From NCBI RefSeq assembly GCF_003464165.1, contig NZ_QSEK01000001.1, positions 62,001 through 126,000 on the forward strand: a stretch of DNA of 64,000 bases, in the 5' to 3' direction. Source of the DNA: Eubacterium sp. AM49-13BH. GTDB lineage: Bacteria > Bacillota > Clostridia > Lachnospirales > Lachnospiraceae. Shown here one piece after another: positions 1 through 64,000 of this stretch (position 1 is its first letter; every line of letters begins with the position of its first letter). Below the pieces are notes generated by a model. It searched no databases and was not told the origin of the DNA. It saw only the letters and a list, made by a program, of their open reading frames with translations. A program made the translations under genes and the position numbers.

Positions 1-1
1 T

Positions 2-844
2 AATGAGAATACCAAGGCAGTCATACCTGTAGATATTGGCGGGGTTATGGTGGATTATGACAGGATAAGAAACATTGTAGAGAGTAAGAAGGATATATTC
101 AAGCCAGGGAATGAATTACAGGAAGCAATCGGAAGAGTAGCTATAGTTGCTGACTCTGCACATGGGTTCGGTGCAAGTGAGGGTGGCGTTATGAGCGGTA
201 TGAAGGCTGATTTCACAAGCTTTTCGTTCCACGCAGTTAAGAACCTTACAACAGCAGAAGGCGGAGCTCTTACATGGAGAAGTGTTCCTGGGGTTGATGA
301 TGAGGATATCTATAAGCAGATAATGCTTTTCTCACTTCACGGTCAGTCTAAGGATGCGCTTGCAAAGACTAAGCTTGGTGCATGGGAATATGATATCAAA
401 GGAACTTATTACAAATGTAATATGACTGATATCATGGCTTCTATTGGACTGGTGCAGCTAGAAAGATATCCGGGACTTCTTAAGAGAAGAAGAGATATTA
501 TTGAGAGATACACACAAGGGATTGCAGCCGATGATGTGGATATTATGAAGCATTTTACAGATGAATATACTTCAAGTGGTCATCTGTATCTTGTAAGACT
601 TCTTGGAAAGGATGTTGAGGAGCGTAATGCACTGATTACAAGACTTGCCGAGGCAGGTGTAGCAACTAATGTACATTTTAAGCCGCTTCCAATGCATACA
701 GCATATAAGAACATGGGATTTGATATTAAGGATTTCCCACATTCATATAATATGTACCATAACGAGATAACACTTCCACTGCACACATGTCTGACAGATG
801 AGCAGGTTGAATATGTTATCGAACAGTTTAACAGATTGAAATAA
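2..844 (+). CDS. DegT/DnrJ/EryC1/StrS-family sugar aminotransferase (5' end outside window)
   Basis: PLP-dependent aminotransferase of the DegT family, which transfers an amino group to a keto-sugar nucleotide. The reading frame is open from base 2, before the first ATG at 47, and starts with residues NTKAVIPVDIGG, typical of the middle of the family, so the N-terminus lies upstream. The segment SFSFHAVKNLTTAEGG carries the Schiff-base lysine (HxxKxxxTxxGG), and the tail has the usual HFKPLPMHTAYK motif. Together with the 4,6-dehydratase at 2678 and the sugar transferase at 896 it would form a PglE/PglF/PglC-like route to a lipid-linked 4-amino sugar. The exact sugar is inferred, not seen. 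Confidence 0.9.
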   Translation, partial: NENTKAVIPVDIGGVMVDYDRIRNIVESKKDIFKPGNELQEAIGRVAIVADSAHGFGASEGGVMSGMKADFTSFSFHAVKNLTTAEGGALTWRSVPGVDDEDIYKQIMLFSLHGQSKDALAKTKLGAWEYDIKGTYYKCNMTDIMASIGLVQLERYPGLLKRRRDIIERYTQGIAADDVDIMKHFTDEYTSSGHLYLVRLLGKDVEERNALITRLAEAGVATNVHFKPLPMHTAYKNMGFDIKDFPHSYNMYHNEITLPLHTCLTDEQVEYVIEQFNRLK

Positions 845-895
845 TCGGACATGTATTACTGATTATTTATCAATATTTAAGAGGGGATTGATACG

Positions 896-1615
896 ATGGA
901 ATTAAGACCATGGCGACTTCTTCCTGATGAGATGAGAACTAAGGAAGTCAGAAAATACTACAATATACTTATGAAGCACAGAATGTGGCTTAAGGTGAAG
1001 AGAGCATTTGATGTGGTTGTTGCAGGCATTATGCTGGCAGTCCTAATTATTCCAATGGGTATAATTGCACTTGCAATAAGATTGGACTCACCGGGACCAG
1101 TGTTTTTCAGACAGGCAAGGGTAACACAGTACGGAAAGATTTTCCGTATATATAAGTTCAGAACTATGGTGGATAACGCAAGCAAGTTAGGTGCTGCTGT
1201 AACTGTAGATAATGATTCAAGAATTACTAAGGTTGGGGCATTTTTACGCAAGTACAGAATGGATGAGTTTCCTCAGCTTTTTAATATACTTGCCGGTGAT
1301 ATGACTCTTGTTGGAACAAGACCAGAGGTTCCTAAGTATGTTAAGAAGTACACTAAGGAGATGTATGCGACACTTCTTCTTCCTGCCGGACTAACATCAA
1401 GGACAAGCATTGCCTATAAGGATGAGGACAAGCTTCTTGGCAAGGCTGTTGATGAAGAAAGCACTGATAATATATATATTAATGAAGTGTTACCAGCAAA
1501 GATGCGTTATAACCTTGAGAGTATGAAACATTTTGGCGTGCAGGCGGATGCATCTGTATTATGGGATACATTTACATCTGTTGTTGGCAGTGAAAGAATG
1601 ACTATTAAGAAGTAG
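896..1615 (+). CDS. Initiating phosphoglycosyl transferase (bacterial sugar transferase, WcaJ/PglC type)
   Basis: Transfers a sugar 1-phosphate from a UDP-sugar to undecaprenyl phosphate, the first membrane step of a repeat unit. At 239 aa it is the short, monotopic-type form. A hydrophobic re-entrant segment lies at about residues 38-61, followed by DSPGPVFFRQ (64-73), KFRTM (about 87-91), the catalytic-region DEFPQLFNIL (about 122-131) and GTRPE (about 139-143). AGAGGGG lies 7-10 bases before the ATG. It sits between the DegT aminotransferase and a GT2, which suggests that the amino sugar made by its neighbours is its substrate. Confidence 0.93.
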   Translation: MELRPWRLLPDEMRTKEVRKYYNILMKHRMWLKVKRAFDVVVAGIMLAVLIIPMGIIALAIRLDSPGPVFFRQARVTQYGKIFRIYKFRTMVDNASKLGAAVTVDNDSRITKVGAFLRKYRMDEFPQLFNILAGDMTLVGTRPEVPKYVKKYTKEMYATLLLPAGLTSRTSIAYKDEDKLLGKAVDEESTDNIYINEVLPAKMRYNLESMKHFGVQADASVLWDTFTSVVGSERMTIKK

Positions 1616-1622
1616 GTAGATT

Positions 1623-2681
1623 ATGTTTATTACGATTGCCGTTATTGCATATAACGAGGAGAATACGATAAAGAATATTCTTGATGACATAAGCAGACAG
1701 GATTATGACCATAATTTTATGGAGGTTGTACTTGTTGATTCGGCATCAACTGATGGAACTAAGGCTGTTATGCAGAAGTTCGCAGATGAGAATAAGATGG
1801 GAGCAAGACAGATAGTTGTGCTTGATAATCCTAAGAAGACACTTCCGTGCGGATGGAACGTGCTGCTTGATAATTATACAGGGGAAGCTGTTATAAGAGT
1901 CGATGCGCATGCACATATTCCAGAAGATTTCGTCAGCAAGAATGTTAAAGTTTTAGAAGAAGGCGAGATGGTTGTTGGTGGTGTCCGGCCTAATATAGTT
2001 GATGAAGAGACACCATGGAAGGATACACTTCTTCTTGCCGAGAGTTCTATGTTTGGTTCAAGCATAGCACCATACCGTAATGGTGGTAATGGAACAGGAG
2101 AAAAGATATATATGAAATCACTGTTCCATGCTGCATATAGAAGAGAGGTTTTTGATAAAATCGGACATTATAATGAGTCTCTTGCAAGAACTGAGGATAA
2201 TGAAATTCATTACCGTATGAGAAAAGCAGGGTTTAAATTAAGATTCTGTCCGGATATAATATCATACCAGCATACAAGAAGTTCGCTTCCGAAGATGCTT
2301 AAGCAGAAATATGCTAATGGATACTGGATTGGAAAGACAAGTAAGGTATGTCCGGGATGCCTTTCTATATATCATTTTGTTCCATGGGCTTTTGTTATGG
2401 CTATTATTGTTACAACAGTTGCAAGTGTGTCATGTAAGCTGCTTGCTGTGAAGTCGCTTTTTTCGCGTATTGTATACGGTCTTACAGGACTTATGTGGGG
2501 AGCATACTGGCTGTTGGCAGTAGTTATGTCGATTGTTGCAGTAATAGGAGCAAAGAAGGAGCGCAATAAAACATGTTTTGCACTGCCATTTTTATTTTTC
2601 CTGTTGCATATTTCTTATGGAATTGGTACAGTATGTGGGTTAGCTGCTAAAAAGCCTGCTAAAGAAACGAGGAACAGATGA
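1623..2681 (+). CDS. GT2 glycosyltransferase with C-terminal membrane segments (ExoA-like)
   Basis: GT-A fold family 2 glycosyltransferase of 352 aa. The N-terminus reads FITIAVIAYNEENTI. A VLVDSASTDGT nucleotide-binding segment and an RVDAHAHIP acidic motif (in place of DxD) follow, then RTEDNEIHYR as the ED catalytic-base motif. Two to three hydrophobic helices follow from about residue 250, as in ExoA-type succinoglycan enzymes that work on the cytoplasmic face of the membrane. Seven bases separate it from the sugar transferase and its stop overlaps the next start (ATGA), so it is co-translated. It probably adds the second sugar. Donor and acceptor are unknown. Confidence 0.88.
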   Translation: MFITIAVIAYNEENTIKNILDDISRQDYDHNFMEVVLVDSASTDGTKAVMQKFADENKMGARQIVVLDNPKKTLPCGWNVLLDNYTGEAVIRVDAHAHIPEDFVSKNVKVLEEGEMVVGGVRPNIVDEETPWKDTLLLAESSMFGSSIAPYRNGGNGTGEKIYMKSLFHAAYRREVFDKIGHYNESLARTEDNEIHYRMRKAGFKLRFCPDIISYQHTRSSLPKMLKQKYANGYWIGKTSKVCPGCLSIYHFVPWAFVMAIIVTTVASVSCKLLAVKSLFSRIVYGLTGLMWGAYWLLAVVMSIVAVIGAKKERNKTCFALPFLFFLLHISYGIGTVCGLAAKKPAKETRNR

Positions 2682-4543
2682 TGGGTGAGACTAAAAAGGA
2701 CAGAATACAGCTTCTGGTAAGAAGATTTTTCTTGTTTTTAACAGATACATTTTTACTGAATGCATGTGTATATCTGTCACTTATTATGAGATTTGATGTA
2801 GGTATTGTATCTATTGAACCTCAGTATATTAGTAATTATGTAGAGAACATGCTTCCGTACACGGTAATGTCTCTGCTTATATTCTGGCTGTTCAGACTTT
2901 ATCACAGTCTGTGGCAGTATGCGAGTATAGCTGAGGTGTACAGGATTGCTGAAGCGTGTATTACTGTAGAAGTAGTGCATTTCTTAAGCAATAAGATTAT
3001 GGGTAATATGCTTCCTAGAAGCTGTTATTTTAATGCGGCAATATACCTTATTATTGCAATATGTGCAAGTCGTTTTATGTACAGAATGATAAGAACTGTT
3101 CTTAACAAATACAGAAATATTAAGACTTCCAACAATGTAATGATTATTGGTGCCGGAGAGGCAACTAATGTCATTATGAGAGAAATACAGAATTCGAGTT
3201 ATCTTGCGAATTCTAATATTGCATGTATTATTGATGATGACCGCCGCAAGGTTGGTAAATACATACGAGGCGTCAAGGTTATAGGAACAAGGGACAAGAT
3301 TAAGGAAGCAGCAAAGCTTTATGATATTGATGAGATTATATTTGCAATTCCATCAGCGTCTAATGAAGTTAAAAGGGATATATTAAACATTTGTAAAGAG
3401 ACTGATTGTACTCTTAAGATTCTGCCGGGTGTATACCAGATGGTAGATGGAGAGATTAATGTTAACTCTATCCGTAATGTTGATGTGCTTGATCTTCTTG
3501 GAAGAGACCCGATTGAAGTAGATATTGAATCTATCATGGGTTATGTTAAGGATAAGGTCATTATGGTAACAGGTGGTGGTGGTTCTATTGGTTCAGAGCT
3601 TTGCCGTCAGCTTGTAAGCCACAAGCCTAAGCAGCTCATTATATTTGATATATATGAGAATAATGCCTATGATATTCAGCAGGAATTAAAGATTAATTAT
3701 CCTGATGCCAATGTTGTTACTCTTATTGGTTCAATAAGAAATGTTTCAAGACTTGAAAGTGTATTCGCACAGTATAAGCCAGATATTGTATATCATGCAG
3801 CAGCACATAAGCATGTACCTCTTATGGAAGTCAGTCCTGATGAGGCTGTTAAGAATAATGTTGTTGGTACATGGAATGTTGCAAGAATGGCTGATAAGTA
3901 TGGCGTTAAGAAGTTTGTTATGATAAGTACAGATAAGGCTGTTAACCCAACTAATGTAATGGGAGCAACAAAGCGTATCTGTGAGATGATTGTCCAGACG
4001 TATAACGAGATATCCAAGACAGATTTCGTTGCTGTAAGATTCGGTAATGTACTTGGAAGTAACGGCTCAGTCATACCTCTTTTTAAGAGGCAGATTGAGG
4101 CTGGTGGGCCGGTTACAGTTACAGATCCTAATATTATAAGATATTTCATGACTATACCAGAGGCAGTTTCACTTGTTCTTCAGGCAGGTGCATATGCCAA
4201 GGGTGGAGAGATATTCATTCTTGATATGGGCGAGCCTGTTAAGATTGATGATCTCGCAAAGAACCTTATCAGACTGTCAGGTTATACACTTGGCGTCAAT
4301 ATGGAAATTAAATACACAGGACTCCGTCCTGGCGAAAAGCTCTACGAAGAGCTTCTTATGAAAGAAGAAGGTCTTCAGGAGACAGATAACAAGCTTATCC
4401 ACATTGGAAAACCAATTGAGTTTGATAAAGAGAATTTCTTTGATAACCTTGAGAAGCTTAAGGAAGAAGCTTATTCAGAAACTGGTAATATAAGAGAATC
4501 ACTGAAGAAGGTGGTTGATACTTACCATCCGAATGAACATTAA
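2678..4543 (+). CDS. Membrane UDP-sugar 4,6-dehydratase (CapD/PglF/WbpM family)
   Basis: Converts a UDP-N-acetylhexosamine to its 4-keto-6-deoxy form, the substrate for a DegT aminotransferase. The 621-aa length matches the long membrane form. About four TM helices fill residues 1-150. A first Rossmann domain begins near residue 150 (MIIGAGEATNV). The SDR domain has TGGGGSIGSE near 298 and STDKAVNPTN near 417. The usual SDR tyrosine is replaced by methionine (Met428-x3-Lys432), which is the PglF/WbpM family pattern and not a defect. It closes the plus-strand unit and is followed by a terminator. Confidence 0.94.
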   Translation: MMGETKKDRIQLLVRRFFLFLTDTFLLNACVYLSLIMRFDVGIVSIEPQYISNYVENMLPYTVMSLLIFWLFRLYHSLWQYASIAEVYRIAEACITVEVVHFLSNKIMGNMLPRSCYFNAAIYLIIAICASRFMYRMIRTVLNKYRNIKTSNNVMIIGAGEATNVIMREIQNSSYLANSNIACIIDDDRRKVGKYIRGVKVIGTRDKIKEAAKLYDIDEIIFAIPSASNEVKRDILNICKETDCTLKILPGVYQMVDGEINVNSIRNVDVLDLLGRDPIEVDIESIMGYVKDKVIMVTGGGGSIGSELCRQLVSHKPKQLIIFDIYENNAYDIQQELKINYPDANVVTLIGSIRNVSRLESVFAQYKPDIVYHAAAHKHVPLMEVSPDEAVKNNVVGTWNVARMADKYGVKKFVMISTDKAVNPTNVMGATKRICEMIVQTYNEISKTDFVAVRFGNVLGSNGSVIPLFKRQIEAGGPVTVTDPNIIRYFMTIPEAVSLVLQAGAYAKGGEIFILDMGEPVKIDDLAKNLIRLSGYTLGVNMEIKYTGLRPGEKLYEELLMKEEGLQETDNKLIHIGKPIEFDKENFFDNLEKLKEEAYSETGNIRESLKKVVDTYHPNEH

Positions 4544-4549
4544 TGGAGA

Positions 4550-4596
4550 AGACCTACTAACATGCTTTTTATAAGGATGTTGGTAGGTCTTTTTTA
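4550..4596 (+). terminator. Rho-independent terminator after the dehydratase gene
   Basis: AGACCTACTAACA pairs with TGTTGGTAGGTCT (one G-U pair) across a short loop and is followed by TTTTTAT. It ends the plus-strand unit just before the convergent rfb operon. Confidence 0.9.
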
Positions 4597-4654
4597 TAGA
4601 AAATTGTTGGAATTTAATAAAAAAGAGGAGGTAGTAGGTCTTTCGGCATCGTAG

Positions 4655-4785
4655 CGCGAAAAACCGGCTAATCTCCCCTGGAAACCGGATAAAAATATTC
4701 ATAACCGGGTAAAGATATCCCAAAAACAGATAAATATCTTGAAAGCAAGATGGATACACTAAAAGCAAGATAAAATCTAGAAATA
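4655..4785. repeat. Degenerate tandem repeat, six units of 20-21 bp
   Basis: Six imperfect copies of a motif like AACCGGATAAAnATATC begin near 4662, 4683, 4703, 4724, 4743 and 4763. The first three keep CCGG. The last two have drifted to AAGCAAGATGG/AAGCAAGATAA. The array lies between the plus-strand terminator and the 3' end of rfbC. A minus-strand reading frame crosses it, but the mixed 20/21 spacing and lack of coding features argue that it is non-coding. Function unknown. Confidence 0.6.
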
Positions 4786-4798
4786 TAACATCTTCAAA

Positions 4799-5410
4799 TT
4801 AATCAAACTTAAATGTGTTCTCAAGTGTATCCCAAAGCTGGTCCTTATCACTTAGGTTAAGCTTTGTTCCATCGCTTAAAGCGTAGCCTTCGCCTGAAGC
4901 TGAGCCATTGTAAGTGCCTGTAAGCTCTGGCCATTCAATACCGATTGCCGGGTCATTCCATGCAAGACCGCCCTCGTCGTTAGGATGATAGAAGTCATCG
5001 CACTTGTAGCAGAATTCCGCTGTATCAGTAAGAACGAGGAAGCCATGTGCAAATCCCTTAGGGATAAGGAACTGCTTCTTATTCTCCTCTGTGAGAAGGA
5101 TTCCGTACCACTTTCCATAAGTTTCAGAGTCTGTACGAAGGTCAACAGCTACATCAAAAACGGCTCCCTTGATAGCTCTTACAAGCTTTGTCTGTGGGAA
5201 ATGCTTCTGGAAGTGAAGACCACGAAGAACACCCTTAGTACTCATAGACTGGTTGTCCTGAACAAAGTTAATATTGATACCAGCTTCTTCCATATCACGC
5301 TGGCTGTATGTTTCCATAAAATATCCACGGTTATCGCCGTGAACAGCAGGAGTGATGACACAAAGTCCTTCGATACCTGCGACATTCTTTTCAATTGTAA
5401 TCTGTCCCAT
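4799..5410 (-). CDS. rfbC: dTDP-4-dehydrorhamnose 3,5-epimerase
   Basis: Cupin-fold epimerase (RmlC) that acts third in dTDP-L-rhamnose synthesis. At 203 aa it is somewhat longer than usual (about 185-190). Seen: catalytic His66 in VLRGLHFQ, the tyrosine region CDDFYHPNDEGG (139-148), FAHGF and AWNDP. It is the last gene of the minus-strand rfbA-rfbB-rfbD-rfbC unit, 21 bases after the rfbD stop, with an AGGAGA ribosome site upstream. Its 3' end faces the convergent dehydratase gene. Confidence 0.95.
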   Translation of the reverse strand: MGQITIEKNVAGIEGLCVITPAVHGDNRGYFMETYSQRDMEEAGININFVQDNQSMSTKGVLRGLHFQKHFPQTKLVRAIKGAVFDVAVDLRTDSETYGKWYGILLTEENKKQFLIPKGFAHGFLVLTDTAEFCYKCDDFYHPNDEGGLAWNDPAIGIEWPELTGTYNGSASGEGYALSDGTKLNLSDKDQLWDTLENTFKFD

Positions 5411-5431
5411 GATAAAATCTCCTTTGAAATA

Positions 5432-6348
5432 TTAAATCTCACCGATTTCCTTTAAGAATCTGTGAAGAGCATCCTGCCATGTTGGAAGCGGAGTGAATCC
5501 GTTAGCAGTAAGTTTGCTCTTATCTAAACGGCTGTTAAAAGGTCTTGCAGCTTTAGAAATGCCGTATTCAGCAGTAGTTACAGGTGTAACCTTAGTAGAA
5601 AGACCTGCCTGTGCATAGATTTCCTTAGTAAAGTCATACCATGAAATGTATCCACCTTCATTAGTTGCATGGTAATAACCGTATTTGTTAGTTTCAACCA
5701 TATCAACAAGAAGTCTTGCAAGATCTAATGTGTAAGTTGGAGTACCAATCTGGTCGTTGACAACACGAACCTCGTCATGAGTCTTTCCAACATTAAGCAT
5801 AGTCTTAATAAAGTTCTTTCCATTAACACCAAATACCCATGCAATACGCACGATAAAGTATTTATCAAGAGTGTTAGAAACAGCAAGTTCTCCGGCAAGC
5901 TTAGTCTCTCCATATACATTAAGAGGCTTGTAGTCCTTGCAGTCTGGTTCCCAAGGTGCTTCACCCTGACCATCAAATACATAATCAGTACTGATGTATA
6001 CCATCTTGCAGTCAAGCTGCTTGCAGACATTGGCAATATTCTGAGTACCATCTGCATTGATAGCCTTAACCTTGGCTTTCTTATCATCATCTTCGGCAGC
6101 GTCAACGGCTGTCCATGCTGCGCAGTGAATTACAACATCAGGTGAAACCTTAGTGATAACTTCAGAAACCTGAGCAGCATCAGTTATATCCATAGGTACA
6201 TATTCGGCTGTTGTGACAGCGCTTCCATCAGCAACACCTGAATATTCAGGTGCGATGTCGCTGCCAACGCTGTATGACCTCTGCCTATCAGTTCATTCAT
6301 AACGTCGTGGCCAAGCTGACCGCCAACGCCGGTAACTAATATCTTCAT
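5432..6348 (-). CDS. rfbD: dTDP-4-dehydrorhamnose reductase, broken by a one-base frameshift
   Basis: RmlD reduces the 4-keto group in the last step to dTDP-L-rhamnose. The gene starts at 6348 (MKILVTGVGGQLGHDV, after AGGAG), but this frame is lost near 6268-6270, where ...GRGHTA should continue as VGSDIAPEYSG. One base is missing, for example GCGGTT read as GCGTT. The rest of the protein reads in the other frame down to 5432, where an internal Met at 6193 would be the first ATG. The YVFDGQGEAPW and YGETKLAGE catalytic motifs are intact. If real the gene is dead; with its neighbours all present I think a base-calling error is more likely. Confidence 0.9.
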
Positions 6349-6375
6349 GTCAAATCTCCTTACAGAATAAATGTG

Positions 6376-7398
6376 TTAATTAGCGGTTGCTATACATTTT
6401 CTCATAGTAGTTCTGATATTCGCCAGAATGATTGTCTCCCACCATTCCTTATTATCAAGATACCACTGAATTGTCTTCTTGATACCATCTTCAAACTTAG
6501 TTTCTGGAAGCCATCCTAATTCATTGTGAATCTTAGTTGGGTCGATAGCATAACGCATATCATGTCCCTTTCTGTCACCTACATGAACGATAAGTGATTC
6601 AGGCTTGCCAAGCTCCTTACAGATAAGCTTAACGATATCAATATTTCTCTTCTCGTTGTGTCCACCAACGTTGTATACTTCACCAACACGTCCCTTGTGG
6701 ATGATAAGGTCGATAGCCTTGCAGTGATCCTCAACATAGAGCCAGTCACGAACGTTAAGACCTTCGCCATAAACTGGAAGTGGCTTATCGTTAAGAGCAT
6801 TAGCAATCATAAGAGGGATAAGCTTCTCTGGGAAGTGGTATGGTCCATAGTTGTTAGAGCATCTTGAAATAGTAACAGGAAGTCCATAAGTTCTGTGGTA
6901 AGCAAGAACAAGTAAGTCTGCACCAGCCTTTGATGAGCTGTATGGGCTTGATGTATGGATTGGTGTCTCTTCTGTGAAGAAAAGGTCAGGTCTGTCAAGT
7001 GGAAGATCGCCGTATACTTCATCAGTAGATACCTGATGGTATCTCTGAATACCGTACTTTCTGCAGGCATCCATAAGAACCTGTGTACCAAGAATATTAG
7101 TTGTAAGGAAAACTTCCGGGTTCTCGATAGAACGGTCAACGTGTGATTCAGCAGCGAAGTTTACAACCATATCTGGATGCTCTTCTTCGAAAAGTTTGTA
7201 AACAGCTTCGCGGTCTGTGATGCTTTCCTTAACGAATCTGAAGTTAGGGTTAGACATAACAGGCTCAAGAGTTGAAAGATTACCTGCATATGTGAGGCAG
7301 TCAAGACAGATGATTCTGTAGTCTGGGTATTTGTTTAACATGTGAAATATAAAGTTACTTCCGATAAATCCGGCTCCACCGGTAACAATAATTGTCAT
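6376..7398 (-). CDS. rfbB: dTDP-glucose 4,6-dehydratase with frameshifted last residues
   Basis: RmlB makes dTDP-4-keto-6-deoxyglucose. Seen: GGAGFIG (7-13), TDE (125-127) and the Tyr153-x3-Lys157 catalytic pair. The core ends correctly at DNKEWWETII, but the final residues read LANIRTTMRKC. With one added T near 6427 (TTT called as TT) the tail becomes GEYQNYYEKMYSNR, the expected family ending, with a stop at 6380-6382. The frameshift changes only about 22 terminal residues. Second gene of the rhamnose operon, in AGBC order. Confidence 0.95.
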   Translation of the reverse strand: MTIIVTGGAGFIGSNFIFHMLNKYPDYRIICLDCLTYAGNLSTLEPVMSNPNFRFVKESITDREAVYKLFEEEHPDMVVNFAAESHVDRSIENPEVFLTTNILGTQVLMDACRKYGIQRYHQVSTDEVYGDLPLDRPDLFFTEETPIHTSSPYSSSKAGADLLVLAYHRTYGLPVTISRCSNNYGPYHFPEKLIPLMIANALNDKPLPVYGEGLNVRDWLYVEDHCKAIDLIIHKGRVGEVYNVGGHNEKRNIDIVKLICKELGKPESLIVHVGDRKGHDMRYAIDPTKIHNELGWLPETKFEDGIKKTIQWYLDNKEWWETIILANIRTTMRKCIATAN

Positions 7399-7464
7399 AA
7401 TTAATCTCCTTAATATTTAAAATGTGTTCTTAATATGAAAAATGTTTTAACTAAATGTACTTAA

Positions 7465-8364
7465 TTATTCATGAAGCTTGTCGACATATTTGCCGTCTAA
7501 GACATCCTTTAAGTACTGACCATACTGGTTCTTCTTTAATACCTCATATACCTTGAGAACTTCATCTTTGTTAATCCAGCCGTTTAAGTAAGCGATTTCT
7601 TCAAGGCATGCAATCTTTCTATGCTGATGAGTCTCAACAGTCTTAACAAAGTTAGTAGCTTCTACAAGACTTTCATGTGTTCCTGTATCAAGCCATGTAA
7701 ATCCTTGACCGAGAAGCTCTACATTTAAAGTACCCTTCTCTAAGTAGATACGGTTAAGATCAGTAATCTCAAGCTCGCCTCTTGCAGATGGCTTTAAGTT
7801 CTTAGCGTATTCAACAACCTTGTTGTCGTAGAAGTAAAGACCTGTTACACAGTAGTTGCTCTTAGGCTGCGCTGGCTTTTCTTCGATAGAGACAGCCTTT
7901 CCTTCATTATTAAATTCAACAATACCAAATCTTTCAGGATCATCAACATAGTAGCCAAATACTGTTGCACCCTTTCCTGATTCAGCATTCTCAACAGCTG
8001 CCTTAAGTCTTTTCTTAAGACCGTGACCTGCAAATATATTATCACCAAGAACCATGGCAACAGTGTCATCACCGATGAATTCCTCACCGATAATAAATGC
8101 CTGTGCAAGTCCGTCCGGGCTTGGCTGTACAGCGTAAGTAAGGTTGACACCGAACTGGCTTCCGTCCTTTAAAAGCTCTTTGAATCTAGGAGTATCCTGT
8201 GGTGTAGAGATGATAAGAATATCTCTGATACCAGCACTCATAAGAACTGAGAGTGGATAATAAATCATTGGCTTATCATAGATTGGAAGAAGCTGTTTAC
8301 TAGTTACCATTGTGAGTGGGTAAAGGCGTGTGCCAGAACCACCAGCTAAAATAATACCCTTCAT
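7465..8364 (-). CDS. rfbA: Glucose-1-phosphate thymidylyltransferase
   Basis: RmlA forms dTDP-glucose from dTTP and glucose 1-phosphate and opens the dTDP-rhamnose pathway. At 299 aa it is near the usual 290. Seen: the nucleotide loop GGSGTRLYP (8-16), the [12 protein letters not shown] metal site, SIEEKP and [17 protein letters not shown] (complement of 8375-8380) lies about 10 bases upstream of the start. It is the first gene of the minus-strand operon and faces the MerR-methyltransferase gene across a 135-bp region with overlapping promoters and an operator. Confidence 0.96.
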
Positions 8365-8411
8365 AATTGAAGTTCCTCCTTGTTTGTTAAAATGTTATGT
8401 TAATTTTCAAG

Positions 8412-8439
8412 TAGACATTTTTTAAGTCAGGTATATAAT
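8412..8439 (+). promoter_or_regulatory. Promoter of the MerR-methyltransferase gene
   Basis: TAGACA (8412-8417), a 16-bp spacer and a perfect TATAAT (8434-8439). Its -10 overlaps the -10 of the divergent rfbA promoter, so the two promoters probably exclude each other. The dyad at 8446-8458 covers the expected transcription start, which would allow autorepression. Confidence 0.65.
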
Positions 8440-8465
8440 AAAAGATGACGTAACGTCACCTTCAA
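8435..8465 (-). promoter_or_regulatory. rfbA promoter with a 19-bp MerR-type spacer
   Basis: On the minus strand TTGAAG (complement of 8460-8465) is followed by exactly 19 bases and TATTAT (complement of 8435-8440). A 19-bp spacer holding a dyad is the known hallmark of promoters activated by MerR-family proteins, which twist the DNA to realign -35 and -10. A MerR-type gene lies directly opposite. Confidence 0.65.
8446..8458. promoter_or_regulatory. Probable MerR operator, TGACGT-A-ACGTCA
   Basis: A perfect 6-bp inverted repeat around one central base. It lies inside the 19-bp spacer of the rfbA promoter and just downstream of the -10 of the regulator's own promoter. The position is seen in the sequence; binding by the adjacent MerR protein is inferred. 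Confidence 0.6.
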
Positions 8466-8499
8466 GTGTTTTTTGAAAAATTTTTACAAGGAGTAATAT

Positions 8500-9744
8500 A
8501 TGCATAAAGATGGGTATTATTCTTCAGGCGAATTTGCGAAGAAATCAAATGTTTCAGTAAGGACTATAAGATATTATGACCAGCAGAACATATTAAAGCC
8601 TTCACTTCTTACTGATGAGGGAGTGAGATTTTATACTGATTCAGATTTTACAAGGTTACAGCAGATATTATTGCTTAAATATCTTGGATTTACACTGGAC
8701 GATATAAGAAATATGACAATTGGTGATTCAGATTATCATGTGCTAAAGAATTCACTTGAACTTCAAAAGCGAATGATACAAGACAAGATTGCACAGATGC
8801 AGCTTGTATGTAAAGCTATTGAAGAAACAGAAGACTCTATTAAAGAGGGAAAAGGAGTTGACTGGAGTAATATGCTGGAGATTATCCATCTTACTAATAT
8901 GGAAGACAGCATGAAGAATCAGTACATTAATGCTGGAAATATATCTGCAAGAATTAATCTTCATAACAGGTTTTCAGTTAATAAACAGGGATGGTTTCCG
9001 TGGGTATATGAGCAGTGTGGTATTGTTAAGGGGATGAGAATTCTTGAGATTGGGTGTGGTGATGGAACATTGTGGGTTGACAATATAGGTCAGCTTGCCA
9101 TGACAGGAAAGAGAAATGAATTTTCAGGGAAGAAAAAAAACATATATATAGAGCTTACAGATATATCAGAAGGCATGATAAGTGATGCGAGAAGAAATAT
9201 AAAAAAAGCAACAGAGAGCTGGAAGGAAAGAGATATTGATGTGTCATTCAGGTTCAGAGTGGTTTCATGCGAAAAGACAGGGGCAAAAGATGAATCGTAT
9301 GATCTGGTGATTGCTAATCATGTGCTGTTTTATTGTAAAAATGTCAATAAGGCACTTGATGAAATTGTGAGGGTGTTAAAGCCTGGAGGAGTGCTTGTGT
9401 GCAGTACATATGGCAGCAGGCATATGCAGGAGATAAGCCGCCTTGTGTCGGGATACGATAAGAGAATTGCACTTGAAGCAGATAAGCTTTTTGAAAAATT
9501 CGGACTTGATAATGGAGATAAGATATTAAAAAAACATTTTTCAGATGTTGAGAGAAGAGATTATAAAGATGCGCTTGTTGTTGATGAAGCAGAACCGCTG
9601 GTAGATTATATACTATCATGTCATGGCAATCAGAAAGAGTACCTTGTGGATAAGTATACAGATTTTAAAAAATATGTAGAGAAAAAGCTTGTGAAACCTA
9701 TGACAATAACCAAAGAGGCTGGTGTATTTGTGTGTAGAAAATAA
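8500..9744 (+). CDS. MerR-family regulator fused to a SAM-dependent methyltransferase domain
   Basis: 414 aa. Residues 6-34 form a MerR winged-helix start (SGEFAKKSNVSVRTIRYYDQ), followed by a coiled-coil dimerisation stretch to about 120. From about 165 a class I methyltransferase follows, with motif I ILEIGCGDGT near 180, an acidic LTDIS segment, the YDLVIANHVL region and RVLKPGG. MerR proteins usually carry a small ligand-binding tail, so the methyltransferase may act as a SAM or small-molecule sensor or as a real enzyme. AAGGAG lies 7 bases before the ATG. The location opposite rfbA and the dyad between them suggest control of rhamnose synthesis. Confidence 0.9.
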   Translation: MHKDGYYSSGEFAKKSNVSVRTIRYYDQQNILKPSLLTDEGVRFYTDSDFTRLQQILLLKYLGFTLDDIRNMTIGDSDYHVLKNSLELQKRMIQDKIAQMQLVCKAIEETEDSIKEGKGVDWSNMLEIIHLTNMEDSMKNQYINAGNISARINLHNRFSVNKQGWFPWVYEQCGIVKGMRILEIGCGDGTLWVDNIGQLAMTGKRNEFSGKKKNIYIELTDISEGMISDARRNIKKATESWKERDIDVSFRFRVVSCEKTGAKDESYDLVIANHVLFYCKNVNKALDEIVRVLKPGGVLVCSTYGSRHMQEISRLVSGYDKRIALEADKLFEKFGLDNGDKILKKHFSDVERRDYKDALVVDEAEPLVDYILSCHGNQKEYLVDKYTDFKKYVEKKLVKPMTITKEAGVFVCRK

Positions 9745-9842
9745 TGTATAGCAATTATATCTATAATATGGTAAAATCAAAAGAAACATGTTTTGTTACA
9801 GGGGTAGTTTGAACATGCATATTATGGAAATACTCTGATAGA

Positions 9843-11000
9843 ATGAAAGATTATTTATTGGGGGCAGAGAATACAGTTATGAAGAAATTAAAGATTGCTG
9901 TTGATGCAAGAACTTTAGGCAGCAGACCAAGCGGTGTGGGCATGTATCTTAATGATTTCTTAGAACAGCTCATAACATATGATGAATTTGAATGGATTCT
10001 GTTTACAGATGTTAAAGAGAGTGAATATATTAAGAGATTTGAGGCTAGAGGAATCAAGGTTATTGAATGGGGAAAGCCTGTATATAGAAGTGCGGGTGTG
10101 TATGCATATTTTGCATTTATTAAGAAAGAATTAAAGCAGGTGAGGCCGGATATATTCTGGGAGGTTAATTCGATTATTCCTATTAATCTCGGTGGAAGCT
10201 TTAAGACACTTATCACAATACACGATATGTTTCCTATTCAGTATGTAAGATACTTTGGAAAAATATACAGCTATTATTTTAAGTTTAATCTTGGTGTGAC
10301 TTTAAGACATACAGATATGATTCTGTATAATTCGGAGCAGACTAAGGATGATACAGAGGTGTATTTTCCAAAGGCTAAGAAGATTCCAAGCTGCAATGCC
10401 TACATTATATCTAATCCGCTTACAAGATATGTACCGCCTAAGGATGAGAATTATTTCTTGTATATAGGTAATATGGAGAAGCGTAAGGGCGTTGATATCC
10501 TTATTAAAGCGTACAGAAGATACAGGGAAGAAGGCGGAACAAGACCTCTTATTCTTGCCGGTAAGATGCAGGAGGATGATATTGAGCAGCTTCTTGAGAC
10601 TGCACTTACAGAGGTTGAAGGTCTTACCTATCTTGGATATGTGTCACACACTACAAGATATGACCTGTATAACAACTGTTCATGCTTTGTGTTTCCTTCT
10701 ATGGCAGAAGGCTTCGGAATGCCTATATTAGAGGTTATGAAGCATAACAAGCCAATACTTGCAAGTAATCTTAAAATATTTGACGAGGTAGTAGGTGACT
10801 GTGTTGAAAGATTCAGTCTTGCAGGTGATGATGATGATAAGGTTATAAGTCTTGCAAATGGAATGAAGAATATAGATAAGAAGATTAATTCTGGACTTGT
10901 TGATGAGAATGCATACAGACATGCGTTGGACAAGTATACCCCGGAAAGACTTGGTGGTATGGTGAGAGACTTTATTAACAGCCAGATGAATAACAGATAG
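9843..11000 (+). CDS. GT4 glycosyltransferase
   Basis: GT-B family 4 enzyme. The N-terminal half begins KIAVDARTLGSRPSGVGMYL, typical of mannosyl- and rhamnosyltransferases. The C-terminal half has YIGNMEKRKGVDIL and the EAEGFGMPILEVM-type donor-binding motif (here PSMAEGFGMPILE). An internal ATG at 9879 (MKKLKIAVD) fits the family start better than the ATG at 9843, which has no ribosome site. The protein would then be 373 aa. It opens a 23-kb run of surface-polysaccharide genes. I see no strong promoter in the 98 bases upstream, so that start of transcription is open. Confidence 0.9.
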   Translation: MKDYLLGAENTVMKKLKIAVDARTLGSRPSGVGMYLNDFLEQLITYDEFEWILFTDVKESEYIKRFEARGIKVIEWGKPVYRSAGVYAYFAFIKKELKQVRPDIFWEVNSIIPINLGGSFKTLITIHDMFPIQYVRYFGKIYSYYFKFNLGVTLRHTDMILYNSEQTKDDTEVYFPKAKKIPSCNAYIISNPLTRYVPPKDENYFLYIGNMEKRKGVDILIKAYRRYREEGGTRPLILAGKMQEDDIEQLLETALTEVEGLTYLGYVSHTTRYDLYNNCSCFVFPSMAEGFGMPILEVMKHNKPILASNLKIFDEVVGDCVERFSLAGDDDDKVISLANGMKNIDKKINSGLVDENAYRHALDKYTPERLGGMVRDFINSQMNNR

Positions 11001-11015
11001 AATGTTGAGGTTTAT

Positions 11016-12307
11016 ATGGGTTTATCAAAATTTTTTCTTAATACGGGAGAAGCATTGAGACCAGTGCTGACCAAGATTATTCCTATGAAGCTATTAAGTA
11101 AGATGAAAGCAGGAATAATTAATAATGCCACAGACAAGCTGTCGGCAGACTCTATTGAGAAATATGAGGCAGGAAGATACAAATGTGGTGCCAATATAAT
11201 AGGTAATATTAAGGGCGATAACGGACTTGGACAGAGCGCAAGAATCATGTGCAGGCTGCTTGATGAGAATAAAGAACCTCATGTTATAAGAGATTTCTTT
11301 GTTCCACCAGGAGGTTCAAGGAGTAATGATACTTATGCTGACAGACTTACAGAGGAGCTTCCTTTTGATGTGAATATTATTCATGTTAATGCAAGTGAAT
11401 TCATGGTGGCATATTTAAGCCTTGGAAAAGAAGTATGGGATTACAGATATAACATAGGATACTGGGCATGGGAGCTGGAGACATTTCCAGAAGAGTGGCT
11501 TCCGGCATTCAAGCTTGTTGATGAAGTCTGGACACCGTCGGATTTCGTTACGAATACTTTGAAGAAATACACAGACAAGCCTGTAATAACAGTTCCACAC
11601 TGTGTTGCACCTGAGACGGATACTGTGAAGTTTGATAGAAAGCATTTTAATCTTCCAGAAGATAAGTTCTTATTCCTTGTAATGTATAACAGTGGAAGCG
11701 TTATGGAAAGAAAGAATCCGCTTGCCGCTATTAAAGCATTTAAAGAAGCGTTCTGCAAAGATGAACAGATGAAAGAAAAATACAAGGATGTCGGACTTGT
11801 TATCAAGATAAGTGAGGCAGAGTTATCTGCAGAAGATGAAAAGATTATTAGTTCTGTAATAGAGGATTGCGATAACATTTATTATATGTGCGGTCATATG
11901 GGAAGATGTGAGGTTAATACACTTCTTGCAGATGTGGATGTGTATGTTTCACTTCACCGTTCAGAAGGCTTCGGACTTGTTATGGCTGAGTCAATGTATG
12001 TTGGTACACCTGTTATTGCAACTGACTGGTCAGGCAATACAGAGTTTATGAACAGTGATACAGCATGCATGGTCGGTTACGACATGATAGAGCTTGATAA
12101 GGATTATGAGCGTTCAAGAAGGGCAATGTATGGGCTGATGCACATGTTGATGAGGCAGCAGACTATATGAGAAGGCTTTATGAGGATAAGGACTTCTACG
12201 AAAGAATTGCTGATAGCGGTCAGAAATATGCCAGGGAACATCTGGCGTATAAGCGTTCTGCGGATATAGTCAGCGAGAGGTTGAAGAAAATTCATGGAGA
12301 GAATTGA
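11016..12307 (+). CDS. GT4-like glycosyltransferase, frame lost near the C-terminus
   Basis: GT-B glycosyltransferase. Seen: NGLGQSARIM (the acceptor-side loop), GYWAWELETFPEEW, NSGSVMERKNP and HRSEGFGLVMAES. In the given sequence the frame stops at 12170 after an unlikely tail (GLMHMLMRQQTI). Adding one base near 12118-12124 (AAGGGC for AAGGGGC) restores GNVWADAHVDEAADYMRRLY and runs to a stop at 12305-12307. That stop overlaps the next ATG as TGATG, which strongly supports the repaired end. Probably a sequencing error. It works with the neighbouring GTs on the same chain; sugar unknown. Confidence 0.88.
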
Positions 12308-14310
12308 TGTTTTTAACAAGAGCATTTGAGATAATCAATAAAGAGGGTGTTCTTACATTCAGGTATGCGTTAGGGCAGAAAATGCGTGAGAATATGACTG
12401 ATGAAAAGATTTATCAGTTATATATAAAGAATGTAGAACCAAGACAGAACGTCATATCAGAAAATCAATGTGTTCAGGTAGTGTCTGTTAAAGAAAATAA
12501 TACTGTAAAGCAAGTGATGGAAGCGGTAGAAAAAGTATCTACAGAATATGTTGTATTGTGTAGTTCTGATTACGAATTGTGTGAGGATTATGAGAAAAAA
12601 GTGTCTCATTATATATTGATTCAGAAAAAAGCTGGCAGAAATCTAAAATACATTTATAGTGATTCAGATACTATTAATGACAATGGAAAACGGGAAAATC
12701 CAGATTGTAAACCCGATTATTCATGGAACACACTGCTTTCATTTAATTATATTGGCAATGTGTTTGCTGTAAAAAGACAGTTTTTTCTTCATAGAATGAA
12801 TGAGTTTGTAGATAATTTTGGTTCTGATAGTAAGTTTGACAGTTACAAGACATCATTGTTCCTGTTATCAGATAATTCAGCAGAGAATGTTGGACACATT
12901 CATCAGATTCTTGCTCATAAAAAGGCGAATTATAAAGAAGAATCAGATATTTCTGAGTATAAATGTTTGCTGCCTGAATTAAAGAACAAAAATGTATGTG
13001 TGGTTACTGATAAACATAATAAAAATGTACAGCATATACATTATCCTCTTTCTGAGAATGATTGTGTCAGCATCATTATTCCGTCCAAAGATAACCCGGA
13101 AATTCTTAAGGTTTGTTTTGAAAGTATAAAAAAATACACGAAATACACGAAATATGAAATTGTTGTTATTGATAATGGGAGTAATGAAGACAACAGAAAT
13201 GAATATAAAAAGCTGATAGCTGAATTTGGAGAAAATGCTTCGTACACATACGAAAGATTTGATTTCAATTTTTCTAAAATGTGTAATATAGGTTCAAAGA
13301 AAGCGACTGGAAACATGTTATTATTTCTTAATGATGATATTGAAATAATCGGACAGGATTATGAAGATACAGACTGGCTTTCAGTACTTGCCGGACAGGC
13401 AAAGCAGGAAAGTACCGGCGCGGTTGGTGCAAAGCTTTTGTATCCGGACTCATCATATATCCAGCATGTGGGTGTAATTAATTATGAATCAAGCTGTTTT
13501 GCACATCTGTATGCAAAGGCAGTTGATGATGAGAATATCAAGGCTCACAGGAATTACGCCGATTATGACTGCCTGTGTGTTACAGGAGCATGCTTTATGA
13601 TTGAGAAGGCTAAATTCGATAAAGCTGGTGGATTTGATGAAGCATTTGAAGTAACACATAATGATGTTGATATATGCCTGACTCTGTATGAACAGGGATA
13701 TTACAATGTCTTAAGAAATGATGTGGTTCTTTTTCATCATGAATCATTCTCAAGAGGTGATGATGAGATTGATGAAGAAAAGAACAGACGTAATATGCAT
13801 GCAAGGGATATGACATATGAAAAACATCCCAAGCTTGAGAAATATGACCCTTTCTATAGTCCGCTTCTTACGCAGACGGAGAATAACTACAGATTCGGAG
13901 ATGAGATATATTCTGTAATATACAGAAAACCTCAGAAAGCTGACAGATTAAAGCCGGCTGCAGGATATATGGAAGTATCACCTACAGTTAAGGTGACAGA
14001 AACAGGATATCATGATGATATGCAGCTTAGGGGATTTGCATATAACGGAAATAAAGTGTATTATAATCCCGTAATTTTTCTGTGGAATGAACAGAATTGT
14101 TATAGGATTAAGGCACAGTCAGTATGTGACAGAGTATTTCATTTAAGAAAAGGTGTGGATAAGAACATTAATTATGCACCGTTTTTTTGTGGAATAGATA
14201 CAACAGATATGGAAAGCGGAACATATAGATGTGCTATCAGAGCTAATGGCAGATATTATGATGCACAGACATGTATCGTGATTAATGATGATGATGGTAT
14301 TGCACAATAA
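12307..14310 (+). CDS. GT2 glycosyltransferase with N- and C-terminal accessory domains
   Basis: About 668 aa. The real start is the ATG at 12307, overlapping the repaired upstream stop. Residues 1-240 resemble a second, degenerate GT-A domain (EYVVLCSSDYELCEDYE, YIYSDSDTINDNG) without a clear catalytic base. The active GT2 domain runs from about 255 (VSIIIPSKDNPE) with LLFLNDDIEI as the DxD-like site and HNDVDICL as the base motif. The last 130 residues look like a beta-rich domain. The architecture resembles bimodular rhamnosyltransferases. The C-terminal domain could bind glycan (inference). Confidence 0.85.
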   Translation: MFLTRAFEIINKEGVLTFRYALGQKMRENMTDEKIYQLYIKNVEPRQNVISENQCVQVVSVKENNTVKQVMEAVEKVSTEYVVLCSSDYELCEDYEKKVSHYILIQKKAGRNLKYIYSDSDTINDNGKRENPDCKPDYSWNTLLSFNYIGNVFAVKRQFFLHRMNEFVDNFGSDSKFDSYKTSLFLLSDNSAENVGHIHQILAHKKANYKEESDISEYKCLLPELKNKNVCVVTDKHNKNVQHIHYPLSENDCVSIIIPSKDNPEILKVCFESIKKYTKYTKYEIVVIDNGSNEDNRNEYKKLIAEFGENASYTYERFDFNFSKMCNIGSKKATGNMLLFLNDDIEIIGQDYEDTDWLSVLAGQAKQESTGAVGAKLLYPDSSYIQHVGVINYESSCFAHLYAKAVDDENIKAHRNYADYDCLCVTGACFMIEKAKFDKAGGFDEAFEVTHNDVDICLTLYEQGYYNVLRNDVVLFHHESFSRGDDEIDEEKNRRNMHARDMTYEKHPKLEKYDPFYSPLLTQTENNYRFGDEIYSVIYRKPQKADRLKPAAGYMEVSPTVKVTETGYHDDMQLRGFAYNGNKVYYNPVIFLWNEQNCYRIKAQSVCDRVFHLRKGVDKNINYAPFFCGIDTTDMESGTYRCAIRANGRYYDAQTCIVINDDDGIAQ

Positions 14311-14320
14311 GGAGGACGAT

Positions 14321-15391
14321 ATGAAAACTACAGCACTTATTATGGCAGGTGGTAAGGGAGAGCGATTCTGGCCAAAGAGCCGTGTTAATATGCCAAAGCA
14401 GTTCCTTTCTCTTACAGATGACGGAAAGACTATGATACAGCTCACGGTAGAGCGAATCAGCCCATTGGTTGATATTAAAGATGTTTATGTTGCTACTAAC
14501 AAGAACTACAGAGAACTTGTAAAGCAGCAGCTTCCAGGTATTCCGGAGGAGAATATCTTATGTGAGCCTGTTGGAAGAAATACAGCACCATGTGTAGGTC
14601 TTGGAGCAGTTCATGTTGCAAGCAAATATGATGATGCAGTTATGATTGTACTTCCATCAGACCACCTTATTAAGAATAATGAAGTGTTTGCAGATACATT
14701 TAAAGAAGCAGTTCAGATTGCAGAAGAGGGGGCTAACCTTGTAACGGTAGGTATTACTCCGAATTACCCAGAGACAGGCTATGGTTATATTAAGTATAAT
14801 CAGGATGACAAGAAGAATAATGCTTATTCAGTTGAAAAGTTCGTTGAGAAGCCAGACCTTGAGACAGCTAAATCATACCTTGCTGACGGAACATATCTGT
14901 GGAACAGTGGAATGTTCGTATGGAAGGTATCTACAATATTAGACTGCTTTAAGAAGTTCATGCCGGATACATATGAAGGCTTATTAAAGATTAAGGCAGC
15001 AGTTGGAACAGCAGATGAAAATGCAGTGCTTGAGGCAGAATTCCCTAATCTTGAGTCACAGTCAGTTGACTACGGTATTATGGAGAAGGCAGATTCTATC
15101 TACACACTTCCAGGCAACTTCGGTTGGGATGATGTAGGTTCATGGCTTGCAGTAGGAAGAATCAAGAAGAATGATGATAACAGCAATGTAATTAACGGCA
15201 ATGTAGTTGCAGTTAATACTAGGGGCTGTGTAATAGAAGGTGGCGAAAAACTTATTGCCACAGTTGGTTTAAGAGATATCGTAGTTGTTGATACTAAAGA
15301 TGCAACTCTTATTACAACTAAAGAGAATGCAGGAGAAATCAAGCAGGTACTTGCAAAGCTTCGTGAAGAAGGAAAGAATGAGTATCTTTAA
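14321..15391 (+). CDS. manC: Mannose-1-phosphate guanylyltransferase
   Basis: Makes GDP-mannose from GTP and mannose 1-phosphate. The start at 14321 is set by AGGAGG six bases upstream. The longer frame from 14285 would begin inside the preceding gene. 356 aa: nucleotidyltransferase domain only, without an isomerase domain. Motifs intact: MAGGKGERFWPKSR (the GxGxRxxPxSR loop), EPVGRNTAPC, LPSDHLI, VEKP and WNSGMFVW. A second, trimodular ManC-like protein at 61761 lacks key residues, so this is the likely working enzyme. Confidence 0.95.
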   Translation: MKTTALIMAGGKGERFWPKSRVNMPKQFLSLTDDGKTMIQLTVERISPLVDIKDVYVATNKNYRELVKQQLPGIPEENILCEPVGRNTAPCVGLGAVHVASKYDDAVMIVLPSDHLIKNNEVFADTFKEAVQIAEEGANLVTVGITPNYPETGYGYIKYNQDDKKNNAYSVEKFVEKPDLETAKSYLADGTYLWNSGMFVWKVSTILDCFKKFMPDTYEGLLKIKAAVGTADENAVLEAEFPNLESQSVDYGIMEKADSIYTLPGNFGWDDVGSWLAVGRIKKNDDNSNVINGNVVAVNTRGCVIEGGEKLIATVGLRDIVVVDTKDATLITTKENAGEIKQVLAKLREEGKNEYL

Positions 15392-15408
15392 TTAGAAAGA
15401 GGAATTTT

Positions 15409-16107
15409 ATGGATAAAAGAGTACTGGTTATTATTCCAGCTTATAATGAGGAAGAGAATATTGTCAGAGTGGTTGATAATCTTATCAATAACTATGGGCA
15501 GCTGGATTATGTTGTTATCAATGATGGCTCAAGAGATAACACTGCTAAATTATGCAGGGAACATGGATATAATCTGGTAGATCTTCCGGTTAATCTTGGA
15601 CTGGCAGGTGCATTTCAGGCTGGTATGAAATATGCACTGGCTAATGATTATGACTATGCAATCCAGTTTGACGGGGACGGTCAGCATAATCCACAGTTCA
15701 TAGAAGGTATGGAGCAGATGGCTGAAAAGGACAATCTTGATATTGTCATAGGATCAAGATTCGCATCAGAGAAGAAGCCATTTACCGCAAGAATGCTGGG
15801 AAGCAGGCTTATTGAATTCTGTATACTTGTTACATGCCATAAGAGAATAAAAGATCCAACATCAGGAATGAGAATGTTTAACAGAAGAATGATTCACAAA
15901 CTTGCTACAAGCATGAATTTTGGACCAGAACCAGATACTGTGGCATATCTTACACGCTGTGGGGCTAAGGTTGGCGAATATCAGGTTGAGATGAATGACA
16001 GAATTGCTGGAGAAAGTTATCTTAATCCAATAAACAGTATGAAGTATATGTTTAATATGACCACATCTATACTTTTTGTACAGTGGTTTAGAAAGAGAGG
16101 GCTGTAA
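15409..16107 (+). CDS. GT2, polyprenyl-phosphate glycosyltransferase (dolichyl-phosphate mannosyltransferase-like)
   Basis: 232-aa GT2 of the DPM1/GtrB group, which loads a sugar onto a polyprenyl-phosphate carrier. Seen: VIIPAYNEEENI, VINDGSRDNT, NLGLAGAFQAG, QFDGDGQHNP (DxD) and the PTSGMRMFNR segment. It is followed by a DUF2304 protein with one base between stop and start region, a pairing often found next to such enzymes. With manC just upstream the donor may be GDP-mannose (inference). The polyprenyl sugar could feed the multi-TM DUF2142 protein downstream. Confidence 0.9.
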   Translation: MDKRVLVIIPAYNEEENIVRVVDNLINNYGQLDYVVINDGSRDNTAKLCREHGYNLVDLPVNLGLAGAFQAGMKYALANDYDYAIQFDGDGQHNPQFIEGMEQMAEKDNLDIVIGSRFASEKKPFTARMLGSRLIEFCILVTCHKRIKDPTSGMRMFNRRMIHKLATSMNFGPEPDTVAYLTRCGAKVGEYQVEMNDRIAGESYLNPINSMKYMFNMTTSILFVQWFRKRGL

Positions 16108-16109
16108 GT

Positions 16110-16451
16110 ATGACATTAAGTTTAAAAGTTGTTTTAATAGTTATTTCGATACTTACATGCTTTTATATTGCAAGAAAGTTAAGAAAATCACAGATGAATA
16201 TTAATGACACTGTTTTCTGGATATTTTTTGCAATTGTGCTTGTGTTATTAAGTGTATTTCCGGGAATTGCAAGCTGGGGAGCAGATGTTTTAGGATTTCA
16301 GGCAGATGTTAATTTCGTATTTGTTGTTGTTATTTTTCTGTTGATATTAAGGGTTTTCGTTATGTCTATTAAGATATCAGTTCTTGAAGACAAATTAAGA
16401 AATCTTACAGAAGAAATAGCTGTCAGAAATAATATGTCAGAGAAAAAGTAA
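16110..16451 (+). CDS. DUF2304 small membrane protein
   Basis: 113 aa with three hydrophobic helices (about 5-20, 33-55 and 65-85) and a short charged tail (KISVLEDKLRNLTEEIA). DUF2304 proteins are commonly encoded directly after DPM-like GT2 genes, as here, and are thought to assist them at the membrane. No catalytic motif. The function stays unproven. Confidence 0.85.
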   Translation: MTLSLKVVLIVISILTCFYIARKLRKSQMNINDTVFWIFFAIVLVLLSVFPGIASWGADVLGFQADVNFVFVVVIFLLILRVFVMSIKISVLEDKLRNLTEEIAVRNNMSEKK

Positions 16452-16470
16452 GCTAAGGAAGGAAATAGTT

Positions 16471-17274
16471 ATGAATAAGGACATAAATACTAATCACACA
16501 TTTGCAATATGTGCGTATAAAGAGAGTCCATACCTTGAAGAGTGTATACAATCTCTTATGAATCAGACTGTTAAGTCTGATATATTGATAGCTACAGCAA
16601 CACCAAGTAAGTATATTGATGATATTGCAGCAAAATATAATCTAAAGGTATATGTCAATCATGGGGAACATGGAATTACACAGGATTGGAATTTTGCGTA
16701 TTCTAAAGCTGAAACAGATTATGTGACTATTGCACACCAGGATGATAAGTATAATCCTTCATATGTGGAAAATCTTATGGCATATACAAAAAATGCGAAA
16801 AAACCATTAATTTTCTTTACAGATTATGCAGAAATTCGTGATGGAAAGATTGTTGAATCTAACAAATTATTGAGAATTAAGAGAATCATGTTATTCATAT
16901 TGAGGCCTAAGTCAATGTGGGGAAGCAGATTTGCAAGAAGAAGAGTTCTTTCTATGGGATCTCCAATATGCTGTCCATCTATAACATACTATAAACCAAA
17001 TCTTATGGAACCGGTGTTCTTAAATGGGTTCAGATCTAACGAAGACTGGGAGGCAGAGGAAAGAATATCACAATTAGATGGAGAATTCATATTCTGTAAC
17101 AAGATTCTGACATATCACAGGATACATGAAGATTCAGAAACATCTAAGATAATACATGACAGTAAAAGATCAGAAGAAGATTATGCAATGTATCGTAAGT
17201 TCTGGCCATCTGGTATAGCACGTATATTGACTAAGTTATATAGCAGCAGTGAAAAGTCAAATAATATCAAGTAA
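16471..17274 (+). CDS. GT2 glycosyltransferase
   Basis: 267 aa. The N-terminus TFAICAYKESPYLEECI and the QTVKSDILIATATPSKY segment follow the GT2 fold. HGITQDWNFAYSKA and IAHQDDKYNP supply the DxD-like (QDD) site. RSNEDWEAEER is a likely base motif, and the tail LTYHRIHEDSET is shared with GT2 proteins found beside LicD genes. Ribosome site AAGGAAGG. It precedes licD by 16 bases. It may add the sugar that the LicD protein then decorates (inference). Confidence 0.87.
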   Translation: MNKDINTNHTFAICAYKESPYLEECIQSLMNQTVKSDILIATATPSKYIDDIAAKYNLKVYVNHGEHGITQDWNFAYSKAETDYVTIAHQDDKYNPSYVENLMAYTKNAKKPLIFFTDYAEIRDGKIVESNKLLRIKRIMLFILRPKSMWGSRFARRRVLSMGSPICCPSITYYKPNLMEPVFLNGFRSNEDWEAEERISQLDGEFIFCNKILTYHRIHEDSETSKIIHDSKRSEEDYAMYRKFWPSGIARILTKLYSSSEKSNNIK

Positions 17275-17290
17275 AAGGGAATAATTAACA

Positions 17291-18133
17291 ATGAAGGAAT
17301 ACGATGAAGCAACTTTGAAAAAAGTACAGCAGACCGAATTGGGAATACTTAAGGATTTTATTAAGGTATGTGATGAGAATAATCTTACATGGTTTGGCGA
17401 TGCAGGTTCAGGAATTGGAGCATTAAGACATAAAGGATTTATTCCATGGGATGATGATATTGATGTTGTCCTGCCAAGAAAAGATTTTAACAAGATGATA
17501 GAAGTCTTTAAAAGAGATTATAGTGATAAATATTCTATAGCTAATGTTGAGACTATGGAAAATTATCCGTTGATGACGACAAGACTTATGTTAAAGGGAA
17601 CTAAATTTGTTGAAGAGCCATTGAAAAATCTGAAATGCGAATTAGGAATATTCCTTGACATATATCCATATGATAATATTCCGGACAGTGATGAGGAATT
17701 AAAGAAACAGGCAAAACGTGCATGGTTCTGGAGCAAAGTACTTATATTAAGACATGTTGCATTTCCGGTGCTTCCGTATAAAGGCTTTAAGGCAAAGCTT
17801 ACACATGCAGTTACGGGGCTTATCCATGCAGGAATGGTTGTGTTCAGAATATCTCATAAATGGATTGCAGGAAAATGTCTTGAGATAGCCAATATGTATA
17901 ATGATAAAGAAACAAAGAGAATGGCATTTTTGTTTGATACTAATCCATATTGGCACATAATGGTTAAAGAAGAGGCATTTCCTTTACAGATATATGATTT
18001 TGAGGATGTCAAGATGCCTTTGCCAGCATGCGAAGATAAAAAGTTGAGAAAAATGTATGGTAACTATATGGAACTTCCACCAGTGGAAAAGAGAAAAAAT
18101 CATTATCCATATAAACTTGAATTCAATGATTAA
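17291..18133 (+). CDS. LicD-family phosphotransferase (first copy)
   Basis: 280 aa. LicD proteins transfer phosphocholine, or related alcohol/sugar phosphates, from a CDP- or UDP-activated donor to a glycan. The family signature GALRHKGFIPWDDDIDV is complete, including the acidic metal-binding cluster. LGIFLDIYPYDNIP and the MYGNYMELPPVEKR ending are also typical. A second LicD follows at 19397 and LicC/LicA-type genes lie at 34412-38706, so a phospho-amine decoration is plausible, but the transferred group is not visible in the sequence. Confidence 0.92.
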   Translation: MKEYDEATLKKVQQTELGILKDFIKVCDENNLTWFGDAGSGIGALRHKGFIPWDDDIDVVLPRKDFNKMIEVFKRDYSDKYSIANVETMENYPLMTTRLMLKGTKFVEEPLKNLKCELGIFLDIYPYDNIPDSDEELKKQAKRAWFWSKVLILRHVAFPVLPYKGFKAKLTHAVTGLIHAGMVVFRISHKWIAGKCLEIANMYNDKETKRMAFLFDTNPYWHIMVKEEAFPLQIYDFEDVKMPLPACEDKKLRKMYGNYMELPPVEKRKNHYPYKLEFND

Positions 18134-18142
18134 GAGGTTTGA

Positions 18143-19404
18143 ATGAATTTTATATACAAAATAATGGGTGTTGACAAAAAACCGGATGATAAATATAAAT
18201 ATATCTGGTTCACTATGGGAACAGCCTGTTTTGCTTTAGCAACACTGGTAATGACAATCGTAATAAGCCGTTTACTAGGAGAAACACAGGCTGGAATGTT
18301 TTCAGTGGGTTTATCAATTGCACAGTGGCTTGTTACAATTGCTTATTTTGAAATAAGAACATTTCAGGTTACAGATGTAAGAAATGAATATTCTTTTAAG
18401 TATTATCTGACATTAAGAATTTTAATGTGTATAATAACATTTCTGGCTAGTATTGTTTATGTTGTATTTAATAATTATGATATACAGAAAGTGATTATTA
18501 TATTGCTTGTCTGCTTATATAAGATATCGGATTCTATAGCAGATACATTTGAAGGAGAATTTCAGAAGGAAGACAGAATAGATATTTCAGGAAAGTCTGA
18601 ATTTTACAGAGTGTTTTTCAGCATACTGGTTCTTGTTATAGCTGTTGCAGTAAGCAAAAATCTTATATTGTCACTTATTATTATGAATGTAGTTGCATAT
18701 GGAATGATTGTACTCCTTGATATCAGCATTGCTGTTAAACGTGTAAGTGTAAGAATGACAGGGGACATGAAAAGATTATGGAAACTTGTAAAAATGTGTA
18801 TTCCACTAGCAGTCAGCACATTTCTTAGTACTTATATTATTAATTCATCAAAGCTGTCAGTTGACAGGGTTCTTGGTGATGAAGCACAATTGTATTACAC
18901 TGCAGTTTTTATGCCAAATATGGTGATTAATCTTTTTAGTGGAATAATATTTAAACCGATGCAGACTGCATGGCAGTTAATTATTATGAAAAGAAATATA
19001 AAAATTTCTGGCATATTATAAGCAAAATGATTTTAATAATAACAGGATTTACATTCGTATGTGAGGTTGGAGCATATGTGTTAGGAATTCCGGTTTTATC
19101 ATGGCTGTACGGAGTTAATCTTAAAGAATATAAACTTACACTGCTATTATTATTATTGTGTGGTGGAATTAATGCAATTAATATTATTTTTTATTACGTT
19201 CTTGCAATTATGCGTAAGCAAAAATATATGACAATTCTGTATATCATAGTATGTCTGGTATCATTTTTAATAATGGATACTATGACAGTAAAAATGGGAC
19301 TTACGGGAGCATCATTAGGATATCTGATACTTGTATCATTGCTGGCAGCATTATTGTTAGTGTATATCATTATTCAGACCAGGAGGAATACAAAAAATGA
19401 ATAG
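18143..19404 (+). CDS. Polysaccharide flippase (Wzx/MATE-like), split by a one-base frameshift
   Basis: Multi-helix exporter of lipid-linked oligosaccharides. The first piece (18143-19021) has about nine TM helices and LGETQAGMFSVGLSIAQW near the start. Its frame is lost near 18968-18970. The rest reads in another frame from 18970 (MAVNYYEKKYKNFW) to 19404 with the remaining helices. Adding one base, such as GCAATGG for GCATGG, joins them into a protein of about 420 aa, normal for the family. The start follows AAGAGG. The end overlaps the next licD start by 8 bases. Confidence 0.88.
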
Positions 19405-20275
19405 TAATAAACAGTATGATCCTAAAATACTTAGAAAATTACAGCTGTCAGAATTGTCAGTTTTTAAGGATTTTATAAAAATATGTGAAGAAAACAATCT
19501 ACAGTATTTCTTATTTGCCGGATGCGCTATTGGTGTAGAACGACATCAGGGGTTTATTCCATGGGATGATGATATTGATATAGGAATGCTAAGGGAAGAT
19601 TATGACAAGATAATTAAGATAATAAGAGAAAAATATAGTGACAAATATAATGTATTAGACATAGATTCTTACAAAACATTTCCGTTTTATAATGCTGAAA
19701 TTGCAAGAAAAGGAACAAAGAATATACCATTTGTTTTTAGAGATGCTAATGTTCCTATGGGAATAGATGTGGCAATTTATCCGTTTGATAATGTTCCTGA
19801 TGATAAAGGGGCACGAAAAAGACAGACTATGTCAGTATTTTTCTGGAGTAAACTTCGAATTTTACGTGAGTTTGACAGACCGGTGCTTTTTCTAAAGGGA
19901 TGGAAGAGAAAACTTGTAAGTGCAATCTGTATAATAGCTAACAGAATTCTTAAGTGGACTCATTTTTCAAGAAATTTTATTAACAAAAGATATTTAAAGA
20001 GTGCAACAAAATATAATGGACAGAAGACAGAGTGGGTATCATGTTTCTTTGGAGAGATGCATCCGTTAAAGCAGGCCATAAGATATGATGATTTATTTCC
20101 ACTTGCAGAAGGTCCTTTTGAGGATATTGTTGTTAAGATACCAAAGAATAATGATGTGTATTTAAAGCGTATGTTTGGTGATTATATGGTGATTCCACCT
20201 GAAAGCGAAAGAAAGAATCACTTATCAGAAATATTAGAATTCGGACCATTTGAAGAAGAAATAAATGTTGATTAG
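19397..20275 (+). CDS. LicD-family phosphotransferase (second copy)
   Basis: 292 aa, about as long as the first copy and clearly a paralogue: both begin with KxLxxxQxxELxxxKDFIKxC and carry GFIPWDDDID. Differences in the substrate region (VPMGIDVAIYPFDNVP against LGIFLDIYPYDNIP) suggest a different acceptor or position. It overlaps the flippase end by 8 bases and has AGGAGG upstream inside that gene. Probably both LicD proteins decorate the same chain at different sugars (inference). Confidence 0.92.
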   Translation: MNSNKQYDPKILRKLQLSELSVFKDFIKICEENNLQYFLFAGCAIGVERHQGFIPWDDDIDIGMLREDYDKIIKIIREKYSDKYNVLDIDSYKTFPFYNAEIARKGTKNIPFVFRDANVPMGIDVAIYPFDNVPDDKGARKRQTMSVFFWSKLRILREFDRPVLFLKGWKRKLVSAICIIANRILKWTHFSRNFINKRYLKSATKYNGQKTEWVSCFFGEMHPLKQAIRYDDLFPLAEGPFEDIVVKIPKNNDVYLKRMFGDYMVIPPESERKNHLSEILEFGPFEEEINVD

Positions 20276-20299
20276 AATGTAATAACATCGGAGGATATA

Positions 20300-22065
20300 A
20301 TGGCAGAGGTTAAGGTGATTAGTAAAAAGAAAAAACTGATAGTGACATTTATAATAATGCTGATATTAGTATTTTTATTTAACAGAGCTATGTACTGGAC
20401 GGAATTCAGTACATGGAAAACAAAGTTATGGTAGCAGTAATAAGCCTGACAGGTGTTATTGGAATGCCATTATTTCTTACATATGTTAAATCAGTATCTG
20501 ATTATATCGATATGTTTATAAACAATAAGATAAATCAGATTGAAGCATTAAAGGATAACTTGAAAAAGGTGCTGTTATATACAGCACTTTTTGTGGTTAT
20601 TATTATAGCAGCTGTTTTATCAGAAAAACTTATATTAAGCAGAATATCTGGCAGCTATTCAGATCATAGAATGTATTTCTGTATGGGTGCAGGAATACTT
20701 ATATTTGCAATTGTGTTGTGTGGAAAGATTGCATATAAGCGTGTGGAGGTAATATTTGCAGCAGCAGCTCTTATAATGGGGATTACTTATATAATGGTTT
20801 CACCAAGAAATCTTCTTGTAACATGGGATGATGAAACTCATTATTTAAGAAGTGTCTCAATAGCAGATGCCTTTGATAATACCAAGTATAATGCAGAAAG
20901 CTCATTTTATGATTCACAGGCAGCAACATATCTGTATTCTCAGGGGGAAATAACAGAGGAAGAATACGAAGCAATTCTTAATAATGTCGAATATGAATAT
21001 GAACTGAGATTAACAGATAACAGATTTGGAAGTGAAATAGGAAAAGAATTTGTTGCATATATTCCGGCGGCAGCTGGCATAATTATGGGAAGGGCGTTGG
21101 GACTGTCATTTTTCCATACATTTATGCTTTCTAAAATGGTAATATTATTCACTTATGTGTTAGTAATGTACTTTGCGATTAAAAAGCTAAAGAATGGTAA
21201 GATTCTTCTGGCTGTAATTGGACTATCATCCACAACGATGTTCATGGCATCGACAATGTCATATGATTACTGGGTAATAGGGTTTACAACTCTGGGGTAC
21301 TCATTCTTTATTTCTGAACTTCAGAACAGGGATAAAAAATTAGAATATAAAAATATGATAATGATGAATATCTGCTTTTTGCTGGGAATAGCACCAAAGG
21401 CAATATATTTTGTATTAATGTTTGTTCTTTTATTCATGCCAAAGGATAAATTTGTTGATAAAAAGCAAAGAAAGATATATTATACATTAATTGTAGGTGT
21501 AGCAGTATTTCTTATGATGACATTCCTGCTTCCTATGCTTATTGGTTCCTCAGGAACCGGTGACACAAGAGGGGGAGAAGATGTTAATTCTATAGAGCAG
21601 ATTAAATATATACTATCTAATCCGGGTGAGTATACAGGAACCCTGTTAAATTTCCTTAAAGAATATCTTGATCTTGACTATGCCGAAGAATTTATTACTT
21701 CAATGGCATACATGGGTTATGGAATGGGAACAACTATAACTTTGATGTTAATGGCTGTATTGATGTATATTGACAGGGATGAGAAAAAGATAAAAATGCC
21801 ATGTGTAAGAGGTGCTTATTTCTTTAGTGCTGCAGTATGCATAATTTTAGTAGCAACGGCCTTATATGTATCATTTACGGAGGTTGGTGCCAACTATATC
21901 GCAGGATGTCAGCCGAGATATCTGTTGCCTATCCTGTTCCCGACAGCATATTTTATAGGTGTTGACGGAGTTCAGACAAAGATTAATAAAAATGTAATGA
22001 CAGTTGTATCAATAAGTATAATGTCTTACTTTTTCATGGCAGGAATGTGGAATACATGTTTTTAG
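20300..22065 (+). CDS. DUF2142-like polytopic membrane protein, frameshifted near the N-terminus
   Basis: The true start is the ATG at 20300 after GGAGG (MAEVKVISKKKKLIV plus a TM helix). The frame breaks near 20416: TWKTKLW-stop should read TW(E/K)NKVMVAVISLTG, which needs one more base in GGAAAA. The second frame runs on to 22065. About 12 TM helices. A loop after the fourth helix has WDDETHYLRS, the DE..H..R signature of DUF2142 proteins, which resemble GT-C glycosyltransferases using polyprenyl-phosphate sugars. The DPM-like GT2 at 15409 could supply that donor (inference). Confidence 0.82.
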
Positions 22066-22098
22066 TAAGTATTAAGTGTGATATATGAGGATGTAAAA

Positions 22099-23748
22099 AT
22101 GGATAAAAAGAAAGAAAAAAAGAATATAAAAGATTTTATTCCTGCTGTTTTGGTATCATTAGCAGCAAGTTTTATGCTTATGGTATTTGCACCAATAGAG
22201 ATATATTATTCCAATCAGGATCAGTTCTGGTTTGAGATAAAACAGCTGATTCCGGTTGTGGTATGCCTTTTTGTGCTTTTATTTATTGTGAGTCTTATTA
22301 TATTAGGCATAATGTTTTTAATAAATATAAAGGTTTATAATATTGGACTTGCAATGTATTTTATAGCATTTATAAGTTCATATATTCAGGGAAATTTCCT
22401 TGTTAAGAATCTTCCGGGATTAGATGGTACACAGCCGGTATGGAAGGATTATATATCTGAAGATATAAAAACCATTGTTGTATGGGTTGTTGTATCAGCA
22501 GTAGTTATAGCATTTTCAATAAAATTCAAGCCGGTAATTATGAGAAAAGCAGTAAGTATAGTATCAGTATGTATGTTCCTTATGATTGCTGTTACTATGG
22601 TAACTGTAGTTCTTACAACTAAGGTGGTTGATAAAGATTATGAAATGGTTGTTACAGACAAGGATGAATTTGAGATGTCTTCAGACACCAATTTTATAAT
22701 ATTACTGTTGGATGCAATGGAAGGTGGAACGTATAATGAGGTTGCCCAAAACCATCCTGAATATGCAGAGATAATGAAAGATTTTACATATTATGATAAT
22801 ACAGTATGCGGATATACTTTCACCAAACAATCGATTCCATTTATTTTATCGGGAATATGGTATGAAAATGAGAGACCTTTTGAGGAATATGCGGCAGATG
22901 CATATACTAATTCGCCATTTCTTACAAAGTTAACCCAGAAAGGTTATAAAATGTCTCTTTATGAGCCTGAATTATATACAACAGATGAGGAAATGTATAA
23001 ATTCAGTAACATTATAAAGAATAAAACAGGAATAAGTTCATATGTCACATTTTTAAAGAGGGAAATACAGATAAGCGGATATAAGTATGCACCATTTGTA
23101 CTTAAGAGATTCTGCATGGTAGGAGCTCAGGATTTTGAGGATTTCAGAGCTAATCCTGATGATTGTAAGGCATATACATATGATAACGAAACATTTTATG
23201 ATGAAGCTAAAAATTCTGAACTAACAACGACTAATGACAAAACATTTAAGTTTATACATATATGGGGTGCACATGTTCCATTTGTCTTTGACAAAGACAT
23301 GAACAGAATAGAAGAAGGTACTTATGCACAGAATGTAGAAGCATGTATGACAATGACAGATGCATATCTTAAGAAACTTAAAGAAAATGGTGTATATGAT
23401 AATTCTGTTATTATTGTTATGGCTGATCATGGATATGGGCTATCTTATGGACCAAGAAACAGACAGCATCCAGTTCTTTTCGTAAAAGGAAAGAATGAAA
23501 GTCATGATTACACAGTGTCAGAAGCCCCTATATCTTATGATGATTTACAGGAAGCTTTTTCAAGACTTCTTGATGGGGCAACGGGTGAGGAAGTATTCGA
23601 TTATAAAGAGGGAGACGAAAGAAAGCGCAGATATCTTTATTTTGAGTATGAACATGAAGAAATTCTTGAGGAATTTTATCAGGAAGGATATGCGGGAGAT
23701 TTAGATACATTGAAAGCAACAGGCAGAAAATATATATATAGTGAGTAA
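22099..23748 (+). CDS. Membrane alkaline-phosphatase/sulfatase-fold protein (first of two)
   Basis: Start chosen at 22099, with GAGG eight bases upstream; an in-frame ATG at 22078 lacks a site. About four TM helices occupy residues 1-200, then an extracellular domain of the alkaline-phosphatase superfamily: FIILLLDAMEGGTY (metal aspartate), a YTFTKQSIPFILSG segment with candidate Thr/Ser nucleophiles, HIWGAHVPF and IVMADHGYG (metal DH). This fold includes phosphoglycerol and phosphoethanolamine transferases such as LtaS and EptA. It may add or remove a phospho-group on the polysaccharide. A paralogue at 31116 has the same layout. Confidence 0.85.
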   Translation: MDKKKEKKNIKDFIPAVLVSLAASFMLMVFAPIEIYYSNQDQFWFEIKQLIPVVVCLFVLLFIVSLIILGIMFLINIKVYNIGLAMYFIAFISSYIQGNFLVKNLPGLDGTQPVWKDYISEDIKTIVVWVVVSAVVIAFSIKFKPVIMRKAVSIVSVCMFLMIAVTMVTVVLTTKVVDKDYEMVVTDKDEFEMSSDTNFIILLLDAMEGGTYNEVAQNHPEYAEIMKDFTYYDNTVCGYTFTKQSIPFILSGIWYENERPFEEYAADAYTNSPFLTKLTQKGYKMSLYEPELYTTDEEMYKFSNIIKNKTGISSYVTFLKREIQISGYKYAPFVLKRFCMVGAQDFEDFRANPDDCKAYTYDNETFYDEAKNSELTTTNDKTFKFIHIWGAHVPFVFDKDMNRIEEGTYAQNVEACMTMTDAYLKKLKENGVYDNSVIIVMADHGYGLSYGPRNRQHPVLFVKGKNESHDYTVSEAPISYDDLQEAFSRLLDGATGEEVFDYKEGDERKRRYLYFEYEHEEILEEFYQEGYAGDLDTLKATGRKYIYSE

Positions 23749-23798
23749 ATGATATTATGTTTTTATAATGGTATAGATGTATAGATGGAGGAGTAATC

Positions 23799-24866
23799 AT
23801 GCAGCAGAAGATAAAGCCGTATATAAAATGTCTGATATTTATAGCAGGATTGATAGTTATTGTGGCATTATCAGATTTCTTTTTTGCAAAAACGGGATAT
23901 ATTAATTATATAATCAGACAAGCAGATTCTAAAGAGAATAATGAGAATGTATTTATTCTTGGTGCATCACATGCGAGGTGTGCGATAGATCCGGCTGCTA
24001 TTGAGAAAAATTCGGATGACAGAGTATTAAATATGTCTATACCAGGAGAAACAATAAAAGATTCATATTATCTTATACAGGAACTTAACAGAACTAACGA
24101 TGTGGAAAAAGTTATACTGGATATAGATTATAACTACTGGTATGGAAATTTAGGTGAAGGATGTTTTGCTGAACCGTTTCTGTATAACCAGTATAGGTGG
24201 ACTTCACCGGTAAAATGGAAGTACCTGATTGAAAATACAGATATGATGGATTTCAGAAATGCATTTACTAAAAAATTTGTATATAAATACGAATTAGAAG
24301 ACATAAAAGCTAATGTGAAACAGAAAATGTCGAAAGACTATAAGGATGCCAATATATATTCACTTGATACAAGTGATGCAGGTGGTCCATATACAGGTAA
24401 GGGATTCTTTGCATTACCGCTTCCGGCAGGAAATCCAGTTGGAGAGGAATATGTCAAAGGTCAGATGGGGATTGAAAAACAAGATGTTAATCCTTATCCG
24501 GAAAAATATTTTAGAAAACTTGTCAAATATTGCAAAGATAATAATATTGACTTAGTCTGTGTGACATCACCTATAACACCATCAAGTAAAAAGAGACTTG
24601 GAATAGAAGAGGCTTACAGAAAGCTGGGACTCTTATTTGATGAACTTGGTGTCAGATATTATGATTTTAACTTATGCTTACAAGAAGTGTTAGAAACTAA
24701 AGATACAGATTTTATCGATAAAGAAGGACATATGGGAGGCGAACTTGCTTATAGATATTCAGCTGTATTAGCAGAGGTTCTTGAAGAGGATGAGAAAAAG
24801 ACGCTTGATACTTCAGATTATTTTTATGATACATATGAAAAGATGTATCAGAGTATAGGAGAATAG
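23799..24866 (+). CDS. SGNH/DltD-AlgX-like protein, partner of the MBOAT enzyme
   Basis: 355 aa. One N-terminal membrane anchor (about 10-30), then an extracellular SGNH-hydrolase-like domain: GASHAR with catalytic Ser57, DIDYNYWYG, a CVTSPITPSSK loop and a C-terminal DKEGHMGGELA with the D-x-x-H pair. Such proteins finish O-acyl transfer to glycans on the outside after an MBOAT protein moves the acyl group across the membrane. The stop is two bases before the MBOAT start. Related proteins at 48256 and 49333 belong to a second MBOAT set. Confidence 0.87.
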   Translation: MQQKIKPYIKCLIFIAGLIVIVALSDFFFAKTGYINYIIRQADSKENNENVFILGASHARCAIDPAAIEKNSDDRVLNMSIPGETIKDSYYLIQELNRTNDVEKVILDIDYNYWYGNLGEGCFAEPFLYNQYRWTSPVKWKYLIENTDMMDFRNAFTKKFVYKYELEDIKANVKQKMSKDYKDANIYSLDTSDAGGPYTGKGFFALPLPAGNPVGEEYVKGQMGIEKQDVNPYPEKYFRKLVKYCKDNNIDLVCVTSPITPSSKKRLGIEEAYRKLGLLFDELGVRYYDFNLCLQEVLETKDTDFIDKEGHMGGELAYRYSAVLAEVLEEDEKKTLDTSDYFYDTYEKMYQSIGE

Positions 24867-24868
24867 AT

Positions 24869-26461
24869 ATGTCATTCACAACAACAGTATATTTTGTGTT
24901 TTTATTAATAGGACTAGTATTTTATTATCTGATTCCTAAAAATTATAGATGGACAGTTCTGCTCGTTATGAGTTATATTTATTATCTGTCATATAGACTT
25001 AAGGCAGTAGTGTTTATTTTATTTACGACAATAACGGTTTATTTGTTAGGAATCATGCTTGAACGTATCCAGAATGGAGCTGATGCGTATCTGGCACAGA
25101 ATAAACAGGTGCTGTCACGAGAAGAAAAGAAAAGTTACAAGAATAAGATAAAGCATAAAAAAAGAATATATCTTGTTATTGCATTATTGCTTAATTTTGG
25201 AATGCTGGCAGCAATAAAGTATAGTGGATTTGCTATAAGTGGAGTTAATCATATATTAAGAGCTGTTGGAACTCAGAAACAGTTTTCATTATTTACAATA
25301 GCTGCTCCAATTGGAATATCTTTTTTTACATTTCAGGCAATGTCATATATAATTGATATATATCAGGGAAAATATGCATGCGAAAAAAATTTCTTTAAAT
25401 TTGCACTGTTTGTATCATTTTTTCCACAGATAATGCAGGGACCAATAGGAAGATATAACAGACTTGCGCCAACGCTTTTTGAGGGGAACAGCTATTCATT
25501 ACAGAATATCCAGTTTGGAATCCAGAGAATAGGATGGGGTATTTTTAAGAAACTTATTATGGCAGACAGGGCTGGAGTATTTGTAAATGCTGCATTTGCA
25601 GATAGCAACCAGTTTCATGGAATGATAAGAATAATAGGACTTCTTATGTATTCAGTACAGTTATATATGGATTTTTCTGGTGGAATTGATATAGTTATCG
25701 GTTCTGCACAGATGTTTGGTGTTCGTATGGACGAAAACTTCAGACAACCATATTTTTCTAAATCCATAGGAGAATTCTGGCGTAGATGGCATATTACACT
25801 GGGAACATGGATGAAGGATTACATATTCTATCCATTTTCTTTATCCAAGTGGTCTAATAAGGCTGCTAAATGGGGAAAGAAGCATTTAGGAGATCATCTT
25901 GGAAAAATGCTTCCAATATGTTTTGCCAATCTGCTTATATTCTTTATTGTTGGTGTATGGCACGGTTCAGAGGCAAGATATATTGTATATGGATTGTATA
26001 ATGGTGTTATAATTGCATTAAGTAATCTTTTATCCCCTGTTTATAAGAAAGGTTTTAAGGTGTTTCATATTAATTCTGAAAGCAGGATATGGAAGGTTTT
26101 TCAGATATTAAGAACATTTATACTTATAAATATAGGATGGGTATTTGATGTAAGTGTCAGCGGAATGCATAGCGCAATAACTACATTAAAGATGTTTATT
26201 GTAAATCTTGACTTTGCACAGGTAAATGCACAGACATTTGCTATAATTGGTTTGGAGACAAGAGATTATGTGATAATTGGAATAGGTTGCATAGTTGTCT
26301 TAATTGTCAGTATAATTAAAGAAATGGGAATTAATGTAAGAGAGGCTCTTGCGTTAAAGCCATTGCCAGTAAGATGGGCAGTATATTATGCATTTTTTGC
26401 TGCAATAATAATACTTAGTTATGTAACAGATAACAGTGGATTTATGTACGCGGCATTTTAA
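24869..26461 (+). CDS. MBOAT O-acyltransferase (first copy)
   Basis: 530 aa, about 11-12 helices, of the AlgI/DltB/PatB group that moves an acyl group through the membrane for polysaccharide O-acylation. Seen: FRQPYFSKSIGEFWRRWHITLG and the catalytic histidine in VGVWHGSEARY. Very similar to the second MBOAT at 46660 in these blocks. No adenylation enzyme or carrier protein lies beside this copy, so acetyl groups from the cytoplasm are the simplest cargo (inference). Confidence 0.93.
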   Translation: MSFTTTVYFVFLLIGLVFYYLIPKNYRWTVLLVMSYIYYLSYRLKAVVFILFTTITVYLLGIMLERIQNGADAYLAQNKQVLSREEKKSYKNKIKHKKRIYLVIALLLNFGMLAAIKYSGFAISGVNHILRAVGTQKQFSLFTIAAPIGISFFTFQAMSYIIDIYQGKYACEKNFFKFALFVSFFPQIMQGPIGRYNRLAPTLFEGNSYSLQNIQFGIQRIGWGIFKKLIMADRAGVFVNAAFADSNQFHGMIRIIGLLMYSVQLYMDFSGGIDIVIGSAQMFGVRMDENFRQPYFSKSIGEFWRRWHITLGTWMKDYIFYPFSLSKWSNKAAKWGKKHLGDHLGKMLPICFANLLIFFIVGVWHGSEARYIVYGLYNGVIIALSNLLSPVYKKGFKVFHINSESRIWKVFQILRTFILINIGWVFDVSVSGMHSAITTLKMFIVNLDFAQVNAQTFAIIGLETRDYVIIGIGCIVVLIVSIIKEMGINVREALALKPLPVRWAVYYAFFAAIIILSYVTDNSGFMYAAF

Positions 26462-26480
26462 TCAGTAGAATGGAGAGAGT

Positions 26481-27272
26481 ATGAATCAGATTAAAGAAAT
26501 ATATGAATACAGGGAAATGATAATAAGTCTTGTTCGAAAGGATTTGAGAGGAAGATATAAGGGATCAGTTCTTGGATTTTTCTGGACGTTTTTAAACCCT
26601 TTGTTACAGCTTGTTGTATTTACACTTGTATTTTCTATTATTATGAAACAGGAATACGAGCAGTATTACATATTCTTATTTGTTGCACTTGTACCATGGA
26701 TGTTCTTTGCATCGAGTGTACAGGATGGCTCAACCAGTGTTTTACGAGATAAAGAAATGGTTAAAAAGATATATTTTCCACGAGAAGTACTGCCTATTGC
26801 AACTGTAACAAGTGGATTTGTGAATATGCTTCTTACGTTTCTTGTTATATTTGTTGTCCTGATTTTTTCAGGAAGGGGAATTAATCCGGTTGCGTTATTA
26901 TGCCTTCCTGTTGTTATGATAGTTGAATATATTCTCTGTCTTGGTGTTGGACTTATCGTAGCATCAGTAACAGTATATCTTAGAGATTTACAATATATTC
27001 TTGGAATTATTGTCATGGCACTGCAGTATCTTACACCTGTAATGTATGGAGTTGATGTTGTTGAGAATGCACATGTTGGTAAATGGCTGATTACAATGTT
27101 TAACCTTAATCCCATGACATCAATTATTAAGATATACAGGCAGATTCTTTATTATAAAGTCGTTCCGGAATTAAGTGACCTTTTATTATCACTTGTTATG
27201 GGAATTGTATTTATAGTTATTGGAGAATTACTTTTTACGAAGCTTCAAAAAGGATTTGCAGAAGAATTTTAA
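26481..27272 (+). CDS. Polysaccharide ABC exporter permease (Wzm-like, ABC-2)
   Basis: 263 aa with six predicted helices and the amphipathic start MNQIKEIYEYREMIISLVRKD followed by LRGRYKGSVLGFFWTFLNP, the typical ABC-2 polysaccharide signature. It pairs with the Wzt-like ATPase 36 bases downstream. Homologues export O-antigen or teichoic acid (TagG). In a Gram-positive host it probably carries a complete chain to the outer face. Confidence 0.93.
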   Translation: MNQIKEIYEYREMIISLVRKDLRGRYKGSVLGFFWTFLNPLLQLVVFTLVFSIIMKQEYEQYYIFLFVALVPWMFFASSVQDGSTSVLRDKEMVKKIYFPREVLPIATVTSGFVNMLLTFLVIFVVLIFSGRGINPVALLCLPVVMIVEYILCLGVGLIVASVTVYLRDLQYILGIIVMALQYLTPVMYGVDVVENAHVGKWLITMFNLNPMTSIIKIYRQILYYKVVPELSDLLLSLVMGIVFIVIGELLFTKLQKGFAEEF

Positions 27273-27307
27273 CAGATATATGCATATAGAAAGAAAGAGA
27301 GATTACC

Positions 27308-28543
27308 ATGGAAAATCAGGTAGCAATTGAAGTAAAAAATGTCACTAAGAGCTTTAAGGTTTACTATGATAAGGGAAAAGAATTAAAAGAAAAAATGCTT
27401 TTCTGGAAGAGAAACAGATACGAAAACCGTGTTGTTCTCGATGATGTGAGCTTCACTATCAAAAGAGGTGAAGCTGTCGGTTTAGTAGGAAAGAATGGTT
27501 GTGGTAAAAGTACAACACTTAAGATGTTAACAAGAATTATTTATCCGGATTCTGGTTCAATCACAATGCATGGAAGAGTTTCTTCACTTATTGAGCTTGG
27601 AGCAGGGTTTCATCCAGATATGACAGGAAGAGAAAATATCTACACCAATGCATCTATTTTTGGACTTACAAAGAAGGAAATTGATGCCAGACTGGATGAT
27701 ATTATAAGTTTTTCAGAACTAGGCCAGTATATTGATAATCCGGTAAGAACATATTCATCAGGTATGTATATGAGACTTGCATTTTCAGTCGCTATTAACG
27801 TTGATGCAGATATTCTTCTTGTGGATGAAATACTTGCTGTTGGAGATGCGAATTTCCAGACAAAATGTTTTAACAAGATAAGAGAAATCAAAGGACAGGG
27901 AACAACAATTGTAATTGTATCCCATTCTTTGGGTCAGATTGAGCAGATATGTGACAGGTCTATATGGATTAAGGATGGCAGGATTGAAAAAGAAGGCGAT
28001 CCTAAGTCTGTTCATCTTGAGTATCTTGATTATATGAATAATGAGAGAATGGATGAAGAGGAAAGAGCAAGAGTTAAACAGCAAAGAATTGAATCCGGAC
28101 TTGAGGATGAGAACCGTTTTGGAACAGGTAACGTAAGATGTACTAATGTCAGACTTTTAGATGATAATGGAGACGAACAGGGAATGTTCAAATGCGGTGG
28201 TAATATGACTGTGCAGTTTGATTATCATGTTAATAATCCGGTCGAGAATGCCATTATTGGTGTGAAAATCAATAGAATTGATGGCGTGTATGTATATGGT
28301 ACAGATACACGAATAGATAAATTCAAGAATTTTGAAATAAAACAGGATGGAACGGTCAGCCTGACATTTAAGGACATGCCAATTATTAAAGGACAGTATT
28401 ATCTTGATATAAGTATAGAGTATTCTGAGGGGCTTCCTGAAGATTATCTTAAGCACGCAGCAAAGTTTGAGATAGTTTCAAGTCTTGAAGATATGGGAAT
28501 TGCGCTTGTAGAACATGATTGGGATGTTTCAAAGATAAGATAG
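27308..28543 (+). CDS. Polysaccharide ABC exporter ATPase with C-terminal glycan-binding domain (Wzt-like)
   Basis: 411 aa. The ATPase domain (1-250) has Walker A GKNGCGKST (61-69), signature YSSGMYMRLAF and Walker B DILLVDEILAVGD. After a linker rich in R/E/Q, residues about 275-411 form a beta-rich domain beginning GTGNVRCTNVRLLDDNG, the Wzt C-terminal carbohydrate-binding type. In O-antigen systems this domain reads the modified end of the chain before export. If so here, chain-end decoration and export are linked. Partner of the permease at 26481. Confidence 0.94.
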   Translation: MENQVAIEVKNVTKSFKVYYDKGKELKEKMLFWKRNRYENRVVLDDVSFTIKRGEAVGLVGKNGCGKSTTLKMLTRIIYPDSGSITMHGRVSSLIELGAGFHPDMTGRENIYTNASIFGLTKKEIDARLDDIISFSELGQYIDNPVRTYSSGMYMRLAFSVAINVDADILLVDEILAVGDANFQTKCFNKIREIKGQGTTIVIVSHSLGQIEQICDRSIWIKDGRIEKEGDPKSVHLEYLDYMNNERMDEEERARVKQQRIESGLEDENRFGTGNVRCTNVRLLDDNGDEQGMFKCGGNMTVQFDYHVNNPVENAIIGVKINRIDGVYVYGTDTRIDKFKNFEIKQDGTVSLTFKDMPIIKGQYYLDISIEYSEGLPEDYLKHAAKFEIVSSLEDMGIALVEHDWDVSKIR

Positions 28544-28567
28544 TTTTCGAAAAGGTTGGAGTGAAAG

Positions 28568-31069
28568 ATGAATAGAAGTAAATATATAGATAATATTCAG
28601 TTTAGTGAAAATAATAATAAGCTTCATGCACATATTGTCGGCTGGTATACAGGTGGAAAGATAGACGATCATCAGTTTTATGTGGTTGTTGATGGCCGTG
28701 AAGCAGAATCACATTTTGAGAGAGTTGACCGTTTTGATATTGCAAGCCAGAATAATATGAGCAGCGGTAAAAGAATAGGTTTTAATCTCGTGAGTGACAT
28801 AGATGGATATGAAGCTATAGAAACATTGCAGCTAAGGGTAAGAAATGCTGGAAAAGATGAGCTTTTATTAGAGATGAATAAAAGAAACATCAAAAATATA
28901 GTTGCCCAGACAGCTATAGAATACAATATTGATGAGGCAATTCTTATCAACTCTGAAGGAAAAGAAGCAAGATTAAAGGTTACAGGATGGGCTGTAGGAC
29001 ATGGTGGAGATCTTTCAGTAAAGTTTACAGATAAGGCTGGAAATGAACTTAAGCATACAAGCAAATATTTTAACAGAGTTGACCTTTATATGAGAGGATA
29101 TGCAGATGATCCTAAAGATAAAATTGGCTTTGAAACAGAGATTTTAACTGATAAAGAAGACGCTGTTATTCATCTTAGTATGGGCAGATATAAAAAAGAT
29201 GCTGATATATTCTCGGAAATCAGGAAACAGGCAAGAGCAAGAAAGAGAGCACACATAAGACAGTTTACATCAATTGCAACACCTGGCAATGTTGCACATC
29301 TTGTTGGATATGGATTTAAGCACGGATTCGGAGATTTAAGAGAAGAAGCTTACAGAATGATAACTAATGGTGAAGAATCACAAGAGGTTATTTATCAGAA
29401 TTGGTTTGAAAAGCATAAAGTCACAAAAGAAGAACTTGAAAAACAGGCAAAGCACAAGTTTGACTATGAACCTGTTATCAGCATTGTTGTGCCAACATAC
29501 AACACTCCAATTAAATATTTAAGAGAGATGATTGATTCTGTAGTGAACCAGTCATATCCACACTGGCAGTTATGTATTGCAGATGGAAGTGGCGGAAACA
29601 AAGCTCTTGAAAAGACTCTTAAGGAGTATGCTGATAAGGATAAGAGAGTAAAATATCAGATTCTTGAGAGTAACAGAGGTATTGCTGGAAATACAAATGC
29701 TGCACTTGACATGGCAGATGGAGATGTATTAGGGCTTCTTGATCATGATGATACATTGGAGCCGGATGCTCTTTATGAAGTTGTAAAATGTTTTCAGGAC
29801 AGGGAAGTTGATGCTGTATATACAGATGAAGATAAAATCCTTGGACCTGACTGGAGAAATGTTGAAGCGCATTTTAAACCGGATTTTAATCTTGATTTAT
29901 TAAGATCAAACAACTATATTACACATTTCTTCTGTGCTAAAAAAGAGATTATTACATCAGTAGGTGGGTTTAAAGAGAAATATGATGGTGCACAGGATTA
30001 TGATGTTATTTTAAGATGTTATGAGAAATCAAGAAAAGTGGCGCATGTAGCTAAGATTCTTTATCATTGGAGAATGCATCCTAATTCAACAGCTGCTAAT
30101 CCACAGAGTAAATCTTATTGTCATGTTGCAGGACAGAAGGCTATACAGGATCACCTTGACAGAGTTGGTGTTAAGGGTGAGGTAATAATGAGTGAAGTAT
30201 TCTGTACATACAGAGTAAAGTATGAAAGAGAATCCAGCCCATTAGTTTCAATTGTAATACCTAACAAAGATCATATTGCTGATCTTAAATTGTGCATAGA
30301 TTCTGTTCAGGAGAAGAGTTCATATAGAAACATTGAATTTATTGTTGTAGAAAACAATAGTACGGAAAAAGAAACATTTGAGTATTATGATTCTGTTCAG
30401 AAACAGTATGATAATGTCAGAGTTGTTAAATGGGAGAAAGAATTTAATTATTCTGCAATTAACAATTTTGGTGTCAGGTTTGCTAATGGTGAGTATATTT
30501 TACTTCTTAATAATGATACAGAAATCATTAACCCAGAATCAATAGAAGATATGCTTGCAAACTGTATGCGTAAGGAAGTTGGTATTGTCGGTGCCAAGCT
30601 TTTCTATAATGATGATACTGTTCAGCATGGCGGAGTAATTCTTGGATTTGGTGGAGTTGCAGGACATGCATGCGTAGGAATTGACAAACGTGACCCTGGT
30701 TATTTTGCAAGGGCATTCTTAAGTTGTGATTATAGTGCAGTTACTGCTGCATGTATGATGATTTCTAAGGAGCTTTATAATGAAGTGGGTGGTTTCTCTG
30801 AGGAATATGCAGTTGCATTTAACGATGTAGATTTCTGCATGAAGGTAAGAGAAAAAGGATACCTTGTTGTATATGATGCATTTTCACAGTGGTATCACTA
30901 TGAATCAAAGTCAAGAGGATTGGATGATACAGCAGAAAAAATGGAAAGATTCAAGGGCGAAGTAGACAGATTTCAGGAGAAATGGAAAAAACAGCTTGAT
31001 GCAGGAGACCCATATTATAATAAGAATTTCTCACTTACAAAAGCTGTATTTATGCTGGATAAGGAATAG
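28568..31069 (+). CDS. Bimodular GT2 glycosyltransferase with N-terminal beta-domains
   Basis: 833 aa. Residues 1-230 hold two related beta-rich units (IVGWYTGGKIDDHQF; VTGWAVGHGGDLS). Then GT-A domain 1 starts near 303 (ISIVVPTYNTPIKYL) with LLDHDDTLEPD and YTDEDKI, and GT-A domain 2 near 558 (SIVIPNKDHIADL) with LLNNDTEI and NDVDFCMKVREKG. Such two-domain GT2 proteins often alternate linkages, for example in rhamnan synthesis, which fits the rfb genes and the Wzm/Wzt pair immediately upstream. The N-terminal part resembles the C-terminal domain of the GT2 at 12307 in being beta-rich (weak). Confidence 0.9.
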   Translation: MNRSKYIDNIQFSENNNKLHAHIVGWYTGGKIDDHQFYVVVDGREAESHFERVDRFDIASQNNMSSGKRIGFNLVSDIDGYEAIETLQLRVRNAGKDELLLEMNKRNIKNIVAQTAIEYNIDEAILINSEGKEARLKVTGWAVGHGGDLSVKFTDKAGNELKHTSKYFNRVDLYMRGYADDPKDKIGFETEILTDKEDAVIHLSMGRYKKDADIFSEIRKQARARKRAHIRQFTSIATPGNVAHLVGYGFKHGFGDLREEAYRMITNGEESQEVIYQNWFEKHKVTKEELEKQAKHKFDYEPVISIVVPTYNTPIKYLREMIDSVVNQSYPHWQLCIADGSGGNKALEKTLKEYADKDKRVKYQILESNRGIAGNTNAALDMADGDVLGLLDHDDTLEPDALYEVVKCFQDREVDAVYTDEDKILGPDWRNVEAHFKPDFNLDLLRSNNYITHFFCAKKEIITSVGGFKEKYDGAQDYDVILRCYEKSRKVAHVAKILYHWRMHPNSTAANPQSKSYCHVAGQKAIQDHLDRVGVKGEVIMSEVFCTYRVKYERESSPLVSIVIPNKDHIADLKLCIDSVQEKSSYRNIEFIVVENNSTEKETFEYYDSVQKQYDNVRVVKWEKEFNYSAINNFGVRFANGEYILLLNNDTEIINPESIEDMLANCMRKEVGIVGAKLFYNDDTVQHGGVILGFGGVAGHACVGIDKRDPGYFARAFLSCDYSAVTAACMMISKELYNEVGGFSEEYAVAFNDVDFCMKVREKGYLVVYDAFSQWYHYESKSRGLDDTAEKMERFKGEVDRFQEKWKKQLDAGDPYYNKNFSLTKAVFMLDKE

Positions 31070-31115
31070 CTGGTTGTATGTGTAATTACACATGGATAAG
31101 GAAGATGGTATTTTT

Positions 31116-32780
31116 ATGAAGATAATGAAACAAAAGATAAAACTGCTGTGTCCACAGCTTATATTTTTGATTGTGACATTCTGTATATTTATGCCATCAT
31201 CTTTATTTCTTGGCAATATTGATCAATTTGCAGTGGGATTCACAGCACTTATACCGCTTCTTATGGCAGCGTCGTTAATTACGGCGGCAGTTGTTATACT
31301 GATAGGTCTGATTGTGCCAAAGAAGATATATAACATATATGCAGCAGTTATATTTGGCGGTGCACTTGCTGCTTATGTGCAGGGTAATTTCCTTAATCCG
31401 GATTTTGGTGTCCTTAATGGAAGGCAGATACAGTGGAGCCAGTTCAGGGTTAATGGAATAATAAGTACAGTTGTATGGATAGTACTTATAGTTGTTCCGG
31501 CAGTTATTGTATGCTTTAAGAAAGATATCATGACCAAGATAATGAAGTGGGGAAGCCTTTTTATAGCAAGCATACAGATTGTCACACTTGTGGTCCTTAT
31601 TATATCTTCAAAAAGAACTGTTGATTATTCATATGTAGTGACTAAGAATAATGAGTTTGTGTTATCTTCGCAGGGCAATGTAGTGGTATTCATTGTTGAT
31701 ACACTTGATAATGATGATGCACAGAATTATGTTATTGACAGATACAGTGAAGAACTAAAGGATTTTACTTATTTTGATAATATGATAGGCGGCGGTGCAC
31801 CTACAGCACTTGGAGTTCCGCTTATGCTTACAGGTTATCAGTATGATACCACACAGTCACTGGCTGATTACAGAAAGAAAGCATATGAAGAAGGTACGCT
31901 TATTCAGGATATGTCAGATAACGGATATGATGTTAAGTTGTATACTTCAAGTGAATATCTTAATGGAGTTAATCAGGAGGCAGTAGCCAATACTGCAGGT
32001 GGACAGAGATACAGAATATCAGACAAAGTTCAATTTTTTAAGAATATATATAAAATGTCGGCATTCTATGCATTTCCACAGATTATAAAACAGTATTTCT
32101 GGTTTTATGGTGATGATTTTGCAGCATGTCAGGCTCCAAAGAATAACAATATTATTCAATATGAACTGGATGATTCACAGTTGTATGCTGATTTTAAGAA
32201 TAATAGCGGTATAACAGTTGATGCTGGAAATAAAACATTTACACTGTATCATATGGTAGGAGCACATGCACCATATGAAATGAATGAACAGTGTGTAGAT
32301 GTGGGAGAAACAGGGACTTCTCTTGATAAGCAGATACAGGGTGTATTCAGATATATTAATGAATATATGCAGCAGATGAAGGATAAAGGTGTATATGATA
32401 ACAGCACAGTTATAATTACAGCTGACCACGGCGGATATGGATTGTATGAACGTCCTGCTGTATTTGTGAAAATGGCTGATACTCATAATGATGTAATGCA
32501 GGTTAATTCAGATTCTGTAACATTTAAGAATCTGTATGCTACTTATGGCAAGGCAGCACTTGGACAGAAGAGTAATTATGGAAATACGCTTTTTGATATG
32601 GCTGGTGTTTCTCAGTCAAGATATCATGTAGCACCATGGGATGTGTCAAAAGGTATGTACCCGGCAGATGAATATCTTAAAAACAGAGATTATTCGGTGT
32701 TTAGAATAGATGGGGACGCTGTTAATCCACAGATATCTGTAATTAAAGATGAGCAGCAGATGAAGAATATTAATAATTAA
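31116..32780 (+). CDS. Membrane alkaline-phosphatase/sulfatase-fold protein (second of two)
   Basis: Start placed at 31116, with AAGGAAG upstream; an ATG at 31092 has none. Four TM helices, a YVQGNFLNPDFG loop (compare YIQGNFLVKNLPG in the copy at 22099), then the extracellular domain: VVVFIVDTLDNDD, GGGAPTALGVPLMLTG with a candidate Thr nucleophile, MVGAHAPYEMN and IITADHGGYG. Same family and layout as the 22099 protein but with a different C-terminus. Last gene of the run, before a terminator. The extracellular reaction is unknown; phospho-alcohol transfer or removal is most likely. Confidence 0.85.
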   Translation: MKIMKQKIKLLCPQLIFLIVTFCIFMPSSLFLGNIDQFAVGFTALIPLLMAASLITAAVVILIGLIVPKKIYNIYAAVIFGGALAAYVQGNFLNPDFGVLNGRQIQWSQFRVNGIISTVVWIVLIVVPAVIVCFKKDIMTKIMKWGSLFIASIQIVTLVVLIISSKRTVDYSYVVTKNNEFVLSSQGNVVVFIVDTLDNDDAQNYVIDRYSEELKDFTYFDNMIGGGAPTALGVPLMLTGYQYDTTQSLADYRKKAYEEGTLIQDMSDNGYDVKLYTSSEYLNGVNQEAVANTAGGQRYRISDKVQFFKNIYKMSAFYAFPQIIKQYFWFYGDDFAACQAPKNNNIIQYELDDSQLYADFKNNSGITVDAGNKTFTLYHMVGAHAPYEMNEQCVDVGETGTSLDKQIQGVFRYINEYMQQMKDKGVYDNSTVIITADHGGYGLYERPAVFVKMADTHNDVMQVNSDSVTFKNLYATYGKAALGQKSNYGNTLFDMAGVSQSRYHVAPWDVSKGMYPADEYLKNRDYSVFRIDGDAVNPQISVIKDEQQMKNINN

Positions 32781-32789
32781 TGATGAAGC

Positions 32790-32829
32790 AGCAGCTATAG
32801 CCATGAAAGGTTTATAGCTGCTTATTTTT
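32790..32829 (+). terminator. Rho-independent terminator ending the 23-kb polysaccharide run
   Basis: AGCAGCTATA pairs perfectly with TATAGCTGCT across a 13-base loop and is followed by TATTTTTA. Confidence 0.88.
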
Positions 32830-32856
32830 ATACTGGTAATTTAGTTTATTATCTGA

Positions 32857-32862
32857 TATAAT
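32857..32862 (+). promoter_or_regulatory. Likely -10 box of the permease/LicC operon
   Basis: A perfect TATAAT between the terminator and the permease gene. The -35 region is weak (TGGTAA about 17 bases upstream), which suggests that an activator may be needed. Confidence 0.45.
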
Positions 32863-32926
32863 CCATTCTGTTCACGCAGATGGACAAAAATATGACCGAA
32901 CGAATAAACTGTGAGAGGGGATATTT

Positions 32927-34402
32927 ATGAATGAGAATAATCAGCTGGTTCGTGCTTTAGGGCTTAAAGAATCAATTAGTATGACAATTGGAACCGTTGT
33001 AGGTGTAGGACTTTTTACCTGTGGTTCAGCACAGATAGGAAGTGTAGGCTCATGGATAATAGGATTTACCTTTGTTGCACTTCTTATATCTATATGGCCA
33101 TGTCTTATATATGGAGAGATGTCTGCAGCACTTCCTTGTGCTGGTGGAACATATAATTATGCCAAGAGAGGACTTAACAGAGTATGGGCTAATATGGCAG
33201 GATGGCATTATATAGTATCTGTTGTAGCTATTGGTGCAGGTGAAACGCTTGCATTTGCCAATTATTTTAAGATTCTTATGGAACAGCTTGGAATAAGTAT
33301 CGTTAAGCTTGATTCAAGAATTATAGCTATTATCCTTGTTGCAGTTTTCCTTATTCTTAATTTCAGAGGTATTGAGCAGTCAGGTAAGGCACAGACAGCA
33401 TTCATGTTTTTCTTCTGGGGCTGTTCAGTGTGCTGGTTCCTTTATATGATACCTAAGGTTCATGTTGAATATTTTGGTGGAATAGCAATGAATTCATTGC
33501 CTCCATTTAATGAGATGATGTATATATTTGGTCTTGTATGGTGGTGCTATACAGGATTTGAGACATGCGTATCTATGGGAGCAGAGACTAAGTATCCACA
33601 GTATACACTTCCAAGAGCATTAAAGATTTCGGTATTTATGGTATTTGCACTTAACGCATTATTCCAGTGGTTTCTTGTAGGTCTTGTGCCTAAGGAGTTT
33701 TATGGAATTCTTGCAGCGGCAGATGCTCCATATGCAGAAGGACTTAAGGCAGTCGGACTTGTCGGATTCCCTATTATACTTTTATGTATTGGAATTGCAT
33801 TTGGTGGGGATTTATCTACTATTAATCCGGGAATTGCTGCACCTGCAAGATACATTTATACAATGGCAGAAGATGGCGCATTACCAAAATTCCTTGGAAA
33901 GATTCATCCTAAGTTCAAGACACCATATGTTGCTGTTATTGTGGTTGGTGTTATCAATTTTATACTTATTGCAACAGGTTCAATTAATTACATAGCATCA
34001 GTATCGCTTATATCACTTGCTATATGTTATATGATAGGCTGCCTTTCATATATGGGGCTTAAGAAGAAGTATCCTGATATGAAGAGACCTTATAAGGCGC
34101 CCCTTGGAGTTATTGGATGTATATTTACAATTGTTGTGTATTGCTTCATGTTAATATTTGCAGATAAGGCAGCTCTTATTACAGCCGGAATTATAACCGT
34201 AATATGTGTAATATTTTATTTTGCATATTCTCACAGAAAAGAATGTGTTATGCCGACAATTGAGGAAGAGATTGGTGTTATAGAAGAACCGGATGAGCAG
34301 ACTAAAGCTAAGATGGACAGACAGTACACCATATGGAAGGTATGCACAATTATTGTCACATGCATTGCACTTGGAATCTATATAATTCCAATGGTGCTGT
34401 AA
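32927..34402 (+). CDS. APC-superfamily amino acid/amine permease
   Basis: 491 aa, about 12 TM helices. The N-terminal LKESISMTIGTVVGVGLFTCG holds the unwound TM1 motif of APC transporters. GEMSAALPCAGGTYNYAKRGL and WWCYTGFETCVSMGAETKYP also match. Start after GAGAGGGG. The genes downstream are cytidylyltransferase-like, an amidohydrolase and a LicC-LicA fusion, so its cargo could be an amino alcohol or an amino-acid precursor for cell-surface decoration. The substrate cannot be read from the sequence. Confidence 0.9.
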   Translation: MNENNQLVRALGLKESISMTIGTVVGVGLFTCGSAQIGSVGSWIIGFTFVALLISIWPCLIYGEMSAALPCAGGTYNYAKRGLNRVWANMAGWHYIVSVVAIGAGETLAFANYFKILMEQLGISIVKLDSRIIAIILVAVFLILNFRGIEQSGKAQTAFMFFFWGCSVCWFLYMIPKVHVEYFGGIAMNSLPPFNEMMYIFGLVWWCYTGFETCVSMGAETKYPQYTLPRALKISVFMVFALNALFQWFLVGLVPKEFYGILAAADAPYAEGLKAVGLVGFPIILLCIGIAFGGDLSTINPGIAAPARYIYTMAEDGALPKFLGKIHPKFKTPYVAVIVVGVINFILIATGSINYIASVSLISLAICYMIGCLSYMGLKKKYPDMKRPYKAPLGVIGCIFTIVVYCFMLIFADKAALITAGIITVICVIFYFAYSHRKECVMPTIEEEIGVIEEPDEQTKAKMDRQYTIWKVCTIIVTCIALGIYIIPMVL

Positions 34403-34411
34403 GGAGGAATT

Positions 34412-35332
34412 ATGAATCGTTATCAGTTTGAAGTACTTACATATATTGAAAAGAATGGTAAGAAAGATTATCCGATGAGAACTCTTTCAGATACATTAAA
34501 GATTTCAGGAACAGCTATATCTAAGGCTCTGGATGAATTAGAAAATGACATGCTTATTAAAAAATGTGGAGACCAGATGGAGATTACTGAAAAAGGTCTT
34601 GAGGCACTTGAGCCATATCGTGTAAAAAGAGCGGTTATTATGGCAGCAGGATTTGGTTCAAGAATGGTTCCGGTTACATTAGACAGACCAAAGCCTATGG
34701 TTGCTGTGAATGGAGTAAGAATTATTGATACATTACTTGATGCACTTGTTTCTGTAGGAATTAAGGATATAACTCTTGTAAGGGGCTATAAGAAAGAAAA
34801 ATTTGATGAGATTCTTGATAAATATCCATTTATCAATCTTATTGATAACGATATATATGATAAAACCAATAATATATCATCAGCAATGGCAGCATTAGAA
34901 CATATTGACCAGTGCTATTTATGTGAGGCAGACCTGTATATATCTAATCCGGCTATTATCACAAAGTATCAGTACTGCAGCAATATCCTTGGCTCTTATT
35001 CGTTAGAGACTGATGACTGGAGTTTTAAGCTTGATAATGGACATATAACAGATTACCAGAAGGGGAATACATATTGCTTTAATTATTATGGAATATCGTA
35101 CTGGACTAAGGAAGACAGCGCAAGATTAAGAGAAGACTTTGCACAGGTATATAATGAAGAGCCGGAGGGCAATGATTATTTCTGGGAGTTCATTCCACTT
35201 GTGCTTCGCAAGGAAAGATATGCGGTAGAGGTAAGACCTTGCGAGAAATCAGATATTATGGAGATAGATAATTTTTATGAGCTGGTACAGTTAGATCCTT
35301 CTTATAAGGATTATCCGGGACAGGAACAGTAA
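34412..35332 (+). CDS. Winged-helix domain fused to a LicC-like nucleotidyltransferase
   Basis: 306 aa. Residues 1-65 form a winged helix (FEVLTYIEKNG, SGTAISKALDELENDML). Residues 75-300 are a LicC-type sugar/choline phosphate nucleotidyltransferase: AVIMAAGFGSRMVPVTLDRPKP, LVRGYKKEKFDEI, NNISSAMAAL, CEADLYISN. LicC makes CDP-choline in pneumococcus. The join EKGLEALEPYRV is nearly the same in the fusion at 36947, so the two share an origin. AAGGAGG lies 6-7 bases before the ATG. The winged helix may bind DNA or only mediate contacts. The activated compound is inferred to be a phospho-amine. Confidence 0.88.
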   Translation: MNRYQFEVLTYIEKNGKKDYPMRTLSDTLKISGTAISKALDELENDMLIKKCGDQMEITEKGLEALEPYRVKRAVIMAAGFGSRMVPVTLDRPKPMVAVNGVRIIDTLLDALVSVGIKDITLVRGYKKEKFDEILDKYPFINLIDNDIYDKTNNISSAMAALEHIDQCYLCEADLYISNPAIITKYQYCSNILGSYSLETDDWSFKLDNGHITDYQKGNTYCFNYYGISYWTKEDSARLREDFAQVYNEEPEGNDYFWEFIPLVLRKERYAVEVRPCEKSDIMEIDNFYELVQLDPSYKDYPGQEQ

Positions 35333-35355
35333 ATGCAGATATAAAGGGAAGGTAA

Positions 35356-36933
35356 ATGTCTATGATATGTTATAAGGGAAAGGTTCTTACAGTAGACAGC
35401 AATGATACAGTAGCCGGTTATCTCGTTGAGGATAAAGGAAGAATCGTGTATGTTGGTAATGAACTGCCAGAACAGTATAAGAATGTGCAGACAGTTGAAC
35501 TTGGAAAGAAGGTGCTGGTTCCGGCATTCGTAGATACACATCAGCATATGGCATCATTTTCTACATTTCACGCAGGACTTAATGTTATGGATGCAGAGTC
35601 CAATGAAGAGATTGCACAGATGGTTAAAGAATTCGTGCAGTCAAGCGGTAATAAAAAGACACTTATAGCATTCGGTGCGTCACCATATTCAGTTAAAGAA
35701 GGAAGACTTATAAGCAGGGAAGAATTAGATAAGGTATGCCCTGATAAGGAAATCATGGTTGTCAAATATGATGGACATGCGTGCATAATTAACAGCAAGC
35801 TTCTTGATAAGCTGAAGGGGAAAGTAAGTAAGTTAAGAGGTTATCACGAAGATACCGGTGAGATGAATCAGGAGGCATTCTTTGAATGCTCTGATTACAT
35901 TACTAATTCACTTTCTATTATTGAACTGTTTAAGAATATGCAGATTGCCATTGATTTTCAGGCGTCTCATGGAATTGGCTGTATTCATACTGTAAGTGGT
36001 GTGGGTTTTACAGGCAATCTTGATATTACATTTGAAAAAATATTTGCAAAATCCTTAACTAATGGATTTCAGGTAAGAGTATTCCCACAGTCAATGAATG
36101 TTGATGTCGCATTAAAGAGAAAACTGCCAAGAATAGGCGGGTGTTTTGAATGTGCGCTTGACGGATGCTTCGGTTCACACGATGCAGCTATGAATGAACC
36201 ATATATTGATTCTTTAGGCGGTGACGGAGTACTTTATTATGATGATGAAAAGGTTATTGATTTCTGCAAGAAGGCTAACAGAGCCGGACTGCAGATAGAG
36301 ATGCATGCGATTGGGGATAAAGCATTTGACCAGGCATGCAGGGCACTTAAGGCGGCACTTGACGATTATCCAAGAAAAGACCACAGACATGGAATTATAC
36401 ATGACTGTCTTCCAACTGAAGAGGGAATTAAGATATGCAGGGACTATAATATACAGATGCCTGTACAGAGTGCTTTTATTAACTGGAAACAGGAACCTGA
36501 TGAGTATCTTGAAAGTATTATGGGTAAAGAAAGAACAGAAAGGCTTAATCCGCTCAGAACATTTAATGAGAATGGAATAGTTGTTTCGTGCGGTTCTGAT
36601 GCTCCATGTACATCACCGGATCCTATCGTATGGATTGACAAAGCTGTTAATAATATGAATCAGTCTCAGGCAGTATCGGTTCAGGAAGCACTAAGGATGT
36701 GTACATATAATGGATATTATGTAACATTTGACGAGAAAGAAAGAGGAAGCCTTGAGGCAGGAAAGATTGCCGATATGGTGGTTCTTTCAGATGATTTGTA
36801 TTCAGTTGACAAGAAGGATATAAAGAACATTAAGGTAGAGGGACTTATACTTTCGGGGAAAAAGTATGAATCATGCAGAGAAAATGTAATCAAAGCAGTG
36901 ATTCGAGGAATGTTCTCAGGAAACATGGCATAA
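35356..36933 (+). CDS. YtcJ-like amidohydrolase
   Basis: 525 aa, metal-dependent amidohydrolase (TIM barrel). Seen: FVDTHQHMASF (HxH metal pair), IEMHAIGDKAFD, HRHGIIHDC, CGSDAPCTSPDP (metal Asp) and the C-terminal AGKIADMVVLSDD. A second ATG at 35362 has better spacing to GGGAAGG and may be the true start. This family deacylates or deformylates N-substituted amides. Between two LicC-type genes it might free an amine from an amide before activation (inference). Cytoplasmic, no signal peptide. Confidence 0.87.
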   Translation: MSMICYKGKVLTVDSNDTVAGYLVEDKGRIVYVGNELPEQYKNVQTVELGKKVLVPAFVDTHQHMASFSTFHAGLNVMDAESNEEIAQMVKEFVQSSGNKKTLIAFGASPYSVKEGRLISREELDKVCPDKEIMVVKYDGHACIINSKLLDKLKGKVSKLRGYHEDTGEMNQEAFFECSDYITNSLSIIELFKNMQIAIDFQASHGIGCIHTVSGVGFTGNLDITFEKIFAKSLTNGFQVRVFPQSMNVDVALKRKLPRIGGCFECALDGCFGSHDAAMNEPYIDSLGGDGVLYYDDEKVIDFCKKANRAGLQIEMHAIGDKAFDQACRALKAALDDYPRKDHRHGIIHDCLPTEEGIKICRDYNIQMPVQSAFINWKQEPDEYLESIMGKERTERLNPLRTFNENGIVVSCGSDAPCTSPDPIVWIDKAVNNMNQSQAVSVQEALRMCTYNGYYVTFDEKERGSLEAGKIADMVVLSDDLYSVDKKDIKNIKVEGLILSGKKYESCRENVIKAVIRGMFSGNMA

Positions 36934-36946
36934 GGAGATATGTATA

Positions 36947-38706
36947 ATGAGAAAAGAAGAGTTTTATGTATTGAACAGTTTGTATAATGGAAGCATTGGA
37001 AGAGCTGGCTGCACTTATGATGTTGAGGAGACAAAAGCTCTTAATGACACAGATATTTATAATAAACTTGTAAAAACAGGGTATATTGAAAAAGAGTCTG
37101 GTAGTATTACAAAGACTGGATTAGAGGCGCTTGAACCATACAGGGTTAATAATGCCGTTATTCTTGCAGCTGGCGCATCTACACGATTTATTCCTTTATC
37201 ACTCGAACAGCCAAAGGGTCTTTTTGAAGTAAAGGGTGAACGTCTTATTGAGAGACAGATAAAGCAGCTTCAGGATGCTGGTATTAAGAATATTACAGTT
37301 GTACTTGGCTATAAGAAGGAGATGTTTTACTATCTTGAAGACAAGTATGGTGTAAAGTTCATTATTAATGATTCATTTAATATAAAGAATAATATTGAAA
37401 GTCTTTATCTTGCAAGAAAAGAACTTAAGAATACGTACATATGCGTAAGTGACAGTTATTATATAGAGAATCCGTTTAATCAGTTTGAATATCATACATT
37501 TTATTCAGGTTATTATGGAAAGGAAACAACAGATGAAGTATATGCAAGAGCTGATGGATTTGGAAAGATAACAAGAATTGCTAAGGATAATAAGATTGAT
37601 GGCTATGTTCTTATGGGACATTCATTCTGGAGAAAAGAATTCTCAGAAGCATTTATTAATCAGGTTGAGGCTGTCCGGGAATCTGGAATATATAATAACT
37701 GCTATTGGGAGATTCTTGTAAAGGATAAGCTGGATGAAATGCCTGATATTTATTTTAAGGAATATCTTCCGGGTAATATATTTGAATTTGATTATTTTGA
37801 TGAGCTTAGAAAGTTTGATTCACAGTATCTTGGACATACGCACAGTGAGATAATAAGAAATATCAAGCTTGTATTCAGATGTGATGAGGAAGATATAATT
37901 GATTTCAGAAATGTAAGCGAAGGAATGACCAACACATCATTTATATTCAAGATTGACGGAGTTGATTATATATATAGGCATCCGGGCGATGGAACAGAAA
38001 GTATAATCAATAGAAGAAATGAAAAAAAATCACTTATCAAAGCCAAAGAAGCAGGTGTAGATCCTACATACATATATGCAGATGTTAATGAGGGCTGGAA
38101 GATATCCATATTCATTCCAGAATTCAGAGAACCTGATTATAATTCTTTTGAGGACTCAAAGAAGATATTGGCTGTTTTAAGAAAGCTGCATAAGGCAGAT
38201 ATAACAGCTGATTATGGAATGAAACCTTGGGAAGATGCACTTGATATGGAGAAGCTTCTTGAGAAGAAAGATCCTGTGTGCTTCGTTCAGTATGAAGGAC
38301 TTAAGAACAGCATAGGACAGTTGTATAAGATGACTCTTGGAGATGGTATTGAAAAATGCTTCTGTCATGGAGATACATATAAGCCGAACTGGATGATAAG
38401 ACCGGATGGAAGTGTCATACTTATTGACTGGGAGTATTCTGGATATTCTGACCCGGGAATTGATGTTGGATATTATGTGGTTGATGCCATGTATGATTTT
38501 GATAAGGCTGAGGAATTCATAAAGGAATACCTCAGGAAGATTATAATGAGACAACAAGATTTCATTATATGGCATATATTGCTATTATTGCGTACTACTG
38601 GTTTGTATGGGCTATGTACAGGGAATCATGTGGTGCAGATATGGGAGAGGCATTGGAGAACTGGCGAGACATGGCAGTTAAATATGCTGAGTACCTTTTG
38701 AAATAA
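36947..38706 (+). CDS. Winged helix-LicC nucleotidyltransferase-LicA kinase fusion, C-terminal frameshift
   Basis: Three domains: a winged helix (1-65), a LicC-like nucleotidyltransferase (70-290; ILAAGASTRFIPLSLEQPKG, NNIESLYLARKEL, CVSDSYYIEN) and a choline/ethanolamine-kinase-like domain (310-586; CHGDTYKPNWM catalytic loop, LIDWEYSGYSDPGID metal site). One polypeptide could phosphorylate an amino alcohol and activate it as a CDP derivative. The frame is lost near 38536 (AGGAAGAT); adding one base gives DYNETTRFHYMAY and YYWFVWAMYRES and ends at 38706, the normal kinase tail. As read it ends at 38701 with an unrelated tail. Confidence 0.9.
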
Positions 38707-38714
38707 ATAATATT

Positions 38715-38753
38715 AAAAGGACACTGTATTATGTAAGAACAGTGTCCTTTTTT
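38715..38753 (+). terminator. Rho-independent terminator after the LicC-LicA fusion
   Basis: AAAAGGACACTGT pairs with ACAGTGTCCTTTT (13 bp) and continues as a T run. Confidence 0.92.
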
Positions 38754-38759
38754 GTGTGC

Positions 38760-38815
38760 AAAACATGTAAAATTTATATTGGGTATGTAAAAAAAGTATA
38801 TCGGATATGTAAAAA
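38760..38815. repeat. Three degenerate repeats of about 20-22 bp after the terminator
   Basis: ATGTAAAA recurs at 38765, 38785 and 38807, each copy but the last followed by TATATTGG- or TATATCGG-like bases. The style resembles the array at 4655-4785, which also follows a terminator directly. No gene is visible here. Confidence 0.45.
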
Positions 38816-38908
38816 CACCTTTCAATAATTGATAATAAGTGATATGATTAATTATTGTGTTGGATGACTCTGACACAATCAATAAAATCTTCAAAAGAGG
38901 AGTCATTT

Positions 38909-40810
38909 ATGGAAATATTATCGACAGCCTTAGGTTATGTAATGAATTTTTGTTACAAATTGCTGCATGATTATGGATTGGCAATTATATTATTCACTCT
39001 GATAAGTAAGATTGTTCTCTTACCTGTATCAATCTGGGTACAGAAGAATTCAATTAAAATGGTTAAGATGCAGCCTGATATTAACAGGATTTTTATTAAG
39101 CATTATGGGGATAAGGATGAGATAGCAGAGGAACAGTCTAAGCTTTATAAAAAAGAAAAATATAATCCACTGGCATCACTTATACCTCTTATTATACAGA
39201 TAATACTTCTGCTTGGAGTTGTTGCAGTTATCAAAGACGGAATTAATGAAGGTGTTGCGAACATGAAGTTCTGTGGCTATGACCTTACATGGATTACTAC
39301 AAAACAGTGGGGATTATCAATAATAACACCAATTATAGCAGGTGTCTCAGCATGGCTTTTATGTGTTGCACAGAATGCAAGTAACGTATTACAGGCAGAA
39401 CAGAGTAAGCTTAATAAGTATGGTATGATGATATTTTCAGTAGGTCTGTCGTTATATTTAGGATGCTTTGTATATGCAGGAGTAGCTCTTTACTGGACTG
39501 CCAGCAACATATTTGCAATTCTTCAGTTATATCTTCTTAACTGGGCGATTAATCCTAAGAATTATGTTGATTATGAGGCTCTTGAGGAAACTAAGAAAGA
39601 ACTTGCAGAGATTGAAGCTCTTGGTACGAAAAAAGGTAAAAGAAACAAAGAAGATATTAAGAGAGAAAAAGCTGATTATAAAAAGTTTTTCTCTGTTGTT
39701 AATAAACATCTTGTCTTCTATTCAGAGGGCTCAGGTTTTTATAAGTATTTTAAAGGGATAATTGAATACATACTTAATAATACGAATATTACAATTCATT
39801 ATGTAACAAGTGATCCAGATGATCAGATATTCAGAATTGCAGAAAAAGAAAGTAAGATTAAACCTTATTATATAGGGGAAAAGAAACTTATAACACTTAT
39901 GATGAAGATGGATGCAGATGTTGTTGTTATGACTATGCCTGATATTGAGAATTATCACATTAAGAGAAGTTATATCAGAAAAGATATTAATTATGTTTAT
40001 GTTCCTCATGGCATGGACAGCCTTAATATGACAATGCGAACCGGATCAATGGATCATTATGACTCTGTATTATGTACAGGAAAGATTCAGAAAGAAGAAA
40101 TAGAAAAAACTGAAGAAGTGTATAATCTTCCTAAGAAGGAGCTTGTCGAGTGGGGATATTCATTGCTTGATGAGATGCGTGAGGATTATGCAAAGATGCC
40201 AAAGAAGGAAAATGATATTAAGTCAATACTTATTGCTCCATCATGGCAGAAAGATAATATTGTAGACAGCTGTCTTGAGGACATACTTGATAATCTTAAG
40301 GGACATGGTTATAAGATTACAGTCCGACCACACCCACAGCATGTAAGACATATGCCTGAGAAGATGGAAGGACTTAAAGAAAGATATAAGGATGATACAG
40401 ATATAGAGATTCAGACTGATTTTTCATCAAACAGTACTGTTTTTGAGGCAGATCTTATGATTACAGACTGGTCAGGTATAGCATATGAATATGCTTATAC
40501 TACATGTAAACCGGTTCTTTTCATTGATACACCAATTAAGATAATGAATCCTGAATACAAAAAGATTGGAATTGAGCCACTTAATATATGGATGAGATAT
40601 GAAATCGGGCGTGTACTTAAGCTTGATGAAATTGATAAGACAGCTGATACAGCAGCAGAGATGCTGGCAGCTTCTGATACATATAAGGACAGCATAGACA
40701 GATTTGTTAAAGAATATGTGTATAATCTTGGCAGTAGTGCATCGGTTGGAGCTAAATATATTATTCAGGAAATTCAAAAAGCAATTAAAAGACATAAGGA
40801 ACAAGAGTAA
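38909..40810 (+). CDS. YidC/Oxa1-like membrane domain fused to a TagB/TagF-type glycerophosphotransferase
   Basis: 633 aa from the ATG at 38909 (AGAGGAG seven bases upstream). Residues 1-215 match a YidC insertase core: YGLAIILFTLISKIVLLPVSI, a KYNPLASLIPLIIQI segment and YLGCFVYAGVALYWTASN. The conserved groove arginine of YidC appears as lysine (ISK). After a charged linker, residues about 260-633 match CDP-glycerol glycerophosphotransferases: VPHGMDS, TVRPHPQHV, QTDFSSN and LMITDWSGIAYEYA. The fusion would tether a CDP-alcohol phosphotransferase to the membrane. CDP-activated amines from the LicC enzymes nearby are possible donors (inference). Confidence 0.88.
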   Translation: MEILSTALGYVMNFCYKLLHDYGLAIILFTLISKIVLLPVSIWVQKNSIKMVKMQPDINRIFIKHYGDKDEIAEEQSKLYKKEKYNPLASLIPLIIQIILLLGVVAVIKDGINEGVANMKFCGYDLTWITTKQWGLSIITPIIAGVSAWLLCVAQNASNVLQAEQSKLNKYGMMIFSVGLSLYLGCFVYAGVALYWTASNIFAILQLYLLNWAINPKNYVDYEALEETKKELAEIEALGTKKGKRNKEDIKREKADYKKFFSVVNKHLVFYSEGSGFYKYFKGIIEYILNNTNITIHYVTSDPDDQIFRIAEKESKIKPYYIGEKKLITLMMKMDADVVVMTMPDIENYHIKRSYIRKDINYVYVPHGMDSLNMTMRTGSMDHYDSVLCTGKIQKEEIEKTEEVYNLPKKELVEWGYSLLDEMREDYAKMPKKENDIKSILIAPSWQKDNIVDSCLEDILDNLKGHGYKITVRPHPQHVRHMPEKMEGLKERYKDDTDIEIQTDFSSNSTVFEADLMITDWSGIAYEYAYTTCKPVLFIDTPIKIMNPEYKKIGIEPLNIWMRYEIGRVLKLDEIDKTADTAAEMLAASDTYKDSIDRFVKEYVYNLGSSASVGAKYIIQEIQKAIKRHKEQE

Positions 40811-40833
40811 CGTCAGATTACTAGGAGGGGATT

Positions 40834-42645
40834 ATGCAGGCAATTATTTTAGCAGCGGGAATGGGAAAGCGTTTAAAGGAACTTACCCAGAATAATACCA
40901 AATGTATGGTAAAGGTTAATGGAGTATCGCTTATAGACAGGCTTTTGCATCAGCTTGAGAAACAACATCTCTCAAGAATAGTGATTGTTGTGGGCTATGA
41001 AGGACAGAAGCTGATTGATTATATAGCGACATTGGGAATTAAGACACCAATTTCATATATTGATAATGCGGTATATGATAAGACAAACAATATTTATTCA
41101 CTTGCGCTGGCAAAGAATTATCTTATGGAAGAAGATACTCTGCTTTTTGAATCAGATGTAATTATTGAGGATTCTGCAATTGATGAACTTGTAAAAGATC
41201 CGAGAGATATACTTGCCATGGTAGATAAATATGAGAGCTGGATGGATGGTACATGTGTAAAGCTTGACGAATATGATAATATTGTTGCATTTGTTCCAGG
41301 AAAGAGCTTTGATTTTAAGGAAAAAGAGGAATACTATAAAACTGTAAATATCTACAAATTCAGCAAACATTTTTCACAGGATATATATGTTCCTTTCCTT
41401 GAGGCATATTGTAGTGCATTAGGAGAAAATGAATATTATGAACAGGTTCTTAGAGTTATAACGATGCTGGACACACCTGGAATTAAAGGTATGAGATTAT
41501 CAGGTCAGAAATGGTATGAAATAGATGATGAACAGGATCTTGATATAGCAACAACACTTTTTGCTCCAGATGATGAGACAAGAATTAACCTTATGCATAA
41601 AAGATATGGAGGATTCTGGAGATATCCGGGATTGTTGGATTTCTGTTATCTTGTTAATCCTTATTATCCGCCTAAAAAGCTTAAGGATGAACTGCGTGCA
41701 AGCTTTGATACACTTTTGACAGAATATCCTTCAGGTATGGGAGTTAATTCTTTACTTGCAGCTAAGAATTTTGGTGTTCATAAAGACAACATAATAGTTG
41801 GAAATGGAGCCGCAGAACTTATTAAGTCACTTATGGAGAGCTTTTCTGGAAAGACAGGCGTTATCAGACCTACATTTGAAGAATATCCTAACAGATATGC
41901 TGTTGAAGACGAAGTGGTATTTACACCGTCAAATGATAATTATACATATTCAGTTGAAGAACTGATAGAGTTCTATACATGCAACAAAGTAGATAATATT
42001 ATTATTATTAATCCTGATAATCCATCTGGTAATTATCTGAAAAAGGAAGAAATTATAAGATTAATAAAATGGACAGACAGTCAGGGAATAAAGCTGGTGG
42101 TTGATGAGTCATTTGCTGATTTCTCAGATGAACCGGATAATTCTCTTATAGAACAGAAATTTATCGAAACATATAGAAGATTATATGTTATGAAAAGTAT
42201 ATCTAAATCATACGGTGTACCGGGACTGAGGCTTGGAATCCTTGTTTCCTCAGATACAGCAGCGATTGCAGCAATGAAAAAAGATGTTGCAATATGGAAT
42301 ATTAATTCATTTGGAGAGTATTATCTTCAGATTGCAGAAAAGTATAAGAAAGATTATGCAGCTGCAATGGACAAATTCCGCGTAGAAAGAAAAAGGTTCT
42401 ATAATGAACTGGAGCAGATATCTGGTATAAGAGTTATCCCATCACAGGCTAATTATTTTATGATTGAGATAACTAATGGAATGACAGCAAAAGAACTTAT
42501 GATAAAACTGTTTAAGAATCATTATCTGCTTATAAAGGATCTTACATCAAAAGTACATGATGGAAAACAGTATATAAGAATTGCAATCAGAAATGATGCA
42601 GATAACAACAAGATGCTTGAAGCATTAAAAAAGGAACTTAATTAA
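40834..42645 (+). CDS. LicC-like nucleotidyltransferase fused to a fold-type-I PLP enzyme (aminotransferase/CobD-like)
   Basis: 603 aa. Residues 1-235: nucleotidyltransferase (ILAAGMGKRLKELTQNNTKC, NAVYDKTNNIYSLALA, FESDVIIED). Residues 240-603: a PLP domain like histidinol-phosphate aminotransferase or the threonine-phosphate decarboxylase CobD, with NGAAELIKSL, INPDNPSGN, VVDESFADF and Schiff-base Lys458 in SISKSYG. CobD-like enzymes decarboxylate serine or threonine phosphate, so the fusion could turn an amino-acid phosphate into a CDP-activated amino alcohol. This is inferred; transamination cannot be excluded. Start after AGGAGGGG. Confidence 0.88.
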   Translation: MQAIILAAGMGKRLKELTQNNTKCMVKVNGVSLIDRLLHQLEKQHLSRIVIVVGYEGQKLIDYIATLGIKTPISYIDNAVYDKTNNIYSLALAKNYLMEEDTLLFESDVIIEDSAIDELVKDPRDILAMVDKYESWMDGTCVKLDEYDNIVAFVPGKSFDFKEKEEYYKTVNIYKFSKHFSQDIYVPFLEAYCSALGENEYYEQVLRVITMLDTPGIKGMRLSGQKWYEIDDEQDLDIATTLFAPDDETRINLMHKRYGGFWRYPGLLDFCYLVNPYYPPKKLKDELRASFDTLLTEYPSGMGVNSLLAAKNFGVHKDNIIVGNGAAELIKSLMESFSGKTGVIRPTFEEYPNRYAVEDEVVFTPSNDNYTYSVEELIEFYTCNKVDNIIIINPDNPSGNYLKKEEIIRLIKWTDSQGIKLVVDESFADFSDEPDNSLIEQKFIETYRRLYVMKSISKSYGVPGLRLGILVSSDTAAIAAMKKDVAIWNINSFGEYYLQIAEKYKKDYAAAMDKFRVERKRFYNELEQISGIRVIPSQANYFMIEITNGMTAKELMIKLFKNHYLLIKDLTSKVHDGKQYIRIAIRNDADNNKMLEALKKELN

Positions 42646-42661
42646 AAAGGAGATAAAAAGT

Positions 42662-42880
42662 ATGTTGACATTATTAAATTTAAATGTAGCAGGTTACATT
42701 GACCCATCTGTTATGACTTATGCCATTCAGGCTATTGCCGGAGTGATAATTGCTGTTGGTGCATTTCTTGGTATTTATTTAAGAAAGGCAAAGAAAAAGC
42801 TTAATAACAAGCTTGGCATTGATGAAAACAGAAACAAGGAAGTTGAGACAGATGATATCGTTATCAACGAATCAAAATAA
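42662..42880 (+). CDS. 72-aa single-pass membrane protein, unknown function
   Basis: Begins MLTLLNLNVAGYIDPSVMTY. One helix follows (about 20-42, IQAIAGVIIAVGAFLGIYL), then a basic stretch (RKAKKKLNNK) and an acidic tail, so the C-terminus is probably cytoplasmic. AAGGAG lies eight bases upstream, and it is spaced like an operon member after the LicC-PLP fusion. I do not recognise a named family. It may anchor or regulate a neighbouring enzyme, as small proteins do in Dlt systems (inference). Confidence 0.8.
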   Translation: MLTLLNLNVAGYIDPSVMTYAIQAIAGVIIAVGAFLGIYLRKAKKKLNNKLGIDENRNKEVETDDIVINESK

Positions 42881-42895
42881 TAAATGAATTTTCAG

Positions 42896-42922
42896 GACGC
42901 CGTTTCAACACGGCGTCTTTTT
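42896..42922 (+). terminator. Rho-independent terminator after the 72-aa gene
   Basis: GACGCCGT/ACGGCGTC stem (8 bp, perfect), a 6-base loop and a TTTTT run. Confidence 0.92.
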
Positions 42923-42923
42923 C

Positions 42924-42952
42924 TTGATTTGTTATTGATAAAAGTATAAAAT
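42924..42952 (+). promoter_or_regulatory. Promoter of the gtrA/Dlt-like operon
   Basis: TTGATT (42924-42929), a 17-bp spacer and TAAAAT (42947-42952), directly after the terminator. Confidence 0.65.
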
Positions 42953-42989
42953 AGTATGGCGTTATATCAATAAAAACAGTGAGGTAATT

Positions 42990-43490
42990 ATGAGTAACAA
43001 TACAGATAATAATATGCAGGAAATTAAGCCGGATATATTTGATAAGATTATGCATCTGCCGGGTCTGAGGGTGTTTGAACCATTGTATAAGAAGTATAAG
43101 GAAGTACTTCTGTATCTTTTCTTTGGAGTACTTACAACAGTGGTGAGTATAGGTTCATATGCATTCTTTAATGTTACACTTGGAATTAATGAGCTTATTG
43201 CAAATGTTATTTCATGGGTGCTTGCAGTACTTTTTGCATTCTTTACTAACAGGATATGGGTGTTTGCAGCACCAACTAAGACTGTGGAAGAATTTATGAA
43301 ACAGTTAGTTTCATTTGCAGGTGGAAGAGTATTAACTCTTGTAATTGAGGAGATAATTCTTCTTGTATTCATTACAATGCTGCATTTCAACAGTATGTTA
43401 ATAAAGTTTATTGCGCAGGTGGTTGTAATTATACTTAATTATGTTATAAGCAAGCTGCTTGTATTCAGAAAAGATAAGAGTAAGAAGTAA
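42990..43490 (+). CDS. GtrA-family membrane protein
   Basis: 166 aa with four helices. The signature is YLFFGVLTTVVSIGSYAFF near the first helix and FFTNRIWVFAAP between helices 2 and 3. GtrA proteins are thought to flip polyprenyl-phosphate sugars or assist glucosyl or arabinosyl transfer to cell-wall glycans. GAGG ribosome site. It precedes the adenylation gene by 12 bases and is likely co-transcribed, though its job may belong to the GTs. Confidence 0.9.
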   Translation: MSNNTDNNMQEIKPDIFDKIMHLPGLRVFEPLYKKYKEVLLYLFFGVLTTVVSIGSYAFFNVTLGINELIANVISWVLAVLFAFFTNRIWVFAAPTKTVEEFMKQLVSFAGGRVLTLVIEEIILLVFITMLHFNSMLIKFIAQVVVIILNYVISKLLVFRKDKSKK

Positions 43491-43502
43491 AAGGAGAAGG
43501 TA

Positions 43503-45062
43503 ATGGAAAAGAATGTATTAGAGTTTCTTGAAAACTCACAGAGAATGTATGGGGAAAAGACAGCGTGTGCGGACATGAATAATGAACTTACATACACACA
43601 GCTTATGAATCAGGCAAAGTTCATAGGAAGCTGTCTCTCACTTAAGATTAAGCCTACACAGGGAGTTCCTGTGTATATGGATAAGACATGTAATACATTA
43701 TCTTTATTTATGGGAATTGTGTATGCAGGCGGATATTACTGCATGCTTGATACAACTCATCCGGCTGAGAGAATTAATCTTATATTAGATACGATTAAGG
43801 CAGATATTCTGGTTGTAGATAATAAGTCAGCCAAGAAAGCAGAAAAGCTCGGATTTCAGGGCGAGATTATTAATCTTGACGAATTACTTGAAGAATACGA
43901 TGGACAGGCTGTGGATTCAGAGGCTCAGGAAAGACTGGGAAAGATAAGAGAACAGGCACTTGATACAGATCCTCTGTATTCAATCTTTACATCAGGTTCA
44001 ACAGGAGTTCCTAAGGGAGTTATTGTCAATCACCGTTCAACAATAGATTTTATTGATTGCTTTACGGAAACATTTGGAATTACTAATGAGGATGTTATAG
44101 GTAATCAGGCACCTTTTGACTTTGATGTATCAGTTAAGGATATATATTCAAGTTTAAAGACAGGCGCAACCTTACAGCTCATTCCTAAGATGTGCTTCTC
44201 ATTTCCAACCAAGCTGCTTGATTTCCTTGATGACAGAAAGGTTACAACTATTATATGGGCTGTATCAGCGTTATGTATTGTAACAACTCTTAATGGATTC
44301 GAGTATAAGAGACCATCTTCACTTAACAAGATTATGTTCAGCGGAGAGGTTATGCCTATAAAGCATCTTAATGCATGGAGAGTGCAGTATCCGGATGCAA
44401 TGTTTGTTAATCTTTACGGACCAACAGAGATAACATGTAATTGTACATATTATGTTATTGACAGAGAGTTTGGTCTTGACGAGAAGCTTCCGATGGGAAA
44501 GCCATTTGCCAATGAAAGAGTATTCCTGTTAGATGACGAGGATAAGCTTGTTGATGCAGGCAGACCAGGAGAGTTAGGAGAAATATGTGTATCTGGAACA
44601 GCTGTAACCATGGGGTATCTGCGTAATCCTGAAAAGACAGCAGCAGCATTTGTACAGAATCCTCTTAATGACAGATATCTGGAAACTATATACCGCACAG
44701 GTGATCTTGGTTACTATAGTGAAGACGGTGAACTTTTCTTCTCATCTAGAAAAGACTTCCAGATTAAGCATATGGGACACAGAATCGAGCTTGGCGAAAT
44801 TGAGACATACATGAATGCTATAGAGGGACTCCTTAGAAGCTGCTGTATATTTGATACAGATGAGAATAAGATTCTCGGATTCTTTGAGATAGAAGGAGCA
44901 AGTGAGCTTGACAGAAAGGGCGTAACACATGCCCTCAAAGATAAAGTGCCACAGTGGATGATTCCAAATGTGCTTGTTAAGGTGGAAACAATGCCTCTTA
45001 CTAAGAATGGTAAGATTGACAGAAAAGAACTTATGAAGATATATAAAGAACAGGAGGCATAG
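43503..45062 (+). CDS. DltA-like amino acid adenylation enzyme
   Basis: 519 aa ANL-family enzyme that activates an amino acid as AMP ester and loads it onto a carrier protein. Motifs: FTSGSTGVPKGV (P-loop, near 160), QAPFDFDVSVKDIYSS, NLYGPTEITCN, YRTGDLGYYSEDGELFF, GHRIELGEIE and the C-terminal lysine in NGKIDRKEL. The length equals DltA (about 505). It is followed at once by a PLP enzyme, a carrier, an MBOAT protein and two SGNH proteins. That order differs from classical dltABCD and suggests another amino acid or its decarboxylated form. Confidence 0.92.
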   Translation: MEKNVLEFLENSQRMYGEKTACADMNNELTYTQLMNQAKFIGSCLSLKIKPTQGVPVYMDKTCNTLSLFMGIVYAGGYYCMLDTTHPAERINLILDTIKADILVVDNKSAKKAEKLGFQGEIINLDELLEEYDGQAVDSEAQERLGKIREQALDTDPLYSIFTSGSTGVPKGVIVNHRSTIDFIDCFTETFGITNEDVIGNQAPFDFDVSVKDIYSSLKTGATLQLIPKMCFSFPTKLLDFLDDRKVTTIIWAVSALCIVTTLNGFEYKRPSSLNKIMFSGEVMPIKHLNAWRVQYPDAMFVNLYGPTEITCNCTYYVIDREFGLDEKLPMGKPFANERVFLLDDEDKLVDAGRPGELGEICVSGTAVTMGYLRNPEKTAAAFVQNPLNDRYLETIYRTGDLGYYSEDGELFFSSRKDFQIKHMGHRIELGEIETYMNAIEGLLRSCCIFDTDENKILGFFEIEGASELDRKGVTHALKDKVPQWMIPNVLVKVETMPLTKNGKIDRKELMKIYKEQEA

Positions 45063-45063
45063 A

Positions 45064-46302
45064 ATGTTAGGAGTTAATGAATTAAAAGAGATTGCCATAA
45101 AATGTGGAACACCATCGTATATATTTGACACAGATGAGCTATGTGCAAGGATTGATGCCATTCAGCAGATTCTAGGATGTGGAGTTACAGTGTGTTATGC
45201 AATGAAGGCCAATCCGTTTCTTATAAGCGTGCTTGACAAGAAGCTTGATAAATTCGAGGTATGTTCTCCAGGTGAATTTGCAATATGCGAAAAAGAGGGC
45301 ATAAACAGGGAGAAGATAGTCCTTTCGGGTGTTAATAAGGAAAAGAAAGATATCCTCTACACAATGAAGACAGGTGCTGTTGGAATCTACACTGTGGAAT
45401 CGCTTAACCAGCTTGAACTTATCAATTCATGTGCAGTTGAGTGTGGTATTAAAGTTAAGGTCCTTATAAGAGTTACAAGCGGCAACCAGTTCGGTATTAA
45501 TGAGCGTCAGGTATATGAGATTGCAGACAGAAAGGATGAACTTAAGGGAATTATTATTGAGGGAATCCAGTGCTATTCGGGAACACAGAAGAAAAAATTA
45601 AGCCAGATAGAGTCAGAGGTTGTGTGGTTACAGGCAATAGCACATACATGTGAGGCTGAACATGGTGTTAAGCTTAATGAGATTGAATATGGACCAGGTC
45701 TTTCAGTCGATTACTTCGTTACAGATAAATGTGATGCAATGAATACTGATTTTGACGAGCTTAAAGAGTTTGCTGCGATGATTAAAGAAATGTCCGAAAA
45801 ATTCAATGTTACTCTTGAGATGGGGCGATATATTGCAGCTACCTGTGGAGTTCTTATAAGCAGAATTGCTGATATGAAGATGAATGACACAACAAGATAT
45901 GCAATTATTGACAGCGGAATTAATCATATTAATTATTATGGACAGGCTATGGCTATGAAGAAACCAAGATGTGAATTCATTCCAATGGAGTACACAGAAG
46001 AGTTTGCTGATGGCGTAGATCATGATGTGGAAGTGTACTCACAGGGAGTGCAGCCATATAACATATGCGGTTCATTATGTACAGTAGGAGATGTAATTGT
46101 TAAGAATCTTGAATTAAAGGATGCTAAGATTGGTGATATGATAGCGTTTTATAATATTGGTGCATATTCTGTCACAGAGGGAATTTATCTTTTCTTAAGC
46201 CGCAGAATGCCGGCAATTGTGATGTATTCTAAGAAAAATGGTTACAGAGTTATAAGAAAACCTATTGAAACATTTTTAATAAATAGCAGTAATACACAAT
46301 AA
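45064..46302 (+). CDS. Fold-type-III PLP enzyme, diaminopimelate/ornithine decarboxylase-like
   Basis: 412 aa. Alanine-racemase-type barrel with PLP Lys48 in CYAMKANP, the QFGIN substrate strand, GIQCYSGTQ (phosphate loop region), EMGRYIAATCG and a C-terminal ICGSLCTVGDV plus GAYSVTEG. The usual diaminopimelate decarboxylase CES motif reads CTV here, so the glutamate that reads the distal amino acid group is missing and diaminopimelate is unlikely to be the substrate. Only one base separates it from the adenylation gene. It probably makes, or acts on, the group loaded onto the carrier (inference). Confidence 0.88.
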   Translation: MLGVNELKEIAIKCGTPSYIFDTDELCARIDAIQQILGCGVTVCYAMKANPFLISVLDKKLDKFEVCSPGEFAICEKEGINREKIVLSGVNKEKKDILYTMKTGAVGIYTVESLNQLELINSCAVECGIKVKVLIRVTSGNQFGINERQVYEIADRKDELKGIIIEGIQCYSGTQKKKLSQIESEVVWLQAIAHTCEAEHGVKLNEIEYGPGLSVDYFVTDKCDAMNTDFDELKEFAAMIKEMSEKFNVTLEMGRYIAATCGVLISRIADMKMNDTTRYAIIDSGINHINYYGQAMAMKKPRCEFIPMEYTEEFADGVDHDVEVYSQGVQPYNICGSLCTVGDVIVKNLELKDAKIGDMIAFYNIGAYSVTEGIYLFLSRRMPAIVMYSKKNGYRVIRKPIETFLINSSNTQ

Positions 46303-46328
46303 TTTTACAATTTTGTAACAAAATATGA

Positions 46329-46357
46329 TTGACTATATGCGAATGAGAAGATAGAAT
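46329..46357 (+). promoter_or_regulatory. Internal promoter upstream of the carrier-protein gene
   Basis: TTGACT (46329-46334), 17 bp and TAGAAT (46352-46357) in the 109-bp gap before the carrier-protein gene. This would let the carrier, MBOAT and SGNH genes be made apart from the enzymes upstream. Confidence 0.65.
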
Positions 46358-46411
46358 GTTTTCTGTTCACAGATGTGTGATCAATAGATTTTAATATTTG
46401 CGAGGTTTATT

Positions 46412-46636
46412 ATGGATCAGTTATTAGACATTTTGAATGAAATTAACAGTGATGTGGATTATGAAATTTGTGATACTCTTATCGATGATGGTATATTCAG
46501 CTCATTTGATATTGTATCACTTGTTGGTGAGTTAAACGATGCATTTGACATCGATATCACACCAGTTGATATAGTACCTGAGAACTTTAATTCAGCAGAA
46601 GCTATGTGGGAGATGATTCAGCGTCTGCAGGATTAA
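46412..46636 (+). CDS. Acyl/aminoacyl carrier protein (DltC-like)
   Basis: 74 aa four-helix carrier. The phosphopantetheine site is the serine in GIFSSFDIVSLV (Ser31 by alignment to the D-S-F/L-D rule). Strongly acidic, as expected. GAGG lies upstream. Placed after the adenylation and PLP genes and before an MBOAT gene, it should carry the activated aminoacyl group to the membrane enzyme, as DltC does. Confidence 0.9.
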   Translation: MDQLLDILNEINSDVDYEICDTLIDDGIFSSFDIVSLVGELNDAFDIDITPVDIVPENFNSAEAMWEMIQRLQD

Positions 46637-46659
46637 TCCGGAAAGCGGGGTAAAATAAT

Positions 46660-48249
46660 ATGTCACTAGTTTCTACCGGATTTCTGGTATTTTTATTAGT
46701 GGGAGTAATTGTATATTATCTTATACCTAAGAAGGCACAGTGGGCATGGCTTTTGATATTAAGCTATGCCTACTATTTATGTTCGGGATATAAGACGGTT
46801 GTATTTATATTACTTACAACAATTGTTACTTTTACATCAGGAATCCTTTTAGAGAGAACAGAGGATAATCTTGCCAGGAGCCTTAAAGCAGAAGGGCTTG
46901 CAAGAGAGGATAAAAAGGCTTTAAAAGAAAAGGCAAAGACATATAAAAAGAGGGTTGTAGTTATTGCTCTTCTTCTGGTATTTGGTGTGCTTGCAGTTGT
47001 TAAGTACCATAATTTTGCGATTGAGAATGTTAATGGCATAATTAAGGCATTTGGTGGCAATGGCAGGATATCAACATTTACACTGCTTCTTCCACTTGGA
47101 ATATCTTTCTATTCATTCCAGTCGATATCATATGTTATTGATGTATACAGAGGCAAGGTAAAGGCATGTAATAACATTTTTAAATATGCTTTGTTTGTTT
47201 CGTATTTTCCTCAGATAACACAGGGACCTATCGGGAGATATGACAGACTTGCACCACAGTTTCTGGCAGAGCACAAGTATGATCTTGCAGTTATCCAGCA
47301 TGGATTGCAGCGTATGGCCTGGGGACTTTTCAAAAAGTTCATTATAGCTGACCGTGCAGGAGTCGTGTCTGATCTGGTATTTAATAATCCAGGCCAGTAT
47401 CATGGAATATATGTAATAATAGGCGTTCTAGCGTATTGTGCACAGCTATACGGAGATTTTGCCGGTGGAATCGATATGGTTATGGGTGCTTCCGAGATGT
47501 TTGGAATCCACCTGGATGATAATTTCAGGCAGCCATTCTTCTCTCATTCTATTGGAGAGTTCTGGCGCAGATGGCACATAACACTTGGTACATGGATGAA
47601 GGATTATGTGTTCTATCCGTTCAGCCTGAGTAAAGCCATGAATAAGCTGGGTAAGTTCTTCAAGAAACACAGCAAAACAAGATTTGGTAAATATATGGCG
47701 AAGGCATTGCCTATATGTCTGGCAGATTTACTCATATTCTTTATAGTAGGTGTATGGCATGGGGCAGCATGGAAGTATATCGTATATGGTATGTACAATG
47801 GTATAATCATGAGCTTTAGCAGTATTATGGCACCTGTTTATGAAAAAATGTTTAAAATAACACATATTAACAAGACTGCACGCTGGTACAGAGGATGGCA
47901 GATAATAAGAACATTTATACTTGTTAATATAAGCTGGTATTTTGATAACGCAGCTACTCTTACAGATGCATTCAGACTTATGGGAAATACATTTAAACAT
48001 GCATCATTCAGCATGGATGCAGTTGTAAAAATGTCTGGAAGCCAGCTGGATTTGATTATATTACTTGCAGGCTGCTTTGTATGGCTTATTGTAAGCATAC
48101 TTAAAGAGAAAGGCATTGTAATCAGGGAAGCTCTTGACAGAAAGCCGCTGATTATCAGATGGGCTGTATATATAGCTCTTGTTATGTCGGTTGCAATGCT
48201 TGGCTATATTTCTAATACATCGGGTGGATTTATGTACGCCCAGTTCTAA
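46660..48249 (+). CDS. MBOAT acyltransferase (second copy, DltB-like position)
   Basis: 529 aa, about 11-12 helices, a close paralogue of the MBOAT at 24869: both have FWRRWHITLGTWMKDY and VGVWHG with the catalytic histidine (here VGVWHGAAWKY). It follows the carrier gene by 23 bases. In Dlt systems this protein takes the aminoacyl group from the carrier and moves it across the membrane, so here the cargo is probably the group activated by the 43503 enzyme. Confidence 0.93.
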   Translation: MSLVSTGFLVFLLVGVIVYYLIPKKAQWAWLLILSYAYYLCSGYKTVVFILLTTIVTFTSGILLERTEDNLARSLKAEGLAREDKKALKEKAKTYKKRVVVIALLLVFGVLAVVKYHNFAIENVNGIIKAFGGNGRISTFTLLLPLGISFYSFQSISYVIDVYRGKVKACNNIFKYALFVSYFPQITQGPIGRYDRLAPQFLAEHKYDLAVIQHGLQRMAWGLFKKFIIADRAGVVSDLVFNNPGQYHGIYVIIGVLAYCAQLYGDFAGGIDMVMGASEMFGIHLDDNFRQPFFSHSIGEFWRRWHITLGTWMKDYVFYPFSLSKAMNKLGKFFKKHSKTRFGKYMAKALPICLADLLIFFIVGVWHGAAWKYIVYGMYNGIIMSFSSIMAPVYEKMFKITHINKTARWYRGWQIIRTFILVNISWYFDNAATLTDAFRLMGNTFKHASFSMDAVVKMSGSQLDLIILLAGCFVWLIVSILKEKGIVIREALDRKPLIIRWAVYIALVMSVAMLGYISNTSGGFMYAQF

Positions 48250-48255
48250 TCAGAG

Positions 48256-49340
48256 GTGCAGGATACCATGAAGAAGAAAGCATTTAGAGAGATATTAAAA
48301 TATGTGAGGGTGATAGTATTCTTTGCGGTTATAACTATACTTGTTGAAGCGGTTAATTATGTAATGGTTCAGCCGGGGTATGCAAGATATATAATCCATA
48401 CAGTTGACAATCCGGATGATGGCTCTGATTATGATTGCATTGTAGTGGGAGCTTCACATGGAAGGCTTCAATTGACCCACATTATTTTCTGGAAATGGAA
48501 TATGCAGTTAATCCAATTAATATGTGTATTCAGGGCGCCACGGTTATTGATAATTATTATATGATCAGAGAAGCGTGCAATAATAATGACGTAAAGAAGA
48601 TAATTCTTGAACTTGATTATCAGTACTGGAATAAGAATCTGAAACGTGATTCGGATTTTGGAGATCTTCTTGTATATGGGCAGCTTCCGTTTACAAGTCT
48701 TAAAATGGAGTATATAGTAAGCCAGCTTATGGATAAAGACTTCAGGACAATATATTTCAGAAGATATGCATTTGCAAAAAATTGGAAAACGGCTAAGAAA
48801 TATATGGCTATAAAGAAGACTGATGAATATAAGAATTTCCAGATTGAGGGTGTTGCCGGAATTGATACAGAAGGACCATATCAGGGATTGGGATTTTTCT
48901 ATCGAACCAAGGTAACTGATAAGAAGGGAAAGCTTAATCCATCATCATGGACATATGATGATCTTAATCCTAAGGTGCAGAAATATTTTCAGAAGATAGT
49001 TAAGTATTGTAAGGACAATGGAATTGAGCTTATATGTGTTACTGCACCAATTCCACCATCGTCGGTTGTTTCGGGTGGTGCCAATGAGGCTGATACATAT
49101 TTTAGGCAGATATGTGATGAGAATAATGTAAGGTATATAGATGGCAATCTTATTAAGAATGAGATTCTTAATGTAAGTGATGATGATTTCTCTGACTGGG
49201 AAGGCCATATGAACGGAGAGCTTGCTGAGCAGTTCTCAGAGGTACTCACAGATATACTTAAAAAGGATGATTGTTCAGAATATTTTTACAGCAGTTATGA
49301 TGAGTGCATAGAGGCAATTAAAGCGAGGGGCAATGAGTAA
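48256..49340 (+). CDS. SGNH/DltD-like protein, split by a one-base frameshift
   Basis: First piece 48256-48564 (anchor helix, then VVGASHGR), second piece in another frame to 49340. Near 48465 GGAAGGCT lacks one base: with it the protein reads GASHGR/K-ASIDPHYFLEMEY, the expected continuation after the catalytic serine. The repaired length is about 361 aa, like the paralogues. It carries YWNKNL, CVTAPIPPSSV and SDWEGHMNGE (D-x-x-H). It overlaps the next SGNH gene by 8 bases. Probably intact in the organism. Confidence 0.87.
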
Positions 49341-50397
49341 TAGAATATTAAAATATGTCAGGGCTGTGGTGTTTATTGCCATAGTGGCCGGGCTTATCAA
49401 ATGTATGGATTATGCGATGATGCCATCAGGCTATATAAGATACATTATACATGAGGCTGACAATGCAGATACTGATGAAGGATATGACAATATAATAATT
49501 GGAGCTTCACATGCAAGATCTGCTATAAATCCAGTAAAGCTCGATGAAGCCGGGGCATCTGACAATGCATTTAATCTTGCAATACCAGGCGAGACTGTAA
49601 CGGATTCATATTATCTTTTAATGGAGAGTGACAGACATAATAATGTAAAAAGAGTTATATATGACCTTGATTATCAGTACTGGTGCAATTATGCAGAGAG
49701 GGAGTTTGAAGACTGTTTCATATACACATGGCTTCCTTTCAGTAATGTAAAGCTTAAGTATATAGCTGATAATCTGCTCACAAAGGATTTTCGTACGGTA
49801 TATTCAAAGAGATGGGCTTATGAGATATCACCGTCTGCTATTATGAATAATCTTAAGGTTAAGAACAGCGCGGCGTACCGCAACTACAGTATGGATGCAG
49901 TTGAGATACATGATGCCGGAGGACCTTATTCAGCCAAAGGATTTTTCTATAGAGATATGAAGATGGACAGCCTCGTGCCATCTGATATTGTTGCATGGGA
50001 TGAGAGTGGAATCAGTGATAAGGTTCTGGATTCATTTGAAAAGACTGTCCAATATTGTAAGAAGAATAATATTGAACTGGTATGCGTTACATCACCTATT
50101 ACGCCGACAACATCAGTTAACGGTTATTCGGAACAGGCAGGAGCGTATTTTACGAGGCTTTGTGAAGAATATGGTGTTGAATATTATGATTTCAATCTGT
50201 TAACAATGGATACACTTCCAAGAACAGATGATGACTTCTTTGATGAAGAAGGTCATATGCTTGGAGAACTTGCCGACAGATATTCAGATATACTGGCATC
50301 AGTTCTTCTTGACAAATGTGACAAAAGTACCGCTTTTTATGGTACTTATGCACAGTTAGAGCTGGCAGTTTATGAAAATTATGTGACAAAACAGTGA
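49333..50397 (+). CDS. SGNH/DltD-like protein (third SGNH copy)
   Basis: 354 aa, intact: N-terminal anchor (about 8-25), IIIGASHARSAINP with the catalytic serine, DLDYQYWCNYA, CVTSPITPTTS and FDEEGHMLGELADRY. More like the 23799 protein in some blocks (GASHARxAIxP, IPGETxxDSYYL) than like its direct neighbour. Two SGNH proteins for one MBOAT suggests two acceptors or a heterodimer. Last gene of the Dlt-like set. Confidence 0.9.
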   Translation: MSNRILKYVRAVVFIAIVAGLIKCMDYAMMPSGYIRYIIHEADNADTDEGYDNIIIGASHARSAINPVKLDEAGASDNAFNLAIPGETVTDSYYLLMESDRHNNVKRVIYDLDYQYWCNYAEREFEDCFIYTWLPFSNVKLKYIADNLLTKDFRTVYSKRWAYEISPSAIMNNLKVKNSAAYRNYSMDAVEIHDAGGPYSAKGFFYRDMKMDSLVPSDIVAWDESGISDKVLDSFEKTVQYCKKNNIELVCVTSPITPTTSVNGYSEQAGAYFTRLCEEYGVEYYDFNLLTMDTLPRTDDDFFDEEGHMLGELADRYSDILASVLLDKCDKSTAFYGTYAQLELAVYENYVTKQ

Positions 50398-50486
50398 AAC
50401 TGACAAAATATGCTTGCTATAAACATAACAATGTGCTAAACTTCATTCACTGCATATGTTGAATCTGCAGGTAGTAAAGAGTCGTG

Positions 50487-50552
50487 ATGTACTACATATC
50501 TGTTATTGCATTTGGGACACTTAGCTGCGCCAGAGGAAGTCATATGTATTAA
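50487..50552 (+). CDS. Possible 21-residue small peptide upstream of tRNA-Leu
   Basis: Short frame MYYISVIAFGTLSCARGSHMY with AAAGAG about 7 bases upstream. It lies in the gap between the SGNH gene and the tRNA, which also holds a GTAGTA/TACTAC hairpin (from about 50471) and a GCCTGC/GCAGGC hairpin (50559-50573). A frame of this length is common by chance; comparison with relatives would decide. Confidence 0.2.
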   Translation: MYYISVIAFGTLSCARGSHMY

Positions 50553-50580
50553 TAATACGCCTGCTATGCAGGCACTTTAC

Positions 50581-50667
50581 GCCGGTGTGGCGGAACTGGC
50601 AGACGCACAGGACTTAAAATCCTGCGGGACTTATACTCCCATACGGGTTCGATTCCCGTTGCCGGCA
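50581..50667 (+). tRNA. tRNA-Leu (anticodon UAA)
   Basis: 87-nt class II tRNA. The acceptor GCCGGTG pairs with TGCCGGC (two G-U pairs), with discriminator A. Anticodon stem-loop CAGGACTTAAAATCCTG with TAA in the loop, a long variable arm, and a T arm ACGGGTTCGATTCCCGT. CCA is not encoded. Confidence 0.96.
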
Positions 50668-50676
50668 TATTAATAA

Positions 50677-50715
50677 AGAGCTGTACATAACTATGGTTAT
50701 GTATGGCTCTTTTTT
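50677..50715 (+). terminator. Terminator after tRNA-Leu
   Basis: GAGCTGTACATAAC pairs with GTTATGTATGGCTC (two G-U pairs), followed by seven T. Confidence 0.88.
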
Positions 50716-50776
50716 CTTGCTATATAGAAGTACAAGTCGTACAATTAAGGAAGATTATTACGATGGGGGACAATCA

Positions 50777-51928
50777 ATGATTAATAATAGAAAACGCATT
50801 ATTATAATTTCTGTTCTTAGTGCAGCAGCAGTTGTGGCGGCTATCATGTGTGTTGTTATGACACGCAGAATAAGAGGAGGTAATCCTACAGGAGAGGCTT
50901 TATCACAGAATGTTAATCCGATAGAGTCTTCTTCACAGACAGAAGAACCAACTGTGTATGTAGATAATACGGTCGACATAATTGACGTTAATTCGAAGAC
51001 AAGACCATTTGCAGTGTCTGTTAATAATACACCAGTAGCTGTACAGGTGCAGACCGGACTTAATAAGGCATATATTGTATATGAACTTCCAACAGAGAGT
51101 TATACATGCAGACTTCTTGCCTTGTTCAAGGTAGAGGATTCAGATGTTACAGATGAAGCACCACAGGAGATTGTTGGGTCAGGCAATGTAAGTCAGACAG
51201 ATACGGTTATTGGAACAATAAGAAGTGCAAGACATAATTTCCTTGATTTCTGTTTTGAATCAGATGCGATATTTGTACATTTTGGCGGAAGCACTTACGC
51301 TGAGAGTGATGAGGCAAAGACTGGAATTAACTGGATTAACGGCTTCTACAACAGTGCATATTACTGGAGACATAATCCGGAAGGACTTGCAACAGAGCAC
51401 ACAGCATATACATCGCTTTACAGGTTAAAGAGTGCAGTACAAGAAAAAGGCTTTAATGCTGAGGCTGAGAATGCATCGGATACAGTGCTGCTTAATTATG
51501 ATGTATCAGATGTTGACCTTTCAAAAAGAGAAGATGCAATCAGTGCATCTTCTGTGTATGTGCCTTACAGCAGTTATCAGTACACAACATTTACATATGA
51601 TGCTGCGTCAGGCAATTACTTAAGATTCGCGAGTGGCGAGCCAAGTATTGACCACGAAACAGGCAAGCAGTTTAATACTAAGAATATTATTGTGCAGAAG
51701 ATTACACACAGCATGATGGATGATAATTACTGCTGGAATCTTCATACTGTTGGCAGAGGGGAAGGCTATTACATAACTAACGGTTATGCTGTTCCAATCC
51801 AGTGGAGTAAGTCAGACCGTTATTCCAAGACAGTGTATACATATGCAGATGGAACAGAGATTAATGTAAGTGATGGAAGAACATACATAGAAGTGTCTGA
51901 TGTAACTATGACTGTTGAAGTGGAATAG
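50777..51928 (+). CDS. DUF3048 membrane-anchored protein (YerB-like)
   Basis: 383 aa from the ATG at 50777 (GGGGGAC seven bases upstream). A longer frame would begin inside the tRNA terminator. N-terminal basic residues and one helix (about 8-27), no lipobox that I can see, then a linker and the DUF3048 domain: RPFAVSVNNTPVAVQVQTGL, YELPTESYTCRLLALF, IGTIRSARHNF and FVHFGGSTYAESD. Extracellular, function unproven in the family. Confidence 0.88.
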   Translation: MINNRKRIIIISVLSAAAVVAAIMCVVMTRRIRGGNPTGEALSQNVNPIESSSQTEEPTVYVDNTVDIIDVNSKTRPFAVSVNNTPVAVQVQTGLNKAYIVYELPTESYTCRLLALFKVEDSDVTDEAPQEIVGSGNVSQTDTVIGTIRSARHNFLDFCFESDAIFVHFGGSTYAESDEAKTGINWINGFYNSAYYWRHNPEGLATEHTAYTSLYRLKSAVQEKGFNAEAENASDTVLLNYDVSDVDLSKREDAISASSVYVPYSSYQYTTFTYDAASGNYLRFASGEPSIDHETGKQFNTKNIIVQKITHSMMDDNYCWNLHTVGRGEGYYITNGYAVPIQWSKSDRYSKTVYTYADGTEINVSDGRTYIEVSDVTMTVEVE

Positions 51929-51983
51929 TACAATAGATGGAAGCATATACTTCTATTATTCAACAATAATGGAGGTGTGCATT

Positions 51984-52505
51984 GTGAACAAGACAATCAA
52001 AAAACTTAATATAACAATGATAATAGGGATTCTGGCAGTATGGGTGTCAGGGTCCCTGTTTCATTTTGTGTATGACTGGACGGGAAGGAATACATTTGTC
52101 GGGCTGTTTTTTCCAACTAATGAATCAACATGGGAACATATGAAGCTGACGTTCCTGCCTATGAATCTGTATGGAATCTATACATGGTATGCATTAAAGG
52201 ACAGATACGAAGCAAGCGGCTTTGCGGTTTTACTCGGTGCAAATGTGGCAACATGGGCAATTCCGTTTCTGTACTACACATATATGGGAGTACTCGGATT
52301 TTCAAAAATGTGGCTTGATATTGCAACATTTTTTGTGGCAGTGCTAATCGGTTTCGCTGTGGAGTATCATGTGTTAAGATGTGCCGGGCATGAGAGCTTT
52401 GTACTTGGAACATGGATTATGGCAATTGTTGATTTTGTGATGGCAGCAGCATTTGTTTCATGCTCGTATGGTGCGCCTGAACTTGGCATATTTGCAAAAC
52501 CTTAA
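51984..52505 (+). CDS. DUF6512-like integral membrane protein
   Basis: Start chosen as GTG at 51984 with GGAGGTG six bases upstream, giving 173 aa. An in-frame ATG at 51915 lies inside the preceding gene. About five helices. The diagnostic stretch is FFPTNESTWEHMKLTFLP between helices 1 and 2, with conserved N-E-S-W-E-H. I assign the family name from memory with moderate confidence. Role unknown. Confidence 0.75.
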   Translation: MNKTIKKLNITMIIGILAVWVSGSLFHFVYDWTGRNTFVGLFFPTNESTWEHMKLTFLPMNLYGIYTWYALKDRYEASGFAVLLGANVATWAIPFLYYTYMGVLGFSKMWLDIATFFVAVLIGFAVEYHVLRCAGHESFVLGTWIMAIVDFVMAAAFVSCSYGAPELGIFAKP

Positions 52506-52514
52506 AAATAACAG

Positions 52515-52543
52515 TTGACAATATCTAATTATAATAGTATGCT
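52515..52543 (+). promoter_or_regulatory. Promoter of the GntR-ABC operon
   Basis: Perfect TTGACA (52515-52520), 17 bp and TATGCT (52538-52543). Confidence 0.8.
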
Positions 52544-52574
52544 ATAACTGTACTAATCAATATAGTACAGTTAT
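52544..52574. promoter_or_regulatory. Operator: perfect 12-bp inverted repeat
   Basis: ATAACTGTACTA and TAGTACAGTTAT around a 7-base centre, starting right after the -10 box. No T run follows, so it is not a terminator. This is the expected place and type of site for the YtrA-like repressor encoded next. Confidence 0.8.
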
Positions 52575-52621
52575 TACGCAAGCTTGTAACCAGTTAAAAT
52601 AAACACAGAAAGGAATGGAAC

Positions 52622-52990
52622 ATGTTCACTATAGATGTCATGTCGCGAGTGCCAGTCTATGAACAGCTCATTAAGCAGGTGGAAGACCAGGTGCTTAAAG
52701 GGATTATGAAGGAAGGCGATAAGATGCCATCGGTACGGTCTTTGTCGATGGAACTGTCTACTAATCCGAATACAATCCAGAAAGCATACATGGAGCTGGA
52801 CAGAAGAGGAATTCTGGTGAGTGTACCGGGAAAGGGCTCTTTTATATCGGCAGAAGCGTTAAAGATTGTCGGGAATCAGTCTAAGGAAAAGCTTTCAGAT
52901 CTTAAGGCGATTGTAAGAAAGCTTGCATACGCAGGGGTGAGTAAGAGTGAGATAACAGATATGATTGAGGAGGTTTATAAGAAAATATGA
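52622..52990 (+). CDS. GntR-family regulator, YtrA subfamily
   Basis: 122 aa: winged helix PVYEQLIKQVEDQVLKG, GDKMPSVRSLSMELSTNPNTIQ, then YMELDRRGILVSVPGKGSF and only a short dimerisation tail, which defines the YtrA type. Such repressors sit first in ABC-transporter operons that respond to cell-wall-active compounds. The operator at 52544-52574 supports autoregulation. Its stop overlaps the ATPase start (ATGA). Confidence 0.92.
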   Translation: MFTIDVMSRVPVYEQLIKQVEDQVLKGIMKEGDKMPSVRSLSMELSTNPNTIQKAYMELDRRGILVSVPGKGSFISAEALKIVGNQSKEKLSDLKAIVRKLAYAGVSKSEITDMIEEVYKKI

Positions 52991-53898
52991 TAGAGGTAAA
53001 AGGTGTTACTAAATCATTTGATGACTTTACAGCACTTGACAATGTTACCTGTAATATAGCGGAGGGCTGTATATATGGTATGGTTGGTTCTAACGGTGCA
53101 GGAAAGTCTACGCTGCTAAGAGTCCTGTCAGGGATATATAAGGCAGATAAGGGAGAAGCAATAATCGATGGAATTAATGTGTATGAGAATACATACATGA
53201 AGAATAAGCTGGTGTTCGTTGCAGATGAATTATTCTTTCTTGCAGGCACGAACATGAAGAGCATGGCTAAGTTCTATAGTTCAATATATGATAATTTTGA
53301 TATGGACAGATTCGCAGAACTTACGAAAAAATTTGGACTTGATCCATCTAAGAGTATATCAAACTTTTCAAAAGGAATGAAGAGACAGGCAGCTATAATA
53401 CTTGCACTTTCAACCAGAGCTAAGTATATGTTCTTTGATGAAACATTTGACGGGCTTGATCCTGTTATGCGTAATCTTGTCAAGAAGTTAATATGTGGTG
53501 ATGTTGCAGATAATAACGCTACTGTTATAGTTACATCACATTCATTAAGAGAGTTAGAAGACTTATGTGATCATTTGTCACTTCTTCACAAAGGCGGGCT
53601 GGTGCTAGACAGCGATGTATTTGAACTAAAGACGAGTCAGTTCAAGGTACAGGTAGCTTTTAAGGATGATTTTGATGAGAGTAAGTTTGAGGGCATTAGG
53701 ATTACTAGATACCGTCAGGAGGGTTCAGTTGCCAACATGATAGTAAGTGGTGACAGGGAACAGACTATTGACATTATAAATGCCATGAATCCGGTAGTAT
53801 TTGATGTCCTCCCGCTTACACTTGAAGAGGTATTTACTTATGAGATGGAAGCGCTCGGTTATACATTTGATGTGAAGGGGGATAAGACGCATGAATAA
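52987..53898 (+). CDS. ABC transporter ATPase (YtrB-like)
   Basis: 303 aa. Walker A GSNGAGKST near residue 37, the ISNFSKGMKRQAAIIL signature, Walker B YMFFDETFDGLDP and the TSHSLRELEDLCDH switch, with an extra C-terminal domain of about 90 residues. Translationally coupled to the GntR gene and overlapping the permease by 8 bases. Probably a peptide-antibiotic or envelope-stress exporter (family knowledge). Confidence 0.92.
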   Translation: MIEVKGVTKSFDDFTALDNVTCNIAEGCIYGMVGSNGAGKSTLLRVLSGIYKADKGEAIIDGINVYENTYMKNKLVFVADELFFLAGTNMKSMAKFYSSIYDNFDMDRFAELTKKFGLDPSKSISNFSKGMKRQAAIILALSTRAKYMFFDETFDGLDPVMRNLVKKLICGDVADNNATVIVTSHSLRELEDLCDHLSLLHKGGLVLDSDVFELKTSQFKVQVAFKDDFDESKFEGIRITRYRQEGSVANMIVSGDREQTIDIINAMNPVVFDVLPLTLEEVFTYEMEALGYTFDVKGDKTHE

Positions 53899-55993
53899 TA
53901 AGAAAGTATTCAGCTTTCATATGTTTTTACAGACATTGAAGCAGACAAGGCTTGCAGGCTTTATAATGATGGCGGTAATTACACTTATATCAGTTGTACC
54001 GATTATTTCATCATTAAGCTATATTAAAGAATATAAACAGGTTAATAATGTAGGTGGAATTTCGGGGAATTATTTTCTGGTATTAGTATTCATAATTGTT
54101 GTACCTGTTATATCATTGATAGTATGGAGTTTTCTTAATAAGAGAAGCAGCAGTGATTTTTATCATTCAATTCCATATACAAGATTGTGCATATATCTTA
54201 GCAAGACGGCAGCAATACTTACATGGATTGCCGGAATACTTGTTGTGTCATATGTATCACAGGCAGTTTTATTCATGGCTAACAGGCAGTATTTTAATGT
54301 TGATTATGCAACAATGTTCCGTATGTATCTTTCAATATTTATATGCAGCCTTTTATGCATGGCAATTATAAATGTATCAATATCCATTACAGGAAACATA
54401 TTAAGCAATATATGTGTTACAGGACTTATAATGTTTCTTCCAAGATTTATTGCGTTAATGGTTACAGAACTGACTGTGTTTCATGGAGAAACTTACATGA
54501 TAAGTAACAGTGGTGTGGGGTTACTTGATTCTTCCAACAATATGATTGTTGGCTGGGTATTTTCTGTATTTGATATGTACAATGGTTCATCAGGAATTGC
54601 AGATATGGTTCTCAGCCTTACAAGTAACTTATATACACTCGTGCTTGCACTTATATATATAGCGCTTGGCGCACTTCTCTTTGTAAAGAGAAAAAGTGAG
54701 ACAGCAGGAAAAGCAGCTAATGGAAAGGTTCTGCCAATGATTATCAGAACACTTATCGGCTTTTCAATTGCGTTTATAGGTGTAATGATAGCATATACAA
54801 GTATAGACAATGATGAGACAATAGCAGTTGTTGTGCTGTTTATTGTAAGTGCATTGGTTGTGTTTGTTTATGAATGTATAGTAAGTAAGAAGATGAATGT
54901 TATAAAGCAGTGTATTCCATCAATTCTTCTTGGATATGTTCTTGCAGTGGTAATTGGAACAGGAGCTAATTCATTTGGCAAATATGAGGCATCATACGAA
55001 CCGGATGCTTCAAAACTTGCGTATGTATCAATCCAGCCAATGGATATGTATTATGCTTCAGATAACGGATATTTCAGCTCTATATCATCGAAGGTTCAGT
55101 TTACAGATGAAGAGATTCTCAAATATGTATCGGAGAAATTTGGGGCATATAAAGATAAATGTATATCAAATGGTGTTCATAATTATATTTATAACGGCAG
55201 AGGTTCAGTGACTAATTATAAGGTTGGTTTCAGACAGAACGGTGTTACACATTACAGAAGGATTCAGCTTACAGACAGTGATGCCAATAAACTTGCAAGT
55301 CTGTTAAAGAAGGATGAGAATTTTGTTAAGGCTTATATGGAACTTCCGGATAGTGACAAGATTTCTGTTAATTATATAAAAGGTAATATGGAGGATTCTG
55401 ACTGTAAGGATATATATGAAACAATTACAAGTGAAATTAAACAGATTGGTTTTGAGAAATGGTATCAGATAGTTACTTCAGATGCTGATACATTCTTGAT
55501 GTCAGTACGGTTTTCAAAAAATGGCGTTACTTATGATATGGTTCTTCCAATCAGTAAGAATATGCCACAATCTTATAATAAGTATATTAGTATACGGAAT
55601 GAATATGCCATTAGGAATAATGAAAAAGAGCTTGGGACAATGAGCGACATTTTAAAGCAGTATTTAAATGACAGTTCCAGAACATGGGATAAATATACTA
55701 GTGGATATGAAACTCTTTCAGCAGTTCTTGTATATAATGATACCAGAACATATATTGACCTGGATTCGTATGTAAGAAAAGATGAAGAAAGAGCACAAAA
55801 AGTATTAAATGGGCTTATAGAGTCCCTTGACAAGAAGAATTTTAATAAAAATATAAATGCAGATAATCCTTGTATTGTATTGAATTATGAAAAGTATAAT
55901 CCTGACAACGGTAAATCTGTTCTGGCAGATGCTATTATACAGTTAGATGGTTATACAAGGACAGAAGATTATATATCTGATATTGATTATTAA
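53891..55993 (+). CDS. ABC transporter permease with large extracellular domain
   Basis: 700 aa. Residues 1-360 hold about eight to ten helices (FHMFLQTLKQTRLAGFIMM; SSDFYHSIPYTRLCIYLSKT, an ABC-2 type motif). After a final helix (SILLGYVLAVVIGTGANSF) the remaining 330 residues are hydrophilic and probably lie outside the cell. Partner of the ATPase at 52987. The long outer domain may bind a cell-wall compound. Substrate unknown. Confidence 0.87.
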   Translation: MNNKKVFSFHMFLQTLKQTRLAGFIMMAVITLISVVPIISSLSYIKEYKQVNNVGGISGNYFLVLVFIIVVPVISLIVWSFLNKRSSSDFYHSIPYTRLCIYLSKTAAILTWIAGILVVSYVSQAVLFMANRQYFNVDYATMFRMYLSIFICSLLCMAIINVSISITGNILSNICVTGLIMFLPRFIALMVTELTVFHGETYMISNSGVGLLDSSNNMIVGWVFSVFDMYNGSSGIADMVLSLTSNLYTLVLALIYIALGALLFVKRKSETAGKAANGKVLPMIIRTLIGFSIAFIGVMIAYTSIDNDETIAVVVLFIVSALVVFVYECIVSKKMNVIKQCIPSILLGYVLAVVIGTGANSFGKYEASYEPDASKLAYVSIQPMDMYYASDNGYFSSISSKVQFTDEEILKYVSEKFGAYKDKCISNGVHNYIYNGRGSVTNYKVGFRQNGVTHYRRIQLTDSDANKLASLLKKDENFVKAYMELPDSDKISVNYIKGNMEDSDCKDIYETITSEIKQIGFEKWYQIVTSDADTFLMSVRFSKNGVTYDMVLPISKNMPQSYNKYISIRNEYAIRNNEKELGTMSDILKQYLNDSSRTWDKYTSGYETLSAVLVYNDTRTYIDLDSYVRKDEERAQKVLNGLIESLDKKNFNKNINADNPCIVLNYEKYNPDNGKSVLADAIIQLDGYTRTEDYISDIDY

Positions 55994-56005
55994 TTACTTT
56001 TTGTG

Positions 56006-56034
56006 TTGAAATAATGTAATATAATAAGTATAAT
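56006..56034 (+). promoter_or_regulatory. glf promoter
   Basis: TTGAAA (56006-56011), a 17-bp spacer and a perfect TATAAT (56029-56034). Confidence 0.8.
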
Positions 56035-56035
56035 T

Positions 56036-56065
56036 AATGGGATGGTGCGTCGGCATCATCCCATT
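56036..56065 (+). promoter_or_regulatory. Hairpin at the start of the glf transcript
   Basis: AATGGGATGGTGC pairs with GCATCATCCCATT around GTCG. The expected transcription start lies within its left arm, so it may be a 5'-stabilising hairpin, an operator or an attenuator. Only a short AT-rich run follows, too weak for a standard terminator. Confidence 0.5.
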
Positions 56066-56091
56066 ATTTAAGATAGAAAAGGAACAGGATT

Positions 56092-57231
56092 ATGTATGAT
56101 TATTTAATAGTAGGAGCCGGACTTTTCGGTTCAGTGTTTGCACATGAGGCAGCAAGAGCAGGAAAGAAGGTTCTTGTAATAGATAAGAGAAATAATATTG
56201 CCGGTAATGTATATACAGAGAAGATGGAAGGTATTAATGTGCATGTATATGGTGCGCACATTTTTCATACCAATAATAAGAAGGTGTGGGAGTATCTTTC
56301 ACAGTTTACTACATTTAACAGATTCACTAATTCACCTGTTGCTAATTATAAGGGGGAACTGTATTCACTGCCATTTAATATGTATACCTTCAATAAGATG
56401 TGGGGCGTTGTGACACCACAGGAGGCTGCAGAAAGAATTGAGCAGCAGAGAAAGGAAGCAGGAATCACAGAGCCTAAGAACCTTGAGGAGCAGGCTATAA
56501 GTCTTGTCGGAACTGATATATACGAGAAGCTTATTAAGGGATATACACAGAAGCAGTGGGGCAGACCATGTAATGAGCTTCCATCATTTATTATCAAGAG
56601 ACTTCCTGTAAGACTTACATTTGATAATAATTATTTTAACGCGCTTTATCAGGGAATCCCTGAGGGCGGATATACTAAGATGGTCGCCAATATGCTTAAT
56701 GATAGCGAGCTTTCCGGAAGCATTGAGGTAAGACTTGGCGTTGATTATCTTGCATCTGCTGATGCTAAGGAAGAATTAGACAGTCAGGCTGAAAAGGTTG
56801 TATATACAGGTGCGATAGACGCATACTTTGATTATAAGCTTGGTAATCTTGAATACCGTTCAGTAAGGTTTGAAACAGAGACTCTGGATACTCCTAATTT
56901 TCAGGGTAATGCAGCAGTTAATTATACTGATGCCGAAACTCCATGGACAAGAATTATTGAACACAAATGGTTTGAGTTCGGTAAGGATGAGAATGGCGAC
57001 GACATTCCTAAGACTGTTATCAGCCGTGAATACAGCTCTGAGTGGAAGCCGGGTGATGAGCCATATTATCCTGTAAATGATGAGAAGAACGGCGCTTTAT
57101 ATGCACAGTATAAGGAACTTGCTGACGCTGAAAGCAAAGTTATATTCGGCGGACGTCTTGGTGAGTACAAATATTATGACATGGATGCTGTTGTGGCAGC
57201 AGCACTTGACTGTGCCGCAAATAATATATAA
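56092..57231 (+). CDS. glf: UDP-galactopyranose mutase
   Basis: 379 aa flavoenzyme that makes UDP-galactofuranose for surface glycans. Seen: the FAD fold YLIVGAGLFGSVFAHEAA with VIDKRNNIAGN, YGAHIFHTNN, YTQKQWGRPCNELP and VYTGAIDAYFDY, with the C-terminal DMDAVVAAALD region. Normal length. It has its own strong promoter and a hairpin at the 5' end of the mRNA. No galactofuranosyltransferase is clearly identified in the window, but several GT2 proteins could use the product. Confidence 0.97.
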   Translation: MYDYLIVGAGLFGSVFAHEAARAGKKVLVIDKRNNIAGNVYTEKMEGINVHVYGAHIFHTNNKKVWEYLSQFTTFNRFTNSPVANYKGELYSLPFNMYTFNKMWGVVTPQEAAERIEQQRKEAGITEPKNLEEQAISLVGTDIYEKLIKGYTQKQWGRPCNELPSFIIKRLPVRLTFDNNYFNALYQGIPEGGYTKMVANMLNDSELSGSIEVRLGVDYLASADAKEELDSQAEKVVYTGAIDAYFDYKLGNLEYRSVRFETETLDTPNFQGNAAVNYTDAETPWTRIIEHKWFEFGKDENGDDIPKTVISREYSSEWKPGDEPYYPVNDEKNGALYAQYKELADAESKVIFGGRLGEYKYYDMDAVVAAALDCAANNI

Positions 57232-57243
57232 TTGCAGGTGGTG

Positions 57244-57269
57244 GGGGTGACCCATAATAAAGTCACCCC
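57244..57269. terminator. Possible bidirectional hairpin between glf and the minus-strand gene
   Basis: GGGGTGAC/GTCACCCC stem (8 bp) with a 10-base loop. T runs are poor on both sides, so termination is uncertain. Confidence 0.4.
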
Positions 57270-57517
57270 TGAAAATTGTCACTTGCCTTGCGGTCACATA
57301 ACTGACTATATATATCAGGACCAAGTCCTGTCTGTAATTCTGTGTAGGCTTTTCTTAACTGTTCGTCAGTCATATGCTCACGTCTTCTTTCGATTGCATT
57401 AATGCTGTCGACAATCACTTTGTCCTGATTATCGTGAGTTTCCCAATTATACATAGTTTTCCCTTTTACGATAGATTTATTGTTGTTGTCTGTTGGAAGA
57501 TTTTCTGAGTTATTCAT
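57263..57517 (-). CDS. 84-aa hypothetical cytoplasmic protein
   Basis: Starts with TGAGGTG about 6 bases before the ATG at 57517, which supports a real gene. Hydrophilic. An Asn-rich start is followed by a likely helical part, SINAIERRREHMTDEQLRKA. No membrane segment, signal or recognised domain. Its 3' end meets glf. In front of it lies a TATAAGATATT direct repeat (57538-57565). Confidence 0.7.
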   Translation of the reverse strand: MNNSENLPTDNNNKSIVKGKTMYNWETHDNQDKVIVDSINAIERRREHMTDEQLRKAYTELQTGLGPDIYSQLCDRKASDNFQG

Positions 57518-57537
57518 AAATTCACCTCATTATAATA

Positions 57538-57565
57538 TATAAGATATTTTTTATATAAGATATTA
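57538..57565. repeat. Direct repeat TATAAGATATT in the divergent intergenic region
   Basis: Two copies about 17 bases apart between the minus-strand 84-aa gene and the GT2 gene at 57653. Could be a regulator site; AT-rich, so chance is possible. Confidence 0.35.
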
Positions 57566-57589
57566 TCTGCATTAATTCCCTGTCTATAC

Positions 57590-57618
57590 TTGAAAAACAT
57601 GGCATAGCATTGTAATAT
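57590..57618 (+). promoter_or_regulatory. Promoter of the GT2 gene at 57653
   Basis: TTGAAA (57590-57595), 17 bp and TAATAT (57613-57618), 35 bases before the ATG. Confidence 0.55.
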
Positions 57619-57652
57619 TAAAGGGTGTGTAAACATCAGAGGGAGAGTATAA

Positions 57653-58393
57653 ATGTTAAATCTAAATGGTATGCTGTCTATTGTTATGCCGGCTTACAAT
57701 GAGGAAAAACTTATATATCACAGTATCATGGAAACCTTGAGAATTGTTGAAAAGTTTGTTCCTGAATTGGAGATTATTGCGGTTAATGATGGCAGTAAGG
57801 ATAATACCAAAGCTGAGATAGAAAGAGCTATCAAGCAGGATAGCCGTGTGCGTATGGTAAGTTCTGAAAAGAACAGAGGCAAGGGTAATGCAATAATTGC
57901 CGGAGTGTCGCAGGTTGAAGGAAAGTATGTCGCATTTGTTGATGCAGACCTTGAACTTAATCCATCACAGTTAGAAGGTTATCTTAAGAAAATGCTTGAT
58001 GATAATAAAGATGTTGTTATAGGCTGTAAGTTCCTTAAGGATTCCAAGCTTGATTATCCGTTTAAGAGGAAAGTGATAAGCATGGGTTATTATATAATGC
58101 TTCTAGTCTTGTTCCATCTTAATGTTAAGGATACGCAGACCGGGCTCAAGGTATTCAGGGTTGAGGCAATCAAGCCAGTTGCACATCTTATAAGAACATC
58201 AGGTTTTGCATATGATATAGAACTTTTAGTGGCAATTCACAGAAGAGGATTTTCGATAGCACAGATGCCTGTGGAGGTTGTATATGTCAGGGATTCCGGT
58301 GTAAAGCGTATAGGAATGAAAGATATATGGCAGGCATTCTGCGATACATGGGCAATATTCGGGAGAGTTTATTTCAGACACTATTATGATTAA
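57653..58393 (+). CDS. GT2, polyprenyl-phosphate glycosyltransferase-like
   Basis: 246 aa DPM1-like enzyme: LSIVMPAYNEEKLI, AVNDGSKDNT, NRGKGNAIIAG, AFVDADLELNP (DxD), DTQTGLKVFRV and AYDIELLVAIHRRG. GGGAGAG upstream of the ATG. It differs in sequence from the GT2 at 15409 and lacks a DUF2304 partner. A gene remnant follows directly in the same frame after its stop. Confidence 0.88.
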   Translation: MLNLNGMLSIVMPAYNEEKLIYHSIMETLRIVEKFVPELEIIAVNDGSKDNTKAEIERAIKQDSRVRMVSSEKNRGKGNAIIAGVSQVEGKYVAFVDADLELNPSQLEGYLKKMLDDNKDVVIGCKFLKDSKLDYPFKRKVISMGYYIMLLVLFHLNVKDTQTGLKVFRVEAIKPVAHLIRTSGFAYDIELLVAIHRRGFSIAQMPVEVVYVRDSGVKRIGMKDIWQAFCDTWAIFGRVYFRHYYD

Positions 58394-58585
58394 TCAGGAG
58401 CTGTTGCATCTGATGAGGCAAGTTATCGTATTAACCTTGCTAAAGATTATAAGATAACATATACGGTTGAATACAGGTTTAAAGATCCGAAATCAGGCTG
58501 GATAAAAAATACTGCGAGACTGGAAATTATTGTTATGTCAGGTGAAAAGGAATCAACACAGCAGGAAACAAAGGAAGAGGTTTAG
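58394..58585 (+). pseudogene. C-terminal remnant of a lost gene
   Basis: After the GT2 stop the same frame stays open for 63 codons with normal codon usage and a protein-like sequence (YRINLAKDYKITYTVEYRF, then a hydrophilic tail), ending at 58585. No start codon or ribosome site is present. The parent looks like a beta-rich secreted or domain-repeat protein. Either a deletion removed its front or the assembly is joined wrongly here. Confidence 0.5.
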
Positions 58586-58597
58586 TGAGAAGCAGAT

Positions 58598-60211
58598 ATG
58601 GACGATACAGAGATTAATACAACAGATACAAATGAGACTGAGCCAGAAGGCAAAGAGATAGAAGAAAAAGAAAAGTATGAGGTGCTTGAGGTAGATAAAG
58701 TACCTGAGAGTTATAAGGAAAAGATGGCAGCCTTCTTCAAAGTCAGGAAGCATGTTATTATGACTGCAGTGCTGACATCAGTAGCTTTAATAGTGGCAAT
58801 TGTTGCAATTGTAGTAGGAGTTAATATCAATAAAACACTTAAGAAGCATCAGCCGGAAATAGTTGAAGCAGCAGAGACTGAGACAGAAACTCAACCAGAG
58901 ACTAAGACACAGGAAGAAACAACCGAAGAGACAGAGACAGAAGAAGAATCAACAGAGGAAGAGACTTATCAGGTGATAGAGAATATCATGACTAAGGTTG
59001 TTAAGGATAGCACTGTTACGCAAAAGGAAGATCCGATTAAGAATAGGAATAATGAATCTTCAGGCGAAGTTATAAAGCCAGTTTCCTATGTTGATAATGC
59101 TGTTTCTGGAAGCGTAAGCGTATCATCTGTTAAGAAATCTGGCGATGATATTGTGTATACTGTGAAGAGCAGGAAAGCAAAGGATTTCACAGAGAAACAG
59201 ATTGCAGGATGTGTTAAAGGTTCTGTTCTTGTACAGGAGAATGAGCAGGAAAATAAATATACAGGCTATATATATGAGACTGGAGTGGTAGAAGTTACTG
59301 GTGGAAGCGAAAAGGTTGTCACAACATTTCTTATGAAGAATGATTCTAAGAATGATGAGACAAAGGAAACATCAGAAAATATAAGGACTTTATCAAATAT
59401 AGAAGAAACTTCACAATTGGAATCAGAAAGTTCAACCGAAAGTAAGAAAGTTTCGTATATAGTTATGGAGGTTGAAGCACAGATAGAATATATATATGCT
59501 GACGGATGGCAGAATATCAAAGGAAAAAATTATTACTTTGAAGACTCTAATGCTGTAACAGGATGGAAGAATATCGACGGAGTACAGTACTATTTCAATG
59601 AGGATGGTTCACTTGGTTCATCACTTGTAATTGATGTTTCAAGATATAATGGCAGTATTGACTGGGATAGTGTTAGGGCTTCCGGTATTAATTATGCAAT
59701 GATAAGAGTTGGCTACAGGGGATATGAGACAGCTAATCTTGTCCTAGACAACAGATTTCATGAGAACATGAGCCAGGCAATCGCAGCAGGAGTTAAAGTA
59801 GGTGCATATATTGTTACCCAGGCGGTGAATACTACTGAGGCAGTTGAAGAGGCCAGCTTTATTGTATCAGCCTGCAGTGGATATAACATATCACTTCCGC
59901 TTGCTATAGATGTAGAAAGCGCAGGTAATGGAAGTGGACGAGGAGATAAGATATCATCATCACAGAGAACAGCAGTTGTTAATGCATTTGCACAGACTGT
60001 GAATAATTGTGGATATTCAGCGGTTGTATATGCGAATAAAGACTGGATGAATAACCGTATGTATGCTGGTAATATAAGCTGCAGCGTATGGCTTGCACAG
60101 TACAGAAGCCAGTGTACTTACACAGGTCATTTTTCAATGTGGCAGTTTACTGATAAAGCAAGAGTTAATGGAATATCAGGATATGTTGATATGAGTGTAT
60201 GGAAACATTAA
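58598..60211 (+). CDS. GH25 lysozyme with choline-binding-like repeats, membrane-anchored
   Basis: 537 aa. Acidic cytoplasmic start, one helix at about 52-77, then a Thr/Glu-rich stalk (TETETQPETKTQEE) and a middle domain of unknown type. Two cell-wall-binding repeats lie near 302-342: GWQNIKGKNYYF and GWKNIDGVQYYF, the GW/YYF form that in related proteins binds phosphocholine. The GH25 muramidase follows (344-537): VIDVSRYNG, AIDVESAG with the acidic pair near 436-440, and YVDMSVWKH. It may hydrolyse peptidoglycan while docked on LicD-decorated polymers (inference). Confidence 0.9.
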   Translation: MDDTEINTTDTNETEPEGKEIEEKEKYEVLEVDKVPESYKEKMAAFFKVRKHVIMTAVLTSVALIVAIVAIVVGVNINKTLKKHQPEIVEAAETETETQPETKTQEETTEETETEEESTEEETYQVIENIMTKVVKDSTVTQKEDPIKNRNNESSGEVIKPVSYVDNAVSGSVSVSSVKKSGDDIVYTVKSRKAKDFTEKQIAGCVKGSVLVQENEQENKYTGYIYETGVVEVTGGSEKVVTTFLMKNDSKNDETKETSENIRTLSNIEETSQLESESSTESKKVSYIVMEVEAQIEYIYADGWQNIKGKNYYFEDSNAVTGWKNIDGVQYYFNEDGSLGSSLVIDVSRYNGSIDWDSVRASGINYAMIRVGYRGYETANLVLDNRFHENMSQAIAAGVKVGAYIVTQAVNTTEAVEEASFIVSACSGYNISLPLAIDVESAGNGSGRGDKISSSQRTAVVNAFAQTVNNCGYSAVVYANKDWMNNRMYAGNISCSVWLAQYRSQCTYTGHFSMWQFTDKARVNGISGYVDMSVWKH

Positions 60212-60249
60212 ATGACTATATAAGTGACTATATAAAACAACTGAAAAAC

Positions 60250-60278
60250 GTGACATTTCTTTAACAGAGTGGTATAAT
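60250..60278 (+). promoter_or_regulatory. Promoter of the 60312 gene
   Basis: GTGACA (60250-60255), 17 bp and a perfect TATAAT (60273-60278), 33 bases before the ATG. Just upstream GACTATATAA occurs twice in tandem (60213-60234). Confidence 0.75.
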
Positions 60279-60311
60279 CAATCGGAGTGTATATTCACGA
60301 GGAGATAAAGT

Positions 60312-61718
60312 ATGAGTAAGAATCAGGAACAGATGAAGGAATTGATTGAAGCCATAAGGTCTGGTCAGAGTGATAAAGAGACTTTATGTAAAGCAATTCA
60401 GAAAGATGTTAATAATCTTATATATCCTGTGTTTGGGGAGGATTACAAGAGAATTTCGCCTAGGGCAATAATTGATATATGCATGAATCTTGACAACATT
60501 AATGTTGATAAGAATATTATGCGGCAGATTGCAACAAGAGTATCGGTGTATATGTTCGGTCTTATAGATGATTCTACTATAAGAATAGATGATAATTGTG
60601 TATATGAGTACAACCGTATTAAGGAAGATGAAGAACTATTTGGTATTATCAGGGATAATTCCAAGATGTTCAAGGATTTCAAGGCATACGATTCAGTTTC
60701 AGACAATATTAAGTCTTTATCAAGAGTACAGACTATAATGATGGAACTTTATGGATATGAGATGCATTCCATTGATGAAATCAAGTCATTGCTTAACACT
60801 GACAGAGATACAATTTCTAAGATTATTGGAATGATGAAGAATAATATGTTAGGTATAACCTCTGAGGATGAGGACGTACTTGAATATGAAGCTTTTGATG
60901 AGAGAAATGTTGAGGCTGAAGCTGAGACAGATGAAGGTGATGAAATTGTAGCCATAGCACCGGAGGATATCATAATCCCAGAGAACATTACAGATTCTGA
61001 ATCTGAGGCAGAGCCTCATGATGAAATTGAGGAAGAGCCTCAATCTGTGAGTACGGAAGAACGTCCAGTTGAAGAGGCATCTGACATTGGTGTTGAAGAA
61101 TCGGACGATGAAGAAGAGGGCGTTACATTAGAGTATGAAGAAGATGATTATAATGATGCCCCTATGTATTATGAAAGAGCTGGAAGAAAACGTAACATTA
61201 TAGACAGACTTGTCGATATGACAGGAAGAATATTTCCAGATACTTCAAGAGGAGCAAGACGTAATATAATATATTCTATTATGATTATGGTTCCGGCTGT
61301 TATTGTTATTATTATTTCAATAATTGCAATGTCAGGAGGCGGTAATAAGTCAGATAATAAAGTGTCATCTACTGAATATACAACCAAGGCACCATCTGAG
61401 ACCGTTGTGAATAAGGAAAGTTCAGGTGTTGCGGAATCAAGTACAGAGATGACAACCGAAAGTACAAGCACACAGCAGGAGACGACACAGGCTGCTACAC
61501 AGAGAGCAACGGAAGCCTCTACAAGAAGAACAGATGCGGAAACACAGCAGGAGTCAGAAGAAGAGTCAACTGAAGAAGAGACTAGCACACCACAAGAGAC
61601 AAGTGCACCGGAGACTACTGCTCCACCAGAAGATACAGAATCAACATCTGAAAGTGTTACAGAAAAAACAACTGAGGCTACACAGGCATCAGCAGAGAAT
61701 GTTTCAGCAGATAACTAA
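60312..61718 (+). CDS. Unknown single-pass protein with an acidic linker and Thr/Ser/Glu-rich outer tail
   Basis: 468 aa. Residues 1-185 are a helical cytoplasmic domain that ends in a helix-turn-helix-like stretch (SIDEIKSLLNTDRDTISKII). Residues 190-290 are very acidic. One helix lies at about 318-340 (NIIYSIMIMVPAVIVIIIS), preceded by basic residues, so the tail is outside: about 120 residues of Thr, Ser, Glu and Gln with repeated TTE/TEE units, like a cell-wall stalk. I do not recognise the family. The layout recalls trans-membrane signalling proteins such as anti-sigma factors. GAGGAGA upstream. Confidence 0.8.
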   Translation: MSKNQEQMKELIEAIRSGQSDKETLCKAIQKDVNNLIYPVFGEDYKRISPRAIIDICMNLDNINVDKNIMRQIATRVSVYMFGLIDDSTIRIDDNCVYEYNRIKEDEELFGIIRDNSKMFKDFKAYDSVSDNIKSLSRVQTIMMELYGYEMHSIDEIKSLLNTDRDTISKIIGMMKNNMLGITSEDEDVLEYEAFDERNVEAEAETDEGDEIVAIAPEDIIIPENITDSESEAEPHDEIEEEPQSVSTEERPVEEASDIGVEESDDEEEGVTLEYEEDDYNDAPMYYERAGRKRNIIDRLVDMTGRIFPDTSRGARRNIIYSIMIMVPAVIVIIISIIAMSGGGNKSDNKVSSTEYTTKAPSETVVNKESSGVAESSTEMTTESTSTQQETTQAATQRATEASTRRTDAETQQESEEESTEEETSTPQETSAPETTAPPEDTESTSESVTEKTTEATQASAENVSADN

Positions 61719-61760
61719 AAAACATACTATCTATAACAGATATTTTAAGAAAGGATTGCT

Positions 61761-64000
61761 ATGAAATGTGTAATATTAGCTGGAGGTAGTGGTGACAGTT
61801 TATGGCCATTATCCAGAAGGCAGTTTCCAAAGCAGTTTATGAAAATAAAAGAGGGCCGGTCATTGTTACAGGAAACTGTAGTAAGAAATATGCCGTTCTG
61901 TGAGGAATTCATAATAGTTACCAATGAGAGCTATAAGAATATTGTTAATGGACAGATGAAGGCATTTCAGAGTCTTAAGTACAGAGTTATTCTTGAGGGC
62001 ACACCGAAGGGAACAGGAGCAGCTGTACTGTTAGGAACTATGTTTGCCAATCCATCAGAATTGGTTCTGGTTGTTAATTCGGACAACCTGATTGAAGGCG
62101 AAGGATACAAAGAAGCAGTTATTGCTGCTAAAGAATATGCAAAAGAAGGCTATCTTGCGGTACTTGGAATTAAACCAGAATCGCAGTCATCAACTTACGG
62201 ATACATATTACGTGATAAAGAGAATGTAAAGAAATTCATTGCAAGAATTGATTTTGATGAGAATGAGACAGAGGGTCTGTTAGGTTATGGTTATGATGAA
62301 GGATATCTCTGGAACAGCGGAATACTTGTATTCACAGCGGGAGATATGACTAATGCAGCAAGAAAATTGTCGCATGAGCTTTATACAACATGTAAGACTG
62401 CCAAGAGAAAAGTACCTGCAATCAGAAGGTCAGTTCGTTTTTCTGAGAGTATAATGCAGCCTATGCCACATGGAAGCATTGAAACGCTTCTCCTTGAAAA
62501 ATGTGATTCAATCAAAGTAGTAGAAGCAAAGTTTGAGTGGCTTGATGTAGGTAATGCCAGTGATTTGGCTGAATTTGGCAATAATATCAAGTCAGAATGT
62601 GTTATTAAATACGACTGTGATAATGTTAATATTATCAATAATGCACCGAGAAGACTGGTAGTGGCTAATGATTTAAGAGATCTAGTTGTTGTTAACACAG
62701 ATGATGCAACATATGTTTCATCTAAGAAGTCTGCCGATAATATTAAGCAGATTATGAAAGATAACATGGAGACATATGAAGCATTTTTCGATTATAACAG
62801 AACTACTTATAAAGAGTGGGGAATGCAGGAGATACTTAATTATTCCCAAGGGTATAAAGTAAGAAAACTTACGATATTTCCTGGAATGTCAATGACTCTT
62901 CACCAGCATGAGAAAAGAACGGAACACTGGTCGATAGTCGAGGGTGTTGCAACAATTACAGTTGGTAATGAGACAGCGGATTATAATAAATACGAAAGTG
63001 TATTCATACCAGTTGGAGCAAAGCATAAGATAGCTAATAAGACGGATAAGAATGTTGTTGTTATCGAGGTTGGTATAGGAGACAATATTTCCGATAATGA
63101 TCTTGTAAAGATATATAATCAGGATAATCAGCAGGTATCTAGTTATGTAAGACTTGATAAGAGCCCTATTATAAAGCTCGAGCCTGCATTTAAAGATAAT
63201 CTGTGGGGCGGAACCAAGATACGTGATGTATATGGCAAAAAATGCGATTATGATGTTATAGGTGAAAGCTGGGAGCTTTCAGCGCATCCTGACGGACAGA
63301 GCCGTATAGCAGAAGGAAGATACAAGGGAATGCTCTTTAATGAGTATCTTAATATTATAGGAAAAGATGCACTTGGCTGGAAATGTCAGGCACAGGACAG
63401 ATTTCCTATTCTTATTAAGTTCATTGATGCAAAACAGGCACTTTCTATACAGATTCATCCGGACGATGAATATGCACTTGAGAATGAGAATGAGTATGGA
63501 AAGAACGAGATGTGGTATGTAGTGGACAGTGAGCCCGGTTCATACCTCTATTGTGGTCTTTCAAGAGATGCTTCCAAGGAAGAGATTCTGGAAAGAATCA
63601 ATAACAATACAATAACTGATATACTTAACAAGATAGAGGTTAAAGCCGGTGATGTTGTTATGGTTAAAGCAGGAACAATTCATGCGATTGGTGCCGGAGT
63701 ATTTATATGCGAGATACAGCAGAATTCTAACTGTACATATCGTATGTATGACTATGACAGAAGGGATAAGTTCGGTAACCCAAGAGAGCTTCATGTCAAG
63801 AAGGCACTTGATGTTGTAGATAATCATAAGTATGTCAAAGATAATAAGACAGAGATAGTTCTGGCAAGGAATGAACATTTTACAGAACAAAGGCTTGTAC
63901 AATGTAAATATTTTGAAGTATTCAAGTATGAAGTTACAGATGAAGTTAAGATAGCTGTAGATGAAGCATCATTTGTATCTGTACTGTTTATCAGTGGAAA
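61761..64000 (+). CDS. ManC-like nucleotidyltransferase/cupin/ManA-like isomerase fusion (3' end outside window)
   Basis: Open frame from the ATG at 61761 (AAAGGA upstream) to the window edge, at least 746 aa. Residues 1-280: guanylyltransferase-like domain; 345-445: cupin (MTLHQHEKRTEHW, type II phosphomannose isomerase style); from 462: type I isomerase (LWGGTKI, SIQIHPDDEYAL, KAGTIHAIGAG). The nucleotide loop reads GGSGDSLWPLSR where GGSGTRLWPLSR is expected, and VNSDNLI replaces PSDH, so the first domain may be inactive. The isomerase blocks look complete; it may supply mannose 6-phosphate for the ManC at 14321. Confidence 0.92.
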   Translation, partial: MKCVILAGGSGDSLWPLSRRQFPKQFMKIKEGRSLLQETVVRNMPFCEEFIIVTNESYKNIVNGQMKAFQSLKYRVILEGTPKGTGAAVLLGTMFANPSELVLVVNSDNLIEGEGYKEAVIAAKEYAKEGYLAVLGIKPESQSSTYGYILRDKENVKKFIARIDFDENETEGLLGYGYDEGYLWNSGILVFTAGDMTNAARKLSHELYTTCKTAKRKVPAIRRSVRFSESIMQPMPHGSIETLLLEKCDSIKVVEAKFEWLDVGNASDLAEFGNNIKSECVIKYDCDNVNIINNAPRRLVVANDLRDLVVVNTDDATYVSSKKSADNIKQIMKDNMETYEAFFDYNRTTYKEWGMQEILNYSQGYKVRKLTIFPGMSMTLHQHEKRTEHWSIVEGVATITVGNETADYNKYESVFIPVGAKHKIANKTDKNVVVIEVGIGDNISDNDLVKIYNQDNQQVSSYVRLDKSPIIKLEPAFKDNLWGGTKIRDVYGKKCDYDVIGESWELSAHPDGQSRIAEGRYKGMLFNEYLNIIGKDALGWKCQAQDRFPILIKFIDAKQALSIQIHPDDEYALENENEYGKNEMWYVVDSEPGSYLYCGLSRDASKEEILERINNNTITDILNKIEVKAGDVVMVKAGTIHAIGAGVFICEIQQNSNCTYRMYDYDRRDKFGNPRELHVKKALDVVDNHKYVKDNKTEIVLARNEHFTEQRLVQCKYFEVFKYEVTDEVKIAVDEASFVSVLFISG

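Follow-up and report, generated by a model that had tools for sequence, protein, structure and literature searches.

The window, a stretch of 64,000 nucleotides from contig NZ_QSEK01000001.1 of the gut bacterium Eubacterium sp. AM49-13BH, carries a Dlt-like operon inside a surface-polysaccharide cluster (Table 1). The sequence-only reading had seen at 43503..50397 a complete Dlt-like route, made up of an adenylation enzyme, a DapDC-like enzyme, a carrier, an MBOAT and two SGNH proteins. Window ORFs and domain searches confirmed every one of these genes, all on the + strand; both SGNH genes are present, but SGNH1 is broken by a frameshift in the window, while intact relatives of it occur in genome G001 and other loci. 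The unit probably begins earlier than had been proposed, with the GtrA gene at 42990 as the first gene of the transcript; a terminator-like hairpin (42894-42919) lies just 5' of this gene, which adjoins the ligase also in genome G001 and in loci L002-L005. A promoter scan rose hardly above shuffled sequences (51 versus a mean of 44.4).

Table 1. Features of the Dlt-like operon and of the second MBOAT/SGNH pair in the same cluster.
Feature	Coordinates	Strand	Evidence or remark
GtrA-family membrane protein	42990..43490	+	Pfam PF04138, 76 bits
Adenylation ligase	43503..45062	+	AMP-binding domain, 204 bits
Fold-III PLP enzyme	45064..46302	+	Orn/DAP/Arg decarboxylase N and C domains
DltC-like carrier protein, 74 aa	46412..46636	+	Weak match to DltC model NF003464, 29.9 bits (cut-off 68)
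DltB-like MBOAT	46660..48249	+	MBOAT domain; DltB 6bug, E 5.7e-24
SGNH1, frameshift-split	48256..49340	+	ORFs 48256-48564 and 48435-49340
SGNH2, N-terminal helix	49333..50397	+	AlphaFold pLDDT 87.9; DltD and PatB among structural matches
SGNHb, partner of second MBOAT in cluster	23799..24866	+	40% identity to SGNH2 (alignment)
MBOATb, second DltB-like MBOAT	24869..26461	+	Ends FMYAAF; neither a ligase nor a carrier gene adjoins it directly

Relatives of the PLP enzyme were compared at 43 loci. A ligase gene lies within 3 kb on the same strand in 41 of them and a carrier gene in 40 (the carrier of locus L064, 3.1 kb away and so beyond the 3-kb limit, would make the 41st), with an MBOAT within 6 kb in 37 and an SGNH gene within 9 kb in 31, again on the same strand. 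The order ligase-PLP-carrier-MBOAT-SGNH is not due to chance, and to the question whether the PLP gene is always linked to this system, these loci and the later samples answer that it very nearly is. Cluster c5/c13, found beside seven loci, was rejected as a phosphopantetheinyl transferase; those of its members that were scanned turned out to be a response regulator and a histidine kinase.

The ligase scores below the cut-offs of both DltA models, with 289.1 bits against TIGR01734 (cut-off 559.85) and 301.2 bits against NF003417 (cut-off 476). Its pocket code, DVKWMSLCNK (D208, V209, K212, W252, M278, S280, L304, C312, N313 and K504), is unlike the DLMSLCTVAK of DltA. Leu236 and Cys301 of the D-Ala pocket are absent, with V236 and S301 in their stead; as pocket residues these two recall VinN (F236 and S301) and the beta-Phe form of TycA (A236V), as given in the relevant part of PMC11253843. 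Among the five DltA-type rows used for comparison, three read DLMSLCTVAK, L086 reads DLMSLCTVCK and L087 reads DLAPYCASAK, and only L083 and L084 pass the DltA cut-off. The DVKW code does not occur in the main text of PMC12283262.

The DVKW pocket and the PLP enzyme occur together. In the first set, from which rows repeating a locus were removed and L091 and L102 were set aside, 34 of the 36 PLP-linked ligases have a DVKWxSxCN pocket; ligases that are too short (e.g. L016, L017, L068, L070 and L078) fall outside this set, and among those of them that were read later are two IARW pockets (L134 and L140). L091 itself has the pocket DVKWLSLCNK with no PLP gene seen alongside, and its genome (G150) does have a PLP gene. 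A later set of 115 ligases contains 15 with a PLP neighbour and a DVKWxSxCN pocket, 4 with a PLP neighbour and an IARW[CL]SQASK pocket, 2 with a DVKWxSxCN pocket and no PLP gene alongside (present elsewhere in both genomes), and 94 with neither; this set excludes ORFs of <440 or >700 aa and keeps one of any rows that share all of residues 61-300, leaves out four loci from genomes already used, and has 1.5 kb per side at about half of its loci, where a remoter PLP gene would be missed. Nine genomes of the 291-genome class sample have the PLP enzyme, and these same nine have the DVKW pocket; 51 genomes of this sample have the ligase, and pockets were read in 48 of them, G630, G536 and G773 offering fragments only. 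The class and order samples overlap mutually and share a few genomes with the family sample, and in both, scoring covered the best 5 or 6 candidates per genome.

The PLP enzyme carries the motifs K48, YSGTQ, EMGR, LCTV and GAY, and at its catalytic Cys the CES motif does read CTV, as had been noticed from the sequence. The LysA motifs HIGSQ, CES and RPxLY, which have a role in binding DAP, are not present; the enzyme has YSGTQ, CTV and NYYGQ. The GTQ position holds Thr in all 46 cassette rows (two of which repeat others) versus Ser in all 25 LysA rows, and the residue after the Cys is Thr in 44 of the 46 versus Glu in all 25. Against the LysA model TIGR01048 the enzyme reaches 174.3 bits, far under the cut-off of 297.9, which all 10 of the LysA rows that were scanned pass. 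A housekeeping LysA role is rejected on this score and the changed motifs, and the earlier suggestion that the operon has a decarboxylase-type enzyme of its own, not a plain lysA, is borne out. Some sources call the PLP enzyme diaminopimelate decarboxylase. Searched against the PDB, a family profile of 33 sequences gives 208.1 bits for BtrK (2j66) and 207.8 for 7ru7, followed by SbnH (184.5) and the best DAPDC (180.7). The window protein alone places DAPDC 2p3e above BtrK (106.5 versus 80.6 bits), and by structural Z, BtrK and DAPDC cannot be told apart as matches to this enzyme. From its motifs and the family profile, we predict that it is a BtrK-like aminoacyl-carrier decarboxylase.

The carrier has further weak matches in the PDB, to aminoacyl and D-alanyl carrier proteins, and by analogy the Ser in its GIFSSFD stretch is likely the phosphopantetheine site. 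The operon MBOAT scores 176 bits against the dltB model (cut-off 375), retains a WHG motif with the MBOAT His, and ends in the hexapeptide FMYAQF; PMC12148441, in the part that treats this peptide, describes FXYXXF at the MBOAT C-terminus as an acyl-shuttle motif. Of 36 MBOAT ORFs, 33 have Y..[FY] at the C-terminus, and in 17 of these the strict form FXYXXF is found; one more carries the motif slightly upstream of its last residues, and the remaining two are pieces of split ORFs. The MBOAT partner protein has an SGNH fold, and across 33 sequences G57, S59, G203 and H308 of SGNH2 are invariant and D304 is nearly so. Neither SGNH2 nor the SGNH1 piece 48435-49340 was assigned to a Pfam family, and SGNH2 had no PHROGs family.

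We consider it fairly probable that the operon encodes a Dlt-like surface acylation in which a dicarboxylic substrate is decarboxylated on the carrier. The ligase would adenylate the side-chain carboxyl of a dicarboxylic amino acid (L-Glu and L-Asp are the likeliest) and load this residue onto the carrier phosphopantetheine, and the PLP enzyme would decarboxylate the alpha-carbon of the carrier-held residue, as BtrK does with BtrI-S-glutamate (PMC7857480, in the portion dealing with these proteins). Given such a substrate and decarboxylation on the carrier, the product would be an omega-amino acyl thioester, either gamma-aminobutyryl or beta-alanyl. The MBOAT may then transfer this acyl group through the membrane onto the Tyr in its C-terminal FMYAQF. 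The SGNH protein would accept the acyl group on its Ser and esterify an extracellular polymer, probably a teichoic-acid-like or phosphocholine-bearing polysaccharide from the surrounding cluster. The sequence-only reading suggested that the system may attach an amine or a rare amino acid; the added group is probably other than D-alanine, as this implies, but an amine does not fit, because adenylation by the ligase needs a carboxyl, which a free amine lacks.

The window operon shares with Dlt, as outlined in PMC12148441, the grouping of a stand-alone ligase, a small carrier, a DltB-like MBOAT and an SGNH protein into a single operon, and an acyl group drawn from a carrier thioester. It differs in its ligase pocket, in the added PLP enzyme, in an SGNH protein that only distantly resembles DltD, and perhaps in the place of the shuttle peptide, which lies on the C-terminus of the MBOAT here and on DltX in that source. 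PatA/PatB and other MBOAT-SGNH O-acyltransferases also join a C-terminal FXYXXF MBOAT to an SGNH partner (PMC12148441), but with an acyl-CoA donor, where the donor here is likely a carrier protein. The exosortase-A-associated pair of ligase and PLP decarboxylase (TIGR03098 and TIGR03099) was rejected; both models match, at 191.5 and 168.7 bits, far under their cut-offs of 592.35 and 478.45. BtrJ is an ATP-grasp ligase, and the butirosin product enters an antibiotic, whereas the window pathway has an adenylation enzyme and its product probably goes to the MBOAT. The likeness to butirosin BtrI/BtrK lies in the CT-motif fold-III PLP decarboxylase, which there acts on carrier-held glutamate (PMC7857480). 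In VinN/VinL/VinO of vicenistatin and in FlvN, an adenylation enzyme loads a dicarboxylic residue as a beta-amino acid onto a stand-alone carrier, and PLP decarboxylation takes place on the carrier, VinO acting on the carrier-bound form (PMC11284099); VinO is likened to the window enzyme by its description in that source. The vicenistatin unit feeds a polyketide, and the window ligase lacks the shortened beta13-14 loop of VinN.

We think it unlikely that the PLP enzyme instead acts on an amino acid in its free form, for example making GABA from Glu or beta-alanine from Asp, and that the ligase then loads the decarboxylated product. This order has a precedent in incednine, where IdnL3 turns beta-glutamate into 3ABA, the substrate of IdnL1 (PMC11284099), and gene linkage alone leaves the order of steps unfixed. 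Lys239 in pocket numbering (Lys212 of the window ligase) was rejected as a sign of two-carboxyl substrates special to PLP-linked ligases, since Lys or Arg occupies this position in 70 of the 96 ligases with no PLP gene alongside; two carboxyls are thus not implied, which lowers our confidence in decarboxylation on the carrier and raises it for a free substrate. One PLP-less ligase has the pocket DAKWAGLGMK. On the other hand, the closest solved relative by family profile, BtrK, is carrier-dependent, the type II PLP-linked pocket (IARWxSQASK) has lost the amine-binding Asp235, and VinN, in what PMC11284099 relates of its substrates, loads 3-MeAsp and rejects the decarboxylated 3AIB. Decarboxylation on the carrier is still the reading that we prefer.

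It seems improbable that the PLP enzyme acts as a racemase or epimerase, fixing the configuration of the loaded residue so that a D-amino acid is attached. The fold family is shared with alanine racemase (Ala_racemase_N, 37.2 bits) and classical Dlt does use a D-amino acid, but the enzyme has a decarboxylase C-terminal domain, 45 of the 46 cassette rows retain the Cys of the CES/CT motif (the remaining one, L079, is truncated by its contig), and alanine racemases rank at the bottom of the PDB matches to the profile, at 22.7 versus 208 bits for BtrK. Delivery of the loaded, decarboxylated unit to a soluble natural product, not a surface polymer, is likewise a slim prospect. In genomes G243, G157 and G192 the ligase-PLP-carrier triad does lie away from any MBOAT, near genes that by eye appear to be housekeeping genes; however, each of these genomes has an MBOAT elsewhere, 51-54% identical to that of the window, an MBOAT and an SGNH gene are near in 37 and 31 of the 43 loci, and the window cassette is surrounded by a surface-polysaccharide cluster. 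A plain D-alanylation operon that merely happens to contain a lysA-type gene is very improbable and in part refuted: the four-part layout is as in dlt and the DltA and LysA models match the two enzymes, but far under cut-offs and with a non-DltA pocket, the PLP gene is linked in 43 loci, genome G231 has both the cassette and a DltA over the cut-off (576.5 bits), and genome G001 has a separate DAPDC-like gene with the motifs CE and RPxxY (at 276.3 bits it falls slightly short of the LysA cut-off) plus an nspC over its own cut-off.

The operon had been put forward as the best candidate in the window for an undescribed system. Carrier-bound decarboxylation is already known from butirosin and vicenistatin, but its joining to Dlt-type export looks new; titles and abstract openings among the literature matches listed describe no decarboxylase in a Dlt-like operon, and among the same matches we found no description of a GABA/beta-alanine-type ester modification of the wall. 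With the balance a shade under even, we tentatively propose that Clostridia and their kin hold a large, pocket-diversified family of Dlt-like acylation systems, the DVKWxSxCNK and IARWxSQASK branches of which have an on-carrier decarboxylase and would give polymers bearing non-alpha amino acid esters (GABA, beta-alanine). D-alanylation is the textbook route to positive wall charge in Gram-positive bacteria. If the proposal is true, a major gut group would depend on unsought chemistry for the charge of its walls, its tolerance of antimicrobial peptides and its recognition by the immune system, and automatic annotations as DltA-like or diaminopimelate decarboxylase would be wrong for these genes; the coupling of pocket and decarboxylase offers a direct and cheap test.

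The second MBOAT/SGNH pair of the cluster (MBOATb and SGNHb, Table 1) may draw on the same carrier as the operon; the counterpart of MBOATb in genome G001 is 51% identical to the operon MBOAT.

The composition of the Dlt-like cassette (table below), its linkage, its ligase pocket and its motifs are directly observed. A terminator-like hairpin (42894-42919) lies upstream of GtrA, and a tRNA-Leu comes after SGNH2.

Genes of the Dlt-like cassette, in window coordinates
Gene	Position	Strand
GtrA	42990-43490	+
Adenylation ligase	43503-45062	+
Fold-III PLP enzyme	45064-46302	+
Carrier, 74 aa	46412-46636	+
DltB-like MBOAT	46660-48249	+
SGNH1, frameshift-split in two ORFs	48256-48564 and 48435-49340	+
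SGNH2	49333-50397	+

The PLP enzyme, a predicted aminoacyl-carrier decarboxylase, has close relatives in Eubacterium sp. AM46-8 (99% identity) and AF22-9 (96%); among the compared genomes the nearest is G001, with 25% of the window's sampled words in common. A protein search, together with a sample of 100 family genomes (27 with a match), gave 43 PLP relatives, which have a ligase (41), a carrier (40), an MBOAT (37) or an SGNH gene (31) nearby; some of the misses (L063, L073 and L079) are located at contig ends. Three genomes (G243, G157 and G192) have ligase, PLP enzyme and carrier without an adjoining MBOAT, and each encodes an MBOAT at another site, 51-54% identical to that of the window.

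Judged by its sequence, the window ligase is not DltA. It falls outside the separate group formed by five DltA-type sequences (branch support 100/100), scores below both DltA model cut-offs, and has the ten-residue pocket DVKWMSLCNK. DLMSLCTV is read in four of the five DltA-type sequences, including the Cys that excludes L-Ala, which is C269 in Bacillus cereus DltA according to PMC11253843. One genome, G231, holds both the cassette and a DltA that exceeds the cut-off.

Decarboxylase and ligase pocket go together. Of the 36 PLP-linked ligases in our first set, 34 carry the pocket DVKWxSxCN, the exceptions being L081 (DIKWLSLCNK) and L113 (DAKWAVLGVK), the latter with its PLP enzyme fused to a transglutaminase-domain protein; all seven PLP-less ligases have other pockets, and the PLP profile at 1e-30 found no match in their seven genomes. 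Full-length ligases from L134 and L140, read after this set, have the pocket IARWCSQASK. The later set, 115 ligases drawn from samples of the order and the class, comprises 15 with PLP and DVKWxSxCN, 4 with PLP and IARW[CL]SQASK, 94 with neither PLP alongside nor DVKWxSxCN, and 2 with DVKWxSxCN but PLP not alongside, both from genomes with a PLP gene elsewhere. Separate alignment searches of the 291-genome class sample matched PLP in 9 genomes and the ligase in 51; among the 48 ligase genomes whose pockets were read, those with DVKWxSxCN are exactly the same 9, a coincidence with a chance of about 6e-10 under random assignment, related genomes not being independent.

At 1e-120, the cassette-ligase profile matches ligases in 67 of the 295 genomes sampled at order level and in 51 of the 291 sampled at class level. 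In the later set, 96 ligases have no PLP alongside; most of these have a carrier (89) or both carrier and MBOAT (71) nearby, and they show 31 different ten-residue pockets, most commonly DAKWAGLGMK (41). These ligases appear to belong to a diversified family of systems that aminoacylate the envelope, in which the PLP-bearing types are two branches. In the tree of the first set only, PLP-less ligases nest inside PLP-bearing ones, and the decarboxylase may therefore have been lost or replaced in PLP-less members. Among the matches listed in the open-licence literature, no title or abstract opening describes a Dlt-like operon with a decarboxylase.

Cationic residues at pocket position 239 are known from iso-linked Glu and MeAsp adenylation domains. 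The IARW pocket (IARWxSQASK), which marks a second type of PLP-linked cassette, has Arg at 239 and lacks the amine-binding Asp235; in each of the five IARW loci with a mapped gene order (L134, L140 and L270-L272), the genes run ligase, carrier, PLP. Lys239 (Lys212 of the window ligase) was rejected as a mark of the PLP-linked pocket, as 70 of the 96 PLP-less ligases also have Lys or Arg at 239; V236, S301, C330 and N331 do set it apart. By comparison with PMC11253843, V236 and S301 resemble the bulkier VinN residues F231 and S299, and V236 resembles A236V of beta-Phe-specific TycA; unlike VinN, the cassette ligase does not have the short loop. Both DVKW and IARW pockets are consistent with activation of a carboxyl without an adjacent alpha-amine. 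We infer that Glu or Asp is the substrate, that decarboxylation occurs on the carrier, and that GABA or beta-alanine is the product, with surface polysaccharide the probable acceptor. By eye, the neighbours of L270 and L271 resemble surface-polysaccharide genes.

The cassette MBOAT has the C-terminus FMYAQF, and the other MBOAT in this cluster (24869-26461) has FMYAAF; since the MBOAT carries its own C-terminal shuttle peptide, the cassette unites a carrier with a fused shuttle. The modelled SGNH2 adopts a predicted SGNH fold, and its many structural matches to esterases include DltD and PatB. Its Gly-x-Ser and its C-terminal His are conserved without exception across 33 sequences.

Several further genes deserve mention. 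L113:4716-8057 is one uninterrupted ORF joining PLP decarboxylase, Ig-like repeats and transglutaminase domain. In the window, 40834-42645 fuses a LicC-like nucleotidyltransferase to a PLP enzyme whose nearest match is CobD, the threonine-phosphate decarboxylase (173.6 bits against a cut-off of 290.55). The fusion might use phosphoserine or phosphothreonine to make CDP-ethanolamine or CDP-aminopropanol, and it recurs in G001, L004 and L269. At 38915-40810 a YidC-type membrane insertase domain is fused to a TagF-like CDP-glycerol glycerophosphotransferase domain, an unusual combination that is also present in L004 and G001. Two LicC-like nucleotidyltransferases flank an amidohydrolase at 34412-38701, the first carrying an N-terminus that resembles MarR with a score under the cut-off, and the second fused to choline kinase; with genes that appear LicD-like by eye (17291-18133 and 19397-20275), these suggest phosphocholine decoration. 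Two membrane proteins with sulfatase-type domains (22078-23748 and 31092-32780) are possibly phosphoglycerol or similar transferases. A clustered gene family adjoins or lies near the cassette in seven loci (L007, L014, L017, L129, L132, L138 and L139), both scanned members (L014 and L132) being response regulators; in L014, L017 and L129 a second family follows, and its member in L014, the one scanned, is a histidine kinase.
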